Of a stretch of 61,026 nt of DNA, positions 1-61,026 are shown in pieces. The first letter of the stretch is position 1. Every line of letters begins with the position of its first letter. The translations under genes and the position numbers were made by a program. Source of the DNA: a virus; the IMG/VR virus record IMGVR_UViG_3300042691_012301, positions 1-61,026 of that record; one strand, given 5' to 3'. The notes below the pieces were generated by a model that ran no database searches, was not told the origin of the DNA, and saw only the letters and a list, made by a program, of their open reading frames with translations.

Positions 1-484
1 ACCAATAAGGTTTTCTCTGCTTGAATAGGTCATCCTCGTCTGCAATAAGAAGGTTCTGAACGTGGTTCTCAAAGTTGTACGGACACTTAATCTCAATCAC
101 ACCAAAGCGTGAGCAGATACCATCGGGAGAGCCTCCTGCGTGGTCTCCGTAGGGGATAAACCCTACAGAGTCAACATGAGATTCCATCATCTCGGCATAT
201 ATATTACAAGCCTCTGCCTCGTGTTCCACACCCCATTCCGTAGCCGCAGAGTTAGTGGTCTGCTCGATGCCAGTCATTTCCTCGGCAACCTTCGACATGA
301 TGTAAGACTTGGTAGTCTCAGACAACTCTCCGTTCTCTCTCGCTGCCTTCGTCTGAGGTTGAGTCATTAGTTTGTATATCTCTGATGCGGTAAACTTACC
401 AACACGAGCGTTGAACCATGCTTGTGAGCGTTGGTTAGACGCTTGTGCTTGTTCCTTTAGGATTTCGTTTAATAGATTATTCAT
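1..484 (-). CDS. YqaJ-family viral recombinase/exonuclease (partial, runs off left end)
   Basis: The leftward reading frame starts at an ATG at 484 and is still open at base 1, so the C-terminus is missing. The N-terminal 160 residues show the YqaJ pattern: a QAWFNARVGKFTAS stretch (the RxGkiTAS entry), a long helix, a GVEHE acidic motif, then GGSPDGI and the VIEIKCP catalytic strand of the PD-(D/E)XK nuclease fold. YqaJ exonucleases resect double-stranded ends to make single strands for annealing. The start overlaps the end of recT by 8 bases, so the two are translated together as a classical exonuclease-annealase pair. The family assignment is strong; the missing end prevents a length check. 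Confidence 0.9.
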   Translation of the reverse strand, partial: MNNLLNEILKEQAQASNQRSQAWFNARVGKFTASEIYKLMTQPQTKAARENGELSETTKSYIMSKVAEEMTGIEQTTNSAATEWGVEHEAEACNIYAEMMESHVDSVGFIPYGDHAGGSPDGICSRFGVIEIKCPYNFENHVQNLLIADEDDLFKQRKPYW

Positions 485-1343
485 TGTCCCCTCCTTTAAC
501 TTTCTTACGAGCCTTCTCAATGATCTCTTTCTTCTGCTCCGGATCAATCATTACCGACTCATCAGACAAAGCAGTCTCAAGTTCTACCACATTGGTAGTC
601 TTCTCAAGTAAGCGTTCAACTTGCTCCTCGCTCATCTTCACATACTCAACGGTCTTGTACTCCTCGTTGTCGATAGAGATAGCGGTGTTAACCTTCTCAA
701 TCTTATCCAAGGCAAACGAAGACTTAGGGATAGACTTCCAACCTCTCTTCACAACGGTCTTACGAGCCATCTCTGCATAGTCAGTAGACCATGGGCCAAC
801 ATCCTTGCGACCAGTCTCTGAACGATTCTTGATAGCATCGATTTGTGGCTTCCACATAACCTCGAACAAGGTCTCGTCATTGTGCAGTACAAAGATTGCG
901 TAAACGGCAATGATGTCATCAACCTTGAAGGTCTCTCCCTTCGGCTTGTGGTTGATGCGAGGTGATGTACCTTGAACGATGTCGAAGTCATCTCCTCTGT
1001 AAACTACTCCCGAAGAAACCGACTTGATAATCCCGGTGTCAGAGATTAACTTAATCATCCCCTGGTATCCAGGCATGAGTTTAGCGTTGCCCTTGAAAGG
1101 AACGAGGTAAGCCAAGTTCATCACAGGGTTCAGAGACAACTTGGTCAATGCACAATTGTACACAGCCATTGCAACTGATTGTGGGTTAGAATTCGCTAAC
1201 ACTTGGTTGTTGTTAGCAGCTTGGATGGCGAAAGACATCTCTCTCATGAGGACTTCTTCTCCTCCCATCAGTTTAATCATTTCCTCTCTGCGAGGTTCGA
1301 TGAACGGCATAACCGTCTTTGGTGAAATTGTTATGTTTGACAT
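477..1343 (-). CDS. recT: RecT-family single-strand annealing protein
   Basis: This 288-residue protein matches RecT in length and pattern. It has an N-terminal region leading to the AVYNCALTKLSLNP stretch (RecT: a-x-l-GL-P), then YLVPFKGNAKLMPGYQGMIKL, the hallmark RecT core in which a short P-x-x-G substrate loop precedes the GY-G helix. An acidic C-terminal tail follows. RecT binds single-stranded DNA and anneals complementary strands during phage recombination and concatemer formation. The gene overlaps the YqaJ-type exonuclease by 8 bases. A weak host-type promoter candidate lies just upstream (1374-1405). Confidence 0.93.
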   Translation of the reverse strand: MSNITISPKTVMPFIEPRREEMIKLMGGEEVLMREMSFAIQAANNNQVLANSNPQSVAMAVYNCALTKLSLNPVMNLAYLVPFKGNAKLMPGYQGMIKLISDTGIIKSVSSGVVYRGDDFDIVQGTSPRINHKPKGETFKVDDIIAVYAIFVLHNDETLFEVMWKPQIDAIKNRSETGRKDVGPWSTDYAEMARKTVVKRGWKSIPKSSFALDKIEKVNTAISIDNEEYKTVEYVKMSEEQVERLLEKTTNVVELETALSDESVMIDPEQKKEIIEKARKKVKGGDNE

Positions 1344-1373
1344 AATTTATAAGTTTTCTTTATTAATGTTTTG

Positions 1374-1405
1374 CGAATGTAACACATTATTCGAAACCCT
1401 CCAAA
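1374..1405 (-). promoter_or_regulatory. weak Bacteroidota-type promoter candidate before recT
   Basis: Read leftward there is a TTTTGG element (around 1402-1406), a 20-base spacer and TACATTCG (1381-1374), one mismatch from TAnnTTTG. It lies 30 bases before the recT start. The mismatch in the -7 element keeps confidence low. Confidence 0.3.
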
Positions 1406-1677
1406 ACTTTTTTTGTAAATTTTTCTAATGTTAATAAGTAAGGTTCGTGTTCGAGCTTTATATCCGTACCCCACTTGCTAAAAATCTGCTTGAGAATCTT
1501 CCTCCTCTCCCCTTGTGGAAGGTGTAAAAGAGCAAGGTCAAAGTACACATATGACTTGGGATCTTGTGGTATGCCCAGAGAGATGCACATCTTGTTCACC
1601 CTCTTGTGCATCGTGTCGAGGACTAGGTATGTGTCTGCCCTCTTTAAATACTTTTGGCTACGAGAAGATTTTGCCAT
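1387..1677 (-). CDS. hypothetical protein, 96 residues
   Basis: A basic, mostly helical small protein starting at an ATG at 1677 with the AAACAATG context seen at several neighbouring starts. Its start overlaps the end of the next upstream gene by 20 bases, placing it in the recombination operon. I do not recognise a family. No membrane segment or metal-binding motif is visible. Confidence 0.75.
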   Translation of the reverse strand: MAKSSRSQKYLKRADTYLVLDTMHKRVNKMCISLGIPQDPKSYVYFDLALLHLPQGERRKILKQIFSKWGTDIKLEHEPYLLTLEKFTKKVLEGFE

Positions 1678-1897
1678 TGTTTCTTGTGTCGGTTCTCTCT
1701 ATTGATGACTTTATGTTCTTCCAATCGACAAGGTCTTGCTCCTCGAAAGTCATCCTTCCATGAAACAAAGACATCATCCTCTTAACCTTAGCCGGATCAA
1801 ACTCTGGTCTGAATATCTTCAAAGCGTTCCTCGGATTTATGTCCTTTTCGGCAAAATAGGTGAGCCAATTTGCTCTATACTTGTGTTTCGATTTCAT
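1658..1897 (-). CDS. hypothetical basic protein, 79 residues
   Basis: A small protein rich in Lys, Arg and Asp with alternating helices; the middle (DPAKVKRMMSLFHGRMTFEE) could form a helix-turn-helix, but this is only an impression. It overlaps genes on both sides (20 bases downstream, 23 bases upstream), which argues for a real, translationally coupled gene. Function unknown; with recT and yqaJ downstream, a role in recombination or regulation is possible. Confidence 0.7.
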   Translation of the reverse strand: MKSKHKYRANWLTYFAEKDINPRNALKIFRPEFDPAKVKRMMSLFHGRMTFEEQDLVDWKNIKSSIERTDTRNNGKIFS

Positions 1898-2168
1898 GCT
1901 TTAAGCGTTCAATTTTCTCTCTAAATTTCTCCACCTCATCGCAGTATTCGAGTATCGAATTGATGACCTTCATGACCTTCTCCTGGTCTCTGATTGGCTT
2001 CTTTCTGCCCACAATGTCGCTTATCCAACGCTGCCCATTACCACACTTATGGTTGATATAAGCCATGTTTAACACATCAGCGTGAGACCTACAAGTCTTA
2101 ATAAAGGACATCAGTAGGGAATCCCCGATAACCTTTTTCTGCGGTTTATTTTCTTGTGTATTGTTCAA
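1875..2168 (-). CDS. hypothetical protein with C-terminal coiled coil, 97 residues
   Basis: First gene of the leftward recombination operon, 45 bases downstream of a well-formed host-type promoter (2213-2244). The N-terminal half carries an ADVLNMAYINHKCG...WISDIVGRKKPI stretch that could be a DNA-binding helix-turn-helix. The last 35 residues form a charged heptad-like helix (VEKFREKIERLKHEIE) suited to dimerisation. A small dimeric DNA-binding protein is a fair guess, but no named family is recognised. Confidence 0.7.
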   Translation of the reverse strand: MNNTQENKPQKKVIGDSLLMSFIKTCRSHADVLNMAYINHKCGNGQRWISDIVGRKKPIRDQEKVMKVINSILEYCDEVEKFREKIERLKHEIETQV

Positions 2169-2212
2169 ACTATTGTTGTGTTGTAAAATGTGTGCGAGAA
2201 GTTTTTACAAAC

Positions 2213-2244
2213 CAAATGTACTATAAATGCCAATAGAATCAAAA
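2213..2244 (-). promoter_or_regulatory. Bacteroidota-type promoter for the recombination operon
   Basis: Leftward TTTTG (2244-2240), a 19-base spacer, then TACATTTG (2220-2213). This matches the Bacteroidota vegetative consensus TTTG-N19-21-TAnnTTTG exactly. It lies 45 bases before the start at 2168 and downstream of the early-cluster terminator. Confidence 0.75.
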
Positions 2245-2380
2245 CTTCGCACCGTCTGACCTCTTGTAGAAAGTGATAGTATTTTTTTTGAAATCGGGCG
2301 GTGATCCGGCCAAATTCTGATCAGGGTGACCAGGATCGATTCAAATAAGCACTAACCCTCTGAAAATTAGGCACAAAAAA

Positions 2381-2408
2381 AAAGGATGCTGAATTAACAA
2401 CATCCTTT
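2381..2408 (-). terminator. rho-independent terminator ending the early leftward cluster
   Basis: An 8-bp stem AAAGGATG/CATCCTTT (2381-2388 with 2401-2408) and a 12-base loop. On the leftward transcript it is followed by a run of about nine U (A-run ending at 2383). It sits between the last gene of the 2432-8264 cluster and the promoter of the recombination operon, so the two are separate transcripts. Confidence 0.7.
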
Positions 2409-2431
2409 TAAGATTATCCATGATTAAATTC

Positions 2432-2581
2432 TCATTCGAGATTGCAGATGATATGAACGATAGGTAGTATAATTGCTGCTGCAACTATGACCATGATAGA
2501 CTTGGTGAGCAATGCTACGAACAAAGTCAGCAGAAGGATGATGTATATGACCAACATCACCTTGTCGAATAGGTTGCTCAT
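2432..2581 (-). CDS. small membrane protein, 49 residues
   Basis: Starts MSNLFDKV and has two hydrophobic segments (about residues 8-26 and 29-45) separated by a short TKS turn, so it is predicted as a two-pass inner-membrane protein. Its ATG overlaps the stop of the upstream gene (ATGA), which supports translation by coupling. It is the last gene before the terminator at 2381-2408. Function unknown; small early phage membrane proteins often affect the host envelope or exclude other phages, but nothing here shows that. Confidence 0.6.
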   Translation of the reverse strand: MSNLFDKVMLVIYIILLLTLFVALLTKSIMVIVAAAIILPIVHIICNLE

Positions 2582-2826
2582 AATTCTCCTCCCGATAGTT
2601 TAGGAATCAACCCGAACTGATTCTTGTGCGTGAGGCATAGAACACCGACATCGTTTCCTTCTTCGTCTTGCGATGGATATATTTCTACTCCATCATCCAA
2701 GGTGATAACGATTGTGCCGTAGTACCATCCGTTCATTTCGATTTCCTCTCTCGTCATAAATCTTACTGACTTGATGACCTTGCCGACCAACATCTGCTCG
2801 GCTTGTTTTGTCCAATAGTTTTTCAT
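2578..2826 (-). CDS. conserved phage hypothetical protein, 82 residues
   Basis: The protein reads as a small beta-rich domain with the pattern LVGKVIKSVRFMTREE...GWYYG...ITLDDGVEIYPSQDEEGND, which I associate with a conserved phage/bacterial hypothetical family containing a DDEGNDAG-type motif. It overlaps the gene before it (start inside that gene's end) and the small membrane gene after it by 4 bases. The function of the family is not known to me. Confidence 0.8.
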   Translation of the reverse strand: MKNYWTKQAEQMLVGKVIKSVRFMTREEIEMNGWYYGTIVITLDDGVEIYPSQDEEGNDVGVLCLTHKNQFGLIPKLSGGEL

Positions 2827-3203
2827 GCTTCTTCCTCCTCGAAATTAAAGTAACCTTGCGATGGGCAGTTCTTCGAGTCTTCCACATCACCCCAGGCGAG
2901 AGACTCATCCTCTACGAATCTCGGGAAGATAACCCCTTTGTAATGAAAAGCCAAGGTGAGACCTATGCTCCTTCTCTCTCGTTCCGCAGACATCTCCTCG
3001 GCAAACTTTGGATTGTTCTTGTTCAGCTCGTAGACTGCATCGTAGAAATCTATTCCTCCGAATACACCGTATCCTTCGTAATCCTCTTCAACGAACTTGT
3101 CTCCGTTAGGCATTAGCATTATTACTCTGAATGTTCCTCTGCTTGAGTATGTGTTACTGATTGAGCGATTCGTGTCGCTTGTTTTCCAACTAAAAAATCC
3201 CAT
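2823..3203 (-). CDS. conserved phage hypothetical protein (MGFFSWKT family), 126 residues
   Basis: Begins MGFFSWKTSDTNRSISN and continues with MLMPNGDKFVEEDYEGYGVFGG, a pattern that recurs in phages of Bacteroidota and others. The two halves flank a helix (FYDAVYELNK) and the end is very acidic (FEEEEA). Highly soluble, no membrane segment. Its end overlaps the next gene by 4 bases. Function unknown. Confidence 0.8.
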   Translation of the reverse strand: MGFFSWKTSDTNRSISNTYSSRGTFRVIMLMPNGDKFVEEDYEGYGVFGGIDFYDAVYELNKNNPKFAEEMSAERERRSIGLTLAFHYKGVIFPRFVEDESLAWGDVEDSKNCPSQGYFNFEEEEA

Positions 3204-3224
3204 GTTATTTATTGTGTTAAGTTA

Positions 3225-3668
3225 TTATTTAAGGTCATTAATCAATTCTATATCTTCGGGAGAATACTCTTGTTCGTTATCCCAATCCCCATCCCAGTGT
3301 TCGCAGATGCTCTGCGGAATGTATCCGCATCCGTCAAACAATTGCTCTACTGAGATATCTGCTTTGCCGAATGTCTCCAATTGCTCAATCATTGCACTTC
3401 CGAATTCTCTTATCTCAGATGCGTCAGAGAAATACCAATCAAGTAATTTAGATGCCTTGATTACATTCAAGGTCTTCATTCGAATTGGTTTCTCTTCCGA
3501 GTAATCTGATATCGTCTCGGGAAGTTGACAAAGTTTAGTGATGCTCTTCAAGTCTTCGAAGACTTCTGAATCCTCGCTGAATACTTCTTGTTCAGTCAAG
3601 TTGATCAGGACTTGCAATGCAATTTGATTGATAATTTGCAAATGTTTTTGCGTGATTTCTTTCTCCAT
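3225..3668 (-). CDS. hypothetical acidic protein, 147 residues
   Basis: An acidic, helical protein with a central ASKLLDWYFSDASEIREFG segment and a GCGYIPQSICEHWDGDWD segment. The start is preceded by the TTTAAAACAATG context common to this cluster. No catalytic motif is recognised. Its acidity and place in the early cluster would suit a host-factor or DNA-mimic role, but that is speculation. Confidence 0.75.
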   Translation of the reverse strand: MEKEITQKHLQIINQIALQVLINLTEQEVFSEDSEVFEDLKSITKLCQLPETISDYSEEKPIRMKTLNVIKASKLLDWYFSDASEIREFGSAMIEQLETFGKADISVEQLFDGCGYIPQSICEHWDGDWDNEQEYSPEDIELINDLK

Positions 3669-3677
3669 TGTTTTAAA

Positions 3678-3959
3678 TTATTTATTGATTTCGATTAATG
3701 TTCCGTCCGCTTGTTCTTCGTAGTAGTAGTCACTATCTTCAATATCCCATTCAGTAAAGTAGTACTCTTCCTCGGCATATGCTTCGTCAAGAAGGAATTC
3801 ATCAGATAGTTCTTTGTACTCGTCAACATTCCTACTTCGTAACCATTGAATCACATCTGATTCATTCTCGAAGTAAAATTCTCCGTCAAAACAACAAAAG
3901 CCTCTATTCATTCCTTTGCCCGTAGCAGAATCTTTTCTTGCCCATTTAATTTTATCCAT
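3678..3959 (-). CDS. hypothetical acidic protein, 93 residues
   Basis: The N-terminal part is mildly basic (KIKWARKDSATGKGMNRGF) and contains a GMNRGFCCFDGEFYFENESD module. The C-terminal half is strongly acidic with many tyrosines (EEEYYFTEWDIEDSDYYYEE). Starts at ATG 3959 after an ATAAGACG context. Function unknown; the Asp/Glu/Tyr-rich tail is notable. Confidence 0.75.
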   Translation of the reverse strand: MDKIKWARKDSATGKGMNRGFCCFDGEFYFENESDVIQWLRSRNVDEYKELSDEFLLDEAYAEEEYYFTEWDIEDSDYYYEEQADGTLIEINK

Positions 3960-3971
3960 CGTCTTATGTTT

Positions 3972-4382
3972 TTAGTTATTTGGATTTAATGCGTTGCCCA
4001 GGATTGCGAAGAGAGATTCTTTCTCGTCTTCCTTGGTCAGTTTCAACTTGACTACTCTCTCAGCGTAGAAGATGTGATGACGATTGTACAAGTCAACGAG
4101 TCCTCTTCTCCAAAGAGAGATATCGGGAATGGATGCTCTGAAGTAAAAACCGTTAACCATCTTGCAGAGGACATCCGTATAGATTGCTTCCTCAGTAATC
4201 TCGAAATCGTCTTGGTTGTACTCTGCTCCAATGTGGGCATTCAAGGACGATAAAAGCTCGTCCATTGAATCGAATTCCTCATGTCGCTCAATTGAATGTG
4301 CGTTAACTTCTTGTTGTTCTCCATGCTCATAAGAGTCTAGTGTTGTAATGCATGAATGACGTGTGATTCTAAATTTTTCCAT
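3972..4382 (-). CDS. hypothetical protein, 136 residues
   Basis: A soluble, acidic protein whose first 50 residues include several histidines (HSIERHEEFDSMDELL). The second half has a hydrophobic core (MVNGFYFRASIPDISLWRRG) followed by a charged helix. Start preceded by TTCAAAACAATG. No family recognised. Confidence 0.75.
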   Translation of the reverse strand: MEKFRITRHSCITTLDSYEHGEQQEVNAHSIERHEEFDSMDELLSSLNAHIGAEYNQDDFEITEEAIYTDVLCKMVNGFYFRASIPDISLWRRGLVDLYNRHHIFYAERVVKLKLTKEDEKESLFAILGNALNPNN

Positions 4383-4411
4383 TGTTTTGAAATATTAAAT
4401 TATTGATTGGT

Positions 4412-4732
4412 TTACATATAATGTCCGTTACCCATATCGAAGTAGGTATCCTCGTCCGAGAATGATAGTAGTTCGCATTCTTGTGGATGTTCAACATCGT
4501 CTTTGTATACGATGAATGTCTCGCATTCGAATTCTACTCTCTCGTTCATTTGACCTTTTCGAAACGATTGGTCTTTGGATATCGTCCCCTCTACAAAGAG
4601 GGTGACGAATGTCTTATCATCCATGACGAATTCTCTATCTAATTCAATAAGACCAGAGTCTATGTCATTTATGTAATCGTTCAGAATAATTGCGATTCTC
4701 TCGATTTCGTTGTGGTTTAGTTCGATGTTCAT
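4412..4732 (-). CDS. hypothetical acidic protein, 106 residues
   Basis: I use the ATG at 4732 (MNIELNHNEIE), one base after the stop of the upstream gene; an upstream TTG at 4744 in the same frame is less likely. The N-terminus is a clear amphipathic helix (NEIERIAIILNDYINDIDSGL). The rest is acidic and beta-like. Function unknown. Confidence 0.72.
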   Translation of the reverse strand: MNIELNHNEIERIAIILNDYINDIDSGLIELDREFVMDDKTFVTLFVEGTISKDQSFRKGQMNERVEFECETFIVYKDDVEHPQECELLSFSDEDTYFDMGNGHYM

Positions 4733-4733
4733 A

Positions 4734-5621
4734 TTATTTATCAAATTTGTATTCGTCAGTTGTTAGGTCAGTAAGTGTCTTGATGTTGTGCGAGTAAAAA
4801 AGTTCCATAACCATTGTGTCATCTTTTCCGTTACATGACTCAATCAATTGGTCAAATAAGAATGTTGCTTGTGCGTGAGCCAAATAGAGTCTCTCAATCA
4901 ATTCCTCTTTGCTGATATTCTCTTCGTGAAGGACTGACCAAATTGCATCGTCAATATCCATCTTTTTCGCTAATACCTTTTCAGTAAGCTCCAGGTTAGG
5001 CAAGAAGAAGTCTTCGCGCAAGTCATCGAAAGAATCATGACCTTGAAAGTAGTTGACTGCAACAACATCGTTATCGTTTTTGTCTCTCCATTCAGATATC
5101 CATCTATCTGACTCTTGAACAAATCTCCATTCGTGATTAACCTTAACAAAACGATTCTGATTCACATTGTATACTTTATCATTCTCACAATCCCAAACAC
5201 AAATCTCCTCGTCTCTATTGAACGCTTCCGTATAGGTACAATCGTGTTGGAAGATTCTACCTTTCCAATCGAATGTCAAACCGTCACCATCCACAATCAT
5301 CAGATAGTCTCCGATGGTGAACTTCTCCTCTTTCGGCATCATCTCTTTTAGATTGTCGAATATCTCAAACCAATAGATTTTGCTGAAGGCAAGTCTACTG
5401 AAGTAATCTTTCACGCTATTATCTTCTTTCTTGAATACCAATTTCGTAAAGAACGCGCCTAATCGAATTGGACTATTATACTGACGAATGTTCTCGAATG
5501 CGTCTTCCAACCATCTTTCGTCATTGTGTATGTACGAAATAATTGTGCTTGTCTCAAGGTTAGTGTATCCATTAACCGTTTGTTCTGCGCCAGGATTGGC
5601 TGAATTTAAATTTTTGTTCAC
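4734..5621 (-). CDS. hypothetical acidic protein, 295 residues, GTG start
   Basis: The largest product of the early cluster, starting at GTG 5621. A Trp/Asp/Glu-rich middle (VNHEWRFVQESDRWISEW) is followed by a helical C-terminal third (LELTEKVLAKKMDIDDAIW...). No enzyme motif is recognised. The sequence style (acidic, Trp-rich) is shared with genes at 5987, 7139 and 7576, hinting at common ancestry or a common target. Confidence 0.75.
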   Translation of the reverse strand: MNKNLNSANPGAEQTVNGYTNLETSTIISYIHNDERWLEDAFENIRQYNSPIRLGAFFTKLVFKKEDNSVKDYFSRLAFSKIYWFEIFDNLKEMMPKEEKFTIGDYLMIVDGDGLTFDWKGRIFQHDCTYTEAFNRDEEICVWDCENDKVYNVNQNRFVKVNHEWRFVQESDRWISEWRDKNDNDVVAVNYFQGHDSFDDLREDFFLPNLELTEKVLAKKMDIDDAIWSVLHEENISKEELIERLYLAHAQATFLFDQLIESCNGKDDTMVMELFYSHNIKTLTDLTTDEYKFDK

Positions 5622-5656
5622 GATTTTAAGTTTTAAATTATTGATTTTGATTTTGA

Positions 5657-5953
5657 TTAGTTTTCTTCCTCTTCATAAGATGCGAATCCGAGATCCACAA
5701 GAATGTCGAATATGCAAGTCTCGTTTACTTCTAACATCTCTGCAATGTCTCTCGCTTCATTGTCATAAAGCATAAACATCTCACAATCTTTTTGATAGTT
5801 CGAGAATTCGTAGGTGAGATATTCTCTCACATTCGTTTCCTCTTGGTAGTTCATCGTCTTGATTCTACGATTGATGTTATAACAAATGTCATAAACGGCA
5901 TTCATTACCTTATCTTCTTGATGTGTTGTAATGATATTTCGTGCATCCTTCAT
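5657..5953 (-). CDS. hypothetical acidic protein, 98 residues
   Basis: Helical small protein starting MKDARNIITTHQEDKV. The C-terminal half is strongly acidic (ARDIAEMLEVNETCIFDILVDLGF) and could form a helix-turn-helix-like bundle, as the spacing resembles a recognition helix without the usual basic surface. Placed tightly within the early cluster. Function unknown. Confidence 0.72.
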   Translation of the reverse strand: MKDARNIITTHQEDKVMNAVYDICYNINRRIKTMNYQEETNVREYLTYEFSNYQKDCEMFMLYDNEARDIAEMLEVNETCIFDILVDLGFASYEEEEN

Positions 5954-5986
5954 TTTGTTTTGTTTTAAGTTGTTGATTTGATTTGA

Positions 5987-6571
5987 TTATTTACTATAGG
6001 TTAGTTTTGAATTCTCTCCGATGATGTGAATAGATTTAAGATATGCAGTCAGTCTATCGAAGTCCTCGTGCGGAAGGAATCGAATCCATCCATCCTCTTG
6101 CAATGCGGATACATAATCCGTATCACATTCCCATATCACATCCTCGTTGCAGTCTTCGATATGACATTGGTACTCTCCTCTCTCGTCAAGGTCAACGATT
6201 AGTGTGAAGGCATTGTAATCTTTCTCCTCTCCGCTTTCATAGGCATTCCATTCAGCAAGTTCGTCTTCGTGAACTAACCAAAGGTCACCATCTTCCGATT
6301 GCGTTAAGTAGAATAGTTCGTTGGTTGACATCTTGCGAATCTCGTTGTAGTAACAAAGTATGTCATTCCAGTTGTCCCAATACCATTCGCCATCTCTACC
6401 ATCCTCGTCTAATTCAATTAACATCCTTTTCAGAACATTTGAATCGTTGGTGAAACGATAGGAATGTAGATTCTCATTTCGCATATCCTCTGCGAATTGT
6501 TGTGGTATGTAAGTTCCTCTATGACCATCTAAAAGGAAGATGGATTTTTGTAAGTTCATTGTGCTTTTCAT
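5987..6571 (-). CDS. hypothetical acidic protein, about 194 residues
   Basis: I chose the ATG at 6571, two bases after the upstream stop. A TTG at 6580 and a second ATG at 6559 are alternatives. Acidic and Trp-rich (DGEWYWDNWND). The segment CHIEDCNEDVIWE near the C-terminus closely parallels YHIDDCPTDIIWE in the 85-residue protein at 7139-7396, so the two share a domain. Function unknown. Confidence 0.72.
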   Translation of the reverse strand: MKSTMNLQKSIFLLDGHRGTYIPQQFAEDMRNENLHSYRFTNDSNVLKRMLIELDEDGRDGEWYWDNWNDILCYYNEIRKMSTNELFYLTQSEDGDLWLVHEDELAEWNAYESGEEKDYNAFTLIVDLDERGEYQCHIEDCNEDVIWECDTDYVSALQEDGWIRFLPHEDFDRLTAYLKSIHIIGENSKLTYSK

Positions 6572-6573
6572 TT

Positions 6574-6915
6574 TTACCAATTGTTACAATTATTTCTTGA
6601 TGAATTCTTTGCAAATGCTTCCTTGCATATCTGCTCTAATTTCGTGTCTCTAAACGCTCCCCAAGGAGAGATTCCCTTATAAGTTCCGTATTGATATCCG
6701 TAAGTATTTACGCTCACCATGTCTTTCGAAATGATGTAGTCAACACAATCTTCCGTTGGTAACGCTCCCTCGATTTTCCCAACTCCCCATTTGGATGTTG
6801 GAAACAAGGCAAAGACATCTATCGTCTTCAATTGTCCATATCTATCGCAGTTTGCAGTTCTATAGTAGTTCTCGAATGCTTCGTAGATGTACTTCTTTGT
6901 GACTTTCTTTTTCAT
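6574..6915 (-). CDS. hypothetical protein, 113 residues
   Basis: One of the few basic products in the early cluster, starting MKKKVTKKYIYEAFENYY and ending near NSSRNNCNNW. Start context TCAAGACAATG is shared with other cluster genes. No family recognised. Confidence 0.72.
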   Translation of the reverse strand: MKKKVTKKYIYEAFENYYRTANCDRYGQLKTIDVFALFPTSKWGVGKIEGALPTEDCVDYIISKDMVSVNTYGYQYGTYKGISPWGAFRDTKLEQICKEAFAKNSSRNNCNNW

Positions 6916-6925
6916 TGTCTTGATT

Positions 6926-7117
6926 TTATTGATTAATGATTGTTTCTTCTATCTCTTCCCAATTCGCATCGTAAAAGCTCTCACATTCAGCATCCGAGAA
7001 TGCTGATGGTTCGAACTCTCCGAATGGATTAATGCTTCCTATTATTTCGAATGTCTTCCCTTCGTGAAGGACTTCTACTATCACTGACTTGTGATTGATG
7101 TCAAGGTTGATTTTCAT
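6926..7117 (-). CDS. hypothetical small acidic protein, 63 residues
   Basis: Starts MKINLDINHKSVIVEVLHEG, a beta-rich start, and ends with an acidic helix (DANWEEIEETI). Located 21 bases downstream of the 7139 gene, next to a CCAGG-containing repeat. Function unknown. Confidence 0.7.
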   Translation of the reverse strand: MKINLDINHKSVIVEVLHEGKTFEIIGSINPFGEFEPSAFSDAECESFYDANWEEIEETIINQ

Positions 7118-7138
7118 AATTTCCAGGATTAGTGCATT

Positions 7139-7396
7139 TTAAAAATTTTCGTCTTCAGAGATGTCTTCTCCGTAGTTCAACCAAAGGAATTCCTCTGATT
7201 GATTCGCCCACATCACATCGTGATTCCATTTGAGCAAGTTCGTGTATTCCTCACTCGTCTCTATCTCCCATATGATATCCGTAGGGCAATCGTCTATGTG
7301 ATATGCGTAAGGTGATTGGTTCAACCATTGAAGGTAGTTAATGATGTCTTGCGCTGATGCGTCTTGCTTCAGCATAGGGATTCTTGAATTGTTCAT
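7139..7396 (-). CDS. hypothetical acidic protein, 85 residues, paralogous segment
   Basis: An acidic Trp-rich protein. The stretch YHIDDCPTDIIWEIET aligns with CHIEDCNEDVIWECDT of the 5987-6571 product, the only clear paralogy inside the early cluster. Start context TTTAAGACAATG. Function unknown. Confidence 0.72.
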   Translation of the reverse strand: MNNSRIPMLKQDASAQDIINYLQWLNQSPYAYHIDDCPTDIIWEIETSEEYTNLLKWNHDVMWANQSEEFLWLNYGEDISEDENF

Positions 7397-7400
7397 TGTC

Positions 7401-7571
7401 TTAAATTTTACTTAGATTACTGATTTCTATTTCTACTTTGTTTCCATGTTTATCCGCAACGATTCCTCTCTTGCAATCGTTGTTGATGTATCCAAGGAAC
7501 AAGTAATCGTGATTGATTTGGTTCAAGCGAACATATTGTCCGCATTTTAAAGGCATCTTTGGATTGCTCAT
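7401..7571 (-). CDS. small hypothetical protein, 56 residues
   Basis: An ATG-started frame (MSNPKMPLKCGQYVRLN...) fills the gap between the genes at 7139 and 7576 and ends at a TAA at 7401-7403, five bases before the next start. Alternating hydrophobic strands (KCGQYVRL, YLFLGYI, KRGIVAD, NKVEIEI) suggest a small beta-barrel of SH3/OB type. Codon use and tight fit in the operon support it as real. Function unknown. Confidence 0.6.
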   Translation of the reverse strand: MSNPKMPLKCGQYVRLNQINHDYLFLGYINNDCKRGIVADKHGNKVEIEISNLSKI

Positions 7572-7575
7572 CTTA

Positions 7576-8004
7576 TTAATAGTTGTTTAGTGAATGAAAT
7601 TCGATTGTCTCAACAAGGTAATCTCTCTCGTCCTCTCTCACATTGTCCCATTCTCCATTACCATTATCGAAGGACTCGCATAGTTCTGCTAAGTAACCAA
7701 GTGAAGTCACTTCTTCCCAACACCATCCGCATCCAAAGAACCAATGCTTCTCACCATTGATAATTGTCCCATCGCAGATAACTATCTTCTCTCCATCGTA
7801 GGTCTCATATAGAACACCATCTTCGAAGGAAAGTTGTGACTCTGATTCCTCGTTCTGAAATAGGTAGGTCTTCGAGAAGATAACCTTCATTACTTCCTCG
7901 CTGAAGTAAGGTTGAGCAAATCCATTCCAACGAAGGTCTGATGAGTAACCAACGAATGTTAAATCCGTATCTGCTCCAATTGTGAAAACTGATTTCTTTT
8001 CCAT
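7576..8004 (-). CDS. hypothetical acidic protein, 142 residues
   Basis: An acidic, aromatic-rich protein, beta-rich at the N-terminus (FTIGADTDLTFVGY) with a FFGCGWCWEEV patch in the middle and an acidic, aromatic end. Start context TTTAAGACATG. Similar in style to the products at 4734 and 5987. Function unknown. Confidence 0.73.
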   Translation of the reverse strand: MEKKSVFTIGADTDLTFVGYSSDLRWNGFAQPYFSEEVMKVIFSKTYLFQNEESESQLSFEDGVLYETYDGEKIVICDGTIINGEKHWFFGCGWCWEEVTSLGYLAELCESFDNGNGEWDNVREDERDYLVETIEFHSLNNY

Positions 8005-8099
8005 GTCTTAAATTTGTTAAATTGTTAGTGTTTATGCATTCGCCAGGAAATGCGCATTTTAAAATTTTTGATTGTTTTTTCTTGCGTTGTCTCTCGTTA

Positions 8100-8264
8100 T
8101 TACTTCCTCAATTGAAGGATTAATGCAATAGCAGATAGAAGGAAGGTAAAGAATGCGAATTCGCATAAGATAACATCTCTCTTAACCATTGAAATAAGGA
8201 TGATGATTGTACTTATAAGCATACAAGCGAATAAGAATGTTTCGAAGGCAATTGATTTCTTCAT
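8100..8264 (-). CDS. small two-pass membrane protein, 54 residues
   Basis: First gene of the early leftward cluster. The frame MKKSIAFETFLFACMLIS... has two long hydrophobic segments (about residues 5-26 and 31-50) separated by a VKRD turn, so a hairpin in the inner membrane is predicted. It is bracketed by non-coding DNA upstream and the gene at 8004 downstream. Function unknown; a small early membrane protein at the head of the cluster could affect the host envelope. Confidence 0.6.
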   Translation of the reverse strand: MKKSIAFETFLFACMLISTIIILISMVKRDVILCEFAFFTFLLSAIALILQLRK

Positions 8265-8286
8265 TTGTTTGTTGTGTTAAGTTTAG

Positions 8287-8347
8287 CGAAATGTGTAGAC
8301 TCGAACTACACGATGCATATTGTATATACACCTCTCCAAGCATTTCA
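8287..8347 (-). ncRNA. tRNA-like element with consensus T-arm but no D-arm
   Basis: Leftward, a 5-bp stem with the loop TTCGAGT (8310-8294) matches a tRNA T-arm at all invariant positions. It is flanked by a 7-bp acceptor-like stem TGAAATG/CATTTCG (8347-8341 with 8293-8287). A possible 5-bp anticodon-like stem with a 7-base loop lies between. Only about 30 bases separate the acceptor and T stems, too few for a D-arm, and there is no encoded CCA. A decayed tRNA, a tRNA mimic or coincidence are all possible. Confidence 0.3.
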
Positions 8348-9495
8348 GATTATTTCCATGATGTCAAAGAACTACGGCCTTTATACGCTTTTCCGTTATC
8401 TGCGTCCCAACTTTACTGCTTTCGTTTCCTCTATTAAGTTTTTACTCCGTTCGTATATCCTACTTGCTGTAGTCAAGGTTGTTGGTTGCTCCTCTTGTTA
8501 TTTATATCAATTTGGTAGTTGCTCTCTTTAATTCCTCACTTTAGATATTCACATATGTAAAGGCATATAACTATTCAGTTGCGGAGTAATAACCAATTTT
8601 TCAATGTTCGCCATTCCGTTGAATGCTCTGCAATACTACAAACAATATTCAAAACATTACAAATCGAAATTGATGCATTCTTGGAATCCTAACGTAAAAG
8701 CCTGGAAATGATCATTTTAACCCACAAAAAAAAGTGCATATTTCAACTGTTTTTGTGTATCAGCACTCAAAATGACCTATAATAAATGAGCGAAAAAGGA
8801 TTTAGGATGCACCAAGATTTCCTCGCAATTGTGCATGGAATTTTCCTTAACTGAATGTTGTGGTGAATATGCCTATATGAAATGTTGCTAACCTTTCGAC
8901 AAGATGGTTCATGTATTTACGAACAATGTTATGAACAACGAATGCGGAGAGGATGCCTACGAAATGTGGTGTGAATATGCAATAGGTAGTGCGAATAGTT
9001 ACGAACAAAGTTGTTCACATATAATATTACGGCAGTACTGCTGACCATACGCGATTCGTGACGGCAATAGAGCAACGATATAGTGCTGACCATGTTGCAC
9101 CATTGCTATGCGATTTGCGTTGCTTGTTGCCTATCCTATTGCGCTGAGAAACGGATGCGATGCTGATGTTGCTGACCGAACACGATGCAGCTTTTGCCTG
9201 GGGGTGGGTTCGCAAATCCTGATCTCCGACCGGATCGCGTGGTGGGATGATGCGATGGAAACCCCCTTCCCCCCACATCTTGCCTATTTCCCTTTTTGGA
9301 TTTGGTTATCCCTCGATTCCCTTTTTACGGCTATATAAAGATACGAAATGTATTGTAAAGATTATAATAATAAGGGGCGAAATGCGGTTTGTCCATCGGT
9401 GAGTATCCCGATTCTATTGAGTTTGTAATTTTTGTAATGGGGGGGGTGGTGTCGCAAAATGCTTTTCTTGCATAATGCTGATCAGTTTGTGGGGA

Positions 9496-9545
9496 CCAGG
9501 TCTAAAAAAAATTTTTTTTTCTGGAGTGTAGACTATGTGTCTACA
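9496..9545. repeat. A8T9 tract flanked by CCAG/CTGG, with adjacent 7-bp hairpin
   Basis: Eight A followed by nine T (9504-9520) sits between CCAG (9496-9499) and CTGG (9521-9524), forming a near-perfect palindrome. Six bases on is the hairpin TGTAGAC-TATGT-GTCTACA (9527-9545). Such tracts bend or melt easily. It could be a bidirectional terminator or part of an origin. Confidence 0.6.
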
Positions 9546-9576
9546 GTTGGGTAGTGGTACTAACCAGTTGGTTTTA

Positions 9577-9584
9577 TATATTTG
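9577..9584 (+). promoter_or_regulatory. Bacteroidota-type -7 element before the gene at 9600
   Basis: TATATTTG matches the TAnnTTTG -7 element; no good -33 TTTG is at the right spacing. It ends 16 bases before the GTG start at 9600, so the transcript would have a very short leader. Confidence 0.5.
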
Positions 9585-9599
9585 TAAAAAAATATAGTC

Positions 9600-9956
9600 G
9601 TGAAAACAAACAAGAACAAAAACGCTCGTATGGAGAAGAGGGCAGATCGTTTGACTGCCAAGGCTAACAAGATCACTGGTAAGGGTTCTACCTCGCTTAA
9701 CTTGGTTTCTGGTGACAAGAGTGCCACTATTAAAACTTCTGCTAACACTAAGAAGTCTGACCGTCTACTTAACCGCGCTAGTGTGTTGAGGGGGAAGGCT
9801 ATCTCAGACCCTTTTGAGAAGGCGAGATATATTTCCAACTTGCCTGAGGGTACTTTGAAGAAGAAGTTGACTAAGCAAGGTCCTATAGACAAGATCCACG
9901 CTAGAAGGGTTGTGAAGAAGTTTAACAACTCTCCCATTGGTCCTATAAAGCGTTAA
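9600..9956 (+). CDS. lysine-rich basic protein, 118 residues, GTG start
   Basis: Very basic (MKTNKNKNARMEKRADRLTAKANKITGKG), with a repeated A-x-(K/R)-x-L helix pattern and the segment KSDRLLNRASVLRGKAI. It begins at a GTG at 9600, 16 bases after a TATATTTG element. The composition matches the block of Lys-rich small proteins between 10314 and 16534. It may bind DNA or be packaged with it, but no family is recognised. Confidence 0.72.
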   Translation: MKTNKNKNARMEKRADRLTAKANKITGKGSTSLNLVSGDKSATIKTSANTKKSDRLLNRASVLRGKAISDPFEKARYISNLPEGTLKKKLTKQGPIDKIHARRVVKKFNNSPIGPIKR

Positions 9957-10313
9957 GTCGGCTACAGATTGTAACCACCTTGATGGTGTCAACAAAATGG
10001 TCTTAATTCGGCAAACTTCCGAGTTTGGCCATGTTTTGTTACGGAGTTTGGCAAATAGGGGTTGGGGATTATTATCAACGATAAGCCTGATTGTGGTGAC
10101 AATTATCCACAATGTTTTGTCTCAAAAGTTTACTATAATTGCGACAGATGTCCGTTTATATCGGACAGGTGTTATAAATAACATCTAACCCATACTATTG
10201 TGTGGGATCGCTGACCGTAAACCAATATTTTGACTTTAATGACTGAGGAGTCATACTATAATGTGACTTATGTGTCACAATTTTTCGTGTTTTTGTGACT
10301 TGTAAGGGACTTT
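9957..10313. other. 357-base non-coding region with DnaA box and clustered hairpins; putative replication origin
   Basis: Holds an exact DnaA box (10103-10111) and a series of short inverted repeats: GTCCG/CGGAC (10150-10166), TGTTAT-AA-ATAACA (10170-10183), TGACT-GAGG-AGTCA (10240-10253) and GTGAC-TTATGT-GTCAC (10263-10278). TGACT or its complement recurs about six times in the last 80 bases. A GCTGACC copy at 10209 links it to the repeats at 9039-9179. Because the phage encodes a DnaA-domain-IV-like protein, an origin is the most economical reading. Not tested by skew analysis. Confidence 0.5.
10103..10111 (+). promoter_or_regulatory. DnaA box (TTATCCACA)
   Basis: Exact match to the strongest consensus DnaA-binding site. 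It stands in a non-coding region next to TTATCAACG (10072-10080, two mismatches). Chance occurrence of one exact 9-mer in 61 kb is not negligible, but its location and the DnaA-like gene at 20419-20925 make it meaningful. Confidence 0.6.
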
Positions 10314-10790
10314 TTATTTCTTTCTACTCGCCTTGACTCTTTTCTTGTCTGCCTTGAACTGTTCGGACTGGGTGTAGAGCTTACCAGCCTTCTTGTCCTC
10401 TCGGTACATTTTGTTAGCAGACTTCTTTGCGTCACCTTCCTTCCACTTCTTTCCGTAGGCGAACTTCTCTGCTCTCTTGGCTGACTTGAATCCGACTACC
10501 TCTCCTCTCTTCAATGCCTCATCGTATGCCTCTTGAGGCTTGTCTTCGAGGTTGGTCCATGTCTTCCCACCATTGTTAGGGAAGATGGTTGGGTTTACTT
10601 CGTATGGTCTCTTTCTGTTTCCTGTTTCTCCAGAGGAGAGGAGGACAGTTGATGAAGGTCCTTGTGCGTTCTTCATGGGAGTAACCCCTTTTCTCATGTC
10701 TCTGAGTGCCTTTACCTTACGAGACACGATGAGTCCATCCTTGGTGCGAGGTTTCTTTGGTCCTGGGTTGAAGTAGTCTTGTGCTTTCAT
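10314..10790 (-). CDS. basic protein with virion-type NPTIFPN module, 158 residues
   Basis: Basic throughout, with a Lys/Arg-rich C-terminus (KADKKRVKASRKK). The middle (YEVNPTIFPNNGGKTW...AYDEALKRGEVVGFKS...AEKFAYGKKWKEG) matches a small module I associate with phage virion-associated or ejected proteins (NPTiFP ... W ... A ... rGEv ... AE-FA-G-WK). It is transcribed leftward, alone, with a terminator between it and the next upstream gene. A small virion or internal protein is a reasonable guess; function unproven. Confidence 0.72.
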   Translation of the reverse strand: MKAQDYFNPGPKKPRTKDGLIVSRKVKALRDMRKGVTPMKNAQGPSSTVLLSSGETGNRKRPYEVNPTIFPNNGGKTWTNLEDKPQEAYDEALKRGEVVGFKSAKRAEKFAYGKKWKEGDAKKSANKMYREDKKAGKLYTQSEQFKADKKRVKASRKK

Positions 10791-10810
10791 GTTGTAAATT
10801 TATAAAAAAA

Positions 10811-10828
10811 AAGCCTCTACCGAGGCTT
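10811..10828 (-). terminator. rho-independent terminator after the gene at 10850-11377
   Basis: Stem AAGCCTC/GAGGCTT (10811-10817 with 10822-10828) and a TACC loop. The leftward transcript runs into a U-rich stretch (A-run at 10804-10812). Confidence 0.7.
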
Positions 10829-10849
10829 CTCTAGTGTAGAATATTTTCG

Positions 10850-11377
10850 TTATGGCTTACTTTTATAACTTGGATATTTATTTGCAAGATTCTTACGAAC
10901 ACCATTCATTACGTTCTGCTTCACCTCTTCACTACCCTCTCTCATCGCTCTTTTCATTACCGGGGCAGTATTTTTAGATAGTTTTTTCATTACATCTTTT
11001 TTAACTGCAGCTTCTTTATTAACTGCTGCTCTATTAATTTTTTTAGATTCTTGATATGTGGCTTTATCTTGACCTTTATAGTAAGTTCCTCCTTTATATT
11101 GAAGACCACCTGTTTTGTAAATTTTAGTTTTATTTCCAGACGCGTCTTTTCTATTGACAACCATATTTTGAGCCATCTTTCCGCTACCTCTATCAATCTT
11201 AGTAGTCATTCTAGTTACACTTTTTTCTCCTGTAACTTTATTTTTGCCTACACCTCTATGGATACTAATATCTGGCTTGTTCTTTCTTTTTATATCTATA
11301 GTAAGATGTTTTTCCTTAGTGAACTTTTCTGGGTACAAATTTGTCTTAGTGCGTTTGATTTGAATTTTTGGAGGCAT
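10850..11377 (-). CDS. highly basic hypothetical protein, 175 residues
   Basis: Rich in Lys and Arg and lacking long hydrophobic stretches (MPPKIQIKRTKTNLYPEKF...). It ends in a helical region (VMKKLSKNTAPVMKRAM...). It belongs in style to the Lys-rich set at 13517-16534, though it is transcribed leftward from its own exact host-type promoter (11410-11440) and has its own terminator. DNA binding or packaging inside the head is possible. No family recognised. Confidence 0.72.
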   Translation of the reverse strand: MPPKIQIKRTKTNLYPEKFTKEKHLTIDIKRKNKPDISIHRGVGKNKVTGEKSVTRMTTKIDRGSGKMAQNMVVNRKDASGNKTKIYKTGGLQYKGGTYYKGQDKATYQESKKINRAAVNKEAAVKKDVMKKLSKNTAPVMKRAMREGSEEVKQNVMNGVRKNLANKYPSYKSKP

Positions 11378-11409
11378 GGTATTAGTTTTTGTTTATTATT
11401 AATAATACA

Positions 11410-11440
11410 CAAATATACAATTCATCACTTATCTCCCAAA
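11410..11440 (-). promoter_or_regulatory. exact Bacteroidota-type promoter for the gene at 10850-11377
   Basis: Leftward TTTG (11440-11437), a 19-base spacer and TATATTTG (11417-11410): a perfect consensus match. It overlaps the 3' end of the gene at 11425-11625, so it lies in coding sequence of the upstream gene. The start codon is 33 bases downstream. Confidence 0.8.
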
Positions 11441-11625
11441 ATTTCTTTGAGTTGAGAGAAAATATCTGTTTGAGTCTGTCCCCAGAAAAAATCGCAAGTT
11501 CCATCCTCCTTGATTGGAGGCTTTGCAAAATAGGCTTGGTAGTATTCGTTTTGAGGTGCTGTAAATCTATGGCACTTCTCTTTGTGGGGACAATTTGTCC
11601 CTTCGCACATTGTTATGTCACTCAT
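11425..11625 (-). CDS. small Cys-rich protein, 66 residues
   Basis: Starts MSDITMCEGTNCPHKEKCHRF and ends before the overlap with the promoter at 11410-11440. The Cys arrangement C-x4-C-x4-C plus a distal C in GTCDFFW is typical of small phage proteins that bind a metal ion. The start at 11625 overlaps the upstream gene's stop by 8 bases (ATGAGTGA); a longer in-frame start is less likely. Function unknown. Confidence 0.72.
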   Translation of the reverse strand: MSDITMCEGTNCPHKEKCHRFTAPQNEYYQAYFAKPPIKEDGTCDFFWGQTQTDIFSQLKEILGDK

Positions 11626-12244
11626 CTCCAAATTTTTCGTTGTAGTATGACTCTGCATTTCTATTATAAAATGAATCGCTTGAAGACTGTTGGTCGGTTC
11701 TACCTTCACGATAAGCCTCAATTATCTCCTCCTTGTGCATTGATTTGGCTTGTTCGAGTATCTTTTCAACGTATTCATACACCTCGCTCTCAAAGCCAAG
11801 TTTCTCGCTAATTTGTTGGAAAAAAAAGTCTAGAGAAGTTTCTTTTTTATTATTCATATCTTTTTGCTTAATTTCATAGTTTTCACCATCGTCACATTTC
11901 TCGCACATGGCAAGTTGATTATTAGCACACGAGTCGAATCCAAACTTACACTCCAACCCACTTTGTTTTGTTTCTAAGTGGACTACCCGGAGTCCCCACA
12001 TTAGGTTATACATCGCTGCTGATCTTCTTGCGTACTCTTTGGAGAGTCCCTTCTCCTTTTGGAAAAGGTCTACCATCCAGTCCATCCATTGCTGTTCCTG
12101 TTCGGGAGTCATGTCCCAGTCGTAATACCATTGGTCCTTACGTCCGAGTACATCCTCGTAGGTTACGTTGTGTCCTGCTATCGAGAACATCTTGTCTACT
12201 ATTTCCTTGATGATTTCCTGATCGGTCTTTCTCTTGCGTCTCAT
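11618..12244 (-). CDS. conserved phage hypothetical protein with C-terminal MHKEE domain, 208 residues
   Basis: The N-terminal 85 residues contain QWYYDWDMTPEQEQQWMDWM and later RRSAAMYNLMWGLR, a conserved phage module. A middle segment has four cysteines (ECKFGFDSCANNQLAMCEKC). The C-terminal domain (KSMHKEEIIEAYREG...ESYYNEKFGDE) is paralogous to the neighbouring 72-residue protein. It overlaps genes on both sides, which supports an operon. Function unknown. Confidence 0.75.
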   Translation of the reverse strand: MRRKRKTDQEIIKEIVDKMFSIAGHNVTYEDVLGRKDQWYYDWDMTPEQEQQWMDWMVDLFQKEKGLSKEYARRSAAMYNLMWGLRVVHLETKQSGLECKFGFDSCANNQLAMCEKCDDGENYEIKQKDMNNKKETSLDFFFQQISEKLGFESEVYEYVEKILEQAKSMHKEEIIEAYREGRTDQQSSSDSFYNRNAESYYNEKFGDE

Positions 12245-12462
12245 TATTCAAATGTATTTGTGTAGTATTCCTCAAATTGCTTCTCGAAGATCTTTTTTAG
12301 GCGAGGGACTTTGGTAACATGGGCGAGGTACAGGTCCTTCATCTCCTGCTTATGCATCTCCCTTACCTCCTTGAGTACGGCATTCCACTCCCACTTATCT
12401 CTTGGGGTTTCCCATAGTATTTCGAAGAGGACATCTACCGAGGTTTGCTTCTTGTCACTCAT
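12244..12462 (-). CDS. small hypothetical protein, 72 residues, paralogue of 11618 C-terminus
   Basis: I start it at ATG 12462 (MSDKKQTSVD); a longer upstream frame adds 18 residues of poor quality. Its REMHKQEMKDLYLAHVTK...EYYTNTFE pattern parallels KSMHKEEIIEAYREG...SYYNEKFGDE of the adjacent protein, so the two arose by duplication of a helical domain. It shares a base with the next gene's stop codon (TAATG). Confidence 0.68.
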   Translation of the reverse strand: MSDKKQTSVDVLFEILWETPRDKWEWNAVLKEVREMHKQEMKDLYLAHVTKVPRLKKIFEKQFEEYYTNTFE

Positions 12463-12613
12463 AGATTTTAGTTTTAAAGTTACACCCGACTTTAGCTTGG
12501 TGTTGTGTTCAAGCACTACCTTAGCAATCTTAAACAGCTACTTGCAATGACTTGTACTTCGTCTGCAAGGGACTCTTCGTGGCGCTTCTTTCGAAGTGAA
12601 GGTACAATTATTA

Positions 12614-12691
12614 AAAAATGCTGTTAGCTGTACTCAAGGGTAACATACACCACATCTATTATGAGGAGACGCTCTGTGTGGCTGCATTTTT
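12614..12691 (-). other. structured element: 8-bp outer stem, possible terminator
   Basis: AAAAATGC (12614-12621) pairs with GCATTTTT (12684-12691). Inside, CCACA (12650-12654) can pair with TGTGG (12677-12681). Read leftward the outer stem is followed by a U-rich run, so it may terminate the transcript of the genes at 12690-13062. The long loop is unusual for a terminator, so a small structured RNA is also possible. Confidence 0.4.
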
Positions 12692-12809
12692 ATTTTTCCT
12701 TCTTATTCATTTGAGAGAGTACCCACGTCAAAACCTCTAACTTAATCTCATCAGAGATATCTTCGCTAAAGGTCTTGCGGAGCATTCGCTCATAAATCAG
12801 TTGCTTCAC
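12690..12809 (-). CDS. putative small protein, 39 residues (GTG) or 31 residues (ATG)
   Basis: A frame from GTG 12809 (MKQLIYERMLRKTFSED...) or ATG 12785 ends at TAA 12690-12692. It overlaps the 3' end of the gene at 12790-13062. The sequence is a credible amphipathic helical peptide (DISDEIKLEVLTWVLSQM) with a Lys-rich tail. Short length keeps confidence modest. Confidence 0.4.
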   Translation of the reverse strand: MKQLIYERMLRKTFSEDISDEIKLEVLTWVLSQMNKKEK

Positions 12810-13062
12810 TATCTTCACTAGAAGGTGCTGTTTTTATTGCGTTAAGGAAAGCCACAGCCTCTTGTTGGAACTCCGGATCTTCTCTCATAGCGTTTAGAGC
12901 ATCGTTTGCAACAGAGGTCAACTCTTGAGTTAGTCCTGTGAAAGATTCGAGAATTTCCTCGTTGGTTAACTCCATGTTGAGTGCCAACAACTCCGTTAAC
13001 AACTTGTGACACGAGAGAGCAAATTCTTGCATGGTCTCGTTCGTTACTCTTAATTTTTGCAT
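12790..13062 (-). CDS. acidic helical protein, 90 residues
   Basis: I use the ATG at 13062 (MQKLRVTNE); an in-frame GTG 18 bases upstream would begin within the promoter region. It is acidic and helical (HKLLTELLALNMELTNEEILESF...), with a Ser/Glu-rich tail. A host-type -7 element lies 18-25 bases upstream. Function unknown. Confidence 0.7.
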   Translation of the reverse strand: MQKLRVTNETMQEFALSCHKLLTELLALNMELTNEEILESFTGLTQELTSVANDALNAMREDPEFQQEAVAFLNAIKTAPSSEDSEATDL

Positions 13063-13079
13063 TTTGTGTATTATTTTCA

Positions 13080-13087
13080 CAAATATA
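13080..13087 (-). promoter_or_regulatory. Bacteroidota-type -7 element before 12790-13062
   Basis: Leftward TATATTTG (13087-13080), with ATTG (13109-13106) near the expected -33 position. It lies 18 bases before the start codon. Confidence 0.5.
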
Positions 13088-13132
13088 CAAAAGACATTAA
13101 AATAACAATTAATAAGTTTTCAACAATACGGA

Positions 13133-13294
13133 TTATAGATTTGGAGGAAGTTTGTATTCCTCTCCGCTGTCCTTTGCCTTTTGGTAGTCGTTGACAATGT
13201 CACAGAGTTTGACTTTCTTCCCAACCTCGGGACATCCAAGTTGGTGAGCGTTGTAGTACCCACAGACAGGGCATTTATACTTTGGCTTTTTCAT
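13133..13294 (-). CDS. small zinc-ribbon-like protein, 53 residues
   Basis: Starts MKKPKYKCPVCGYYNAHQLGC. The CPVC knuckle plus two more cysteines (C21 and C31) makes a plausible four-Cys zinc site. It overlaps its upstream partner (ATGA, 13291-13294). A tiny zinc-binding regulator or accessory protein is possible; function unknown. Confidence 0.6.
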   Translation of the reverse strand: MKKPKYKCPVCGYYNAHQLGCPEVGKKVKLCDIVNDYQKAKDSGEEYKLPPNL

Positions 13295-13440
13295 GATCCG
13301 CAATATAAGCACGTTTCGTCATCATCCTCAATAGAATGTGCCTCATTATTGATACGGATTGCTTCCATTTCGATTTGAGCGTCTGTCCACTCTGGGTGGA
13401 AGGCTCTGATTTGTGACTTGAGGAATAGTAACTCGTTCAT
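13291..13440 (-). CDS. small acidic protein with CxxC end, 49 residues
   Basis: Starts MNELLFLKSQIRAFHPEWTDAQ and ends DDDETCLYCGS. An N-terminal helical part leads to an acidic tail and a CLYC motif near the end. Expressed leftward from the divergent promoter region at 13461-13468 and coupled to the zinc-ribbon-like gene. Function unknown. Confidence 0.6.
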   Translation of the reverse strand: MNELLFLKSQIRAFHPEWTDAQIEMEAIRINNEAHSIEDDDETCLYCGS

Positions 13441-13460
13441 AGACTTAAATTTTAGGTACA

Positions 13461-13496
13461 CAAAGATACGGAGAGAAATATATTTCTATATCTTTG
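13461..13496. promoter_or_regulatory. divergent promoter pair with nested palindromic operator candidate
   Basis: Leftward TATCTTTG (13468-13461) and rightward TATCTTTG (13489-13496) form an 8-base inverted repeat separated by 20 bases. Between them is an exact 14-base palindrome AGAAATATATTTCT (13474-13487). It separates the leftward genes from 13440 and the rightward block from 13517. An operator for a dimeric repressor acting on both promoters is the likely reading. Confidence 0.6.
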
Positions 13497-13516
13497 TTTA
13501 GATAAAAAATTACACT

Positions 13517-13654
13517 ATGGCAAAGGTTCAGTCTACAAGCAGTTTTAAGAAGAAGCCGAAGGTTAGAAGACCCGGTGTTATCGCAAAGACAAAGTGTTCT
13601 TGCTCAAAGAACTCTAAGAACTATGTTAAATCATATAGAGGTCAAGGGCGATGA
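13517..13654 (+). CDS. small Lys-rich protein, 45 residues
   Basis: Starts MAKVQSTSSFKKKPKVRRPG and contains CSCSKNSKNYVKSY, a basic peptide with a C-x-C pair. First gene of the rightward basic block, 20 bases after the TATCTTTG element. Its stop overlaps the next start (ATGA). Such Lys/Ser-rich peptides occur in phage virion-protein clusters. Confidence 0.65.
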   Translation: MAKVQSTSSFKKKPKVRRPGVIAKTKCSCSKNSKNYVKSYRGQGR

Positions 13655-13806
13655 AAAAACAGATGCTTAAAAGAAAGGATGGTAGCGTGTCTCCAAGAGG
13701 ACTTTGGGACAACATTCGTGCTAACAAAGGATCAGGCAAGAAGCCTACTGCCGCTATGTTAAAACAGGAGAGGGTTATTAAGTCTCAAACCAAAAAGAAA
13801 AAGTAA
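13651..13806 (+). CDS. small Lys-rich protein, 51 residues
   Basis: Starts MKKQMLKRKDGSVSPRGLWDN and ends KSQTKKKK. Strongly basic with a central PRGLWDNIRAN stretch. Coupled by ATGA overlap to the gene before and by a shared A in TAATG to the gene after. A family of similar peptides is common in Bacteroidota phages near head genes; function unknown. Confidence 0.65.
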   Translation: MKKQMLKRKDGSVSPRGLWDNIRANKGSGKKPTAAMLKQERVIKSQTKKKK

Positions 13807-14078
13807 TGGCTAAGACACCAGCGTGGACTCGTAAGGAAGGCAAAGACCCAAAGGGTGGCCTCAACAAAAAGGGGGTGGCCTCTTATAGAGCCGCTAATCC
13901 CGGATCTAAGTTACAGACCGCTGTGACTACCAAACCATCTAAACTAAAACCAGGTAGTAAGGACGCTAATAGACGCAAGTCTTTTTGCGCTAGAATGTCG
14001 GGTATGCCAGGTCCAATGAAAGATGAAAAAGGAAGACCGACAAGAAAAGCACTTTCTCTAAAAAAGTGGAACTGTTAA
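13806..14078 (+). CDS. DUF6321-like basic protein, 90 residues
   Basis: Shows the pattern GGLNKKGVASYRAANPGSKL ... KPGSKDANRRKSFCARMSGMPGPMKDEKGRPTR. I associate this with the DUF6321 family (GGLtaKG-a-y ... GkDpn-rRkSFCaRM-Gm), found in many phages. The SFCARM core with a single Cys is diagnostic. The role is unknown; phage genomes often place it near structural genes, so a head-associated protein is a fair guess. Confidence 0.82.
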   Translation: MAKTPAWTRKEGKDPKGGLNKKGVASYRAANPGSKLQTAVTTKPSKLKPGSKDANRRKSFCARMSGMPGPMKDEKGRPTRKALSLKKWNC

Positions 14079-14089
14079 TAAAAAAATAG

Positions 14090-14097
14090 TATATTTG
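14090..14097 (+). promoter_or_regulatory. Bacteroidota-type -7 element
   Basis: TATATTTG, 18 bases before the gene at 14115. No convincing -33 element at the right distance. Confidence 0.45.
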
Positions 14098-14114
14098 TGT
14101 AAATATTTAAAGAG

Positions 14115-14498
14115 ATGGTTACAAGTACTACAGGTTTAGAAGGATCTACAAATGCCAAAAGAGTAATAGCTTCTGGAGCTACAGGTTTATATGACTTCTA
14201 CAAAATAAAATATATTAAATCAGTCATTGTGCAAGGAATCACAAGCACAATACCAAACGTATCTCCAACACAGGGTTCGGTTGTTGCTGCTAACGATGGG
14301 TTGGATGCGGATGTTGAAAGTTATGTTGCAAATAACTTCCCATTTGACGTTGACTACATGAACACCACTAGTTATTTATGTTACGAGGTAGACAGAGATG
14401 TAATGAATGCTGCAGGCGCATCTGTCACCTACTTACACGCTCAAGTAGACGTGTATGAAGTGGTTCAGTCAACTAATAATTTAATTGTTAAAATATAA
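14115..14498 (+). CDS. hypothetical protein, 127 residues (candidate virion protein)
   Basis: Beta-rich and neutral, unlike its basic neighbours, with Thr/Val/Ser-rich strands and a YDFYKIKYIKSVIVQG segment; a small fold such as a head-decoration or fibre-tip domain is possible. Located within the rightward block of Lys-rich genes. No family recognised. Confidence 0.7.
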   Translation: MVTSTTGLEGSTNAKRVIASGATGLYDFYKIKYIKSVIVQGITSTIPNVSPTQGSVVAANDGLDADVESYVANNFPFDVDYMNTTSYLCYEVDRDVMNAAGASVTYLHAQVDVYEVVQSTNNLIVKI

Positions 14499-14503
14499 AT
14501 AAA

Positions 14504-14908
14504 ATGAAACAACCATCAGTAAAAACACGCAAGAACCTTTTAGGTCGTGACGTGAAGATTACTCGCGCAGGTAATGAGAAAACTCGTGAAGTAACTGGCA
14601 ATCGTGTAGCCAAAACAACAGTAACTAAGGACATTAAGACTGGAGGAAGAAAAATAACTACAAGTAAGATGGTTGTTTCTCCTAGAGAGCAAATGGTCGA
14701 TGTTATTAACAAGACCAAGTACACTGGAGCAGCAGGCAGAAGTCGTATGCTTGATGTTAATCCTGAGACAAGTAGAAAGAAAAAGACTGCTAAGGCGTTT
14801 AATGTAAACCCTGAAAAAGCAAAGGTTACTAAAAACAAACTCTCAGTTAGAGAGAGTGCTAAGAAGGCGTATAAAGGATCTAACTTACCTCGTAGATACA
14901 ATGGCTAA
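14504..14908 (+). CDS. Lys-rich basic protein, 134 residues, paralogue 1
   Basis: Begins MKQPSVKTRKNLLGRDVKITRAG. It shares RKNLLGRDVKIT, KTREVTG, KTKYTG-AGR and AKKAYKGSNLPRRY with the next gene, so it is a tandem duplicate. No hydrophobic or catalytic motif is visible. The composition fits a nucleic-acid-associated or packaged protein. Confidence 0.74.
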   Translation: MKQPSVKTRKNLLGRDVKITRAGNEKTREVTGNRVAKTTVTKDIKTGGRKITTSKMVVSPREQMVDVINKTKYTGAAGRSRMLDVNPETSRKKKTAKAFNVNPEKAKVTKNKLSVRESAKKAYKGSNLPRRYNG

Positions 14909-15347
14909 AATAATTACACGAAAAAACTTGTTGGGTCGTGATGTTAAAATCACAAAAAGCCCAAATACTAAAACTCGTGAAGTTACAGGAGACTTCGTTG
15001 CTAAAAAAAAGGTTAAGACTAATTTGAAGGGAACAACTCAAATTAGAAACCCATTTACAGGCACGAAGCATTTTGAAAAGGTGGATATCGGTAAAAGAGT
15101 TTCTACTAGTAAAATAAAGGTGAATAGAAAAAACGATTCTATTGACGTTACTAATAAAACAAAGTATACTGGATCTGCTGGTAGGACTAAAAATTGGGAT
15201 GATAACCCAAAAACTAATAGAAAGAAATCTACTGTAAGAACTTACATGGAAGATCCTAACACTGTAAGTAGAGTTAAAAAAAATATACCTTTAGAGGAAA
15301 AGGCTGCAAAGGCATATAAAGGAAAAAACTTACCAAGAAGATATTAA
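14901..15347 (+). CDS. Lys-rich basic protein, 148 residues, paralogue 2
   Basis: Starts at ATG 14901, overlapping the preceding stop by 8 bases. Shares RKNLLGRDVKITK, TREVTG, TNKTKYTGSAGR and a C-terminal KAYKGKNLPRRY with paralogue 1. It has an insertion of about 17 residues (IRNPFTGTKHFEKVDIG) after the shared front. The duplication is clear; function unknown. Confidence 0.74.
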   Translation: MAKIITRKNLLGRDVKITKSPNTKTREVTGDFVAKKKVKTNLKGTTQIRNPFTGTKHFEKVDIGKRVSTSKIKVNRKNDSIDVTNKTKYTGSAGRTKNWDDNPKTNRKKSTVRTYMEDPNTVSRVKKNIPLEEKAAKAYKGKNLPRRY

Positions 15348-15350
15348 ACT

Positions 15351-15983
15351 ATGGCTACAAGTATCGACAAGAAGAAAAAGGCTGAAAATCCAAATAAGGA
15401 CTATAGAGGTAGAAGAAATATCTTTGGTCAAGTTAAGGATAAGCAGACAAACATCACAACTGAAAGAGATAATAAAAGAGGTACAACTACTACTCGAAAA
15501 GAAGTGGTTAAAACTCGTTCTATCTCTCCAAAAAGAACTGTGGTTGTTAGAAGTGGAAATACAACCAACCCTGAACTTGGGTACAAGGGTATATGGAAAT
15601 CAAAGGGAGATGTAAAAGCCGTTAAAACAAAAAATGTAGATAAATTCTTGAAAAGAAAAGATGGAAAATATATGCCTTCATCTAATCCTAATCAAAGAGT
15701 TTTGGTAACCAAAAAAGATATAGAGGTTACGAAAAAAAGAGACGCTTTTGCTACAAATAAAAAAGCACAAGAGAATGCTCGTAAGAATAACAGCACTATT
15801 TTAGATAGTGATAAAGTTAACACCATGAGTGGTAAAAAAGTTGAAAGAAGTGCTTTGAATAAAACAAGGACATATAAAGCAAAACAACTTCCTAAAAGAG
15901 TTGCTGTAGGTATTCAAAATGCTGTTGTGGCTTATGGAATGGGATCAGGATTCAAACCTTTATACGGAAAAAATAAAAAATAA
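15351..15983 (+). CDS. Lys-rich basic protein, 210 residues, distant paralogue 3
   Basis: Starts MATSIDKKKKAENPNKDYRG. The N-terminal RRNIFGQVKDKQTNITTERDN resembles RKNLLGRDVKIT...TREV of its two neighbours, suggesting a third, diverged member. It is followed by a long Lys-rich, repeat-like region and a C-terminal helical patch (VAVGIQNAVVAYGMGSG). Function unknown. Confidence 0.72.
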   Translation: MATSIDKKKKAENPNKDYRGRRNIFGQVKDKQTNITTERDNKRGTTTTRKEVVKTRSISPKRTVVVRSGNTTNPELGYKGIWKSKGDVKAVKTKNVDKFLKRKDGKYMPSSNPNQRVLVTKKDIEVTKKRDAFATNKKAQENARKNNSTILDSDKVNTMSGKKVERSALNKTRTYKAKQLPKRVAVGIQNAVVAYGMGSGFKPLYGKNKK

Positions 15984-15984
15984 C

Positions 15985-16182
15985 ATGGCTATTAAAAAAA
16001 TATCAAAAATGAGTGCAACTCCTAAAAGCAACTCTCCTAAAAGCACACCTACTCCAGGAAAAAGAGTTGTAGAGAAGAAAGTAAATCCATACACCACAAA
16101 ACCAGTAGTAGGGAATAAAACTTACATCAGAGGAGGCGTTAAGTTTATACAAAACTCAGACGGAACTTATAGAAAAGGTTAA
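15985..16182 (+). CDS. small Lys/Pro-rich protein, 65 residues
   Basis: I start at ATG 15985, one base after the preceding TAA. Begins MAIKKISKMSATPKSNSPKS and continues with a Pro/Ser/Lys-rich, likely disordered half, then a YIRGGVKFIQNSDGTYRKG beta hairpin typical of phage small basic peptides. Function unknown. Confidence 0.66.
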   Translation: MAIKKISKMSATPKSNSPKSTPTPGKRVVEKKVNPYTTKPVVGNKTYIRGGVKFIQNSDGTYRKG

Positions 16183-16195
16183 AAAACATTAAACA

Positions 16196-16534
16196 ATGGC
16201 AACAATGAAAACAACTGCGAAGACTAACCCTATTACAGGAGATCCAACATATCCAGGAAGCACCGGGTCAAAACGTGAGCAAAGAAAAAATGCTGCTGGT
16301 GAATTAACTAGAAGACAAAATAAAGCGGTAAACCAAGGTATTGAAAAGCAAAAAGGTAAAATTGAATACAAAGGTGTACCTGAAACTAAAAAACCAAAAG
16401 ATTGGAGAGATAAAGTTAAGCCAGATAAAGGTGGTAAAAAGAATATGACTACAACCAATCCTAACAAGAAAGGAAAAGGTGGTTTCAGTATTGTTCCAAA
16501 GTCTTGTCGCGGTCCAAAAGAATGGACTAGATAG
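16196..16534 (+). CDS. basic hypothetical protein, 112 residues
   Basis: Starts MATMKTTAKTNPITGDPTYPG. Lys/Thr/Gly-rich with GGKKNMTTTNPNKKGKGG and an end CRGPKEWTR. Last gene of the rightward basic block; its 3' end overlaps the convergent gene at 16527 by 8 bases. No family recognised. Confidence 0.7.
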   Translation: MATMKTTAKTNPITGDPTYPGSTGSKREQRKNAAGELTRRQNKAVNQGIEKQKGKIEYKGVPETKKPKDWRDKVKPDKGGKKNMTTTNPNKKGKGGFSIVPKSCRGPKEWTR

Positions 16535-16781
16535 AGTCTCGGTTCATAAAGATAGACTTGATTGAATCGTAAGAAGTTTTGAATAGGCGTGGGTTTCCCA
16601 TGCCTATTTCTATTATAACGTAATCCGTAATCAACTCGTCAATCTGTCGTATAGACATCACGTCCCGAATGTCGAACATAGTCCTCACTAACTGCTCTGT
16701 TGGAGTTAGGTCGAAGAAGGTTATATCACCACTATTGGTTAAAACCTCCTCTGCTTCGATATAATAGCCTTTAATCAACAT
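16527..16781 (-). CDS. hypothetical protein, 84 residues
   Basis: Last gene of the leftward replication/modification operon. Begins MLIKGYYIEAEEVLTNSGD and has helical stretches (TPTEQLVRTMFDIRDVMSIRQ). Its start overlaps the end of the previous gene by 11 bases. Convergent with the basic block; no terminator was recognised between them. Function unknown. Confidence 0.72.
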   Translation of the reverse strand: MLIKGYYIEAEEVLTNSGDITFFDLTPTEQLVRTMFDIRDVMSIRQIDELITDYVIIEIGMGNPRLFKTSYDSIKSIFMNRDSI

Positions 16782-16974
16782 TTGGTCTTAGTATATATCT
16801 GATTAATCTTCGTAGGTTCTTTGCGTCTCTATAGGAGAGAGGAATCAATTGTCTGCCCTTGTCGTTGGTTATGGCAATATCAACCCCTGCGCCATTGGCC
16901 CATTCTGACACTTCTAAAAACTTTCCCTCCTCCTGATCGTGGAAGAAAGTCTTCTTAATTTTTTTTGTGTGCAT
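16771..16974 (-). CDS. hypothetical basic protein, 67 residues
   Basis: Starts MHTKKIKKTFFHDQEEGKF and contains a GVDIAITNDKGRQLIPLSYRDAKNLRRLIRYI segment with a clear beta strand followed by a basic helix. The beta-strand/helix layout suggests a small nucleic-acid-binding or dimerising fold. Coupled to the nuclease gene by a 20-base overlap. Function unknown. Confidence 0.7.
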   Translation of the reverse strand: MHTKKIKKTFFHDQEEGKFLEVSEWANGAGVDIAITNDKGRQLIPLSYRDAKNLRRLIRYILRPNVD

Positions 16975-17443
16975 TTTCTTTAAATTTTAATAGTTGATGT
17001 TGGTCGAGAACATACGAGTCACCTGTCCCGAGGTTTCGGATGTTCTCTTCTTTTTTCACATCTTCTGAACGAGAGTATCCAGCGAAACGGATCGTGTAAT
17101 CATTTTCCACTATGGCAAGTACATACATATCCATCGGCTGAGAGTTTAACTTGACAATCATGCGACCTTGAGGAAGGCGAGTGCTTTTGATATCTATTGT
17201 CAAATTCTTATACACGCAGTCTGGTTGACCTGCTGTATCATCTCCAAAAGATAGGCTGAAGTGAATGTTATGCCACTTGCAGAATGCGTATTCAGATAGG
17301 CATCCATCGAAGTCTATTTCATACCCCGACTTATCTGAGGCGAACTTCTGATCCACCACATTCTTCTTCCTGCTTACAAATGCTCTTGTAGAGGCGAGAG
17401 TTCTCAAAAAGTGAACCTCTGATTCGTTTAATGTAATTGTCAT
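16955..17443 (-). CDS. PD-(D/E)XK nuclease-like protein, 162 residues
   Basis: The segment DGCLSEYAFCKWHN carries a candidate catalytic Glu (E51). GQPDCVYKNLTIDIKSTR gives D75, and the D84-I-K86 triad completes an E...D...D-x-K arrangement with the usual beta strand. This fits the PD-(D/E)XK nuclease superfamily, which includes Holliday junction resolvases and phage restriction-like enzymes. Its small size and place in the replication operon would suit a branch-resolving or recombination nuclease, but the exact substrate cannot be read here. Confidence 0.65.
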   Translation of the reverse strand: MTITLNESEVHFLRTLASTRAFVSRKKNVVDQKFASDKSGYEIDFDGCLSEYAFCKWHNIHFSLSFGDDTAGQPDCVYKNLTIDIKSTRLPQGRMIVKLNSQPMDMYVLAIVENDYTIRFAGYSRSEDVKKEENIRNLGTGDSYVLDQHQLLKFKENAHKKN

Positions 17444-17538
17444 GACTGGAATCCTTTTTCGTTATCATCACCTCCAAAGTAGGAGAGGAATACTATTACT
17501 GCTGTTATGATTACAGCTGCCATTAGAAATTTATTCAT
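17440..17538 (-). CDS. tiny membrane protein, 32 residues
   Basis: Starts MNKFLMAAVIITAVIVFLSYFGG: one hydrophobic helix (about residues 4-20) followed by a short acidic tail. Sits between the PAPS-reductase-like gene and the nuclease gene, sharing an ATGA overlap with the latter. Its fit in the operon supports expression. Function unknown. Confidence 0.5.
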   Translation of the reverse strand: MNKFLMAAVIITAVIVFLSYFGGDDNEKGFQS

Positions 17539-17550
17539 AGTGTTTGTTTT

Positions 17551-18384
17551 TTATAGTCCGCAATATCCAGAGTCGCAGTCGTTGAAGTCCTCATCAAAAA
17601 GATCCAACTGCATCTTGTAGTTCTTTATCTTTTCGTATGTGATTCCGTTTTTAAACGTGCAGTTGTTTTCCTGCTCCATTCTCATGAACCAATCAAACTG
17701 CTTCTCATCCCTCTTGCTCATATGGTTGAGGAATATCTCGTTACGATGGAAACAACCTACGCAATTGTTCTTATAAGCGAAGCGAACAGGCTTGTCCTTC
17801 CAGTAAGTCTCTACAGCGTCCTTGAATATTCCGTCTTCGATCAGGGGGAATGAGACACTTCGATATGGCAATGTCTTCCACTTCTTCCTTCCGTTCTTTT
17901 CGCCTACCTTGAACTTAAACATCTCAATTCCGTCTTCAGCCTTATTCAGCATAGTCCTAGCACGACTCATTTCGTTTGCTCGGAATCCAATCCTCATGTC
18001 TACAGGAAGTTCTGTGTTCTCGTAGCACCATTGGGCAATAGGCTCAACCTTCATTTTAGAGGTGCAGAATCTTCTTGTCACATTGGGCAAGTAGCCTCCA
18101 GACTTCTTAATGACTTGCTCAAATGTTGTCTCACTTAGCCATATGATTTCTTGCCCAATAAACTGCTCGAGGTCCAACATTGTGTACACAATTGTATCCT
18201 CTTCAAGAGTTCCAATGAATTCCTTTCCGATCTTGTCCGAAACAATTTGCCTCACCTTCTCGTCAGGAAACAGAACTCTCTTATCATCTGTACGCACGAG
18301 AGAGAAGACATTGTAGTCAGCCGGGTAGTGAACCGCTAAATACGAAGATGTCTTCCCTCCGCTTAAACTATTAACTATCTTCAT
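17551..18384 (-). CDS. PP-loop/PAPS-reductase-like protein, 277 residues
   Basis: The N-terminal SGGKTS (residues 8-13) is the PP-loop that binds the AMP part of ATP or PAPS. Later RRFCTSKMK (C107), NCVGCFHRN (C208 and C211) and C242 supply four cysteines that could hold an iron-sulphur cluster. This is the PAPS-reductase/PP-loop ATPase superfamily, which includes sulphonucleotide reductases, tRNA thiolases and DndC-type enzymes of phosphorothioate DNA modification. No other Dnd gene is seen nearby. Sulphur transfer to nucleic acid or assimilation of sulphate are both open. Confidence 0.82.
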   Translation of the reverse strand: MKIVNSLSGGKTSSYLAVHYPADYNVFSLVRTDDKRVLFPDEKVRQIVSDKIGKEFIGTLEEDTIVYTMLDLEQFIGQEIIWLSETTFEQVIKKSGGYLPNVTRRFCTSKMKVEPIAQWCYENTELPVDMRIGFRANEMSRARTMLNKAEDGIEMFKFKVGEKNGRKKWKTLPYRSVSFPLIEDGIFKDAVETYWKDKPVRFAYKNNCVGCFHRNEIFLNHMSKRDEKQFDWFMRMEQENNCTFKNGITYEKIKNYKMQLDLFDEDFNDCDSGYCGL

Positions 18385-18587
18385 TCAGGATCTGTTGTTG
18401 TGCCTACAGTTGTTGGGTCTACATACACTGTGTCTCTTGGTATGTAGGTAGCCTTAAACATTTGGTGGTCTTCTTTTTGTACTGGGTGGTAGTTACTTAT
18501 ATCGCAACCTAATGCAAGGCAAGTTATGATAACCGACAATAAGAATATAAATATTTTTTTACTTTTTGTTGACATTATTTTGTTCAT
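18381..18587 (-). CDS. predicted lipoprotein, 68 residues
   Basis: An N-terminal basic start (MNKIMSTKSKKIF) leads to a hydrophobic helix and a lipobox-like CLALGC ending at Cys28. A Thr-rich mature part ends TTVGTTTDPE. It overlaps both neighbours: the methyltransferase upstream (29 bases) and the PP-loop gene downstream (4 bases). A phage lipoprotein could be an outer-membrane spanin, a superinfection-exclusion factor or an anti-receptor protein. Its distance from the lysis genes makes a spanin role less certain. Confidence 0.65.
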   Translation of the reverse strand: MNKIMSTKSKKIFIFLLSVIITCLALGCDISNYHPVQKEDHQMFKATYIPRDTVYVDPTTVGTTTDPE

Positions 18588-19959
18588 TAATTAAGTCACT
18601 TACTTCTTGAATTCTACCTCCTATCCAAGCCATCACAGGTACAGCCATTGAGTTGCCCATTGCTTTGTACCTTGGCCCATCTGGGGACTCTGGTTTTTTT
18701 CGGTATGGGATGTTTGTAAAGTTGTCGGGGAATCCTTGTAACCTCTCACACTCGACAGGAGTTAGTCTTCGAACTCTAGAGTTTTGGATTGTACCACCAG
18801 TATGGTTAATGTCAGAAGCGGAAGACGAGATAGTTTGAGAAGTTCGGTCATTAACGCTCATGTTGTACATATCAACGGCAATACCTTTTTCAGAAACAAC
18901 TAAGCCTCTTCCGTCTATCAAATCCTGGTTACCCATTCCTTTATAATCTCGCGCTAATAAAGATCCCATTGTTTCAGAATCATTTGGTGGCAACCACTTT
19001 GTTTCAGAAACTATTGGTGTGTTACCACCGCCTGTACCCCAACGAGATGTTACTGTACTACTCGTCTCTCCCATTTCCTTAACTCTGCTGTCATTAGGAT
19101 GATTTTCGTAAACATCTTTCTGAATTACCGCAGAGAAGTGTCCTTTGTCAGGCATATATTGATCGTGACAGCGAGTGGTTAGACTTGCGGCTGTTTGCCC
19201 ACCATCCCACCATGAGTCTGGTTCTACAACAGATACGGTTGATCTAACATCCCCAACATCAAAACAATTCAGAGTATTTGACACATCATCTTCAACCCAA
19301 GTTTCTAATCCGTCTTTGGTTGTTGCTCGGCTTGATTTACGGTATGTAGCAGGGCCTCCTTCAATCGATCGGGTAACTTTTTCCCTCTTACCTCTGCTCT
19401 CCGCAATATGCCTGCACAAGCTTTCTGACTCAAATAGAACCGCTGCGGCAGGTCTCCAGTCTCCAAGATATCCGACAACAAAGATTCTTCTGCGTCTTTG
19501 TGGGATTCCAAAGTGTTGAGCGTCAAGAATTCTGTAGGCGAACCCATACCCGAGTTCCCCCAACGCCCCGAGGAGGGAAGCAAAATCTTTTCCTCCGTTA
19601 CTTGACAAGACACCGGGGACATTTTCCCAAACGATCCACTGGGGTTTTGCTTTGTTAGCAATGCGACAGAATTCAAGGGCCAAGTTGCCACGAGGGTCTT
19701 CCATTCCTTTTCTGAGACCTGCAACGGAGAATGATTGGCAGGGAGTTCCTCCAACGAGAACATCGATAGTTGTTTCATTAAATATAGGGTTTGAGTGAAT
19801 TAAAGTCATGTCCCCTAAGTTGGGAACTTCTGGATAATGGTGCTGTAGGACAGCTGATGGGAAAGGTTCTATTTCTGAAAACCATTGCGCCTTCCAACCT
19901 AGTGGATGCCAAGCCATCGTAGCGGCTTCTACTCCCGAACATACTGATCCGTATCTCAT
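18559..19959 (-). CDS. DNA C5-cytosine methyltransferase, 466 residues
   Basis: All main motifs of a C5-methyltransferase are present in order: the AdoMet-binding CSGVEAA (motif I), GGTPCQSFS with catalytic Cys (motif IV, about residues 70-78), WENVPG (motif VI), QRRRR (motif VIII), then ECERLQGFPDNFT (motif IX) and AMGNSMAVPV (motif X). The long stretch between VIII and IX (about residues 190-400) is the target-recognition region. It methylates cytosine in DNA, probably to guard phage DNA from host restriction. No partner restriction enzyme is visible. Confidence 0.95.
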   Translation of the reverse strand: MRYGSVCSGVEAATMAWHPLGWKAQWFSEIEPFPSAVLQHHYPEVPNLGDMTLIHSNPIFNETTIDVLVGGTPCQSFSVAGLRKGMEDPRGNLALEFCRIANKAKPQWIVWENVPGVLSSNGGKDFASLLGALGELGYGFAYRILDAQHFGIPQRRRRIFVVGYLGDWRPAAAVLFESESLCRHIAESRGKREKVTRSIEGGPATYRKSSRATTKDGLETWVEDDVSNTLNCFDVGDVRSTVSVVEPDSWWDGGQTAASLTTRCHDQYMPDKGHFSAVIQKDVYENHPNDSRVKEMGETSSTVTSRWGTGGGNTPIVSETKWLPPNDSETMGSLLARDYKGMGNQDLIDGRGLVVSEKGIAVDMYNMSVNDRTSQTISSSASDINHTGGTIQNSRVRRLTPVECERLQGFPDNFTNIPYRKKPESPDGPRYKAMGNSMAVPVMAWIGGRIQEVSDLINEQNNVNKK

Positions 19960-20192
19960 TTGTTTTTTATTTTTTCGATTGCACTTTTTAAATAAACAGC
20001 CATGTCAAGGCACTCCTCGTAGGCTTCTTGTAACCACATGAGGTGGTCATAATCAGTTCGGTCCACCGTTGTTCCGTATTGGAGATACCCTTTCTTCTCA
20101 CGAATTCTAAGGTCATCCATTAACTTGGTAAGTATCTTGGAGTCCTTAATCTCGTAGTGAGGTTCTATGTTGTGGGTACTATTCTGCTCCAT
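19956..20192 (-). CDS. MazG-like nucleotide pyrophosphohydrolase-like protein, about 78 residues
   Basis: I start at ATG 20192 (MEQNSTHNIEPHYE); an in-frame ATG at 20201 and a longer 90-residue version are alternatives. The core DLRIREKKGYLQYGTTVDRTD...WLQEAYEECLDMAVYLKSAIEK matches the all-alpha phage proteins with an E-E-x-x-D motif on a long helix, akin to MazG-type pyrophosphohydrolases. Such proteins hydrolyse nucleoside triphosphates. Enzymatic activity of this short version is not certain. Confidence 0.6.
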   Translation of the reverse strand: MEQNSTHNIEPHYEIKDSKILTKLMDDLRIREKKGYLQYGTTVDRTDYDHLMWLQEAYEECLDMAVYLKSAIEKIKNK

Positions 20193-20415
20193 AAGTCTCA
20201 TAGTGTTTACGAATAATATCTTGAACAAACTTTTGTTTTATTTCATTCCAATCACTTGTATCCGTCTCGTCCTTTGACAAATGAGCAGACACTCCGTAAA
20301 TTGTTCCTTCCGCAGTTACAGATTTAACCAGGGTGTATTCATACTTCACATCTAAAGTGATTTCTCCTCTAAAGAAATATTCTGTCTTGTGTGGCTTTTG
20401 AATTGTGATTTCCAT
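20179..20415 (-). CDS. hypothetical protein, 78 residues
   Basis: Starts MEITIQKPHKTEYFFRGEITLDVKYEY: a beta-rich small domain with a helical C-terminus (NEIKQKFVQDIIRKHYETYG). Its end overlaps the MazG-like gene. No family recognised. In the replication operon. Confidence 0.7.
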   Translation of the reverse strand: MEITIQKPHKTEYFFRGEITLDVKYEYTLVKSVTAEGTIYGVSAHLSKDETDTSDWNEIKQKFVQDIIRKHYETYGAE

Positions 20416-20418
20416 AGT

Positions 20419-20925
20419 TTATTTTTGAATTTTAAGTTTAAAGTATAGGTCTGAAAGTGCTTCTTTAGGCTGAGGATATCCGTTCTCTTCCATCTTCTCA
20501 ACAAAATATTGTATCAACATCCTATCCTTCCAAGATGTCTCAACAGTGTCTTCAAATGTTCTAATGCCATGCAATACTGTAGCGTGGTTTTTATTTTCAA
20601 ACTCACTACCAATACCCCCTAGTGTAACTGGCAATGTCTTGTGCATCATCCAATAAACTAGTTGTCTATAAAGAACATTCTCTCTCTTTCTATTAGAATC
20701 ACCTGGCGAGTTATAAACCTTCATAGCAATGTCTTTCATTAGGTTAATATAATTCCTCATATTAGTCCCTATTGAGACATTGTAAATCACATGGCTAATT
20801 TTATCAGCCTCCTCCTTTAAATGAGGGACGAAGATTACCAAGTCATGAATAAACATTTCTTTCTTTTCGTTTGGCACATACTCTAAAATGTCTCCAAAAC
20901 GAACTTTTCTTTCTTTTACTTCCAT
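20419..20925 (-). CDS. DnaA domain IV-like DNA-binding protein, 168 residues
   Basis: The C-terminal half reads RQLVYWMMHKTLPVTLGGIG...NKNHATVLHGIRTFE. This is the pattern of DnaA domain IV: a helix ending in L-x-x-IG, then the DHTTVLHA-like signature (here NHATVLHG, residues 113-120) that reads the DnaA box, and a following helix. No AAA+ domain is present; the N-terminal half is helical and may replace it. The protein probably binds DnaA boxes; an exact box lies at 10103-10111. An origin-recognition or regulator role is inferred. Confidence 0.75.
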   Translation of the reverse strand: MEVKERKVRFGDILEYVPNEKKEMFIHDLVIFVPHLKEEADKISHVIYNVSIGTNMRNYINLMKDIAMKVYNSPGDSNRKRENVLYRQLVYWMMHKTLPVTLGGIGSEFENKNHATVLHGIRTFEDTVETSWKDRMLIQYFVEKMEENGYPQPKEALSDLYFKLKIQK

Positions 20926-20933
20926 TCTTATTG

Positions 20934-21350
20934 TTATAGGTTATTAAAAATTTCTTTAACTTGTTCTAGTGTGTGTCTTTGGATGAAATCCCAGTAGACG
21001 AACTTGTACAGATTTTGAAAATATTTGCGTTTGTAACTTTGAGTGTTGATCGGCTTGTCGATGCCAAGTTCTTTACAAGTCCTTTTATTCGCTTTAGTCT
21101 TAATTTCATCATTTACCTCTTTGTTGATTATGTTATTGTTTCGCAAATATCTAACATTCTTTTCACAAAATCCAAATAAAACTTCAACTATTTCAACATA
21201 TTTTTTATCAACACAGATATAAACAGCCTCAATGTTTTCGTAGAAGTCTTGTTTTGAGCCAATTAACTCTCCGTCCTTCAGTTTAGTTATTGCAACTTGA
21301 CGAAGGCCATACTGAAATGCTGGATCAGAATGGTATGTCTTCGTCTTCAT
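20934..21350 (-). CDS. hypothetical basic protein, 138 residues
   Basis: Starts MKTKTYHSDPAFQYGLRQVAI and is Lys/Asn-rich, with a helical mid-section and an end HTLEQVKEIFNNL. Overlaps the primase-helicase gene by 26 bases, so it is translated with it. Placed between primase-helicase and the DnaA-like gene, it may be a replication accessory, but no motif is recognised. Confidence 0.73.
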   Translation of the reverse strand: MKTKTYHSDPAFQYGLRQVAITKLKDGELIGSKQDFYENIEAVYICVDKKYVEIVEVLFGFCEKNVRYLRNNNIINKEVNDEIKTKANKRTCKELGIDKPINTQSYKRKYFQNLYKFVYWDFIQRHTLEQVKEIFNNL

Positions 21351-23070
21351 ATTCTTGTTGTCTTGTTTCGTATTCGTCTAATAGGATTCCTCTACTATCA
21401 TCACCAACCTCTGCAAACCTTTTTGTCTTCACATCGTAAATGAAAGGAACTTCTCCAACCCGGCCAATGAAGGACCAACGTATCTTTTGAATGTTGATGA
21501 GAGTTTGCCCAGACACATAGTCTCGATATGCAACGAAGCCATTGTCACACTTGTTGAAGAAGTGAGCAGATCCGGCTATGTCGTAAAGAGTAGGCATAAC
21601 ATACACTCCGTTCTCCTTCCTGATCTTTGTAGGGTGTGCAATGACAAATACATGGACTCCGTAACGATCCTTGAATCGTTTAACCTTTGTGAGTGCCTCT
21701 GAGATATACTGTGTCTCACTCATGCCCTTTGGGACTTGGTGTTCTACATAGTTCCAAGGATCTATCACAAGGCAATTGATTCCGTTCCTCTTCACAAGTT
21801 CAGCTGCTTTGTCCAAGATGCCGTCAATGGTAACATCCATCTCGTCAATCTTCATGAAGAAGAAAAACTCTTCCACAAAGTCACGAGCCTTATCCACCTC
21901 CTCTTGAGACATCTTTGCGGTAGGTACAAATGAGAAGAAAGGCTTACCGATAAATATCTCAGCAAGTTCAGAAAAAAGTATCTCTGTAGGTTGCTTTTCT
22001 GGGGAAAACATTGCTATCTTCCACGAATGTTTCGCAGACAATCTGACAAGTAAATTGTTCAGAAAAGTTGACTTTCCTGCGTTAGGTGTTCCTGTGATGA
22101 TGGTGAACTCTGAGCCTCGAAACGAGATGTGTTCATCAAATTGATTAAAACCTGCTTTCAACCCATGAGGAAACCCATTAAGATATATGTCAGATATTTT
22201 CTCCTTCACGTCATTTACTTTCTCAATGCCCTCTATTGGTATTTGATAGGCTTCGGCAACTACCTTCTGAAGAAGTTCTACTCCGTAATTAACTAAGATC
22301 TCGTTAGCGTCCTTACAACCATCGGGTATGTTTACATACCAAATCTTCTCGCGTCCCAATCTTCGTGTTAATTCCTCACGAAGAGAGAGTCCTGCTGAGT
22401 CATTGTCGGTAAAAATGATTACTTTATCCTTGTCCGCAAATGCGTCAATGCAGTTATCTAAATACTTTAGGTTCTGATTTCCCTTCGTTGCCCCATTAGG
22501 AACGCTTACGACAGGGTAAATTTGAGCTTCCTCCAAAGATAGAGCGTCCATTTCACCTTCCACAATTACACACCAATCATAGCCTTCTATGGAGTTCAAG
22601 TTGTATAAAATCAATTCGGCATCCTTAACCATCCGAAAGTTCTTTGCCGCGTCTCTGTACTTGATGTTAACCAGGTCACCACCTCGGAAGTAATTAAAAC
22701 ATATGGCGTTTCTATTCTCTCCGGCTTGAGGGAAGAAACATTCCTCTTCCGTAACTTTAAGTTTTAGCAAAGTGTTGTTGGAGATCCCTCTCTTCTCAAA
22801 CCAAGAGAGGACCTTGTCGCTCACCTTTTGAAGTTTGGATGTAGGGATGAAGTATTCAACCTTGCGGTCGGACTTGTTTACACTCTTACCCATAAACGCT
22901 TCGCAGTTTGGGTAGTGACACTTGTACACACCTAACTCGACATTTACAGATAGACTCTTGTCTTTCTTGTTACTTCTCGTGTCTTTGCAGAACGGACAGT
23001 TTACTTTTTGTTGTGCCGAGGTATCCTTGCAGACAATTCCAAGGGCAGATAATTTTTGGTAGTTGCTCAT
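21325..23070 (-). CDS. bifunctional primase-helicase (TOPRIM primase fused to DnaB-like helicase), 581 residues
   Basis: N-terminal zinc-binding CPFCKD and CHYPNCE motifs, then the TOPRIM core IVEGEMDAL (about residue 165) and FTDNDSAG (about 220). The C-terminal half is a RecA-fold helicase with Walker A GTPNAGKST (about 326-334), LVIDPWN (Walker B region) and a VIAHPTK motif. This is the T7 gp4 layout: it unwinds the fork and primes lagging-strand synthesis. It starts the DNA-replication genes after the winged-helix gene and overlaps it by 4 bases. Confidence 0.93.
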   Translation of the reverse strand: MSNYQKLSALGIVCKDTSAQQKVNCPFCKDTRSNKKDKSLSVNVELGVYKCHYPNCEAFMGKSVNKSDRKVEYFIPTSKLQKVSDKVLSWFEKRGISNNTLLKLKVTEEECFFPQAGENRNAICFNYFRGGDLVNIKYRDAAKNFRMVKDAELILYNLNSIEGYDWCVIVEGEMDALSLEEAQIYPVVSVPNGATKGNQNLKYLDNCIDAFADKDKVIIFTDNDSAGLSLREELTRRLGREKIWYVNIPDGCKDANEILVNYGVELLQKVVAEAYQIPIEGIEKVNDVKEKISDIYLNGFPHGLKAGFNQFDEHISFRGSEFTIITGTPNAGKSTFLNNLLVRLSAKHSWKIAMFSPEKQPTEILFSELAEIFIGKPFFSFVPTAKMSQEEVDKARDFVEEFFFFMKIDEMDVTIDGILDKAAELVKRNGINCLVIDPWNYVEHQVPKGMSETQYISEALTKVKRFKDRYGVHVFVIAHPTKIRKENGVYVMPTLYDIAGSAHFFNKCDNGFVAYRDYVSGQTLINIQKIRWSFIGRVGEVPFIYDVKTKRFAEVGDDSRGILLDEYETRQQEYEDEDIPF

Positions 23071-23801
23071 ATTTTATTGAAAAATCCTGGTTCAGCTTTG
23101 TTTATTTCATCTTGAGTTTTTAAGTGTGTTCCTCCAAAGATGTCTCTCACTTTAATTTTTTCTTCTTGAATCTTATAACCATCCTTAAACCAAACGTGCA
23201 TCTTGAGTCTCCAATTTTTAACTGGAGATCCACTCTTGTCATGCCAATTACCATCGGTGTAGTAATTAAACGCTTTGATGGCCGCATCCTCTCTGTAACC
23301 CTTATCTCTAAAAAACACCTTCACTTCTTCTAACGTAGGTGGCACAAAACTATTTTTCGGTTTTTTTGCCAATGTATCTATATTAGTATTTGTATTAATA
23401 TTAGTATTTGTATTAGTGTGTCTTTGTATAGGCAGACTTTGACCGACATCGGCTTTTGTCGACCTCGGCTCTTCCCTAATGTCGGATATCTCTAATGTCG
23501 GTTCTTCGTAAACAACATGATTCCATCCCTTGAACACTTTTGTCTTAGGGTCAATCACCTTTACGCTAAGGATATACCCCTTCTCTTGAAGTTGTTTAAA
23601 CACTCGGTCAATAGTCCCTTTTGTTTCCATGGTTCTTTCTGGCAAACTCTTTTTGTAAAGCACCCAGTCAGTAGGTAGGCTTAATAGATAAACAAGCAAC
23701 CCCTTCTCTTCGATGGTGATGTTGCAGTCTTGCAACAATTTGTTGCTTAACATGGTGAAATCTCTTTCAGACTTCGCTCTTACAATTTGTCCTGTATTCA
23801 T
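23067..23801 (-). CDS. winged-helix replication protein, 244 residues
   Basis: Starts MNTGQIVRAKSERDFTMLSN. The N-terminal domain has LTEEKGLLVYLL-like (here IEEKGLLVYLLSLP) and KGTIDRVFKQLQEKGYI patterns, a winged helix as in phage replication initiators and plasmid Rep proteins. The middle is a low-complexity Thr/Asn run (HTNTNTNINTNTNIDT). A C-terminal module (LEEVKVFFRDKGYREDAAIKAFNYYTDGNWHDKSG) resembles the C-terminal domain seen in many phage helicase-loading proteins. First gene after the leader at 23802-23900. Confidence 0.78.
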   Translation of the reverse strand: MNTGQIVRAKSERDFTMLSNKLLQDCNITIEEKGLLVYLLSLPTDWVLYKKSLPERTMETKGTIDRVFKQLQEKGYILSVKVIDPKTKVFKGWNHVVYEEPTLEISDIREEPRSTKADVGQSLPIQRHTNTNTNINTNTNIDTLAKKPKNSFVPPTLEEVKVFFRDKGYREDAAIKAFNYYTDGNWHDKSGSPVKNWRLKMHVWFKDGYKIQEEKIKVRDIFGGTHLKTQDEINKAEPGFFNKI

Positions 23802-23900
23802 AATGTGAAAAAAAATGCCCCGAAGAACAGGGAGGTAGAGGACTCACCTATTCAACAGGGCTAGTATTTATTTATTTTGTCGGCCTCTACTCCAACGAAA
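23802..23900 (-). promoter_or_regulatory. leader RNA with competing hairpin and terminator before the replication operon
   Basis: Transcription from the promoter at 23901-23931 should begin near 23893-23897. The RNA then starts GGAGTAGAGG (23893-23884), which pairs with CCTCTACCTCC (23841-23831) to give a 10-bp stem with one bulge around a 42-base loop. Directly after comes a terminator hairpin, CCCTG/CGGGG with a 5-base loop (23832-23818), then eight U (23815-23808), ending six bases before the ATG at 23801. The two structures share two bases, and a second CCCTGTT in the loop could also pair with CGGGG. This is the layout of an attenuator. Confidence 0.6.
23808..23832 (-). terminator. intrinsic terminator immediately before the replication operon start
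   Basis: CCCCG (23818-23822)/CAGGG (23828-23832) stem with AAGAA loop on the plus strand; read leftward it is CCCTG-TTCTT-CGGGG followed by GCA and eight U. It lies six bases before the start codon at 23801, which makes premature termination of the replication operon likely unless relieved. Confidence 0.6.
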
Positions 23901-23931
23901 CAAAGATAATAAAATTACGCTGCTCTCCAAA
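23901..23931 (-). promoter_or_regulatory. exact Bacteroidota-type promoter for the replication operon
   Basis: Leftward TTTG (23931-23928), a 19-base spacer and TATCTTTG (23908-23901): perfect consensus. It overlaps the 3' end of the gene at 23915-24130 and directs a leader of about 95 bases. Confidence 0.75.
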
Positions 23932-24130
23932 CACGAACTCCACCATCCATTGATCGGGCCGTTAGTTCGTAGTTCTTCTTTTTCTTTTGGTAGAAAAGTT
24001 TAGCAAGGTATTTTGATGTTTCTCCAGGAACGAAGAAAGAGTCTCCAACTTCCATATCTGGCAAAACATATTCGGTTTTTCTACCTCTCCCACTTGTGCT
24101 TGGGATTGGTATATTTTTATCTACGTTCAT
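23915..24130 (-). CDS. hypothetical small basic protein, 71 residues
   Basis: Starts MNVDKNIPIPSTSGRGRKTEYVLP and contains a MEVGDSFFVPGETSKYLAKLFYQKKKK segment. The pattern hints at a small nucleic-acid-binding or regulatory domain with a beta-rich front and basic end. It is the first leftward gene from the divergent region at 24131-24266; the replication operon has its own promoter inside its 3' end. Function unknown. Confidence 0.7.
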   Translation of the reverse strand: MNVDKNIPIPSTSGRGRKTEYVLPDMEVGDSFFVPGETSKYLAKLFYQKKKKNYELTARSMDGGVRVWRAA

Positions 24131-24153
24131 TTTTGTTATGTGTTAATTATCGG

Positions 24154-24161
24154 CAAATATA
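24154..24161 (-). promoter_or_regulatory. Bacteroidota-type -7 element, leftward
   Basis: Leftward TATATTTG (24161-24154), 24 bases before the start at 24130; no -33 element at the usual distance, though CAAA lies 12 bases further on inside the palindrome CCAAATTTGG (24173-24182), which could be an operator. Confidence 0.45.
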
Positions 24162-24242
24162 TAATGTTAAAACCAAATTTGGAAAAATATTTTATTAACA
24201 ACAAGGTTAAAAAGTTATTGAAGCGCATTTAAAGATAATTCA

Positions 24243-24250
24243 TACATTTG
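24243..24250 (+). promoter_or_regulatory. Bacteroidota-type -7 element, rightward, before the SSB-like gene
   Basis: TACATTTG, 17 bases before the start at 24267, with ATTG 22 bases upstream. It opens the rightward half of the genome. Confidence 0.55.
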
Positions 24251-24266
24251 TGAAAATTATATAACA

Positions 24267-24605
24267 ATGAACGTAAAAGGAAAAATTAAGTCGGTAGGTA
24301 ACACCGAAAACAAGAGTGCCAAATTTTCTGTAAGAACATTTGTCCTAGAACTAGAGGGTAAGTACCCTGAATTAGTAGAGTTCCAATTGATAAACGACAA
24401 CACACTCCTAATCGAACCATTCTCGGAAGGTGATGAAATCGAAGTTGATTTTAACTTAAAAGGAAGGGAGTACAACGGAAGAGTATATAACTCTCTTCAA
24501 GTTTGGAAAATCACAGGAGAAGCAAAACCAAAAGATGAACCAAAACCAAAAGCAGAAGTTCCGCAGGGAGAGTCCAAGGAGTCCGAGGATGACCTCCCCT
24601 TCTAA
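24267..24605 (+). CDS. SSB-like protein (DUF3127 type), 112 residues
   Basis: OB-fold-like small protein: MNVKGKIKSVGNTENKSAKF...VLELEGKYPELVEFQLINDNT...GDEIEVDFNLKGREYNGRVYNSLQVWKI matches DUF3127, a family of SSB-like proteins common in Bacteroidota. The tail is Pro/Glu-rich and ends DDLPF, the acidic tip by which SSB recruits replication proteins. It probably coats single-stranded DNA at the phage fork. A strong terminator follows at once, so it forms its own unit. Confidence 0.85.
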   Translation: MNVKGKIKSVGNTENKSAKFSVRTFVLELEGKYPELVEFQLINDNTLLIEPFSEGDEIEVDFNLKGREYNGRVYNSLQVWKITGEAKPKDEPKPKAEVPQGESKESEDDLPF

Positions 24606-24618
24606 TACAAAAAGAAAG

Positions 24619-24642
24619 TCCCCCTTATTTAGGGGGATTTTT
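24619..24642 (+). terminator. rho-independent terminator after the SSB-like gene
   Basis: TCCCCCT/AGGGGGA stem (24619-24625 with 24631-24637), TATTT loop and a T-run (24638-24642). It is followed directly by a promoter -7 element at 24644-24651. Confidence 0.85.
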
Positions 24643-24643
24643 G

Positions 24644-24651
24644 TATTTTTG
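24644..24651 (+). promoter_or_regulatory. Bacteroidota-type -7 element
   Basis: TATTTTTG, 16 bases before the start at 24667 and directly after the terminator, so expression can restart here. Confidence 0.5.
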
Positions 24652-24666
24652 GATAAAATTAACTGT

Positions 24667-25020
24667 ATGTTCTTTAAGTCCAAAAAGAAAAGAGAGGAAG
24701 AAGAGGATGAAAAAAAACCGCTTCCTGTTCTTTGCAGTACCACTTGCGTGGTATGGAATAGCGAAGAAGAGATTGAAAGCAACCCCGGACAAGGACTCTA
24801 CGCAGACTTTGTCCCTATCATTTTTGACATAACAAAAGTGGCTGCTATTCAAGCCGATGTAGAATTTCGTAACGATGGTTCAGCATCAATAGGTTCAAGA
24901 ACTTTAGTATATATCACAGGATCAACAGAGCCTCTAATCATAGACGCTCCATATAAATCTTTTGTGGAATATTTTACACTATTAAAATCTAACGAATTCT
25001 ATAATAATGCAAACTATTAA
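24667..25020 (+). CDS. hypothetical protein, 117 residues
   Basis: I start at ATG 24667 (MFFKSKKKREEEEDEKKPL), after the promoter element; longer frames run back into the SSB gene and the terminator and are unlikely. After a charged front comes a beta-rich domain (DFVPIIFDITKVAAIQADVEF...TLVYITGSTEPLIIDAP). It overlaps the metallophosphoesterase gene by 14 bases. Function unknown. Confidence 0.68.
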   Translation: MFFKSKKKREEEEDEKKPLPVLCSTTCVVWNSEEEIESNPGQGLYADFVPIIFDITKVAAIQADVEFRNDGSASIGSRTLVYITGSTEPLIIDAPYKSFVEYFTLLKSNEFYNNANY

Positions 25021-25885
25021 GTACGGCAGAAACATCCTAATCACAGAGTGTGACACAACGGATAAATTTCTTATGATTTCCGATGTTCATTGGGACAACC
25101 CTAAATGCAAAAGAGATACATTAAAAAAACATTTAGACGATGCCGTTAAAGATGGAGCTTGGATTGTTGTTAACGGAGATTTTTTCTGTCTAATGCAAGG
25201 CAAGTACGACCCTCGTAGAAATAAAAAAGATATTCTTCCCGAGCATAATGTACACAATTATCTTGACGCTGTAATTGAAGACGCTGTTGATTGGTGGTCT
25301 CCATACGCAAAATACATTTTGTGGATTGGATACGGAAATCACGAAACGGCAATTATAAAAAACACAGAAACAGATCCTCTCCAAAGATTTGTTGACTTGT
25401 TAAACTACAAGAACAAAACTAGCGTTCAAGTTGGAGGTTATGGTGGTTGGTGGAAGCTTCAAGTTCAACATAAGAAACACGCTACATTTGCTTTCAATGT
25501 GAAGTATTACCATGGATCAGGTGGAGGAGGAGTGGTTACTAAGGGAGTAATTCAGAACAACCGTATGGGAGTTATGATTGCTGGAGCAGACTGCATTTGG
25601 ATGGGACACGTTCACGAGTTGTACCACGTCATTGATGGGCAAGAGTCTTTAGAGCATCACTCAAAGAGAGGTTACTTTATTAAACACAAGTATGTTCACC
25701 ACATCAGAACAGCGGCATATAAAGAGGAATACGGAGTAGGAGACTTTGGATACCACGTTGAAAAGGGAAGACCTCCAAAACCAATCGGTGGTTACATTCT
25801 GTCATTTGATACTGCCTATGAGACAGAAAATGGTAGAGAGGCAATATTGTTGCTCCCTACGTTTACACAAGTACGAGATCACTAA
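25007..25885 (+). CDS. calcineurin-like metallophosphoesterase, 292 residues
   Basis: Motifs of the family occur in order: SDVHW (D26, H28), NGDFF (57-60), GNHE (110-113), YYHG and GHVHE (about 201-205). These bind two metal ions for phosphodiester or phosphomonoester hydrolysis. Phage homologues may act on nucleic acid ends, nucleotides or other substrates; none can be named here. It is followed by a terminator and sits between the SSB-like gene and the packaging genes. Confidence 0.88.
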   Translation: MQTIKYGRNILITECDTTDKFLMISDVHWDNPKCKRDTLKKHLDDAVKDGAWIVVNGDFFCLMQGKYDPRRNKKDILPEHNVHNYLDAVIEDAVDWWSPYAKYILWIGYGNHETAIIKNTETDPLQRFVDLLNYKNKTSVQVGGYGGWWKLQVQHKKHATFAFNVKYYHGSGGGGVVTKGVIQNNRMGVMIAGADCIWMGHVHELYHVIDGQESLEHHSKRGYFIKHKYVHHIRTAAYKEEYGVGDFGYHVEKGRPPKPIGGYILSFDTAYETENGREAILLLPTFTQVRDH

Positions 25886-25888
25886 CAA

Positions 25889-25914
25889 AAAATGGGAACC
25901 GTTGCTCCCATTTT
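25889..25914 (+). terminator. rho-independent terminator after the metallophosphoesterase gene
   Basis: Stem AAAATGGGA/TCCCATTTT (25889-25897 with 25906-25914), 8-base loop. The symmetrical A and T runs could terminate on both strands. It removes any upstream start for the next gene, whose frame is open back to 25892. Confidence 0.75.
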
Positions 25915-25950
25915 CTGCACACAAATAAAGAACACAATAACAAAAATCAA

Positions 25951-25979
25951 GCATCAGAACGATGCTGTACAAAAGTACA
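25951..25979 (+). other. two back-to-back hairpins in the leader of the late operon
   Basis: GCATC-AGAAC-GATGC (25951-25965) is followed without a gap by TGTAC-AAAA-GTACA (25966-25979). They lie 38 bases before the ATG at 26018 and after the terminator at 25889-25914. No host-type promoter is clear here, so these may be part of a late regulatory element. Confidence 0.5.
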
Positions 25980-26017
25980 TCAATTCACGCACAAAAAACA
26001 CACTTAATATTTTCAAA

Positions 26018-26644
26018 ATGAAGTATTTGAATTATTTGCCTGTAGTTATGAAATCAAAGGAGCATCTAGCCGATGGTGTTGATGTTGGAGACACGAGAAT
26101 TCACATGGTAATTAGAACCGCTTCAGAAGAGGCTGACTATTGGACAAACACCGATTGTATTGTTTTTGAAGACTACGGTAAGTGGAAAAAAGGAGACGAA
26201 GTGTTTGTTAAGTACGTTGAAATTAGAGAGGTTTTTGGAGCATATAGTGAAGGTAAAAACAAGCGTATTATTGATGTTGGAGATCAGGAAGTTTTATTAG
26301 TTAGACCCGACCTTGTTTATTTAACAATTAGAGACGGAAAACTTATTCCTCAAGACGGATGGTGTTTAATTAAACAAGTTCCCGAAAAACCTAAAAGTTC
26401 TCTATTGATAATTCCAGAAGCTTTTGAAGAAAAATACAAGGAGTTTGAGTGGGAAGTTGTTGCGGTTGGAGGTTCTTCACCATCACATGAAATACTGTAT
26501 GGAAAAGATGCCGTTCCTGAAGTAGGTTCAATTATTTTAGGGAAAAAGAATTGTGGTATTCCTTTGGAAGCAGGTTTGAATAAGAAGTTAAAAGAAGAAT
26601 ACTATTTAATTAGACACAATGAAATTCTAGCGTATGAAGTTTGA
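26018..26644 (+). CDS. tandem GroES-like (co-chaperonin) protein, 208 residues
   Basis: I start at ATG 26018 (MKYLNYLPVVMKSKEHL), because the frame upstream crosses a terminator. The C-terminal half (from about residue 107) reads LIPQDGWCLIKQVPEK...LLIIPEAFEE...WEVVAVGG...VGSIILGKKNCGI...YYLIRHNEILAYEV, the GroES pattern. The N-terminal half ends KKGDEVFVKYVEI...DQEVLLVRPDLVYLTI, which matches the second half of the same fold. So two GroES-like folds are joined. Like T4 gp31 it could help host GroEL fold the capsid protein. This is inferred from pattern alone. Confidence 0.62.
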   Translation: MKYLNYLPVVMKSKEHLADGVDVGDTRIHMVIRTASEEADYWTNTDCIVFEDYGKWKKGDEVFVKYVEIREVFGAYSEGKNKRIIDVGDQEVLLVRPDLVYLTIRDGKLIPQDGWCLIKQVPEKPKSSLLIIPEAFEEKYKEFEWEVVAVGGSSPSHEILYGKDAVPEVGSIILGKKNCGIPLEAGLNKKLKEEYYLIRHNEILAYEV

Positions 26645-27299
26645 ACATAATGAATTTAACAAACTAAAATACCCAATACACAAGATACCATTAGGCACAC
26701 CTGTGCTTTTTGAGTTTTCAGACTTATCTAAGTTCTCTATAATATTTGCGGCAAACGATTTACCTAAGAAGTTAGATCCAGATATCGTTATGCGATACCT
26801 AATCTATATGTATGACTTAGGTTCTCCGGGTCAAGGTATTCCCGATTTGAAGAGACGAAAAGTTTGGGCGTTGCAATGTTTAAACCTTGAGCCTCCATAC
26901 GATGATGTGATTAAGGATATGCTCAATTGGAAAATTAAAGGAGTAAACAGAAGGGCAATCTATTTCCTTATGTTGATGGGTGGTGAGCAGTATATGGTTT
27001 GGAAGTCTGCTGAAGAAGCACTCTTGCGTTATACAGAATTAGAGATTAAATTAGAGGCTGAAGATGAAGTTGCTCAAGCTAAAATAGTTCAAGCAGAAAA
27101 GACTCGAAGAGAAATTATTAACATGACGATGTCACAAATTGCATCCTCAAAAACAGATTTCTTACAAGGTGAAAAAAGCAAAGAACTTGAAGAGGAGTTG
27201 ACTGAATTTACATTGTTAGATTCTTTAGGCATTAGACCTGAAGAGTATATTCGTGAGTTTGAACAAAAAGGAGATGTATTCCCAGACATAGATGCGTGA
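26634..27299 (+). CDS. hypothetical protein, 221 residues, candidate small terminase
   Basis: Overlaps the GroES-like gene by 11 bases and the large terminase by 8. Helical, with a long charged C-terminal stretch (LEIKLEAEDEVAQAKIVQAEKTRREI) that looks like a coiled coil. Small terminases often lie directly before the large subunit and are helical oligomers, so that role is a reasonable guess from context. The N-terminal part (KLKYPIHKIPLGTPVLFEF) is not the usual helix-turn-helix. Confidence 0.55.
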   Translation: MKFEHNEFNKLKYPIHKIPLGTPVLFEFSDLSKFSIIFAANDLPKKLDPDIVMRYLIYMYDLGSPGQGIPDLKRRKVWALQCLNLEPPYDDVIKDMLNWKIKGVNRRAIYFLMLMGGEQYMVWKSAEEALLRYTELEIKLEAEDEVAQAKIVQAEKTRREIINMTMSQIASSKTDFLQGEKSKELEEELTEFTLLDSLGIRPEEYIREFEQKGDVFPDIDA

Positions 27300-29700
27300 A
27301 GTAAAGTATAAATATAATCCACAAGAGGAGTTCATTATTGTAAACGATGGTGACGAGGATTTGTATCCTATAAAAATTAAAGTTCCTTCAGTTGAGGAAT
27401 ATTACAACCTACCTTATGAAGAGGCTATAAAAAAAATTGAAGGTTACGGACTTCCTCCCGAAAAACAGAAGTTTACTTATCAAGAGATGCCTTCAAAGTT
27501 GTCTGAGATTGAATCTGTTATTCGCAGAAAGAAACAGATGAAGCCAAAGGATGTAGTGAAGTTAGAGGATATTGACGAGGAGTTGTTCAACGATGTCTCT
27601 TATTACTCAAAAGAAATACAATGGATTAAGAGACAGATCAAGAGACACTACAAGGGTTATTTCTTTTTCAACAATGGTACTCCAACATATATGCCCGGTT
27701 GTCAATACACCTACTTAAACTATTGGCCAATTGGTAACGGAAGAAATACAAAAGGTTTAGCAGAGTACCGAGACAGAGATAGAAGATGGTTCTTAACCGT
27801 TATGTATGCCTACACAACTAAGGATGCTTTCTACAAATTCAAAGTAGTTTACCTCGAGAAGAAAAAGAGTTATGTTCGTTACTTTAATATGCAGAAGAGC
27901 GTGGATGAGTTTAAAGAAAAACATCCCGACTGTTATGTAGAAAAAGGCGAGTACACAATAGACACAGGCGAGAGAACAACTTACGGAGTTATCTACCCGA
28001 AACACCGAAGAGAGGGAGCGACGTCTCGTGCAGGATTTATGAATTGGTATATTACGGCAACTATGGGTATCCAAAGGTTTGGCGGTATCCAATCGATGTC
28101 TGACTACCACTCAACTCAAGTATTTGTGGACCACATTGCAAAGCGTCTACGAAGAATGCCCTTCTTCTTTAAGTTGATGACTGAAGGATCTTCTGTTCCA
28201 AAAGAAGCAATACAATTTACTGCTCCTGCAAATAGAACGGCAGGTGGTGTGGGGACAACTTCTCTCCCTCCACACGAGGGTTGGATAAACCACCGACCAT
28301 CTGGAGAGAGGGCGTATGACATGGAAAAACTACATTTCATTCACCACGATGAGGTTGGAAAGATAGACCCGAAAGCAGGTATCAACATCAATGTTGTTGA
28401 CAGATGGAGGGTCGTTATGAAGTGTCTCGCACAGGGACCGTACATTCATGGCATAGGTCTCCTTACTTCAACATTAGGTGAGATGGAGAAAGGTGGTGGT
28501 GAGCAGATGAAGAAACTTATCCTTGGTTCTCGTTTTAACGAAAGGAATGATAACGGACAGACAATGACAGGGTTGTTAACTCTATTTTTTCCTGCACACG
28601 ATGGCTTAGATGGTTTCATTGACGAGTTTGGAAACTCCATCGTTGAAGATCCGGAGAAGCCAACGAAGAATGTCGATGGTAAGTTTGTTTCTATGGGAGC
28701 AAAGACGTATCTCCAAAACAAGAGAAGAGCATTCGAAATGAACGGAGACCAAACTGGACTCATTGAGGAGATGCAAAACTTCCCAATGAATCTGAAGGAG
28801 TGCTTCATGTCGGCATCAAAAGACTCTTCTTTCCCTGTCCTCAAGATAAGAAAAAGAATTACAGAGTTGACTTTTGAAAAACATAAAACTCGTAGGTACA
28901 ATTTTGAGTGGGAAAACGGAAGATGCTCTCGTGTAAAATTAGTTGAGGATGACGAGGGTAAGTTTAACATATCTTTCCTCCCCCCAGCAGGAGCGAGAAA
29001 CATAAAAGAGTGGGATTCGGAGTTAGAGTCTTGGAAACCTGGCTGGACCGTTATGAACAAGTTCGTGATGGGAGCTGACCCTGCCAAGTACGAATCTCAC
29101 GAGGTGAGTGGCAAGAAAAAGTCTTACAACGCAGGTGCAATGTACTACAAAAAGGATGAGCATCTTGACGGAGACACAGGACTGCTCATTAAGCCAAGAG
29201 GTATGTGGGCATCAGATAAGTTTGTCCTCACTTATAAACAAAGGGATGTTGGAAGGGAGGAGTATTGCGATGATATGGCAAAGGCTTGTATGTTCTTTGG
29301 AGCAATGCTATACCCCGAGATGAACATCACCTTTCTTTACGAGAAGTTTTTAGAGTGGGGATTACGAGGATATCTGTTATACGACATGGATGAAAATGGA
29401 TTCAGAAAGCCGTTGCCGGGTAGGATTACTACGGACGGTTCAAGCAATTCTGCAAAGCAAGACATCTTTGATAGTTGGGAACATTACCTAAAAAATGGTG
29501 TGGAAGGAGAAAACCACATCGAGATTTTAGAGGAGTGTGCTAATATCGATGGTAAACAAGAAATGACAAAATACGATTTATTTGCGGCAGGAGGCTACGC
29601 ACTTTTGGGAAGTAAGTCAGTTTACCCTAAATTTGTAGAATTAAATGAGCAATCTATGAATATAGATTCAAAACTTTTTGATACATTTGATTATTATTAA
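27292..29700 (+). CDS. terL: terminase large subunit (packaging ATPase-nuclease), 802 residues
   Basis: The ATPase region has a deviant Walker A, HRREGATSR (about 238-246), and a Walker B FIHHDEVG (about 349-357). The nuclease region has FVMGADPAKYE with an Asp near residue 594, and YDLFAAGGYAL (about 761) supplies a C-terminal acidic residue. These are the hallmarks of phage TerL, which pumps DNA into the capsid and cuts it. At 802 residues it is longer than many TerL proteins but in the range of large crAss-like types. It is followed 4 bases later by the portal gene. Confidence 0.9.
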   Translation: MREVKYKYNPQEEFIIVNDGDEDLYPIKIKVPSVEEYYNLPYEEAIKKIEGYGLPPEKQKFTYQEMPSKLSEIESVIRRKKQMKPKDVVKLEDIDEELFNDVSYYSKEIQWIKRQIKRHYKGYFFFNNGTPTYMPGCQYTYLNYWPIGNGRNTKGLAEYRDRDRRWFLTVMYAYTTKDAFYKFKVVYLEKKKSYVRYFNMQKSVDEFKEKHPDCYVEKGEYTIDTGERTTYGVIYPKHRREGATSRAGFMNWYITATMGIQRFGGIQSMSDYHSTQVFVDHIAKRLRRMPFFFKLMTEGSSVPKEAIQFTAPANRTAGGVGTTSLPPHEGWINHRPSGERAYDMEKLHFIHHDEVGKIDPKAGININVVDRWRVVMKCLAQGPYIHGIGLLTSTLGEMEKGGGEQMKKLILGSRFNERNDNGQTMTGLLTLFFPAHDGLDGFIDEFGNSIVEDPEKPTKNVDGKFVSMGAKTYLQNKRRAFEMNGDQTGLIEEMQNFPMNLKECFMSASKDSSFPVLKIRKRITELTFEKHKTRRYNFEWENGRCSRVKLVEDDEGKFNISFLPPAGARNIKEWDSELESWKPGWTVMNKFVMGADPAKYESHEVSGKKKSYNAGAMYYKKDEHLDGDTGLLIKPRGMWASDKFVLTYKQRDVGREEYCDDMAKACMFFGAMLYPEMNITFLYEKFLEWGLRGYLLYDMDENGFRKPLPGRITTDGSSNSAKQDIFDSWEHYLKNGVEGENHIEILEECANIDGKQEMTKYDLFAAGGYALLGSKSVYPKFVELNEQSMNIDSKLFDTFDYY

Positions 29701-29703
29701 AGT

Positions 29704-32037
29704 ATGAGCGAATATACTATCTTGTGGCCAAAGGATGATATCGATCCTAAAAAGAAAGACAACAATTGGTTGTCACAAATTGGTCGTGCTATTTTTTATC
29801 GTTACGAAAATAACAAAACATATTTTGGTAGACAAGATATTGCTCGTCTTTTTGAGATAAGAAACTATTCTGAGGGAAGACAAAATCAGCAGAAGTATAT
29901 TGATATGTGGATTGCTCGAGGGGAAGAAAAGGCAAGTATTTCAAGTCCCAATCCACAAGCGCAACGCATTCGCAGGAAAGGGTACGCAAACATGAACTTT
30001 GAGATTTTCTCAATTGCTCCAGAACTTAAAAGAATTATCCATTCTGTAATAGGTACTGACAATCAGCGTGTTCAAGTTGACTGTATTAATCCAGAGATTA
30101 AAAACAAGAAGGCTTTAGATAAGGCAACTTTATATGTCAAGTCTAAAATGGAACCGTTGATGAAAGAAATTGGAATGCCTCAAGTTGGTGAGGGCGAATT
30201 TCTTCCTGAGAACAACGTAGAGTTAGATGTTTTTGAAAGTCTTGGTGGTTTTAAACAAAACCTTGAAATCACTCTAGAGAAGTTAATTGAGTTTGGATTT
30301 ACAAACAGTGATTGGGGTAAAATTGAGCGTCAACTTAAAGACGATGCGATTAACTTCAACTTTATGGTTTGTAAAGACTACACCGATGCTCATACAGGTA
30401 TGGCAAAGGTTAAGTATGTTGACGTAACTAAGTTTATTTGCGCTTGGACTGATGACTCTCAAGGGGATAATACTCCATTCGCAGGTCACTTTGAAAAATA
30501 TAGCATTCCTCAAGTTCGTGACTTGCTCATCCAAAATGGATGGAGTGAGGAAGATACTGAGAAACAAGTTAACAGAATTGCTAAGTGGGCATTTGATTTA
30601 ACATACTCTAATGACAGATATGGCTGGTCTTGGTACGCACAACGTGACACTATTACAGACCGTATGCGTTATGATGATTTCTTTGTAGATGTTCTTGAGT
30701 TTGAATACATTTCAAAAGATACTCAGTTCTACAAAAAGAAAGATCGTGATGGTATTCACACATTCTACTCAGATAAGTTTGGGGAATATGTAAATACAGA
30801 CAAGAAGAAAACAGTTATTGTTGATGCCCATGTTATTTACGAAGGTTACTTCCTTCCCGGAGCAAACATTACTGTAGGTGGAAAGCAAAAGAATATGAAA
30901 AGAGTGAGCAAACAAAAGCCTCAAATCTCTTATCGTTTTGAAAAAATACCAGGCAAGTCAATTACAGAGACTGCTATTCCAATTTACGACTCTCTTCAAA
31001 TCAATCACCTTAAACTACAAGCAGCTAAATTAGCCGCTGCTCCAAAAGGTATCGCTATTGATATTGGGGCGTTAAACATTAATAGTATCGCAGGTTCAAT
31101 GTACACACCATTTGACCTCGTTCAAGTATATTCTCACACAGGTAACTTCTTCTACAAATCTTCTCTTCTTGGGGGCAAGGTTAACACCAACAAGTCTTTT
31201 GAAGAGTTAGAGGGTGGTATTGGTAAACAACTATCTGAATGGATTCTTGCGTACCAACACGATGTAGAGAAATTATTGCAAATCACAGGTATTACTCCTA
31301 CGATGGCAGGATCTCCTGCAAAAGGAGAAAAGTTAGTTGGAATTGCTGAGATGGAAGTTGAGGCTACCAACAATGCATTGTGGCCATTGCAACAAGCGTT
31401 AGAGCGTTTGAAGGTTAAGGTGGGTCAGAACATTGCTCTTCGTGCCATGACAACTATGCGTTTTGACAGCGAAGTAAAGGCTTACTACGAAGAGGTTTTT
31501 GGTAAGAACTCAATAGAGTACATGATGCCTGCCGCTGACTTCACGTTGGATGAGTTAGGTATTTCAATTAGCAACAAGATATCGGCAACTCAGAAGTTTA
31601 AAATTGCAGAGGCGGCTGAAACAGCATTGAAGGTAGGTCGTAACGGAATGCCAGAGATAGAACTTTCTGACTACACTATGATTCTTGAGATGTTAGAAAA
31701 AGGTCGTTTGAAAGAAGCTACATGGTATTTGACATACAAGAGCAGTAAGAAGCGTCAATATAACGATCAAATGGCGGCTCAAAACCAACAGGCTCAAGCA
31801 CAATCTCTGCAAGAGTTGGAGTTAATGAAGCAGAAGGGAGAGATGGAGTTACTTCAAATGGCCGCGAAGATTGAGGTAGAGAAAGAAGCTGCTCTCTCTA
31901 ACATTAGAATTAAAGAAAAACAAATGATTATTGCTGCTGAAACTCAAGGTTCAATCGAAGAGATTAAGGCAGAGGCATATCTACAGGAACAGACTGGTAC
32001 AGAAATTACTGGTAAGTTCCGCAAACCAAGCGCATAA
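29704..32037 (+). CDS. portal protein, 777 residues
   Basis: Position directly after TerL and before the scaffold-like and capsid genes, its size and its content fit a portal of the crAss-like/podovirus type. It has an N-terminal FGRQDIARLFEIRNYSEGRQNQQKYIDMW region, a long middle and a C-terminal coiled-coil, Gln/Ala-rich stretch (AAQNQQAQAQSLQELELMKQKGEME) typical of the portal crown or barrel. The portal forms the dodecameric ring through which DNA enters and leaves. The call rests on order and style rather than a catalytic motif. Confidence 0.85.
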   Translation: MSEYTILWPKDDIDPKKKDNNWLSQIGRAIFYRYENNKTYFGRQDIARLFEIRNYSEGRQNQQKYIDMWIARGEEKASISSPNPQAQRIRRKGYANMNFEIFSIAPELKRIIHSVIGTDNQRVQVDCINPEIKNKKALDKATLYVKSKMEPLMKEIGMPQVGEGEFLPENNVELDVFESLGGFKQNLEITLEKLIEFGFTNSDWGKIERQLKDDAINFNFMVCKDYTDAHTGMAKVKYVDVTKFICAWTDDSQGDNTPFAGHFEKYSIPQVRDLLIQNGWSEEDTEKQVNRIAKWAFDLTYSNDRYGWSWYAQRDTITDRMRYDDFFVDVLEFEYISKDTQFYKKKDRDGIHTFYSDKFGEYVNTDKKKTVIVDAHVIYEGYFLPGANITVGGKQKNMKRVSKQKPQISYRFEKIPGKSITETAIPIYDSLQINHLKLQAAKLAAAPKGIAIDIGALNINSIAGSMYTPFDLVQVYSHTGNFFYKSSLLGGKVNTNKSFEELEGGIGKQLSEWILAYQHDVEKLLQITGITPTMAGSPAKGEKLVGIAEMEVEATNNALWPLQQALERLKVKVGQNIALRAMTTMRFDSEVKAYYEEVFGKNSIEYMMPAADFTLDELGISISNKISATQKFKIAEAAETALKVGRNGMPEIELSDYTMILEMLEKGRLKEATWYLTYKSSKKRQYNDQMAAQNQQAQAQSLQELELMKQKGEMELLQMAAKIEVEKEAALSNIRIKEKQMIIAAETQGSIEEIKAEAYLQEQTGTEITGKFRKPSA

Positions 32038-32054
32038 ACACAAAAATAACAAAT

Positions 32055-33152
32055 ATGGAAAATCAAGAACAAGGAACGCCTACAAGCATTTTTAGTGCTT
32101 TAGGTTTGGAGAATCCTGCTCCAGAACCGATGCCGTCTCAAGACGAGCCTATTGTAACACCTAATCCTATTACAGATGGTGGTGAACCTATTGTCACCCC
32201 TGAACCTGTAATTACAGAGGACACTACATTTAAAGCATCAGACTTAAAGGCAATCTTTGGAGACTTTGAATCTATCGACTCTATCAAGCAGAAGTATTCG
32301 ACTTATGAAGAGAGAGCAAAGAAGTATGAAGAGTTTGAACCCCTTATCTCTCAGCAAGAAACTTTAATCAAAGAGTTAGAGTCTCCATTTGCAAACGAAA
32401 GACTTGCTAGTCTAAACTCTTTCATAAAGAACACAGGGGTTAATGACTTGGAAGTTGCCAATAAATTTGTTGGTAAAACTTCTGAGGAAATTAAACAAAA
32501 CCCAATTCAAGTCATGGCACTTGCTCAAGTGATTCAAGAGCCAGATTTATTGAAGGACATGACCTTTGAGGACTTGTGTGAGGCAATTGCAGACGAGAAC
32601 AACACCTATGCTGACGTTACATTTGAAGACGCTCCAAAGGTGATGAAGATGAAGATTGGAAAAAACATTGCCGTAGTAGAAGAAAAATTGCAAAATATTG
32701 GACAAAATAAAGATTTTGTTGCATCTTTGCGTAACCAATATAACGAGTCTAAAGAGACTGTTGCAAAGGCTGTACAGGAATGGAAGCCGACAATTGACAA
32801 ACTAACTGATTTGAAAGAGGTGGAGTATGACCTTGAAGGATATAAAGTGAAGGCGCAGGTGTCTGCGGAAACCCGAACTCAACTCCAAAAAGAAATTACT
32901 AATATCATCGCTTCAAATCCATCTTTACCAGACGATCAAAGTATTGAGCTTATAAACACATATGTTCGGAGTCGAATAGAAAATTTAGAAGCGTCCAATA
33001 TTTATAAATCTCTTATCACAGCCGCTAAAGGGGAGGCCCTAGAAAAATCGGTTAAAGAGTTTCATAACGGATCGCCTGTTGCTAGACCGGAAAGGCAGGG
33101 TGGAAGTAACGAGAAGAGTCAATTATTGCAATACTTTGAAAGACAAATTTAA
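32055..33152 (+). CDS. scaffold-like protein, 365 residues
   Basis: An acidic, Pro/Thr-rich N-terminus carries two PIVTP(N/E)P repeats, followed by helical, Glu/Lys-rich segments and a short end (QLLQYFERQI). Placed between portal and major capsid, this is the usual site of the head scaffolding protein, which guides capsid assembly and is then removed. No protease domain was seen in it. Family not proven. Confidence 0.65.
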   Translation: MENQEQGTPTSIFSALGLENPAPEPMPSQDEPIVTPNPITDGGEPIVTPEPVITEDTTFKASDLKAIFGDFESIDSIKQKYSTYEERAKKYEEFEPLISQQETLIKELESPFANERLASLNSFIKNTGVNDLEVANKFVGKTSEEIKQNPIQVMALAQVIQEPDLLKDMTFEDLCEAIADENNTYADVTFEDAPKVMKMKIGKNIAVVEEKLQNIGQNKDFVASLRNQYNESKETVAKAVQEWKPTIDKLTDLKEVEYDLEGYKVKAQVSAETRTQLQKEITNIIASNPSLPDDQSIELINTYVRSRIENLEASNIYKSLITAAKGEALEKSVKEFHNGSPVARPERQGGSNEKSQLLQYFERQI

Positions 33153-33195
33153 AGGTTGAAAATAAATAAATTTTAACATTTAATACTTTACCAAA

Positions 33196-34656
33196 ATGGC
33201 TTTTGGAACTGCTTCAAATACTCCTGTTGGTTCTTCAGCAGGTTTAAATGGTTCGTTGCTATCTTTATTCGATGCTTCGTATACCTCAGGGTTGCTTGTA
33301 CCTCACTACTTGCGTACTCTTAAAAACAAATTCGGTGATAACGGTCTTTCTGACTTCCAACTTTTGATGGGATTAGGAATGAAGCGTGGTGTTCAAAACG
33401 TAACAGGATGGCACTGGGAAAAAGGTCTTTATGACGCTCCAGTTGTTGTTGACGCTACAGTTGCTGCTCCAGGTGCAGGTGTGTCTTTGACATTTAACTC
33501 TGACGTTACTGCTGGTGGTGCTGTTGCTCCTGCAAACTTGTCTTTCCCTTACGTTGATCAACCTGCTGGTTACACTTACGCTAAGGCTGGACAAATCTTA
33601 ATGAACACTAGCAACGCAACATTACCAATGTATGTTGTTACAGGTGTAACAGGTGTTGCGGTTACTATTCGCCCACTTCTTTCTACAACTAACGTCGCTG
33701 CTACAGCTGGTGATATCTATGTTGTAGTTGGTTCTGCATGGGATGAAGGAACTGACCAACCAATTTCTTCTCAATCTTTCTGGACTAAGTACACTTGGAA
33801 GACTCAAATCTTCAAAGAGACTTATACTCTTTCTGGTACTCAAAAAACTAACGCCCCACAGTGGATGGAAGTTGAATACGGAGATGGCAAGACTAAAAAG
33901 ATGAACGGATTCTTCTACGAAGGTCAAGACGAAGCTGAATATCGTTTGATTAAGCAAATCGCTTTGTCAATGATTTTCGGAACTTCTCAAACTAACTCTG
34001 CTGTTCCTCAAACTTTCTCTGGTCTTGACAACGAGATTACTTCTCGTGGTTATACCCATAGTGTTGGTGGTGCAGGTAACTTTGATGTTTCTGACTTCCG
34101 TACTATTGCTAACGTAATGAGCCGCCGCTACTCAAGTAACTTGTTCTTGGCTTGGTTGACTACTGAATTGTATTCTGAGTTAATGCAAGATTTGAATAGT
34201 GCTTCTGGTTCTTACATCCAAAACGCTAACTTGGTTAACGCTACAACTCAAGCTATTGCTGACGTATTCTTCGGTGGTAACATGGAGCAAACTGAGACTT
34301 TGTTCTCTACTTTCTCTTGGAACGCTATCAACGTAGATGGTTACAACTTCGCTTTAAAGAACGCTCGTTTCATGCAAGACCCAGCAACTACTGCTGCTAA
34401 TACCACTTCAGCTCTTCGTAGACGTGGATGGATTATCCCATTGAACAAGGTTCAAGACGCTGAAGGAGTTCTTCGTAATCGTATCGAGTTGGTTTACAAG
34501 GAGATGGACGGATATAGCCGCTTCATGGAAATCACAGACGATGGTCGTGCTTCTGCTCGTAAGATTGGGCCAACTGACGTTGCTCGTCTTTACTTGTCAT
34601 CTGACCTTGGATTTGACTTCTTCACATTGGAGCAATTCACTCGTATCACAGACTAA
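33196..34656 (+). CDS. major capsid protein, 486 residues
   Basis: Location after the scaffold-like gene, length, strong A/S/T-rich content and codon bias to highly used codons point to the major capsid protein. N-terminal SGLLVPHYLRTLKNKFGDNGLSD and the inner segment QISSQSFWTKYTW-like (DQPISSQSFWTKYTWK) recall capsid proteins of crAss-like phages (HK97 fold). An unusually strong hairpin with GAAA loop follows the gene. A fold comparison would confirm. Confidence 0.82.
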   Translation: MAFGTASNTPVGSSAGLNGSLLSLFDASYTSGLLVPHYLRTLKNKFGDNGLSDFQLLMGLGMKRGVQNVTGWHWEKGLYDAPVVVDATVAAPGAGVSLTFNSDVTAGGAVAPANLSFPYVDQPAGYTYAKAGQILMNTSNATLPMYVVTGVTGVAVTIRPLLSTTNVAATAGDIYVVVGSAWDEGTDQPISSQSFWTKYTWKTQIFKETYTLSGTQKTNAPQWMEVEYGDGKTKKMNGFFYEGQDEAEYRLIKQIALSMIFGTSQTNSAVPQTFSGLDNEITSRGYTHSVGGAGNFDVSDFRTIANVMSRRYSSNLFLAWLTTELYSELMQDLNSASGSYIQNANLVNATTQAIADVFFGGNMEQTETLFSTFSWNAINVDGYNFALKNARFMQDPATTAANTTSALRRRGWIIPLNKVQDAEGVLRNRIELVYKEMDGYSRFMEITDDGRASARKIGPTDVARLYLSSDLGFDFFTLEQFTRITD

Positions 34657-34680
34657 TCTTAGTCTAAAAATATGTAAAGA

Positions 34681-34704
34681 GGGGAGGGAGGAAACTCTCT
34701 CCCC
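34681..34704 (+). terminator. strong hairpin with GAAA tetraloop after the major capsid gene
   Basis: A 10-bp stem (34681-34690 with 34695-34704, one G-U pair) with a GAAA tetraloop, 25 bases after the capsid stop. There is no U-run, so it may be an RNA-stabilising or processing element rather than a plain terminator. Confidence 0.6.
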
Positions 34705-34750
34705 AATTTACTAAACACACACAAAAAATAACAATAATAAAAACACAATT

Positions 34751-35617
34751 ATGCTATTTCAAGATGGCCAAAAATTTGTCCTTGATGAAGAGGATTTGAA
34801 TCAGTTGAGACAAGTGTTTCCTGATTACATGAATAAAAACAAACTACTTCGCATTACTTACAACGAGGGTGTTATTCAAAAAATTGAAACAAACAATCCG
34901 GCATCCCCATATGTTTTTTCTAAGCCTACTCACAATATTTTACTTGTAAATAAGTGGGTTGACTATGAGACAGGTGAGCAAAGAGAGATTCGCTTCTCTA
35001 ACCAACCTGCAAGATATCGTGGTGATGGATCTTCTTACTTTGCCGAGAAAAGCACTGTAATAGACACTTCGTTTGTTTTTAAACCAAAAGAAGATATTGA
35101 ATTACTTTGGTTTTGTTACAACTTCAGCAAGTTGTTTGCTAACGGATTAAAAGGAAACGATATTTCTCCTTTCCGTTTCTTAGTTCAACACGCTGACGCT
35201 GCTGTTAAGGCGAATGATGTAATTGCTGAGGCAAACGCTAAGGTTGCTTTATCAAACTTATCACTTGACAAATTAAAATCATTTGCTAACGCATATGTTG
35301 CTTTAGAAGAGGATGATAGTAAGGAGATTATTCTTGCTAAATTATTCTCTACAATGGATGGCAATAAGAACTTCAAGAGTTTAGTTATTAAGAAGTTTAC
35401 TGACAACGATATTGATTCAGACGCTGAGTCTATTGTAAACAAAGCCATCGCATCTGGTATCCTCAAGTCAAACGAGGATGGAGATCAGGTTCTTATGGTG
35501 ATTAACGGCAAAGAAACCATTGTTGCTGACATTCCATTTGACGAGAAAAACCTTTTGATTACATACGTCTCTAAGGAGAAGAAGTTGTATAATCAACTCA
35601 AGAAGGCTTTATCTTAA
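34751..35617 (+). CDS. hypothetical structural protein, 288 residues
   Basis: Acidic N-terminus (MLFQDGQKFVLDEEDLNQLRQ) with beta-rich segments, a FRFLVQHADAAVKANDVIAEANAKVALSN helical region and a DDSKEIILAKLFSTMDGNKN segment. It lies between the capsid gene and the Cys-rich protein and is followed by a strong terminator, so it belongs to the head module. A head-completion or auxiliary protein is likely; no family is recognised. Confidence 0.7.
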   Translation: MLFQDGQKFVLDEEDLNQLRQVFPDYMNKNKLLRITYNEGVIQKIETNNPASPYVFSKPTHNILLVNKWVDYETGEQREIRFSNQPARYRGDGSSYFAEKSTVIDTSFVFKPKEDIELLWFCYNFSKLFANGLKGNDISPFRFLVQHADAAVKANDVIAEANAKVALSNLSLDKLKSFANAYVALEEDDSKEIILAKLFSTMDGNKNFKSLVIKKFTDNDIDSDAESIVNKAIASGILKSNEDGDQVLMVINGKETIVADIPFDEKNLLITYVSKEKKLYNQLKKALS

Positions 35618-35642
35618 CCAAAACTATAAATAATCTGAAATG

Positions 35643-35669
35643 GGGTACATTTTGTACCCTATTTTTTTT
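35643..35669 (+). terminator. strong rho-independent terminator in the head module
   Basis: Stem GGGTAC/GTACCC (35643-35648 with 35654-35659), ATTTT loop, then a T-run of eight (35662-35669). Immediately followed by a host-type -7 element. Confidence 0.85.
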
Positions 35670-35676
35670 ATCTTTG
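35669..35676 (+). promoter_or_regulatory. Bacteroidota-type -7 element
   Basis: TATCTTTG directly after the terminator at 35643-35669 and 21 bases before the start at 35697. TTTG (35651-35654) precedes it at 14 bases, shorter than consensus. Confidence 0.5.
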
Positions 35677-35696
35677 TGTATAATTCGTAAGTAAAA

Positions 35697-36929
35697 ATGG
35701 CTACAAATCTTATCTTTAACCTTTCTACAAAAAAGTATCAAGGTACAACATCTCCCTCTGCAACTATTTACGCAAGAGTGTATGACCCAGCAGGTAATCT
35801 AATTTTAGATAAAAGTGCTTTAGGTAACGCATTTATTACAGCGTCAACTACCTCTGCATTTTACAACTTACCTTTGGACACATCTTCTAATGTTTTGCAA
35901 GGTTCTTATACATTTGAATACAGCACAGTAGCAGGAATGGGTTCTGGAGTAACTACAGATGTATACAACTTTTTAGGAGTTGATATTGCCTGCCTAGAGT
36001 TTAATGTAACTAACGATTGCAACTTTTATCCTAACGGACAAGTCACAGCCACAGACACTACGAATTATGGAGATTGGACTGTTACGAACAAGAGTATAAA
36101 ACTTTATTTTCCTAATGGATTAAGTCCTGCTCCAATTGCTCCTTACATTGAAACAACAACAGCATCTACTCTTGTAGTTAACACTCTTGCTACAGGGATG
36201 TGGACAGCAATATTGACAACAGACTTGTCAATCACTCAAAACGACAATCTTGTAGTAATTACAGAATTAAGTAAGACTTTAAACCATAACGTAGCTTGTA
36301 ACGCTCAGTTATGTAGTGTAAATAATGCACTTGACCAAATTACTGCGGCATATGCAGCTGATGTGGCTTGTGGGTCAACAACTCCTCGTTACGCTCAAGA
36401 ATTAACATTAGCCAATGCTTACTACACTCAATACCAAATTGAAAGAGCGTGTGGGGACACTCTTGCGGCAGCTGCCTACGCTGAGAAAATTACTAACCTG
36501 GTTGGTCAAACATCTTCTTCTTGTGGTGGTTCTTGCGGTTGTAGCGGTTCTAGTTGCAGTTGCGACACTACTTGTGGTTGCAGCGGAAATGACGCTACTC
36601 CTCAATGGGTTAATAACACAAGCAGCGAATCAGGATACAAATCATATGTAGCGTTGATGTCTCAGACAGGAACTGCTGCTCCTACTGCTGTTGAACTAGA
36701 AAATAGTTTAGGAAATATTGTTTGGACTAGAAATTCAATAGGTGTATACTACGGAACTCTTACTGGAGCGTTTCAATCAGCAAAAACATTTGCTAGAGTT
36801 AATTCCTCAGTTAATTTTGGAGCAACTGTAAGTTGCTATAGATTAAATGATAATGTCATCGTGTTAACATCTGTGGCTAGTGATTCTCAATTGGCAAACA
36901 ATCCTATAGAAATTAGAGTTTATAACTAA
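35697..36929 (+). CDS. Cys-rich structural protein (candidate head fibre/decoration), 410 residues
   Basis: N-terminal half is beta-rich with several Ig-like strands (ATIYARVYDPAGNLILDKSA, GSYTFEYSTVAGMGSG). The middle contains paired cysteines in a helical domain (ACNAQLCSV, VACGST, RACGD) and then a Cys/Gly/Ser patch with seven cysteines (about residues 273-297). The C-terminal part returns to a beta-rich fibre-like fold. It is expressed from its own promoter element within the head module. A head fibre or decoration protein is likely; the Cys-rich region may bind metal or form disulphides. Confidence 0.65.
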   Translation: MATNLIFNLSTKKYQGTTSPSATIYARVYDPAGNLILDKSALGNAFITASTTSAFYNLPLDTSSNVLQGSYTFEYSTVAGMGSGVTTDVYNFLGVDIACLEFNVTNDCNFYPNGQVTATDTTNYGDWTVTNKSIKLYFPNGLSPAPIAPYIETTTASTLVVNTLATGMWTAILTTDLSITQNDNLVVITELSKTLNHNVACNAQLCSVNNALDQITAAYAADVACGSTTPRYAQELTLANAYYTQYQIERACGDTLAAAAYAEKITNLVGQTSSSCGGSCGCSGSSCSCDTTCGCSGNDATPQWVNNTSSESGYKSYVALMSQTGTAAPTAVELENSLGNIVWTRNSIGVYYGTLTGAFQSAKTFARVNSSVNFGATVSCYRLNDNVIVLTSVASDSQLANNPIEIRVYN

Positions 36930-36938
36930 TAGAAGATT

Positions 36939-37688
36939 ATGAATCTTAACGACATACTAAACCAAGTTTACAACAAGATAGGTAAGGATGCTTATGGCAA
37001 CCTTATTACCCCCGATATTTATAACGAGGCTATTGAGTATGTTAACATAGATAAGATCAATGACTTTCTAGAGGTGTACGAAGAGAACCAAGAGATTACT
37101 GATAACCTACGTCCCTTCATAGTTACACTTGGGGACAATGGAATCACTCCACTTCCCCTCGACTCTTATGGGTACGGAATTCTTCCTTCTGATTATTTAA
37201 GATACGGAAGAGCGAGTCGTTATGATTACGAGAACACTCCAACCGGATCTAATCAGATTTATCGTCACATTGAGATGCTGTCTAACAAGGATTTTGCATA
37301 CAGACTTTCGACATCTCTATTCTCACCAAGTTTAGCGAGACCTGTAGCGACAATCCAAAACCAAAAGATTTTGGTTAGACCACAAGGCATACCTACAATT
37401 AACTTGACGTATGTTAGATACCCAAACACTCCTGTGTTTGATTACGATATCATAACAGCGACAGGAATGCCATATTATTTACCTCCCGGGACTACTCACA
37501 GTAACTCTGCTACATTAACTTGTAACCCAAACTTCTCTCCTGGTGACCCTAGTGAGAGTGTAGAATTTGAATATACTGAAGATGTCTTGAACGACATTAT
37601 CAACGAGTTGACTAAATACTTTATGATTAATCTTAAAGACCTTAATTCACTCGGTGTTTTAGAACTTGAAAAAGGATTAATGCCATGA
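36939..37688 (+). CDS. head-tail connector/ring protein candidate, 249 residues
   Basis: Starts MNLNDILNQVYNKIGKDAYGN. The middle has LPLDSYGYGILPSDYLRYGRASRYD, and the end (FEYTEDVLNDIINELTKYFMINLKDL) is a helical peg. Three neighbouring genes (36939, 37685, 38278) with overlapping ends follow the head genes; this order is typical of the ring and connector proteins of podovirus-like tails. The exact role is not certain. Confidence 0.65.
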   Translation: MNLNDILNQVYNKIGKDAYGNLITPDIYNEAIEYVNIDKINDFLEVYEENQEITDNLRPFIVTLGDNGITPLPLDSYGYGILPSDYLRYGRASRYDYENTPTGSNQIYRHIEMLSNKDFAYRLSTSLFSPSLARPVATIQNQKILVRPQGIPTINLTYVRYPNTPVFDYDIITATGMPYYLPPGTTHSNSATLTCNPNFSPGDPSESVEFEYTEDVLNDIINELTKYFMINLKDLNSLGVLELEKGLMP

Positions 37689-38278
37689 CGAAAAGACAAC
37701 TGATAGAATTGATACAGGAGCGTCTTGCTTCAGGCGATGTTCCAAACGATATCTTAGGGAGGTATAAGTACAATACTGTCGCTGCTCTTTTGGATATTAT
37801 TTTCCAAGAAGCTTCAACAGCGGATAATGAGTTGACTCAAAATATGGCAACTCCTTATGTAGTTAGTGTGGCTTGTGCCAATGGTAAGTACACTAGCACA
37901 TTGCCTGTGTCTCCTATAGCAGGAAACAAGAGCGTGAAGTATGCGACTGACGATTGTTGCAACAACTACTTTGCTCGTCAGACCGAGGATCAAAACATCT
38001 TCTTGAAGACAATCAAGAACATGGCAAAGCCTGAGTTTTATGTTAGAGGAAGACAAGTTAACTGGACAGGCAAACCTCTCTCAGACAATATTACATTCTA
38101 CATCATCCCATCTTTTTTAGATTCAGCAGAAGACGATGAGGTTGTTATGCCAACGGCAATAGGCCCTATCTTTTCTCGTGTTATTGAATTAATCAGAGCG
38201 ACAGATGTAAGACCTGAAGAAGTTATTAATAATACGGTTGAGGACAACACTCCTAGACCTGCTAACTACTCTGTATAA
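37685..38278 (+). CDS. ring/connector protein candidate, 197 residues
   Basis: Begins MTKRQLIELIQERLASGDVPN, a helical front, then a beta-rich region (VVSVACANGKYTSTLPVSPI) and PEFYVRGRQVNW. It overlaps the previous gene by 4 bases and shares one base with the next start. The helical front plus beta body is seen in head-tail joining proteins of podovirus-like phages; assignment by context. Confidence 0.62.
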   Translation: MTKRQLIELIQERLASGDVPNDILGRYKYNTVAALLDIIFQEASTADNELTQNMATPYVVSVACANGKYTSTLPVSPIAGNKSVKYATDDCCNNYFARQTEDQNIFLKTIKNMAKPEFYVRGRQVNWTGKPLSDNITFYIIPSFLDSAEDDEVVMPTAIGPIFSRVIELIRATDVRPEEVINNTVEDNTPRPANYSV

Positions 38279-39024
38279 TGGAAGGTACTCCAATTAAAAA
38301 TATCGAATATGTTGTTCAATCTTCTTTGAACAGGGTTAAGGGACAGACGGCTGAAATTCCTCGTGTGGAACAGATTGCTATCGAGTGGATGACAGAAGTT
38401 GTGAGAGGAACTACAGCATTTCCTTGTATGAAGGTTGCTCACTTGCGAGTGAATAGTTTAATGCAGGCAGCTCTTCCTGGAGACTATATGAGATATTCAA
38501 AGATTGCTTTGAACTACGGAGGTCGATTAATTACTTTAGGATTGGATGTTAACATGAACATTCCAACTACAATGCAGGCTGCGAATTTTGAGCAAGTAAA
38601 TAATAATGCGGAATCTACTAATCAAGGTGTGTTTTTTATTAACCACACATGGAGAGGAACTTATTACCCTGCGCTTTTCGCATTGGGGGGTGGTTTTAAT
38701 GAGGCTTATTACAGAATTGATCCTACTAATACTTTTATTCAATTGAGTAATGGTGTTGATGGAGGGGAAGTTGTGTTGGAATATTTAAGCACAGGAGTGG
38801 ACGTGAACTCTCAAACTCTTGTCCCCCCCTATTACATCGAGCCAATGAGAAATTACATCATTTGGCAATTAGCGGAATTTGAACCTCAAAAATATCCTGT
38901 TAACGCAAAGGACAGAGAGCGTATTTATACAGAGTCTATGGCAGAAGCAGCGATGGCTCAAGGAAATACAATTGATGAGATTTTGGACGCATACTACTCT
39001 GCTCCTGGACTAAAACTACGATAA
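38278..39024 (+). CDS. tail-ring protein candidate (crAss ring-type), 248 residues
   Basis: MEGTPIKNIEYVVQSSLNRVKGQ followed by IEWMTEVVRGTTAFP, LPGDYMRYSKIALNYGGRLITLGL and an end EPQKYPVNAKDRERIYTE. The LPGDYMRY-K-x-G-x-N-x-GGR pattern is the one I associate with the ring/tail-tubular proteins of crAss-like phages, which build the tail below the portal. Four bases before the stabilisation-like gene. Confidence 0.7.
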   Translation: MEGTPIKNIEYVVQSSLNRVKGQTAEIPRVEQIAIEWMTEVVRGTTAFPCMKVAHLRVNSLMQAALPGDYMRYSKIALNYGGRLITLGLDVNMNIPTTMQAANFEQVNNNAESTNQGVFFINHTWRGTYYPALFALGGGFNEAYYRIDPTNTFIQLSNGVDGGEVVLEYLSTGVDVNSQTLVPPYYIEPMRNYIIWQLAEFEPQKYPVNAKDRERIYTESMAEAAMAQGNTIDEILDAYYSAPGLKLR

Positions 39025-39027
39025 GAT

Positions 39028-42000
39028 ATGTATCAACAAGGTGTATTTTTTAACGGAGGTATGAATACAGACGATGAGGATCGTCTTATACCTAATGGAG
39101 ATTATAGATACGCAGCTTATTCTCGTAACTATGGGGTAAATACTCCTTTGGAAGGCGCGATACAGTCTATGACTGGAAATTCTATCAGAGAAAATACAAA
39201 TCTTCCCACAGGTGTTAATATTGTTATCGGGTCTTGTGAAGACATAGAGCATAAGGCGATTATCTTATTTGTATGGAATGATTTAGATAATCACTCTATT
39301 TGGAGATATGAAGTAGAAAATTTTACTTACACATTAATATTGCAAGACGCTATATTAAACTTCAAAAAGAGTAATCAAATATATCACGCGGCTGTTGTGA
39401 ACAACTTGCTGTATTGGACTGATAATTATTTTGGCCAATATGTAGATAATGATTTTAACCCTCCTCGTAAGATTAATATTGAAAAGGCAATATTATATAC
39501 TTTCTCAGGAGGAACAGATCCTAATGGATACTCTGAAATTACATTCAACAACTTAGATTGGATTAAACACCCACCTCTATTCTCTCCGACATTTGTATAC
39601 GGCACAGATATAACCGAAAATTCTAACAACCTAAAAAATAAGTTGTTTCAATTCCGTTATCAGTATGTGTATGATGATAATGAAGAGTCGGCATGGTCTC
39701 CAATATCTGAATTAGTTCTACCTAACTACTCTGAGTATATTAATCAGACAGTAAATATCGACCCTTATTTAGACAACACAATAAAGGTTGATATTGAGAC
39801 GGGTTCATCAATTGTTCGTTTAATTCGTGTGGCATACCGTATTGGAAATACAGGAGAATTCTTTTTATATAAAGAATACGATAAAAATCAATTAGTATGG
39901 TCTGACTATTCAACAGAAACAATTGACTTTAAAAACGAAACTTCTGGACCTGCAATAAGCAACTCTGAAAGGAATTACGACCTAATACCTCAGATTGCAA
40001 AAACAATTGAGTATTTGCCCTCTAATGAGTTTGCTATAGGTAATTATATCGAAGGTTATGATAAGCAAGAGATAACCGACAGCGATGTTGCTTTTTCTGT
40101 TTCAAATTATCCCATAGAAAACACAGCTTTCACTAACCCATTAGCAAGTTTTGCTTGTTATGCAAGTGGAGTTACTAATATGCTTTTCATTTCGTTTAAT
40201 CGTATAGGTTCAATTGTGAAGTATAGGTATGAGCCTGGTGATGTTATAATTCTTTCTTTAAAGGATTTTTTTGGACCTGCTTTGGCATCCACAGTAAATC
40301 CAGACAGAACTATATACTTTACAGTCCCCTATATAAATCCAACGACATACCCAACAGATTTATTAAAAATAAATCAACTGAATGTTGAACTGCAAAACTA
40401 TTTGTATTCAATAGGTATTTCATCTACTGTTGTAGCCGCTGGTTATTTTGATCCTACTGTAACATGGACAACCTTACGAATTTTAAATAAAACTTGGTTC
40501 GATAGAACTGAATCTCAATTAAGTACTGATACAAAAGGATCTGTTTACGTTCTTAGAAACAATAATTGTAAAAGAACATTTAAATCAGGAGCAAAACACG
40601 AGTTTGCTTTTCAGTATTACGATAGAGCAAATCGTGATGGAACTGTATTGACTGTTCCTGCTGGAGAGATTTATGTTCCTTTTAATACGGATTATACAGA
40701 CAATCAATTAAATCAACCTATTGGTTTAAATCGAAAACCTTATTATAGTAACATAAATTTATTAATTTCCTCCACATATCAACCGCCAATTTGGGCAGAT
40801 ACTTATCAAATACTTTACAAGCCATCTACTAACATTTTAAATTTTCAGCAAAGGTCTGTAAAACAAATTATTTTTAATCCTGATACAACGGCAAAACTTG
40901 TTTTAGAGAATTACTACAAAAATAATATTTTAGGAGCTTCTATAAATCAAACCCCATCCAAGGGAGATTTTGTTAGGTTTGTTAGAAAAAGAGCCTTATT
41001 CAATAGAGATTTAGTGACGTTAAATTTATTTAACGCTAATTTTTCATCTGTTTCTGTGCCTTATGCAGGTCCTTATTCATTAAATCTAAACACCTACATA
41101 AACGAAACATACGATCCAAATGGAACAATGTCTTTAGGTGTATTTACTGCTCCTTCAACTGCAAATTATAGAGTTAGTGGTAATGCGAACATTTCTGTCA
41201 CTTATGTAGGTACTGCAACTATAGCTACTGTAAGTATTATTGCTAAAGTCAATGGTGCTACTGAGTATTTTGTTTGTGGGTCAACTACTATCTCTCCACC
41301 TAATACATTTACATTTGCAGATTTAAATAATACTAGTTCAGATATACCTTTAACTGCATCAGATACTGTACAATTTATTTGTCGTGTAACACTTACTGGA
41401 GCTTCTCCAGCAACAATAACAGTTACAAGCAGTAATACATCTTATAACATTTCACGAATAGGAGTTGATTATGATGAGTCGCAATACTACCCGGAATATT
41501 TAACTCAAGAATCTAATTTAGATCAAGAGTTAAATGTTATGAGCTATGATCCGGCAGGTGGTCCTAATGGTGAAGAGGTAATTGTTTTAAATAATTTTGA
41601 TCCAAACTTATTAGGTGAATATCTAGTATTTAGTGGAACAAATCCAAACCGAGCTATTTGCACAGGTGGATTTCAAATTGAGATTTACACTCCTAAGGCT
41701 GAAAGTGAAAACGACCCTTGGTATGAAGTGGGTGTTGAGTTTCCTATATTAAACCCTCACACAAACACAAGACGCCATGGTGGAGATGTAAATCAAGTAT
41801 ACGGAATTACCGAAGGGGAAGTTTATTTAAATTGCGGAGATGTTTATATCCGTCAAAGAATCATGGCTACAGGATACGATTATGAAGGAGGATTTGAAAA
41901 TGTTGGAGATGCTAACGACACTACTGCCGCCTGGTTTTGTGAAGATCCCCACTACTCTGACTTTTATGTTTCAAACTGGAACAACAAAGGTCGTGTTGGA

Positions 42001-43395
42001 TTATTTTCTCCTTTTGCTAAACAACAACACCTAAAGGCATCAATTTATCACACAAACGCTCTTATCGATAACACTCAAATAAATGGTTTGAGCAGAGTTG
42101 AGTTTTTCAACAATGTAGCATTAAAAGATGAGCATGGGGGTATTAATAGGTTAATGCAAATTGGAGACACTCTCAAGGCATTCCAAGATAAAAAGATTAG
42201 TTCTGTTTACATCCAAAAGACATTTGCTCTTAACGGAGACGGAACTAATAACGTAATCCTTTCCGACAAGACTTTTGCAGGTGTTCGTCCTCATGACGAT
42301 GACTACGGATGTATACACCCAGGATCTATTTCAAAAGTTGAGAACAACATATTCTTCTACGACTTTTACAACGCCGCTGTAGTTCAAGCAACTCAAGGTG
42401 GGTTAATTAATATATGTGATGGTGAGCGTAAGTTTTCTGTTGGTATTAGAAATTATACTAATAGTATTAGAATGTACGAATCAGATAATTCAGAGCCTAT
42501 TAACATAACTTCTCACATCAATAGGTCAAATGGCGAATATATTTTATACGCAGGAACTAATTTAAGCCAAATTCCTAATAGTTCAGAGATTACAGAATTT
42601 ATAATCGCTGTAAAAAACAAAGTGATTTTAAGTGGTGATTACACCTCTATATTTACTCCAGGAAGTATTTTTACAATAAGTGGTGCTAACAACCCTGGTA
42701 ATGACGGAACTTACACTGTAGACACTTCGTCTTATGACGCAGGTGATGATGAGACAACTGTTTTTGTAGACCCTACTTTTGCAGGTGGAGAAAATCCAAG
42801 CGGAGGAACTATTACAATAATGCCTGCCGCAGATATTTCCACAGAGGCAATCATTTACTCGTTTAACAGACAGAGATGGTCTTCTTATATGAATCACCCT
42901 GTTTTGTGGGCAACTCAATTTGGTAACAGAGCGTATGCCGTTGGAGGTGTTGCTACAGCCAACATGGGTAAATTGTATGAGGAAGATGGGGGGGACGAAT
43001 TAACTTTCTTTAGTTCGGTTTATAACCAACAAGTTAGATTTCTATTTAATGCTAACCCAACAATAGTTAAACGATTCTTGACGTTTATGACTCAGTCCAA
43101 TATGCCTTTTCAAGTTCAGGCTATTATACCTCCAACTAATCAATACCCAGGTGGTATGTTCACTAATATGGTAATTGATAACTTTAGGAATCAAGAGTCT
43201 TACTATGTCTCTAAATATTTTAGAGATATGTCAGATCCTAATCCATTTTTACCAAACGCATTGAAACGATTAAACGGAAGAGAGTTAAGGGGATATGTTT
43301 TAGACCATAGTTTGACAAATACATCGACAACAAATAAGATGATTTTGTTCTCGGTAAATGTCAACTTCGTGCCTTCAGAGCCTATCCTACAATAA
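39028..43395 (+). CDS. tail stabilisation/muzzle-like protein, 1455 residues
   Basis: Starts MYQQGVFFNGGMNTDDEDRL, with NGDYRYAAYSRN following. This NGGMN-x-D...R-x-I-x-NGDYR beginning is typical of the large tail-hub or stabilisation proteins (muzzle) of crAss-like phages. The protein is beta-rich, without coiled coil, and has repeated Thr/Ser/Asn-rich strands (1-1455). It would form the lower tail hub above the adsorption structure. It is one of the largest genes in the window and follows the ring proteins in expected order. Confidence 0.78.
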   Translation: MYQQGVFFNGGMNTDDEDRLIPNGDYRYAAYSRNYGVNTPLEGAIQSMTGNSIRENTNLPTGVNIVIGSCEDIEHKAIILFVWNDLDNHSIWRYEVENFTYTLILQDAILNFKKSNQIYHAAVVNNLLYWTDNYFGQYVDNDFNPPRKINIEKAILYTFSGGTDPNGYSEITFNNLDWIKHPPLFSPTFVYGTDITENSNNLKNKLFQFRYQYVYDDNEESAWSPISELVLPNYSEYINQTVNIDPYLDNTIKVDIETGSSIVRLIRVAYRIGNTGEFFLYKEYDKNQLVWSDYSTETIDFKNETSGPAISNSERNYDLIPQIAKTIEYLPSNEFAIGNYIEGYDKQEITDSDVAFSVSNYPIENTAFTNPLASFACYASGVTNMLFISFNRIGSIVKYRYEPGDVIILSLKDFFGPALASTVNPDRTIYFTVPYINPTTYPTDLLKINQLNVELQNYLYSIGISSTVVAAGYFDPTVTWTTLRILNKTWFDRTESQLSTDTKGSVYVLRNNNCKRTFKSGAKHEFAFQYYDRANRDGTVLTVPAGEIYVPFNTDYTDNQLNQPIGLNRKPYYSNINLLISSTYQPPIWADTYQILYKPSTNILNFQQRSVKQIIFNPDTTAKLVLENYYKNNILGASINQTPSKGDFVRFVRKRALFNRDLVTLNLFNANFSSVSVPYAGPYSLNLNTYINETYDPNGTMSLGVFTAPSTANYRVSGNANISVTYVGTATIATVSIIAKVNGATEYFVCGSTTISPPNTFTFADLNNTSSDIPLTASDTVQFICRVTLTGASPATITVTSSNTSYNISRIGVDYDESQYYPEYLTQESNLDQELNVMSYDPAGGPNGEEVIVLNNFDPNLLGEYLVFSGTNPNRAICTGGFQIEIYTPKAESENDPWYEVGVEFPILNPHTNTRRHGGDVNQVYGITEGEVYLNCGDVYIRQRIMATGYDYEGGFENVGDANDTTAAWFCEDPHYSDFYVSNWNNKGRVGLFSPFAKQQHLKASIYHTNALIDNTQINGLSRVEFFNNVALKDEHGGINRLMQIGDTLKAFQDKKISSVYIQKTFALNGDGTNNVILSDKTFAGVRPHDDDYGCIHPGSISKVENNIFFYDFYNAAVVQATQGGLINICDGERKFSVGIRNYTNSIRMYESDNSEPINITSHINRSNGEYILYAGTNLSQIPNSSEITEFIIAVKNKVILSGDYTSIFTPGSIFTISGANNPGNDGTYTVDTSSYDAGDDETTVFVDPTFAGGENPSGGTITIMPAADISTEAIIYSFNRQRWSSYMNHPVLWATQFGNRAYAVGGVATANMGKLYEEDGGDELTFFSSVYNQQVRFLFNANPTIVKRFLTFMTQSNMPFQVQAIIPPTNQYPGGMFTNMVIDNFRNQESYYVSKYFRDMSDPNPFLPNALKRLNGRELRGYVLDHSLTNTSTTNKMILFSVNVNFVPSEPILQ

Positions 43396-43402
43396 AAATT
43401 TG

Positions 43403-43410
43403 TATATTTG
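43403..43410 (+). promoter_or_regulatory. Bacteroidota-type -7 element
   Basis: TATATTTG eight bases after the previous stop and 16 bases before the start at 43426. No good -33 element. Confidence 0.5.
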
Positions 43411-43425
43411 ATAAAAATTTAAGTC

Positions 43426-44055
43426 ATGGCAGTAGGAGGAGTATTAACAGCAATACAAATTGCAGAAGCGTTAGGCACAGCAGGTTTAGGTGCTTCCCAA
43501 CTTATTAAAGCAAAGAAGCTTCAAAATAAACTTGGAGATAGACCTGTCTATGACTATACACAAGCAAAGGCAGCTAACCAAGGTCAACTTGCTTTGGCTC
43601 AAGGTGAAGCTCCTGGACTTGCTCAACAAATGCAAGGAGTAAACCAAACACTTGCGAATACAACGCAAAGTATTGCTAATATGGCGCCGTCAGGAGCAGC
43701 AGGCTTAGGTGCTTTGGTTCAAGCAGGTGCAGGTACTCAACAAACCGTTGCTGATCTTCTTGCAAATGCTGCTCAACAAAAGTTAGGTCTTCAACAGAAT
43801 TATCTTCAAGGAAAAGCAGGTCTCCAACAATATGCTGACACAGCGTTCCAAGTTAACCAAATGGACCCTTACACACAGAAGGTAAACGAAATTGCTGCTA
43901 TGAAACAAGCTGGTCTTCAAAATATTGGAGGTGCTGTAAGTGCTGGTGCAGACATGGCATCAGCCGCACAAGCTGCTGAATCTTTAAAACAAGGCAACAT
44001 AAAAGACAGCGAGGCTATAAAGAAGTTATTAGAAGAGTTGTTAGGTAAAAAATAA
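43426..44055 (+). CDS. Gln/Ala-rich internal virion protein candidate, 209 residues
   Basis: A hydrophobic-neutral N-terminus (VGGVLTAIQIAEALGTAGLGASQLI) leads to helical, Gln/Ala-rich repeats (GQLALAQGEAPGLAQQMQGVNQTLANTTQS...). This is like the internal core or ejection proteins of podovirus-like phages. It is followed by the 482-residue protein and the giant protein, which are probably also internal. Function inferred from style and place. Confidence 0.6.
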   Translation: MAVGGVLTAIQIAEALGTAGLGASQLIKAKKLQNKLGDRPVYDYTQAKAANQGQLALAQGEAPGLAQQMQGVNQTLANTTQSIANMAPSGAAGLGALVQAGAGTQQTVADLLANAAQQKLGLQQNYLQGKAGLQQYADTAFQVNQMDPYTQKVNEIAAMKQAGLQNIGGAVSAGADMASAAQAAESLKQGNIKDSEAIKKLLEELLGKK

Positions 44056-44064
44056 ACATAAGAG

Positions 44065-45513
44065 ATGGCATTAACACCGGGATTATATGTACCTCAAGGT
44101 CAAGTAGGAACAGGCTCAGCTTATGTGCATGAGATTAAAGATAGGTCAGATTATTTAGACACTATAGCTAAGGCTAATGAGAAAAAAAGACTAAGCGAGG
44201 AAAGGCAAATTGCTAAACTTAAAGGTTTTGATTACGGAAAAGTAACGGACCAAACAATGAAAGAGCATATCTCTCAAAAATATAAAGAGGGACTCGAGAC
44301 TTTTTCTAAAATAGTTGCCGCAGGTGGTGAAATTGATAATATCTCTACAGATGAGGGAATACAATATACTACATGGCAAAATCAAATTAAAGATGAGGCT
44401 GATACAGCAGCTCTTGCTGAGTCTAAAATCATAGATTTTCAAAAGCAAGTTTTAGCTGGTGCGAAAGATTTTGATACAGATTTATACTATGCGGTTTTAG
44501 ATAATTATGAAAACGCGAAAACCCCTGATGAAAAATTAGCAGCAACATTAGACGCTGATCCTTTATTATTAAAAACATTTGATTTTACCAAGTGGATTAA
44601 AGAAGAAATTGAGCCTGCTAAAACGGATAAAGAAATTACAGATTTAGGAGAGGATATTACAAAATATCAAGAGGTGTATAATAAAAAACTTGATGAAGTT
44701 CCAAAGATATTAGCGTCAAAAAGAGGGGTTGGATTGGCTAAAATAGCATGGAAAATGTACCACGACAGAGGTGATGAAGGGTTTCAACAAGCTAGTTTTG
44801 ATGACTATGTAAAAGAAGCTATTGACTCTCAAAGAAAAATAAGAGAAAGTAAAACAGAATCTCCTGCTCCTAAGTCTAATGTATTTAATATAAACACTGG
44901 CGGCGCAACTCCGTCAAAAGCCACTGTAGTTGATGTGCCTGCCGTTGATGTTGTTAAAATCAACATAGATGTGGCTAAAGCTGCTCAAGAGGGTTCTTTA
45001 TTTAATTACGAAAGTGACAATCCTAAAATTCCAAACGTAGTTATTAAAGGGAAAGGTAATAGACCAGAGGATTACGGTCTAAGTAGTGACTATGCTTATC
45101 CTGATCCTTCAGATAGAAATGCGATTATAATGCCTGCTGACCAATTACATAGATTAGAAAGTAATCACGTTACAGCAACCAGTATACAGCCAGACGATAA
45201 ATTTGCTACAGCTTTTGCAGGAAAAACATTTACTGACGAGAACGGAAATGCTACAAAAGGAAGTCCTTCTAAAATACTTGAAGACCAATTAGGCAACACT
45301 TGGTTAGTTTTAGTAGATGAAAAAGGAGGACAGAAAAAAGTTATCCTTAGGGTTGGTGGGTTGATGCAAACTTACACTAATAATAAAGGTGAAAATCAAC
45401 AACATCCATTTGTTGGAGTAGCTGCCCAAAACCAACAGGCAATTGAAAAAGCTCTAGGTGTTAACTTTACTGACTTCATGAAAGAATACGGCCCAAAGTC
45501 TAGCCTTAGATAA
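44065..45513 (+). CDS. putative internal/cargo virion protein, 482 residues
   Basis: Starts MALTPGLYVPQGQVGTGSAYVHEI. An N-terminal helical part (LDTIAKANEKKRLSEERQIAKLKGF) leads to a long charged helical region and an acidic, Thr-rich centre, then a beta-rich end (EDQLGNTWLVLVDEKGGQKKVILRV). Placed between the Gln/Ala-rich protein and the giant protein, it is probably one of the virion proteins that travels with the DNA. No enzyme motif seen. Confidence 0.6.
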   Translation: MALTPGLYVPQGQVGTGSAYVHEIKDRSDYLDTIAKANEKKRLSEERQIAKLKGFDYGKVTDQTMKEHISQKYKEGLETFSKIVAAGGEIDNISTDEGIQYTTWQNQIKDEADTAALAESKIIDFQKQVLAGAKDFDTDLYYAVLDNYENAKTPDEKLAATLDADPLLLKTFDFTKWIKEEIEPAKTDKEITDLGEDITKYQEVYNKKLDEVPKILASKRGVGLAKIAWKMYHDRGDEGFQQASFDDYVKEAIDSQRKIRESKTESPAPKSNVFNINTGGATPSKATVVDVPAVDVVKINIDVAKAAQEGSLFNYESDNPKIPNVVIKGKGNRPEDYGLSSDYAYPDPSDRNAIIMPADQLHRLESNHVTATSIQPDDKFATAFAGKTFTDENGNATKGSPSKILEDQLGNTWLVLVDEKGGQKKVILRVGGLMQTYTNNKGENQQHPFVGVAAQNQQAIEKALGVNFTDFMKEYGPKSSLR

Positions 45514-45538
45514 TAGCAAATCGTTAAAAAAATAAGGG

Positions 45539-45567
45539 TTGCCTATTAAATGAAATTAGTATATTTG
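45539..45567 (+). promoter_or_regulatory. Bacteroidota-type promoter before the giant gene
   Basis: TTG at 45539-45541, an 18-base spacer and TATATTTG (45560-45567). The -7 element ends 16 bases before the start at 45584. The -33 element is one base off the usual TTTG. Confidence 0.55.
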
Positions 45568-45583
45568 TATATACAATTTTCAT

Positions 45584-48500
45584 ATGGCAAATTTACAAGA
45601 CCTCTTTAACGAACTTCAAGCTGACGATAGAGTTTTAACTCCCGATACATTTGAGGAGTTTCAATCTAAAATGGAATCTCCTGAATACGCATCAAGAGTA
45701 AATGATGTGTTGAATAGATACGGATATGATGCAAATGCATACGAGGGTTTAAAAAAAAAAGAGGAGTCTATGGTCGAATCTGCTCCGCTATCTCAGCAGG
45801 ATTCAGAGCAGCCAAGCGAGACTACAGAGCCAACCCAAGAGGTTGGTACTGAGCCTGTAGAAGAAGCAATGAACCTTAATGAGGTTGATGTAAATCAATT
45901 CTCACAAGCCTTTAAAGCACCCGAAATCGAGATGCCTATTGCTGCTGTGGGGGTTAATCCTATTTCAGATAATCAAAATCAAAATGTTGTTAAGCCAGTT
46001 CAGAATCAAGTTGCAGAAACGCAACAAGATTTAGACCACCCTGTCTCTAAAATTGCTAACCTAGCCAAGAATTTAAAAGGCAAGTTAACAAACCATCCAT
46101 TCATGTCTATGTCTAAAGACATTGCTTTGGGTACTGCTGCTTTTTCTATGGAAGAGGATGAGGTTGAAAACACTCTAGACGCTCAAGAAGATATTGATAA
46201 AGACAAAGAGCCAAAAGACAAAAAGTTAAAAAGAAGAGATGCTAAAAACATTGCTGATGAAACAGGAATGGATTATAGTAACTACAATTATTTTTACAAC
46301 GCTTTAGGTAAAACTAAGATATACGGTATAAAAACGAATGCCGAAAAAGGTACTGTTGAATTGATTTATAAAAATCAAGATGATCCAGGTTCAAGAGCAA
46401 TAAAAACAGAAGTTCCAATTGGAGGTGCTACTTACAAACAATGGATTGAGCCGCAATTAGGTGGTGGCGGTACTAGTTTCTATGATTATAACGGAGATGA
46501 AAGTGGTTGGGATGATTTGAAAAAAGCTACACTTACCGTTTCCGGGTATAAGCCTAAAGTTCAAGGGCAGGAATATGAGGATAATCTTGACATTAACTAC
46601 TCTTCACACTTAGAAAAAACAAATAGACCTTTAACATATATAACTAATCCTGTTGCCATTCCAAGTGAAAAAGAAGAAAAAGATAAGACATTTATTGAAA
46701 AGGTAGTTGATTACACTAAAGGAAAAATTAGTGATGTAGAAAAGGGTGTTTCTAGAGCTAATGAATACCTGCAAGAAAAAGCAAAGAAAAGACAAGAGGA
46801 TATTGAAACATATAGAATTGCAGAACAAACTGTTCAAAACACTTCTTATGTAACAAAAGCAGACGATTCATTTAGAAACTCTCCATACAACAGCAGTTGG
46901 ACAAATGACATATTGGAGAAATATCAAATTCCAATCAGCGAATTACTTTTAGATGGTAACAAAGAGCAAATCTTAAACAAGATTGAGTTTGACTACCTAA
47001 AAGATTTCAACCCTAAAATAACAGCAGGTGATGTTAATGCTACAGGAATTCCTGGTCAAGAGTTAAGTCCTTTTGCTGAAGAGACAAGAGATGAATATGC
47101 GAAAAGATTAAAAGAAGCGAAGAGAGCAGAGGCTGAGAGATTATATAACATGGCAAGGAGAGATGCTCAATTTCATTTAGCAGAACTTGCTATTATGAAT
47201 CAAATTGAGAAAGGAAATCCTAAGTTTAGATATGAGGATGTAGAAAGATTAAGAAAGATTAAGAACCAAGGTTTAGAATCTGCAAATGTATCTGACTATG
47301 CTACAGGCTACGAAGATCAGGCAGGTATTCATGGTTTGACAGATTTAGCAGAAGAAAACTATAGTGCCGATATTAATATAGCAAATGCAAAATTTGCTAG
47401 AAACATGATAGATTACGCTAATAGCGAGTATACTGGTTATTACAAGTCCCTAGCAGGAATAAGTGCTATGAACTTAGAGGAAAAGGGAATCTCTAATGAT
47501 TCAAGAGCATTGAACGGAAGAAAAAAAGAACTTGCTAGTAAAGTAGAAGAGGCTAAGAAAAGAAACAATATTCCCGATGATGCTGTTGTAAAAAACTCTG
47601 TAAAAGGTGCAAAAGCTGTTGTAACTGAAATGACAGCAATTGACAAACAGATTGAAGAGAAGACTAATCAATACAACGCAATGTTGGTTGAAGAAAACGG
47701 TCAGAAAGTTTTTAAAAGTGAGGATGATTTTGCGGCAGGAGAAAAGATAAGAGGTGAAGTTGAGGCTCTTCTTCAAAAGAGAGAGGAGGTTAAGTTGAAG
47801 ATGAATGAGTTTAGTCCTGTACTTGATGTTGTACAAAAATATTCAGATGAGACGAGAGACGCTTATAATGAGATGATGACCATTGATAGCGAGTTAAGCA
47901 GATTCGGATCTGATAAAGATGTTAAACTATTACAAGACTTATCTCCAACACTAGAACTTATTGAGGGTTATGACTTGAATAGAGAGATGACCATTGACCC
48001 AAAGACAGGAAGACCTTATGCCTGGGTTACGGCAGGTAGAAAAACAAGAGGAGAACTAGGTGAATTTACCACTTTAAATACATACGAAGATAATTTAGAG
48101 GCATCTGAAAAGGCAGAGGCTGAAAACGACACTTGGGTTGAAGCGTTTGGTAAAGGTGTTTGGGGAACTGTGAAAAACATGGGGGGGAGTACGTTGCTTA
48201 CAGGAGAATACTTATCTTCTTTTGTAGTGCCTGGTGAAAGCTTTTTAAATGACGATCCTACCACATGGACTGCTGTGGATAACAGAAAAGCTATGTACGA
48301 AAACAAGATGGAGAGAATAGGTCGAGAGACTGTCAATCCGGCTTACGAAACATGGGGTGCTAAATGGATTGTAGGGTCTTTAGGAAGCATAGCACCTTAT
48401 ATATATGCATCTTGGGCAGGTGGTGGTAGTGGAGGTTTTTTCCAAATTGCGAAAAGCCAAGGTTTAAAGGCAGCAGCTAGTAAAACATTGACAAGCCAAA

Positions 48501-51500
48501 CAACTGCTTTTTTCACTACACTTGCTGTAGGTAATTACACTAAAGAATTTGAAGACGCGGGTTATGATCCGGCTACAGCGTTATTAGGTGGGTCGATGTT
48601 AGGAGCAGCAACATCTTGGATGGAAAGTTTATTCCCAGAACTTCCAGAATTTGAAAGACTTGCCATGCAAAGTGCTGTGAAAAAAATAGTTACAGAAGGT
48701 ATCAAAAATGGATTATCTCCACAACAAATCACTAGACAATTGTTAAATGGTTTTTGGAAAACAACCGGGAAGTCTATTGTTAATGTAGCTACAGGATTTG
48801 CTCAAGAGGGTGGTGAAGAAGGTGGTACGTTTATAGTTGAGCAAGGAGTAATGTCAGCGGCAGGTGTTAGAGAGAATGAATTTATAGACCCAATGACAGG
48901 TAAATTTGGGTCTACAACAAAAGAGTTTTTAACAACAGTTGGTTTAGGTGGTATAACAGGAATATTCACGTCAGGTGGTAGTGTTTTAAAAACATTAATT
49001 CAAGAAAAAAGTACCAATCTTGTAGGGAAACAAGCTCAATTATCTATTGCTGAAAATTATGATGATGCTGTTAGTTTAATGAGTTCAGATAATGATAAAT
49101 TCAAAGAATCTGACGCGTTTAAACAAGTTAAAAACATTAAGGATAGATACGATGAGATGGCATCTAATCCTAAATTCCAAGAGTTTGATGATGTGGCGAA
49201 GGGAGAGATTCTAAACGCTAATATTGAACTCACTAAAATGATGGATTCCGACAAGACTTTGCAGTCGAAAGGAATTACAGACATCAAATTGCAAGAAGAT
49301 ATTAAAAACACTCAAGATGCTTTGAATAAATTATTTGAAGTTTCTCAAGAAAGAGTGGACCAAAGAAATGAGTTGAACAGCCAGTTAAAAGAATTGGGCG
49401 TAACAGCGTTTCAAGTTAATGCTGAAGGTAAGGTATCAGGAATGCAGTTTGACGAAATGACTACAACAGAGGAGCAAAATGAAAACACTCCAAAGGCTGT
49501 TGAATTAATTGAAAAAACAAATACTAAAACACAAGAAGATGCCGTACAAAAGCCAAGCACAACAGAAGTTCTTCCACGCCAACAAGGCGAAACTACAGAG
49601 ACAGGGGGTAAACGTGAAGGAGTGGGACCAAGCGTCAAAGGGCAAGAAACTGCCCAAGAAGGTGGGAAGGAAGAAATAATAGCGACTCCTCAAGAGAAGA
49701 AAGAAACGGAGGCGATGCAAACAGACATCGACCAAGTTCAGCAGTCAACCGGGACAGTTATTAATTTAAACGAGGATGGAACTCTTACTATCAACGCTCC
49801 TCAAAAAGGTGGTCAGTCTAAAAAAGATGCAGCCATTGAGAACGCTAAACAAGAGTTAGCAAACCTCGGGTATAACGTAGAGAGTCGTGTTACTCAACCT
49901 GCTCAACAACAAACCGAAGTAAGTGAGGAGGAAGTATCTCCATTAAAAGATGTGGAGAGTACGGCTAAAGCATTAGAAGAATCTGACCTTGAAGCTTTGT
50001 TCGAAAAAACAAAAAACAAAAAATACTTTAGAGGTCAACAAACAGAAGACTTGCCAGAGAAAGATATTTTCATATCACCTAATGAGTTAGTTGGTAAGAT
50101 GTACACAAAGGGAAAAGGTGTGTTAAAAAAATTAGCATTAAAAGCATCTAACCTATTTGATATAGATACTAAGGTTACTGAAGATTTAAACAATAAACTT
50201 ATTGAATCTTACAAAACCTTGGGAGTTCCAGTACCTAGCGATATTCTAAATGGATCGTTTATTGGCAAATCTTACGATCAGTATTTAAAAGAAAACCCTG
50301 AATTCAGAAGAGCTTTAGAATCAATGGGATTTGACGGCTTGTTAAATAATTTCACTCGTTTGAATTTACCTTCTCCAAAGCAAGAGGTAATTGTTTTTGA
50401 CAAGGCTAATGTATCCGAGATAAATTCAAATTTAATTTCAGAAGCCTACCATGCGGCTAAAGCAGACGGAAGTAATCCTGAGTTAGTAGAAGCGGTAGAA
50501 TCTCTACTAAATGAAAGCAAACCTCAATTCCAAAAAAACAAAGAAACTGTAGAAGATAGTACAGAGGCTATTGTTGATGAAATGAATAAGATGGGGGGTG
50601 TGAATATTGAAGTTGATGTAAATAAAGGTTTGAGAGATAAAGGTAAATTAAACATTAAATCTTTCCTCAATAGAGTTGGCATCATGCTAAAACCTAAAGA
50701 GGTTAAGTTATCTGATTTTGCAGGAAAACCAATCATGGTTACTATATCAGATGAGTTAACTACAGGAGAAATTATCAATCCAATTACAGGAGAGAAAATT
50801 GACAATCTAAAAGGTGGTTTAGGGTTTAACTACTCAGAAGGAAATGAAGGACACGCATGGGCATATACTAATGAAAAAGTAGCGATGGATGTATTAAATG
50901 TTGCAAAACAAATGTATGCCGCAAACCCATCTCTATACCCTGACGGAATTGTTCCAGTTGCTGTTGTTAAAATGGGTAAATCTGCAATGATTTCAAATGA
51001 AGCTGTAGTTAGACAGGTAATTCAGAATCTAAAAACATCAAAAATACCAAGTAAAAACAAGAAGGAAGCCTTTAAACTCTTGAGTCAAGATATTAAAGCT
51101 CAAATTCAAGTTGTAAAAGAAAGAATTGATAAGGCGCAATCGCAAGACAAACAAGCAAATCAAGCTGATGCAAACATATTAAAGGGGTACAATGATATAT
51201 TAGATTTAATTTCTAAATCAAAAACATTTGATGAGGTTGTTAACAAGATAACAGATTTGAATATAGGTGTAAGACCTTTATTGATATCAAGAATTACATC
51301 AGGAAGTGCAGATTTAATACCTAAAGATAATGCACTTTCAGCAGACAAGCCAGTTGCTAAAGCGTTAATGAATGGATTGCCAAAAGCAGAATACAAAAGA
51401 ATTCACCTCGGGCATCTAGTTAGTAATATTACGGAACCTGCTCTTAAAGAAGTTCCCGATAAACACATCATGGCTTTTGTTGGAATAGATGCAAGAGCAG

Positions 51501-54500
51501 AAACTCCTATAAAGTCAGATACACATCCTAACTATCCATATGTATTGAAAGGAAAAGGGTTAGGAATTTTATCTGAAACAGTTCACATAGCTAATGCCAT
51601 ACCTGCGGCATATGGAAATATTGTAGGTAAACTTATAGCAGCAGAACAAAAAGGAGGTCGTGTTTCACAAAACGAAGCTGTATCAAGAGCTTTGCCTGCC
51701 GCCTTAAACAACGCTATATTCAGAAATAAACCTATAAGTGAAATTGATGAGAACGTAAGTAGGCTTATTGGGTTCCTTCAATTATCATTTCCGAATACTC
51801 AATTCTTTACAGATAAAGAATCTTGGAAAGATATCATGAATTCTGACGGTGTTAAGAAGTATCTGAAAAAAGGAGATGTTGTATACGGATTAACGATGGA
51901 TGGTAAAATCTATTTGAATCCTAACTTTTCTAACTTCAATACCCCTATTCACGAAACAGGTCACTTGTGGGTAGATATGATTGAAGAGTCTAGTCCAGAG
52001 TTATTTCAAAAAGGTTTAGAATTAGTTGAAGGATCTAAAGAATTAGCGAGTGCAATTAAAGTTTACGGAGATACCGTACAAGCAAGAAAAGAAGCCTTGG
52101 CTATGTTGATTGGAAATAGAGGGGAAACATTAACAAACGCTGCTCAAAAAAGTAAATTTAAAGAGTGGTTGTTAGCGTTGTGGAAATATGTTCAATCAAA
52201 TTTCCCATCTCTTCGAAATATGAAGCCAAGTGAAGTTGAAAATTTAACATTAGAACAATTTATCAACGGAGCTTTACGAGATATCTTAGGGGCAAAAGAA
52301 TTAGAAACAGAAAAAGCCGCCAAAAAAAGAGCTGGAAAAGAAACAAAACCTCAATTCCAAATTGATATCGAGGCTCAAGAAAGTCCTCTGTACCAAAGAA
52401 GAACTAAAGAGGATGTGCCATTTGTAGCGGATAGCGAAATTAAAAATTTGGTACAAGACGGAAAAGGTTTAGAAAGAGAAAGGGATATTTTAAACAAAGG
52501 ATACAAGTTAAAAAAAGGGGAAGTGGTGACTTCTCGAATCAATTTGAATTTCTTGAGGTTTACAGGAATACCAGCCTTGTCTATTCATAAAGGAAAATTA
52601 GGAGAAGTGTTGACTTACGCTGGAAGCATTACTCTTAAAGACGTTACTTTCCCTGTTCAGCAAGGTGCTAGAGAAGCAATTGCTAAAGAAGCTGCTGAAA
52701 AAAATACTCAAGGTGGGTCTAAAAAGACTTCAATGGCAGGAGGTCAAGGTTCTTATATTGAAGTAGAACCAAACTTTGATGGAGTTGAACTTTCCTTCAA
52801 CCCTGCTGTTGGACATTTATTTGTAGACTCTGAAGGGAGGGCAGTAATGTCTGCGGAGGAAGTTACATTTGTAGGATTTAAGGCTTACGCTCGTGGTAAG
52901 ATATCTTACTTCGAAGACTTTGAAGACCCAAGAAACCCCAAGTATACAGCACCATCTCAAACCAAGTTTGCTAAAACAAAAGACGAACTTGTTAGAATGG
53001 CTGACGATGTAGAGACTGGCAACACAACCGTTGAAGAGGTTGGAGTTCCAGAGGTAGCACCTGAAGTTGTTGCCGAGGCAATTACCGCTTTCTCTGACGC
53101 TATTGAAAATGGTTCTACTATTGAAGAGGCTACAGAAGAGGTTGCTATTGTTTTAGAAAATAGTGCAGAGGAAGGTCCTCGTAAAGTAACTCCTCCAACA
53201 GAAAAGACAGAGCCTGTTTCTGCAAATAAGAAAGAGGAGAAGCCTAAGACAGAAAAGAAAGAGAAGACAGAAGGTCCTACACTTAGTGATCCTGAAACTA
53301 TCGTTGCCTTCACCATTGCAGGAAACGCTAAATCTATCATGGATGTCGAAGGTGTTTCTCAAGCAGATGCGGTTAATAAGGCTGTCCTTGAGATGAGCAA
53401 TGGGGACCAAGAGTCTGCTAATAGATACTTGGCTCAACCAGGTGTTAAAGAGACTATCGAGAAGAGAATCAAACAGATGAAGGCGAAGACCGCTAGAGAG
53501 TTGGAGGCTGAATCTAATAAAGTTACTATTAGTGAACGCAAACTTCTTTTGGATAGAGTTAAGGCTGAAATTAAAGCTGCTCTTGAAGGTCGTAAGGAGG
53601 GTAAAAAAGAAGGTGTAGAACAAGCGCAAGAAAAGGCTCAAAAGACTATTGACTCTTTAAACAAGAAGTTGGAGGAAGGTAAGATAACCAAGAAAGAACT
53701 TCAAGACAGAATTAAAGAACTTGGTTACAACATCCGATTTGAAGCAGGCCTCGCTAGACTTGCAGGTGAGAAGACCGGAAAGTCTTTGGGTAAAAAGTTC
53801 GGAGAGTTTGTTGGTTACTTTAAAGGACTGAAGGCAGGAAGAGCAGAACAGAGAGGTTTAGGTGCTTTGGTATCTGAATATATCAAAGATGTAGTGGATA
53901 ACGAGTTCGGTAAGAAAGGAGCAATTAGTCCTGCTACTCTAAAAGCAATTTCTCGCAGAGCTGCAACCATCTCTAACCAAAAACAATTGGATGCCTTTGT
54001 TTCTTACTTAGATAAAATCATTGCCAACAGAAGATTGGCAGAGGGCATCAATGAAATCCAAAGACAACAAAAGAAATTGTTGAACAAGATTGGATATCAG
54101 TACACAACACAAATGAAGCAGTTTGCAAAGTTTGATTTGTACACAGCGGATGGTGACTTGGCTTTTGACATGAATACTTTAGAGCAGTATTTACAGGCTC
54201 TTCAAGACTTGAATTTAAAAGTACCTAACATTGGCAAAATGGTGCAGTTGTTTGATGGAATGAACGCCATCAATCAAAGCAATTTACCTGCTGATTTAGA
54301 TGCTGTTGAAGAGTTCAAGAAATATCAAGACGCTTCTACTAAACTATTTCAAAATACCGTTATTAACAACTTTGATGACTATAAGAAATTCAAAAGAGAA
54401 GTTAATAAATATATCAGAGCCGTAAACAATTTACTTGATTTAGGAGCAATCACAGAACTTCAGCACCAATCATTCTTAAACTCAGTTGTTGATGGAGATG

Positions 54501-57500
54501 CAAAATATAATACATATGCTGGTCAGTTTCAGGATGAGATTGACGCATTGAAAAAAACTATCATTGATGGAATTGTAGACAAAAGCACTAATAGCCTTTG
54601 GGATTCTATTAAGGATTGGTTGACCAACTCTCCTAACAACTTCACTCGTAATCAGAAGAAACTAATCGAACAACTTCAAAGAGCAAAGGCTGATAACTTA
54701 ATGACTTTAAGTCTTGACGATCTTGACTTATTAAATCAAGTAGTTACTCAAATTGCAGAGAATGGATTTGTTGATGAGAAAAACTTGCGAAGCATTTTGG
54801 ATCGTGCAGAAATCAGAGGGGAGAAGATAGGTGAACAACTAATCTCTCAATCCAATAAAATGAGTTCTAAATACAAAGGTGTAAATGCCTTTATGAAGAT
54901 GTCTTTAGACCTACTTAACAAGAGTGTTGTTTTCTGGGAATCAAGATTAGGCATGAAAGAGAATGGTGCGTTCAGAAAGAATGTCATTGATCCTATAACT
55001 AACGCTATCAACGGATGGACTGAAGACACTCAAAGAATTCTCAAAGGTTACCGCGACTCTGTTGTTAAGTTGAAACTAAAAGGAAGTTACAAAGTAAAGA
55101 CAACAAAACTTGAAAAGGGACAAGTGGTTCCAACTGGCAAGACTCGCAAGATTTCTAAGGAGGCTTACAGAAGAGTTAAGATAGGTGTTATCGGTCACAT
55201 CCTAGATAACGCTTGGAACGCAAAGCAAAAGAAGAAAGTTGTTAATGATTGGTTGGGAGATCAATTGAGAGACAACTCTGCAAGAAATGCTATGGCTGAC
55301 GAAAGTATTGACGAGTTAGACATCGTGCAAGATGTTTACAACGATTTACTTCAGCAGTTTTCTGACGCAAACGGAAATCTTGACCATATGGCTATTTTGG
55401 AAGCGTTTGAAGATCCTCAGAGTCAAAGTTCTGTTATGAGTGCAGATGAACTTGAGTATTATGACGCTGCAAGAACTGCATTACAGGAGTCTGGTGAGTA
55501 TATCAATAGTGCCAACTCAATCAGAAACAAGCAACACGAATTGAATCCATACTATATGCCTCGTCAAAGCGTAGGAGAAGGAATGAGTTCAATCACATCT
55601 AATGACGTTTCGTACAACCAGGAATTGGGTACAGCTCTTCGATCATCAGCATCTTACGCTCGTACATTACAAGTTCCGAAAGAAGCAATCAGATTTAATG
55701 TTGATAGACTTGTTTCAGTTAACGTAACTGAAGGTCTTCGTGATTACTATTTAACTGATGCAAAGAGATATGTGAATGAGGTATTCTCTAACGCTAGAGA
55801 AAATGCTACAAACGAGGAAATGGATGTGTTAAGAAATCTTCAAAGATTAAACAACACTCGCATTCCGTTTGCTTTAAACAAAGTGAAACCTGTGATGATT
55901 GCATCTCCTTTAATGAATTTGTTCTACACAAATGCTTTGATTGGAGTCCACAGAACTCCTGTTGAATTTTTAAACAACGTAATATCATATTCATTGGGCA
56001 ATAGAAGTTCTAAAAGTCTTACACTTCGATTGTCGTCAAAAGAAAAAGAGCAAACAAATAATTTGCTGTCAGAGTTTCGGTCATCAGTTCAATTCGATAG
56101 AACTATGTTTGAAGATTCAGAAAAAGAAACTCGTTTTATAAGCAAAAAGTGGTATCAGTCTTCTAAGGGATTAAATGGAATGATAAGCACTCAAAAAGCA
56201 ACTCAATTATTGATACCTGCCCTAAACAATATAACCGCATTTATGCGGAAGGGTGAGTGGAAGACTCAATTTGATAGAGCCTTTGAAAATATTACAGGTG
56301 AAAAGTTCAACTATGAAAAACACTTTGTTAAAGAGAAGGCAAAATACTTTGACGACATGGAACAAGCCGCGTCTGATGCTGACTTTAATGTAAGAAGAAT
56401 TATAAAAGGTGGTAACAAATCAGAACAAAGACAATTTGTTCAATGGGTACCGTTTGTTAAGAAAGGAAGAGTTGAAGCGGATGGTTTTGCGGCTTCATTC
56501 CTTGGAATGTTCTCAGGATTTATTGGGCATGACGTTGACAATATGACTATTGGTTTACGCAAGGCTGTTAAATCGGGTGAAGTCAAAGATGGTGTGACTC
56601 AGTTCTTAGGTGCGGCGATGAGACTTTCGTTATATCCTACATTAATGTTGGTTGTAAAGTCTTTAAGCAAAATGTACTTTGGGGATGACGATGAAAAAGA
56701 AAATGGAAAAGAAACATTAGACCGCTTAAAGACTCCTGAAGGATGGGCAGACTTAGGTATATATACAGCAAGACAATTAACTGCTACAACAGTCATGGGT
56801 AAATATGCCTTTGGTGGTAAAGTAATTGGAAATTTATTATTACATCTTTCTTACACTATGACAGAGGACAGAAGGCAAAGAAGGTTTATAGAAGATACAA
56901 TGAGAGAATTGTATTTCACAGACCCTATTGACCTCAAGTATTTTAACAAAGATGACTGGCAATTGCAAATGACAGCAAATTTAGAGCCTATATCTAAAAT
57001 GTTAGCTGATGACATTAAAAACCTTGTTGATGACATTAACAACAAGGGAAGAGAAAAAGTCACTATCTATGACATATACGAATGGACTCAACAAACAGAT
57101 GAAGGTAAGCAATGGTTATACATGGCTAATAGCATCCTGACATTAGGTCAATTAGCTTCTGTAACATATTTTGGAACAGCAATTCCACTAGTTGATGATA
57201 CTATAAAATTAATAGAGGATGAGCTTTCTAAAAAAGAAATGAACAAAGACACTACATATGAAACACCAGGAGGTCAGAAAATAGACATGAGGGACTTGGT
57301 CTTAGACTCTGACGGAAGAGTAGAAATTAATATCCCTGGTATCACTCCAAGAGATCGAGATAGAATGTCTGACCTAGCAACTGAAAAGTTTAATAATATA
57401 CTTAAATCAATGGGTGTAGCAGGATCTCCAGGAAAGATATACGCAAAACTAAAGTTTATGACAGACTTGGCTAAATATGAAGCTGCTAAAGAACTTGGCT

Positions 57501-57898
57501 ACTCAGACAAGAAATGGAGTGACTCTGAAGGAGAATTAGTTTCTGCTAAACCAGAATGGGAATCTTACGCGGCATATGAGGCTGAACCTGAGGATTTAAA
57601 AGAAAAACTTCATACAGACATTGCTAAAGGAAAACAATTAAGCTTTACTCAAAATCTTAAAGAAAAGAGAAGAATTGAAGACTTTATGTTTAAAGCAATG
57701 GATAACAACCCTCAGTTGAAACAAGCATATAAAGATGCTCCTGATGGCGGTAAATTAGGTGTAAGGGAGTATTACAAAGACTTATATTTATACGAAAAAT
57801 ATAGAGTAACCGATAGACCTAAGGAGAGAGATTATTTCAAATATGATACTCAAGGTAAAATAAAACAGACTGAAAGCATCCCACAAGAAGAAAATTAA
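45584..57898 (+). CDS. giant polyvalent virion protein with ART-like and zincin-like domains, 4104 residues
   Basis: A huge modular protein. Residues about 1-180 are acidic, followed by a basic/helical domain. About 930-1140 is a Gly/Ala/Thr-rich stretch that may insert in membranes. About 1480-1610 (FRGQQ...DIFISPNELVGKMY...LESMGFDGLL...EVIVFDKANV) resembles the ADP-ribosyltransferase-like domain of polyvalent proteins. A further domain lies at 1650-1850. HETGHLWVDM (2123-2132) with a downstream RKEALAML is a zinc-metallopeptidase motif. A conserved-looking domain follows at 2265-2440. A long basic coiled coil (about 2630-2770) and helical C-terminal third complete it. It is likely injected into the host as cargo. 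Confidence 0.8.
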   Translation: MANLQDLFNELQADDRVLTPDTFEEFQSKMESPEYASRVNDVLNRYGYDANAYEGLKKKEESMVESAPLSQQDSEQPSETTEPTQEVGTEPVEEAMNLNEVDVNQFSQAFKAPEIEMPIAAVGVNPISDNQNQNVVKPVQNQVAETQQDLDHPVSKIANLAKNLKGKLTNHPFMSMSKDIALGTAAFSMEEDEVENTLDAQEDIDKDKEPKDKKLKRRDAKNIADETGMDYSNYNYFYNALGKTKIYGIKTNAEKGTVELIYKNQDDPGSRAIKTEVPIGGATYKQWIEPQLGGGGTSFYDYNGDESGWDDLKKATLTVSGYKPKVQGQEYEDNLDINYSSHLEKTNRPLTYITNPVAIPSEKEEKDKTFIEKVVDYTKGKISDVEKGVSRANEYLQEKAKKRQEDIETYRIAEQTVQNTSYVTKADDSFRNSPYNSSWTNDILEKYQIPISELLLDGNKEQILNKIEFDYLKDFNPKITAGDVNATGIPGQELSPFAEETRDEYAKRLKEAKRAEAERLYNMARRDAQFHLAELAIMNQIEKGNPKFRYEDVERLRKIKNQGLESANVSDYATGYEDQAGIHGLTDLAEENYSADINIANAKFARNMIDYANSEYTGYYKSLAGISAMNLEEKGISNDSRALNGRKKELASKVEEAKKRNNIPDDAVVKNSVKGAKAVVTEMTAIDKQIEEKTNQYNAMLVEENGQKVFKSEDDFAAGEKIRGEVEALLQKREEVKLKMNEFSPVLDVVQKYSDETRDAYNEMMTIDSELSRFGSDKDVKLLQDLSPTLELIEGYDLNREMTIDPKTGRPYAWVTAGRKTRGELGEFTTLNTYEDNLEASEKAEAENDTWVEAFGKGVWGTVKNMGGSTLLTGEYLSSFVVPGESFLNDDPTTWTAVDNRKAMYENKMERIGRETVNPAYETWGAKWIVGSLGSIAPYIYASWAGGGSGGFFQIAKSQGLKAAASKTLTSQTTAFFTTLAVGNYTKEFEDAGYDPATALLGGSMLGAATSWMESLFPELPEFERLAMQSAVKKIVTEGIKNGLSPQQITRQLLNGFWKTTGKSIVNVATGFAQEGGEEGGTFIVEQGVMSAAGVRENEFIDPMTGKFGSTTKEFLTTVGLGGITGIFTSGGSVLKTLIQEKSTNLVGKQAQLSIAENYDDAVSLMSSDNDKFKESDAFKQVKNIKDRYDEMASNPKFQEFDDVAKGEILNANIELTKMMDSDKTLQSKGITDIKLQEDIKNTQDALNKLFEVSQERVDQRNELNSQLKELGVTAFQVNAEGKVSGMQFDEMTTTEEQNENTPKAVELIEKTNTKTQEDAVQKPSTTEVLPRQQGETTETGGKREGVGPSVKGQETAQEGGKEEIIATPQEKKETEAMQTDIDQVQQSTGTVINLNEDGTLTINAPQKGGQSKKDAAIENAKQELANLGYNVESRVTQPAQQQTEVSEEEVSPLKDVESTAKALEESDLEALFEKTKNKKYFRGQQTEDLPEKDIFISPNELVGKMYTKGKGVLKKLALKASNLFDIDTKVTEDLNNKLIESYKTLGVPVPSDILNGSFIGKSYDQYLKENPEFRRALESMGFDGLLNNFTRLNLPSPKQEVIVFDKANVSEINSNLISEAYHAAKADGSNPELVEAVESLLNESKPQFQKNKETVEDSTEAIVDEMNKMGGVNIEVDVNKGLRDKGKLNIKSFLNRVGIMLKPKEVKLSDFAGKPIMVTISDELTTGEIINPITGEKIDNLKGGLGFNYSEGNEGHAWAYTNEKVAMDVLNVAKQMYAANPSLYPDGIVPVAVVKMGKSAMISNEAVVRQVIQNLKTSKIPSKNKKEAFKLLSQDIKAQIQVVKERIDKAQSQDKQANQADANILKGYNDILDLISKSKTFDEVVNKITDLNIGVRPLLISRITSGSADLIPKDNALSADKPVAKALMNGLPKAEYKRIHLGHLVSNITEPALKEVPDKHIMAFVGIDARAETPIKSDTHPNYPYVLKGKGLGILSETVHIANAIPAAYGNIVGKLIAAEQKGGRVSQNEAVSRALPAALNNAIFRNKPISEIDENVSRLIGFLQLSFPNTQFFTDKESWKDIMNSDGVKKYLKKGDVVYGLTMDGKIYLNPNFSNFNTPIHETGHLWVDMIEESSPELFQKGLELVEGSKELASAIKVYGDTVQARKEALAMLIGNRGETLTNAAQKSKFKEWLLALWKYVQSNFPSLRNMKPSEVENLTLEQFINGALRDILGAKELETEKAAKKRAGKETKPQFQIDIEAQESPLYQRRTKEDVPFVADSEIKNLVQDGKGLERERDILNKGYKLKKGEVVTSRINLNFLRFTGIPALSIHKGKLGEVLTYAGSITLKDVTFPVQQGAREAIAKEAAEKNTQGGSKKTSMAGGQGSYIEVEPNFDGVELSFNPAVGHLFVDSEGRAVMSAEEVTFVGFKAYARGKISYFEDFEDPRNPKYTAPSQTKFAKTKDELVRMADDVETGNTTVEEVGVPEVAPEVVAEAITAFSDAIENGSTIEEATEEVAIVLENSAEEGPRKVTPPTEKTEPVSANKKEEKPKTEKKEKTEGPTLSDPETIVAFTIAGNAKSIMDVEGVSQADAVNKAVLEMSNGDQESANRYLAQPGVKETIEKRIKQMKAKTARELEAESNKVTISERKLLLDRVKAEIKAALEGRKEGKKEGVEQAQEKAQKTIDSLNKKLEEGKITKKELQDRIKELGYNIRFEAGLARLAGEKTGKSLGKKFGEFVGYFKGLKAGRAEQRGLGALVSEYIKDVVDNEFGKKGAISPATLKAISRRAATISNQKQLDAFVSYLDKIIANRRLAEGINEIQRQQKKLLNKIGYQYTTQMKQFAKFDLYTADGDLAFDMNTLEQYLQALQDLNLKVPNIGKMVQLFDGMNAINQSNLPADLDAVEEFKKYQDASTKLFQNTVINNFDDYKKFKREVNKYIRAVNNLLDLGAITELQHQSFLNSVVDGDAKYNTYAGQFQDEIDALKKTIIDGIVDKSTNSLWDSIKDWLTNSPNNFTRNQKKLIEQLQRAKADNLMTLSLDDLDLLNQVVTQIAENGFVDEKNLRSILDRAEIRGEKIGEQLISQSNKMSSKYKGVNAFMKMSLDLLNKSVVFWESRLGMKENGAFRKNVIDPITNAINGWTEDTQRILKGYRDSVVKLKLKGSYKVKTTKLEKGQVVPTGKTRKISKEAYRRVKIGVIGHILDNAWNAKQKKKVVNDWLGDQLRDNSARNAMADESIDELDIVQDVYNDLLQQFSDANGNLDHMAILEAFEDPQSQSSVMSADELEYYDAARTALQESGEYINSANSIRNKQHELNPYYMPRQSVGEGMSSITSNDVSYNQELGTALRSSASYARTLQVPKEAIRFNVDRLVSVNVTEGLRDYYLTDAKRYVNEVFSNARENATNEEMDVLRNLQRLNNTRIPFALNKVKPVMIASPLMNLFYTNALIGVHRTPVEFLNNVISYSLGNRSSKSLTLRLSSKEKEQTNNLLSEFRSSVQFDRTMFEDSEKETRFISKKWYQSSKGLNGMISTQKATQLLIPALNNITAFMRKGEWKTQFDRAFENITGEKFNYEKHFVKEKAKYFDDMEQAASDADFNVRRIIKGGNKSEQRQFVQWVPFVKKGRVEADGFAASFLGMFSGFIGHDVDNMTIGLRKAVKSGEVKDGVTQFLGAAMRLSLYPTLMLVVKSLSKMYFGDDDEKENGKETLDRLKTPEGWADLGIYTARQLTATTVMGKYAFGGKVIGNLLLHLSYTMTEDRRQRRFIEDTMRELYFTDPIDLKYFNKDDWQLQMTANLEPISKMLADDIKNLVDDINNKGREKVTIYDIYEWTQQTDEGKQWLYMANSILTLGQLASVTYFGTAIPLVDDTIKLIEDELSKKEMNKDTTYETPGGQKIDMRDLVLDSDGRVEINIPGITPRDRDRMSDLATEKFNNILKSMGVAGSPGKIYAKLKFMTDLAKYEAAKELGYSDKKWSDSEGELVSAKPEWESYAAYEAEPEDLKEKLHTDIAKGKQLSFTQNLKEKRRIEDFMFKAMDNNPQLKQAYKDAPDGGKLGVREYYKDLYLYEKYRVTDRPKERDYFKYDTQGKIKQTESIPQEEN

Positions 57899-57900
57899 AC

Positions 57901-57908
57901 TAAATTTG
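57901..57908 (+). promoter_or_regulatory. Bacteroidota-type -7 element
   Basis: TAAATTTG just after the giant gene's stop and 22 bases before the ferritin-like gene at 57931. No -33 element at the usual distance. Confidence 0.45.
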
Positions 57909-57930
57909 TAACACTCATACTATCATAAAA

Positions 57931-58428
57931 ATGAAAAAACCAGAGAAATTATCTCAACCAGTTATAAACTTACTCCTGCCTCGTTTGCAGGATGAGTTTA
58001 ATGCGGCATATTTTTATCGCTCTGCATCTAACTGGTGTAAAAATGTAGGTTACTTTATAGCCGCTGAGTTCTTTGCAAAGGAGTCAGAGGATGAGTTTGG
58101 TCACGCCAAGAAGATTGAGAACTACTTAGTCGATTGGAATGTGACTCCTGCTCTTCCAACGATTCCAAAGCCAACACTTGATTTCTCTAATTTAGAGCAG
58201 GTAATTATCATGGCTTATGAAATGGAGTACGCTCTTTACGAAGAGTATGAAGACACGAGCATGAAGATCTTTAAGACAGGAGACCTTTGCGTGTTTGACT
58301 TCCTCCAACAATATCGTGTTGGTCAAAAGGAGTCAGTTGCCGAGTACAGCGACAAGTTGAATATGCTTGAGGGTACAAACACAGGAAGTAAGTTCGAAAT
58401 GTTAATGCTTGAGAAAAAATTATTCTAA
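57931..58428 (+). CDS. ferritin-like protein, 165 residues
   Basis: The four-helix ferritin pattern with ferroxidase residues in place: DEFNAAYFYRSASNWC (E22), AEFFAKESEDEFGHAKK (E55 and H58, the E-x-x-H pair), MEYALYEEY (E99 region) and FLQQYRVGQKESVAEY (Q132, E134). The central NW-P-LP-IP-P loop and the length (165) match bacterial ferritin (FtnA). Ferritins oxidise and store iron. In a phage late region it could package iron or protect DNA, but that is inference. It shares one base with the next gene. Confidence 0.88.
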   Translation: MKKPEKLSQPVINLLLPRLQDEFNAAYFYRSASNWCKNVGYFIAAEFFAKESEDEFGHAKKIENYLVDWNVTPALPTIPKPTLDFSNLEQVIIMAYEMEYALYEEYEDTSMKIFKTGDLCVFDFLQQYRVGQKESVAEYSDKLNMLEGTNTGSKFEMLMLEKKLF

Positions 58429-58982
58429 TGAAAGCACCGAGTTACAGAGAGTTAAAAGAAGTTGCGCTAAAGAAAGGATACCAATGGTTGCCTTTCCAAC
58501 TTGTAAACATTCGCTCCGTTGCGGACAAGCCAAATGAGTTCGATGATTTGTTGGGGATTGTGGATGGTACAAATGTTATATGGCACACTGGGACAACTAA
58601 TCCCGGTGTTCATTGGTTAAAGAATCTTCTTAACCCAAAGGGTGCTGCTGTTCTTGCAGAAGGTCAGCACTTAAACGCTTGGGTAATTGGAAAGCATAAG
58701 GGTCAGTACGAGGCGTTGGTTCAGTACGCTCCTCTTCCTGTTTACAGAGACGGAAATAAGAACGACAAGAGTGAGCAGGTAGGCAAACCTATCTATGGTC
58801 AATACGGAATTAATATCCATCGCGCAAATCCAAACGCAATTAGCAAGATAATTGACAAGTGGAGTGCAGGATGTCAGGTAAGAAATAACCCAAAGGAACA
58901 CGATGAGTTTATGAACCTTTGTAAGAATAGTGGGGTTAAGTATTTTTCATGCATATTGTTTAACGAAAAAGATTTTTTATAA
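58428..58982 (+). CDS. cell-wall hydrolase candidate, 184 residues
   Basis: Starts MKAPSYRELKEVALKKGYQWLP and contains GINIHRANPNAISKI...WSAGCQV. The HR-x-N-P...W-S-A-G-C-Q pattern, with a His and Cys pair near a strand-turn, is the pattern I associate with phage endolysins of the L,D-transpeptidase/carboxypeptidase-like (YkuD-type) fold. Location right before two small holin-like genes supports a lysis role. No signal peptide is seen. Other cell-wall families remain possible. Confidence 0.7.
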   Translation: MKAPSYRELKEVALKKGYQWLPFQLVNIRSVADKPNEFDDLLGIVDGTNVIWHTGTTNPGVHWLKNLLNPKGAAVLAEGQHLNAWVIGKHKGQYEALVQYAPLPVYRDGNKNDKSEQVGKPIYGQYGINIHRANPNAISKIIDKWSAGCQVRNNPKEHDEFMNLCKNSGVKYFSCILFNEKDFL

Positions 58983-59155
58983 TGAGCAACCACCAACAGC
59001 AAATAGCGGAAGGAGTAACAGGTACGATCAGCAGCATTCTATTATCTATTCCAGCGTGGCTGTTGAATGTAGAGTTTGCTCTTAAAATGTTTTGCCTTGT
59101 ACTATCGGGTATAGCGTCTATTTATACCATTATCAAAATGGCCAAGAAGAAGTGA
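58982..59155 (+). CDS. holin-like small membrane protein, 57 residues
   Basis: Starts MSNHQQQIAEGVTGTISSIL. Two hydrophobic stretches (about residues 14-29 and 32-52) with a positively charged end (KMAKKK) give a typical small holin layout. It begins at the stop of the lysin gene (overlap TAATG) and its stop is overlapped by the next start (GTGA). A short gene with strong operon context. Confidence 0.65.
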   Translation: MSNHQQQIAEGVTGTISSILLSIPAWLLNVEFALKMFCLVLSGIASIYTIIKMAKKK

Positions 59156-59394
59156 AATGGTTAAAGTCACTATTTAGCAATGAAGGAGATGCAAGTTCAA
59201 AGAGATTTAGTGCAATACTCTCTCTACTCGTTTGCATTTCGTTGGCGTACATTGCTACATTCACTCCCTATAGATGCCCTGACTATATGTTTGAGGGACT
59301 TCTCGTTATAGCAGGAGGAGGTTTGGGACTTACAGTTATTGAGAGTATCTTTACACGATATAAGAAGAAGGATGACACACCATCCGAACAATAA
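59152..59394 (+). CDS. holin/membrane protein candidate, 80 residues, GTG start
   Basis: I start at GTG 59152, overlapping the preceding TGA; a longer frame from 59092 would overlap the previous gene by 64 bases. Two hydrophobic segments (about residues 20-37 and 45-67) with a charged front and a Lys-rich, acidic-ended tail. With the 57-residue protein it forms a pair after the lysin, fitting holin/antiholin or accessory lysis roles. Confidence 0.65.
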   Translation: MKWLKSLFSNEGDASSKRFSAILSLLVCISLAYIATFTPYRCPDYMFEGLLVIAGGGLGLTVIESIFTRYKKKDDTPSEQ

Positions 59395-59409
59395 CAAAAC
59401 ACAAAACAA

Positions 59410-60225
59410 ATGAAATGTTCTTTACCATTCTCTCTCTCCAAGGAGGAGAAAAGTCTCATTGAATTATATACAGCCATTAGTGACTCTGTGAATACAGGAG
59501 AGATTAGGTGGCAACTTTTTAAGGAGGAATCGATTGCTCCAAAGAGCGTGAAGGTTACAGGTTACATGACCATAGCCGACAAGAAGAGCGACACCTTTTC
59601 TGTGGTGTGCGAGGATGATAAGCCGAGAGAGGCTCTCATTGCCATAGCCAACATGAAGTTGCTCGTTATGACCTGCACGTCTTTAGGAATTCCTATCGAC
59701 TTTGAGTTTGAGAAGCCGAAGAAGGAGACAGAGTTCAAGCCTGTCAAGAGTTGGAAGGTGGTAGCAGAAGAGCATGGAATAGATCCGGTGGAGGTCATCA
59801 AGTGTCAAGACCTACGTTCTCTCTCTCGATATTGCAAACCATCCAAGTTCCCAATAGCACAAGCCTTGGAGGCAACCTCTCAGAAGTTCAACTCCGAGAG
59901 GGTAACTGTTAAGCAATTCTTTGAGTTCATCTGGGGTGAAGAGAACTACAACAAGGTTCGCTCCCTCTCCTCCAAAAAGAAGAAGGCTAGGACTATAAGT
60001 GTCCCTCAAATAGAAGAGGTTGAAGAGGAGATTGAAGTACACGCAGAGAACCGAAATCATCAAGACGCTAAGTATGTGATGGGCAAGTTGATAGCCTCAG
60101 GAATTAATAGTATAAATTTCGAAGAGAAGGCAACAATAATGTCTGAAAGATATGGTAATTTTCAGTATTTTTGTATGAACGCATCCGATGATGAGATTGC
60201 GTCTGTACTAATGCTTGAGCAATGA
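59410..60225 (+). CDS. hypothetical protein, 271 residues
   Basis: Starts MKCSLPFSLSKEEKSLIELY. N-terminal beta-rich domain (KSVKVTGYMTIADKKSDTFSVV), then a helical middle with EEHGIDPVEVIKCQDLRSLSRYCKPSKF, a basic stretch (SLSSKKKKART) and an acidic, helical end. It shares an ATGA overlap with the fibre gene and lies after the lysis genes. No family recognised; it could be a tail or regulatory protein. Confidence 0.68.
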   Translation: MKCSLPFSLSKEEKSLIELYTAISDSVNTGEIRWQLFKEESIAPKSVKVTGYMTIADKKSDTFSVVCEDDKPREALIAIANMKLLVMTCTSLGIPIDFEFEKPKKETEFKPVKSWKVVAEEHGIDPVEVIKCQDLRSLSRYCKPSKFPIAQALEATSQKFNSERVTVKQFFEFIWGEENYNKVRSLSSKKKKARTISVPQIEEVEEEIEVHAENRNHQDAKYVMGKLIASGINSINFEEKATIMSERYGNFQYFCMNASDDEIASVLMLEQ

Positions 60226-61026
60226 ATGTAAATGTAACAAAAATACAGCGTCTACCTAACGGAATAATTCAGTTTTATAACGGAACTGATATTATAGACT
60301 CTTTTAGCATTACAAGTTCTGTCTCCGTTCTTTTTGAGAACAATTCAGCCAGAAACATTTCATTCGTAAGTAATGTAAAAACTCTCTCATTCAATGTTTA
60401 CAACATAACATCTGTAATCGGTTCAACGAGCAACAAGACTTACACATCAGGTATCGACCCTTCTGACACAAGCTCTGCTTACATAAGTAGACTTTACGAC
60501 ATATACGCATTCATAGTATCTGACGTTATTCAAGGGTGTTGCCCTGGACCTACTTTTGTGGGAGGTGTTGTGGCTTCATATCCTAACTACGCATCCTTCC
60601 CGGCAACAGGACAGGAGGCAGTTATATACATTGACGAGGGAACAAACCAGGCGTATTTTTGGGACGGGACTAGCTACCAACTTCTTGTATCTACAGGGGT
60701 TCAGCAATATGCAAGTTTTGCATTATTCCCAGTAACAGGATCGGCTAATGTCATCTATATTGACATGAGTACGTTTGAGTCGTATGTTTGGGATGGGGCG
60801 GCATATGAGCCATTGACAGTAGACACTACAGGCTTCGTTCCGTATACAGGAGCAACAACTAATGTAGATCTAGGAGAGTATGAGATAAAGGCGGGACAGG
60901 TATCTTTAGACACCTCTCCAACAGGAACAGCCGCAGTAGGTACTACACAATGGAATAACTCAATAGGTAGCTCTCAAACTACTCTAAAGGGAGGCTCTGT
61001 TGTATTAAAGAATGGAGTTGACCTTG
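60222..61026 (+). CDS. tail fibre/appendage protein, N-terminal part (partial, runs off right end)
   Basis: The frame starts at ATG 60222 (overlapping TGA, ATGA) and is still open at base 61026. After about 110 residues come two related repeats: YASFPATGQEAVIYIDEGTNQAY-FWDGTSYQLL and YASFALFPVTGSANVIYID...FESYVWDGAAYEPL, a module common in phage fibre proteins. Then VPYTGATTNVDLGEYEIKAG is a typical fibre shaft start. It is probably the receptor-binding or fibre protein; the C-terminal adhesive part is not in the window. Confidence 0.85.
   Translation, partial: MNVNVTKIQRLPNGIIQFYNGTDIIDSFSITSSVSVLFENNSARNISFVSNVKTLSFNVYNITSVIGSTSNKTYTSGIDPSDTSSAYISRLYDIYAFIVSDVIQGCCPGPTFVGGVVASYPNYASFPATGQEAVIYIDEGTNQAYFWDGTSYQLLVSTGVQQYASFALFPVTGSANVIYIDMSTFESYVWDGAAYEPLTVDTTGFVPYTGATTNVDLGEYEIKAGQVSLDTSPTGTAAVGTTQWNNSIGSSQTTLKGGSVVLKNGVDL

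What the first reader, a model, noticed from the sequence alone, without database searches (positions are those of the whole stretch)
45584..57898. 4104-residue polyvalent protein combining ART-like and zinc-peptidase-like domains
One gene is 20 percent of the window. Several parts resemble effector domains known from polyvalent proteins of phages and conjugative elements: an ADP-ribosyltransferase-like region near 1480-1610 and a HExxH peptidase near 2123. Long helical and possibly membrane-active parts suggest a delivery device plus payload.
Basis: partly seen in the sequence, partly recalled or inferred. Interest (0 to 1): 0.6.

Follow-up and report, generated by a model that had tools for sequence, protein, structure and literature searches.

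The report
Phage giant protein with swappable effector slot
This uncultured phage (probably of Bacteroidota bacteria) encodes a 4104-residue protein, most likely carried in the particle and injected into the host, that combines a protein-cutting enzyme with an ADP-ribosyltransferase-like part sitting in a slot where close relatives swap in quite different enzymes.

Summary
The 4104-aa gene is real (one intact frame, homologues in dozens of phages). The HExxH at 2123 is a true zincin: both His, the Glu and a downstream Glu are invariant in 35 relatives, and AlphaFold folds a conserved ~400-aa domain (X) plus zincin confidently. The ART-like region does not hit Pfam ART-PolyVal, but its profile matches ART-PolyVal cassettes well above shuffles. 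Its canonical active-site His and Tyr appear to be Arg and Phe, so activity is uncertain. Membrane activity is not supported; virion packaging is inferred from gene context.

Beyond the finding: the ART-like cassette lies between two conserved peptide tags, LKDVESTAKALE and ISEAYHKAKADGSNPELVKAVE. The tags bracket 36 unrelated cassette families (ART-PolyVal, NlpC/P60, GNAT, JAB and others) across 59 giant phage proteins. Two pairs of near-identical proteins differ chiefly in this region: evidence of modular exchange. A second motif, P-[KRQ]-F-[RQSK], flanks the X-zincin block on both sides and may mark self-cleavage sites. Neither is mentioned in the main text of the founding polyvalent-protein paper; the downstream tag is absent from deposited phages and plasmids. 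Best reading: a self-processing polyvalent ejection protein with an exchangeable effector slot.

The parts
45584..57898 (+). 4104-aa polyvalent ejection-type protein (P0001)
   Evidence: intact ORF; homologues P0002-P0008
45584..45778 (+). N-terminal leader aa 1-65 ending in KKKEE (aa 57-61)
   Evidence: KKK[DE][DE] within the first 130 aa in 17 of 115 giant proteins against 0.004 expected per 130 aa; also in Gundel_1 structural protein
48161..49153 (+). Gly/Ala-rich N-terminal module aa 860-1190, weakly conserved
   Evidence: weak hits L036 and L017; no strong transmembrane helix
49943..49978 (+). upstream tag LKDVESTAKALE, aa 1454-1465
   Evidence: shared before unrelated cassettes; 0 of 79 control giants
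49982..50434 (+). ART-like effector cassette, aa 1467-1617
   Evidence: 63-66% identical blocks in otherwise mostly unrelated P0007/P0008; profile match to ART-PolyVal cassettes
50435..50509 (+). downstream tag ISEAYHAAKADGSNPELVEAVESLL, aa 1618-1642
   Evidence: alignment A5; 59 distinct proteins
50519..50542 (+). boundary motif 1, KPQFQKNK, aa 1646-1653 (predicted processing site)
   Evidence: pLDDT<50 linker just before the fold
50555..51727 (+). domain X, aa about 1658-2048, conserved, no match in PDB
   Evidence: A4 and model m430432ae4f86; PDB no hit, viral hits
51728..52327 (+). zincin metallopeptidase, HETGH aa 2123-2127, third ligand candidate E2170
   Evidence: invariant columns H485, E486, H489, E532 of A3/A4; fold
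52346..52369 (+). boundary motif 2, KPQFQIDI, aa 2255-2262 (predicted processing site)
52592..52876 (+). Phage_L5_gp82-like domain aa 2337-2431, also found N-terminal to the core in P0004
   Evidence: PF25735 E=1.1e-5 (sub-threshold); P0004 842-964 E=0.011
53828..57253 (+). C-terminal module aa about 2749-3890
   Evidence: L046 E=2.5e-43, L110 1211-column alignment E=5e-31
44065..45513 (+). 482-aa protein directly upstream, possible partner cargo protein
   Evidence: gene order; similarly placed 500-740-aa ORFs precede giants in L002, L003, L006/L007, L096; no INPHARED match

Best explanation
The gene encodes a virion-carried, ejected polyvalent protein of a podovirus-like phage, probably of Bacteroidota. 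Inferred path: it is made late with the structural genes, packaged (perhaps through its N-terminal leader), and extruded into the host ahead of or with the DNA. The zincin next to domain X then cuts at the P-[KRQ]-F-[RQSK] motifs on either side of the X-zincin block, separating the effector half, which carries an ART-superfamily cassette, from the C-terminal delivery half. The cassette sits in an exchangeable slot defined by two peptide tags, through which relatives swap effector enzymes. Shown here: the ORF, conservation of zincin residues, the tag pair, cassette replacement between near-identical proteins, and positional enrichment of the boundary motif. Inferred: packaging, ejection, cleavage, ADP-ribosylation, and any role of the tags beyond marking the slot.
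For: Zincin residues invariant in 35-36 aligned relatives, fold confident. Boundary motif: a PSSM trained on left flanks scores right flanks of full cores at median 6.3 against 1.6 bits background, MWU p=2e-12, and both window copies lie in low-confidence linkers just outside the fold. Slot: 59 distinct proteins with the downstream tag, 46 with the upstream tag by HMM 19-330 aa before it, 0 of 79 control giants with the upstream tag. 52 cassettes in 36 clusters on 22 backbone groups. Swaps: L125/L152 about 91% identical on both sides, L147/L151 79% and 92%, with unrelated cassettes between the tags. ART: hhalign 30.0 against at most 17.1 in 60 shuffles; ART-PolyVal E=1.8e-15 in the same slot of L104. 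Structural context: TerL, portal and virion proteins by PHROG; related portal in 17 of 27 tag-bearing records; Gundel_1 gp074 annotated structural.
Against: No proteomics; Gundel_1's 'structural' label was not traced to mass spectrometry in its paper. Pfam ART-PolyVal does not match the cassette and the His and Tyr appear replaced. AlphaFold of the cassette failed (pLDDT 49). The boundary motif is not enriched beside the tags, so release of the cassette itself is not explained by it. Only 14 of 53 left and 12 of 84 right flanks carry the strict motif, and relatives are not independent. Most tag-bearing proteins have no HExxH in the stretch held.
Confidence: 0.55

Rival explanations
1. It is mainly a structural ejection/channel protein (like T7 gp15/gp16 or crassvirus cargo proteins); the ART-like cassette is a degenerate, non-catalytic remnant.
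For: Replacement of the HYD His and Tyr by Arg and Phe in all three members; large C-terminal module; podophage ejection proteins are large cargo in the capsid (PMC10172136).
Against: The cassette is 63-69% identical across otherwise largely unrelated proteins, so it is probably under constraint; the slot in relatives holds many enzyme families.
Confidence: 0.2
2. The zincin cuts host proteins or other virion proteins, not its own chain; the flanking motif is only a domain-edge sequence.
For: N4 vRNAP, which also has an MPTase domain, is packaged unprocessed (PMC5512222). The motif is absent or degenerate in many relatives.
Against: A shared motif on both sides of the protease block, tightly positioned (10-18 aa before, 9-16 aa after), in linkers.
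Confidence: 0.3
3. The two tags are halves of one small helical domain into which enzymes are inserted, acting as a docking or extrusion handle; exchange follows from ordinary homologous recombination in neighbouring sequence.
For: Near-empty forms with only about 20-36 aa between tags exist (L107, L109, L113, L119, L124, L127, L154). Codon identity is 54% against 40% expected, so conservation is mainly at protein level.
Against: No structure available; this overlaps with the main explanation rather than excluding it.
Confidence: 0.4

Closest known systems
Polyvalent proteins (Iyer et al. 2017, PMC5512222)
   Same: Giant multidomain phage protein with zincin-like MPTase, ART-type domain and other effectors; encoded beside late structural genes.
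   Different: The paired peptide tags, cassette exchange in one slot and the motif flanking the MPTase block are not mentioned in the paper's main text (search for linker, conserved motif, flank; supplements not read).
ART-PolyVal (PF18760, Tox-ART-HYD2 clade)
   Same: C-terminal GxDG...EVIVFD core, same slot as bona fide members.
   Different: Not detected by the Pfam model; H to R and Y to F at the apparent active-site positions.
Gundel_1 gp074 / Pachyviridae structural giant (NC_062747)
   Same: KKK leader, zincin core region, preceded by a ~500-aa protein.
   Different: 2482 aa, GNAT instead of ART, no domain X match, no tags found.
Crassvirus cargo proteins and N4 vRNAP
   Same: Very large virion-internal proteins ejected by short-tailed phages.
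   Different: No RNA polymerase was recognised here; no close sequence similarity found.
Polymorphic toxin systems (from memory: marker motifs such as VENN before swappable toxin domains)
   Same: Constant backbone plus exchangeable effector next to a conserved marker.
   Different: Here the effector is bracketed on both sides and internal, in a phage virion-type protein.

Membership tests
Polyvalent proteins | Several disparate effector domains in one large polypeptide | tested here: met
   zincin, ART-like cassette, gp82-like domain, domain X
Polyvalent proteins | Zincin-like MPTase with HExxH and downstream Glu | tested here: met
Polyvalent proteins | Encoded with phage structural genes | tested here: met
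   TerL, portal, virion proteins upstream
Polyvalent proteins | Packaged and injected with DNA | not testable with these tools
   needs virion proteomics
ART-PolyVal (PF18760) | Match to the Pfam model | tested here: not met
ART-PolyVal (PF18760) | H-Y-D active site | tested here: not met
   YFRG and IFISPN in place of YHG and YF; only the D of GFDG kept (definition in PMC5512222). Placement of H and Y rests on an eye alignment.
ART superfamily (fold level) | Profile similarity to known ARTs | tested here: met
   hhalign score 30.0, E=5e-4 over 41 columns, shuffles at most 17.1
ART superfamily (fold level) | Predicted ART fold | tested here: inconclusive
   pLDDT 49
LPD38 | Match to PF18857 in the C-terminal part | tested here: inconclusive
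   no match, but no control rang either

The most novel reading that the evidence does not exclude
Uncultured phages, probably of Bacteroidota, share a standard effector slot: two conserved peptide tags inside giant ejected proteins mark where effector domains are exchanged between phages, and a zincin with its own flanking sites separates the payload after delivery. The window shows an ART-like payload in that slot.
Probability: 0.55. Interest if true: 0.78.

Novelty: new variant of a known kind. Interest (0 to 1): 0.62.

Why it matters
The tags give a sequence handle for finding phage effectors by position rather than by similarity: 36 cassette families were bracketed in 59 proteins, most with no Pfam match. 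The flanking motif turns the 2017 proposal that zincins process polyvalent proteins into a specific, testable cleavage prediction. Together they suggest how short-tailed phages diversify injected weapons while keeping the delivery protein constant.

Tried and rejected
Direct Pfam and PHROG scans of the protein (only PF25735, sub-threshold). LPD38 and ART-PolyVal searches of the record (no match). Small proteins L037/L039/L003 as ART homologues: alignments looked like chance. ART block in 396 Bacteroidota genomes: none. PF18760 in 148 Bacteroidota genomes rang nowhere, controls included. PDB fold search of X-zincin: no hit with E<0.1. ART model too poor for fold search. Tags as DNA recombination sites: synonymous sites diverge, so unlikely. 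Tags as RF-type cleavage sites: motif not enriched there. The [RQ]F[RQE] motif over whole proteins is not enriched (154 against 189 expected); only its position is. The tag in host genomes: 10 of 396 weak partial hits, most covering only part of the tag, taken as unrelated. Membrane-active region: no support.

Full report
Observation. The gene at 45584-57898 is one intact frame of 4104 codons, 20% of a 61,026-bp IMG/VR virus record that is identical with the window. Genes before it encode TerL (E=8.5e-53), portal (8.7e-48) and several virion structural proteins by PHROG; replication genes lie on the other strand. Relatives come from Bacteroidota phages or assemblies: Tenacibaculum phage Gundel_1, podovirus ctfjg026 from spring water, and genome contigs mostly of Bacteroidota. 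The host is therefore inferred, not shown.

Family. A core of about 600 aa (window aa 1650-2250) is shared at 30-52% identity with giant proteins of 2000-4900 aa in more than 60 viral and genome contigs; the more distant ones share only the zincin part. In alignments of 36 and 35 rows the two His and the Glu of HExxH and a downstream Glu are invariant. AlphaFold gives about 90 pLDDT across most of residues 20-610 of the segment. The first ~400 aa (domain X) precede a typical zincin arrangement: strands, HExxH helix, Glu helix. Foldseek finds no PDB match (best E 0.14; the query carried a disordered tail, so this is not strong evidence of a new fold) but does find other phage proteins.

ART-like part. 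Pfam does not recognise it. A 63-69% identical block occurs in two other giants, P0007 (which also has RadC, E=1e-19) and P0008, while the rest of these proteins is unrelated or only weakly similar. With tags removed, the three-sequence profile matches a profile of five slot cassettes taken as ART-PolyVal at hhalign score 30.0 (E=5e-4, 41 columns); 60 column shuffles reach at most 17.1, and cassettes without ART features at most 18.4. Pfam identified five ART-PolyVal cassettes in the set; L104 (E=1.8e-15) and L125 (0.0066, sub-threshold) were confirmed individually, the other three were chosen by reading. The match covers the GFDG...EVIVFD core. The HYD definition is from PMC5512222; here H and Y appear as R (YFRG) and F (IFISPN), read by eye. 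Fold prediction failed. So: ART superfamily likely, activity open.

The slot. The block ends at two peptides. A search with the C-terminal half brought 25 loci in which the same downstream tag follows quite different sequence, and an upstream tag precedes it. A wider scan gave 59 distinct proteins. The upstream tag was found in 46 by HMM and in several more by eye; 79 control giants (219k residues) have none at 8 bits or more. The HMM was trained on the same proteins, so the control and the swaps matter more than the count. The first scans used exact seeds such as AYHKAKA, which inflates apparent identity. Cassettes fall into 36 clusters and the proteins into 22 backbone groups; where no upstream tag was found the cassette was cut at 200 aa, so a few of these clusters may be linker rather than domain. 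Pfam finds ART-PolyVal in five, NlpC/P60 in two, GNAT and JAB (several below gathering cut-offs); kinase-like (L151), zincin-like (L147, L155) and ParB-like (L106, L165, L187) readings are by eye. Strongest evidence: L125 and L152 are about 91% identical over aa 1-1476 and from 1936 to the end, share both tags, and carry ART-PolyVal-like and NlpC/P60-like cassettes respectively. The aligned blocks stop some 150 aa before the upstream tag in L125 and about 20 aa before it in L152, so the left junction lies upstream of the tag there. L147 and L151 are 79% identical up to about aa 1918/1954 and 92% identical from the downstream tag on; a 40-aa block around the upstream tag is 62.5% identical, and the cassettes are unrelated. 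Exchange of the cassette region is thus shown; that a junction falls exactly at a tag is shown on the right side only. Mean codon identity in the tag is 54% against 40% expected, so conservation is chiefly of the protein. The downstream tag is absent from 50,697 phage and 72,556 plasmid records; 17 of 27 tag-bearing viral records hold a portal related to the window's.

Boundary motif. KPQFQ occurs just before X and just after the zincin in the window. The strict motif lies 10-18 aa before X in 14 of 53 and 12-16 aa after the zincin in 12 of 84 relatives, against 0.018 expected per 115 aa. A PSSM built from 26 of 34 distinct left flanks was then applied to right flanks: median 6.3 against 1.6 bits for 30 full cores, p=2e-12. 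Background windows came from the same proteins; deduplication by shared 9-mers leaves homologous sequences in, so the p-value overstates independence. Cleavage before Phe would suit many zincins (general knowledge). This is a prediction, not a demonstration. The motif is not enriched beside the tags.

Leader. KKK[DE][DE] near aa 50-80 is found in 17 of 115 giants against 0.004 expected per 130 aa, including Gundel_1 gp074; a packaging role is conjecture.

Comparison. Iyer et al. proposed that zincins process polyvalent proteins and that ARTs modify host proteins (PMC5512222); this protein fits. [quoted passage not shown] P0007, from an IMG/VR contig, may be an exception, but its phage nature was not checked. 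Their main text has no occurrence of linker or conserved motif and nothing like the tags. Supplements were not read, so novelty is stated with that reserve.

Noticed in passing
window 57931-58428 (+): A 165-aa ferritin-like protein (PF00210, E=4e-21) is encoded directly downstream of the giant gene; unusual beside phage structural genes.
   Followed up: partly
window 18559-19959 (-): 466-aa C-5 cytosine DNA methylase (PF00145, E=3e-59).
   Followed up: no
window 58428-58982 (+): 184-aa protein matching phrog_3000 (3e-32) and an endolysin family (phrog_33083).
   Followed up: no
window 25892-26644 (+): 250-aa protein whose C-terminal part weakly matches a GroES-like PHROG (5.6e-4); a chaperonin cpn10 is also a core gene of Pervagoviridae (PMC8776804).
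   Followed up: no
L095 aa 2260-2364 (P0007): RadC-like JAB domain (E=1e-19) inside a giant protein of a viral contig, following two consecutive ART-like segments; RadC was said to be confined to conjugative-element polyvalent proteins.
   Followed up: no
window aa 2337-2431 and P0004 aa 842-964: Phage_L5_gp82-like domain at different positions relative to the core, another shuffled module of unknown function.
   Followed up: partly
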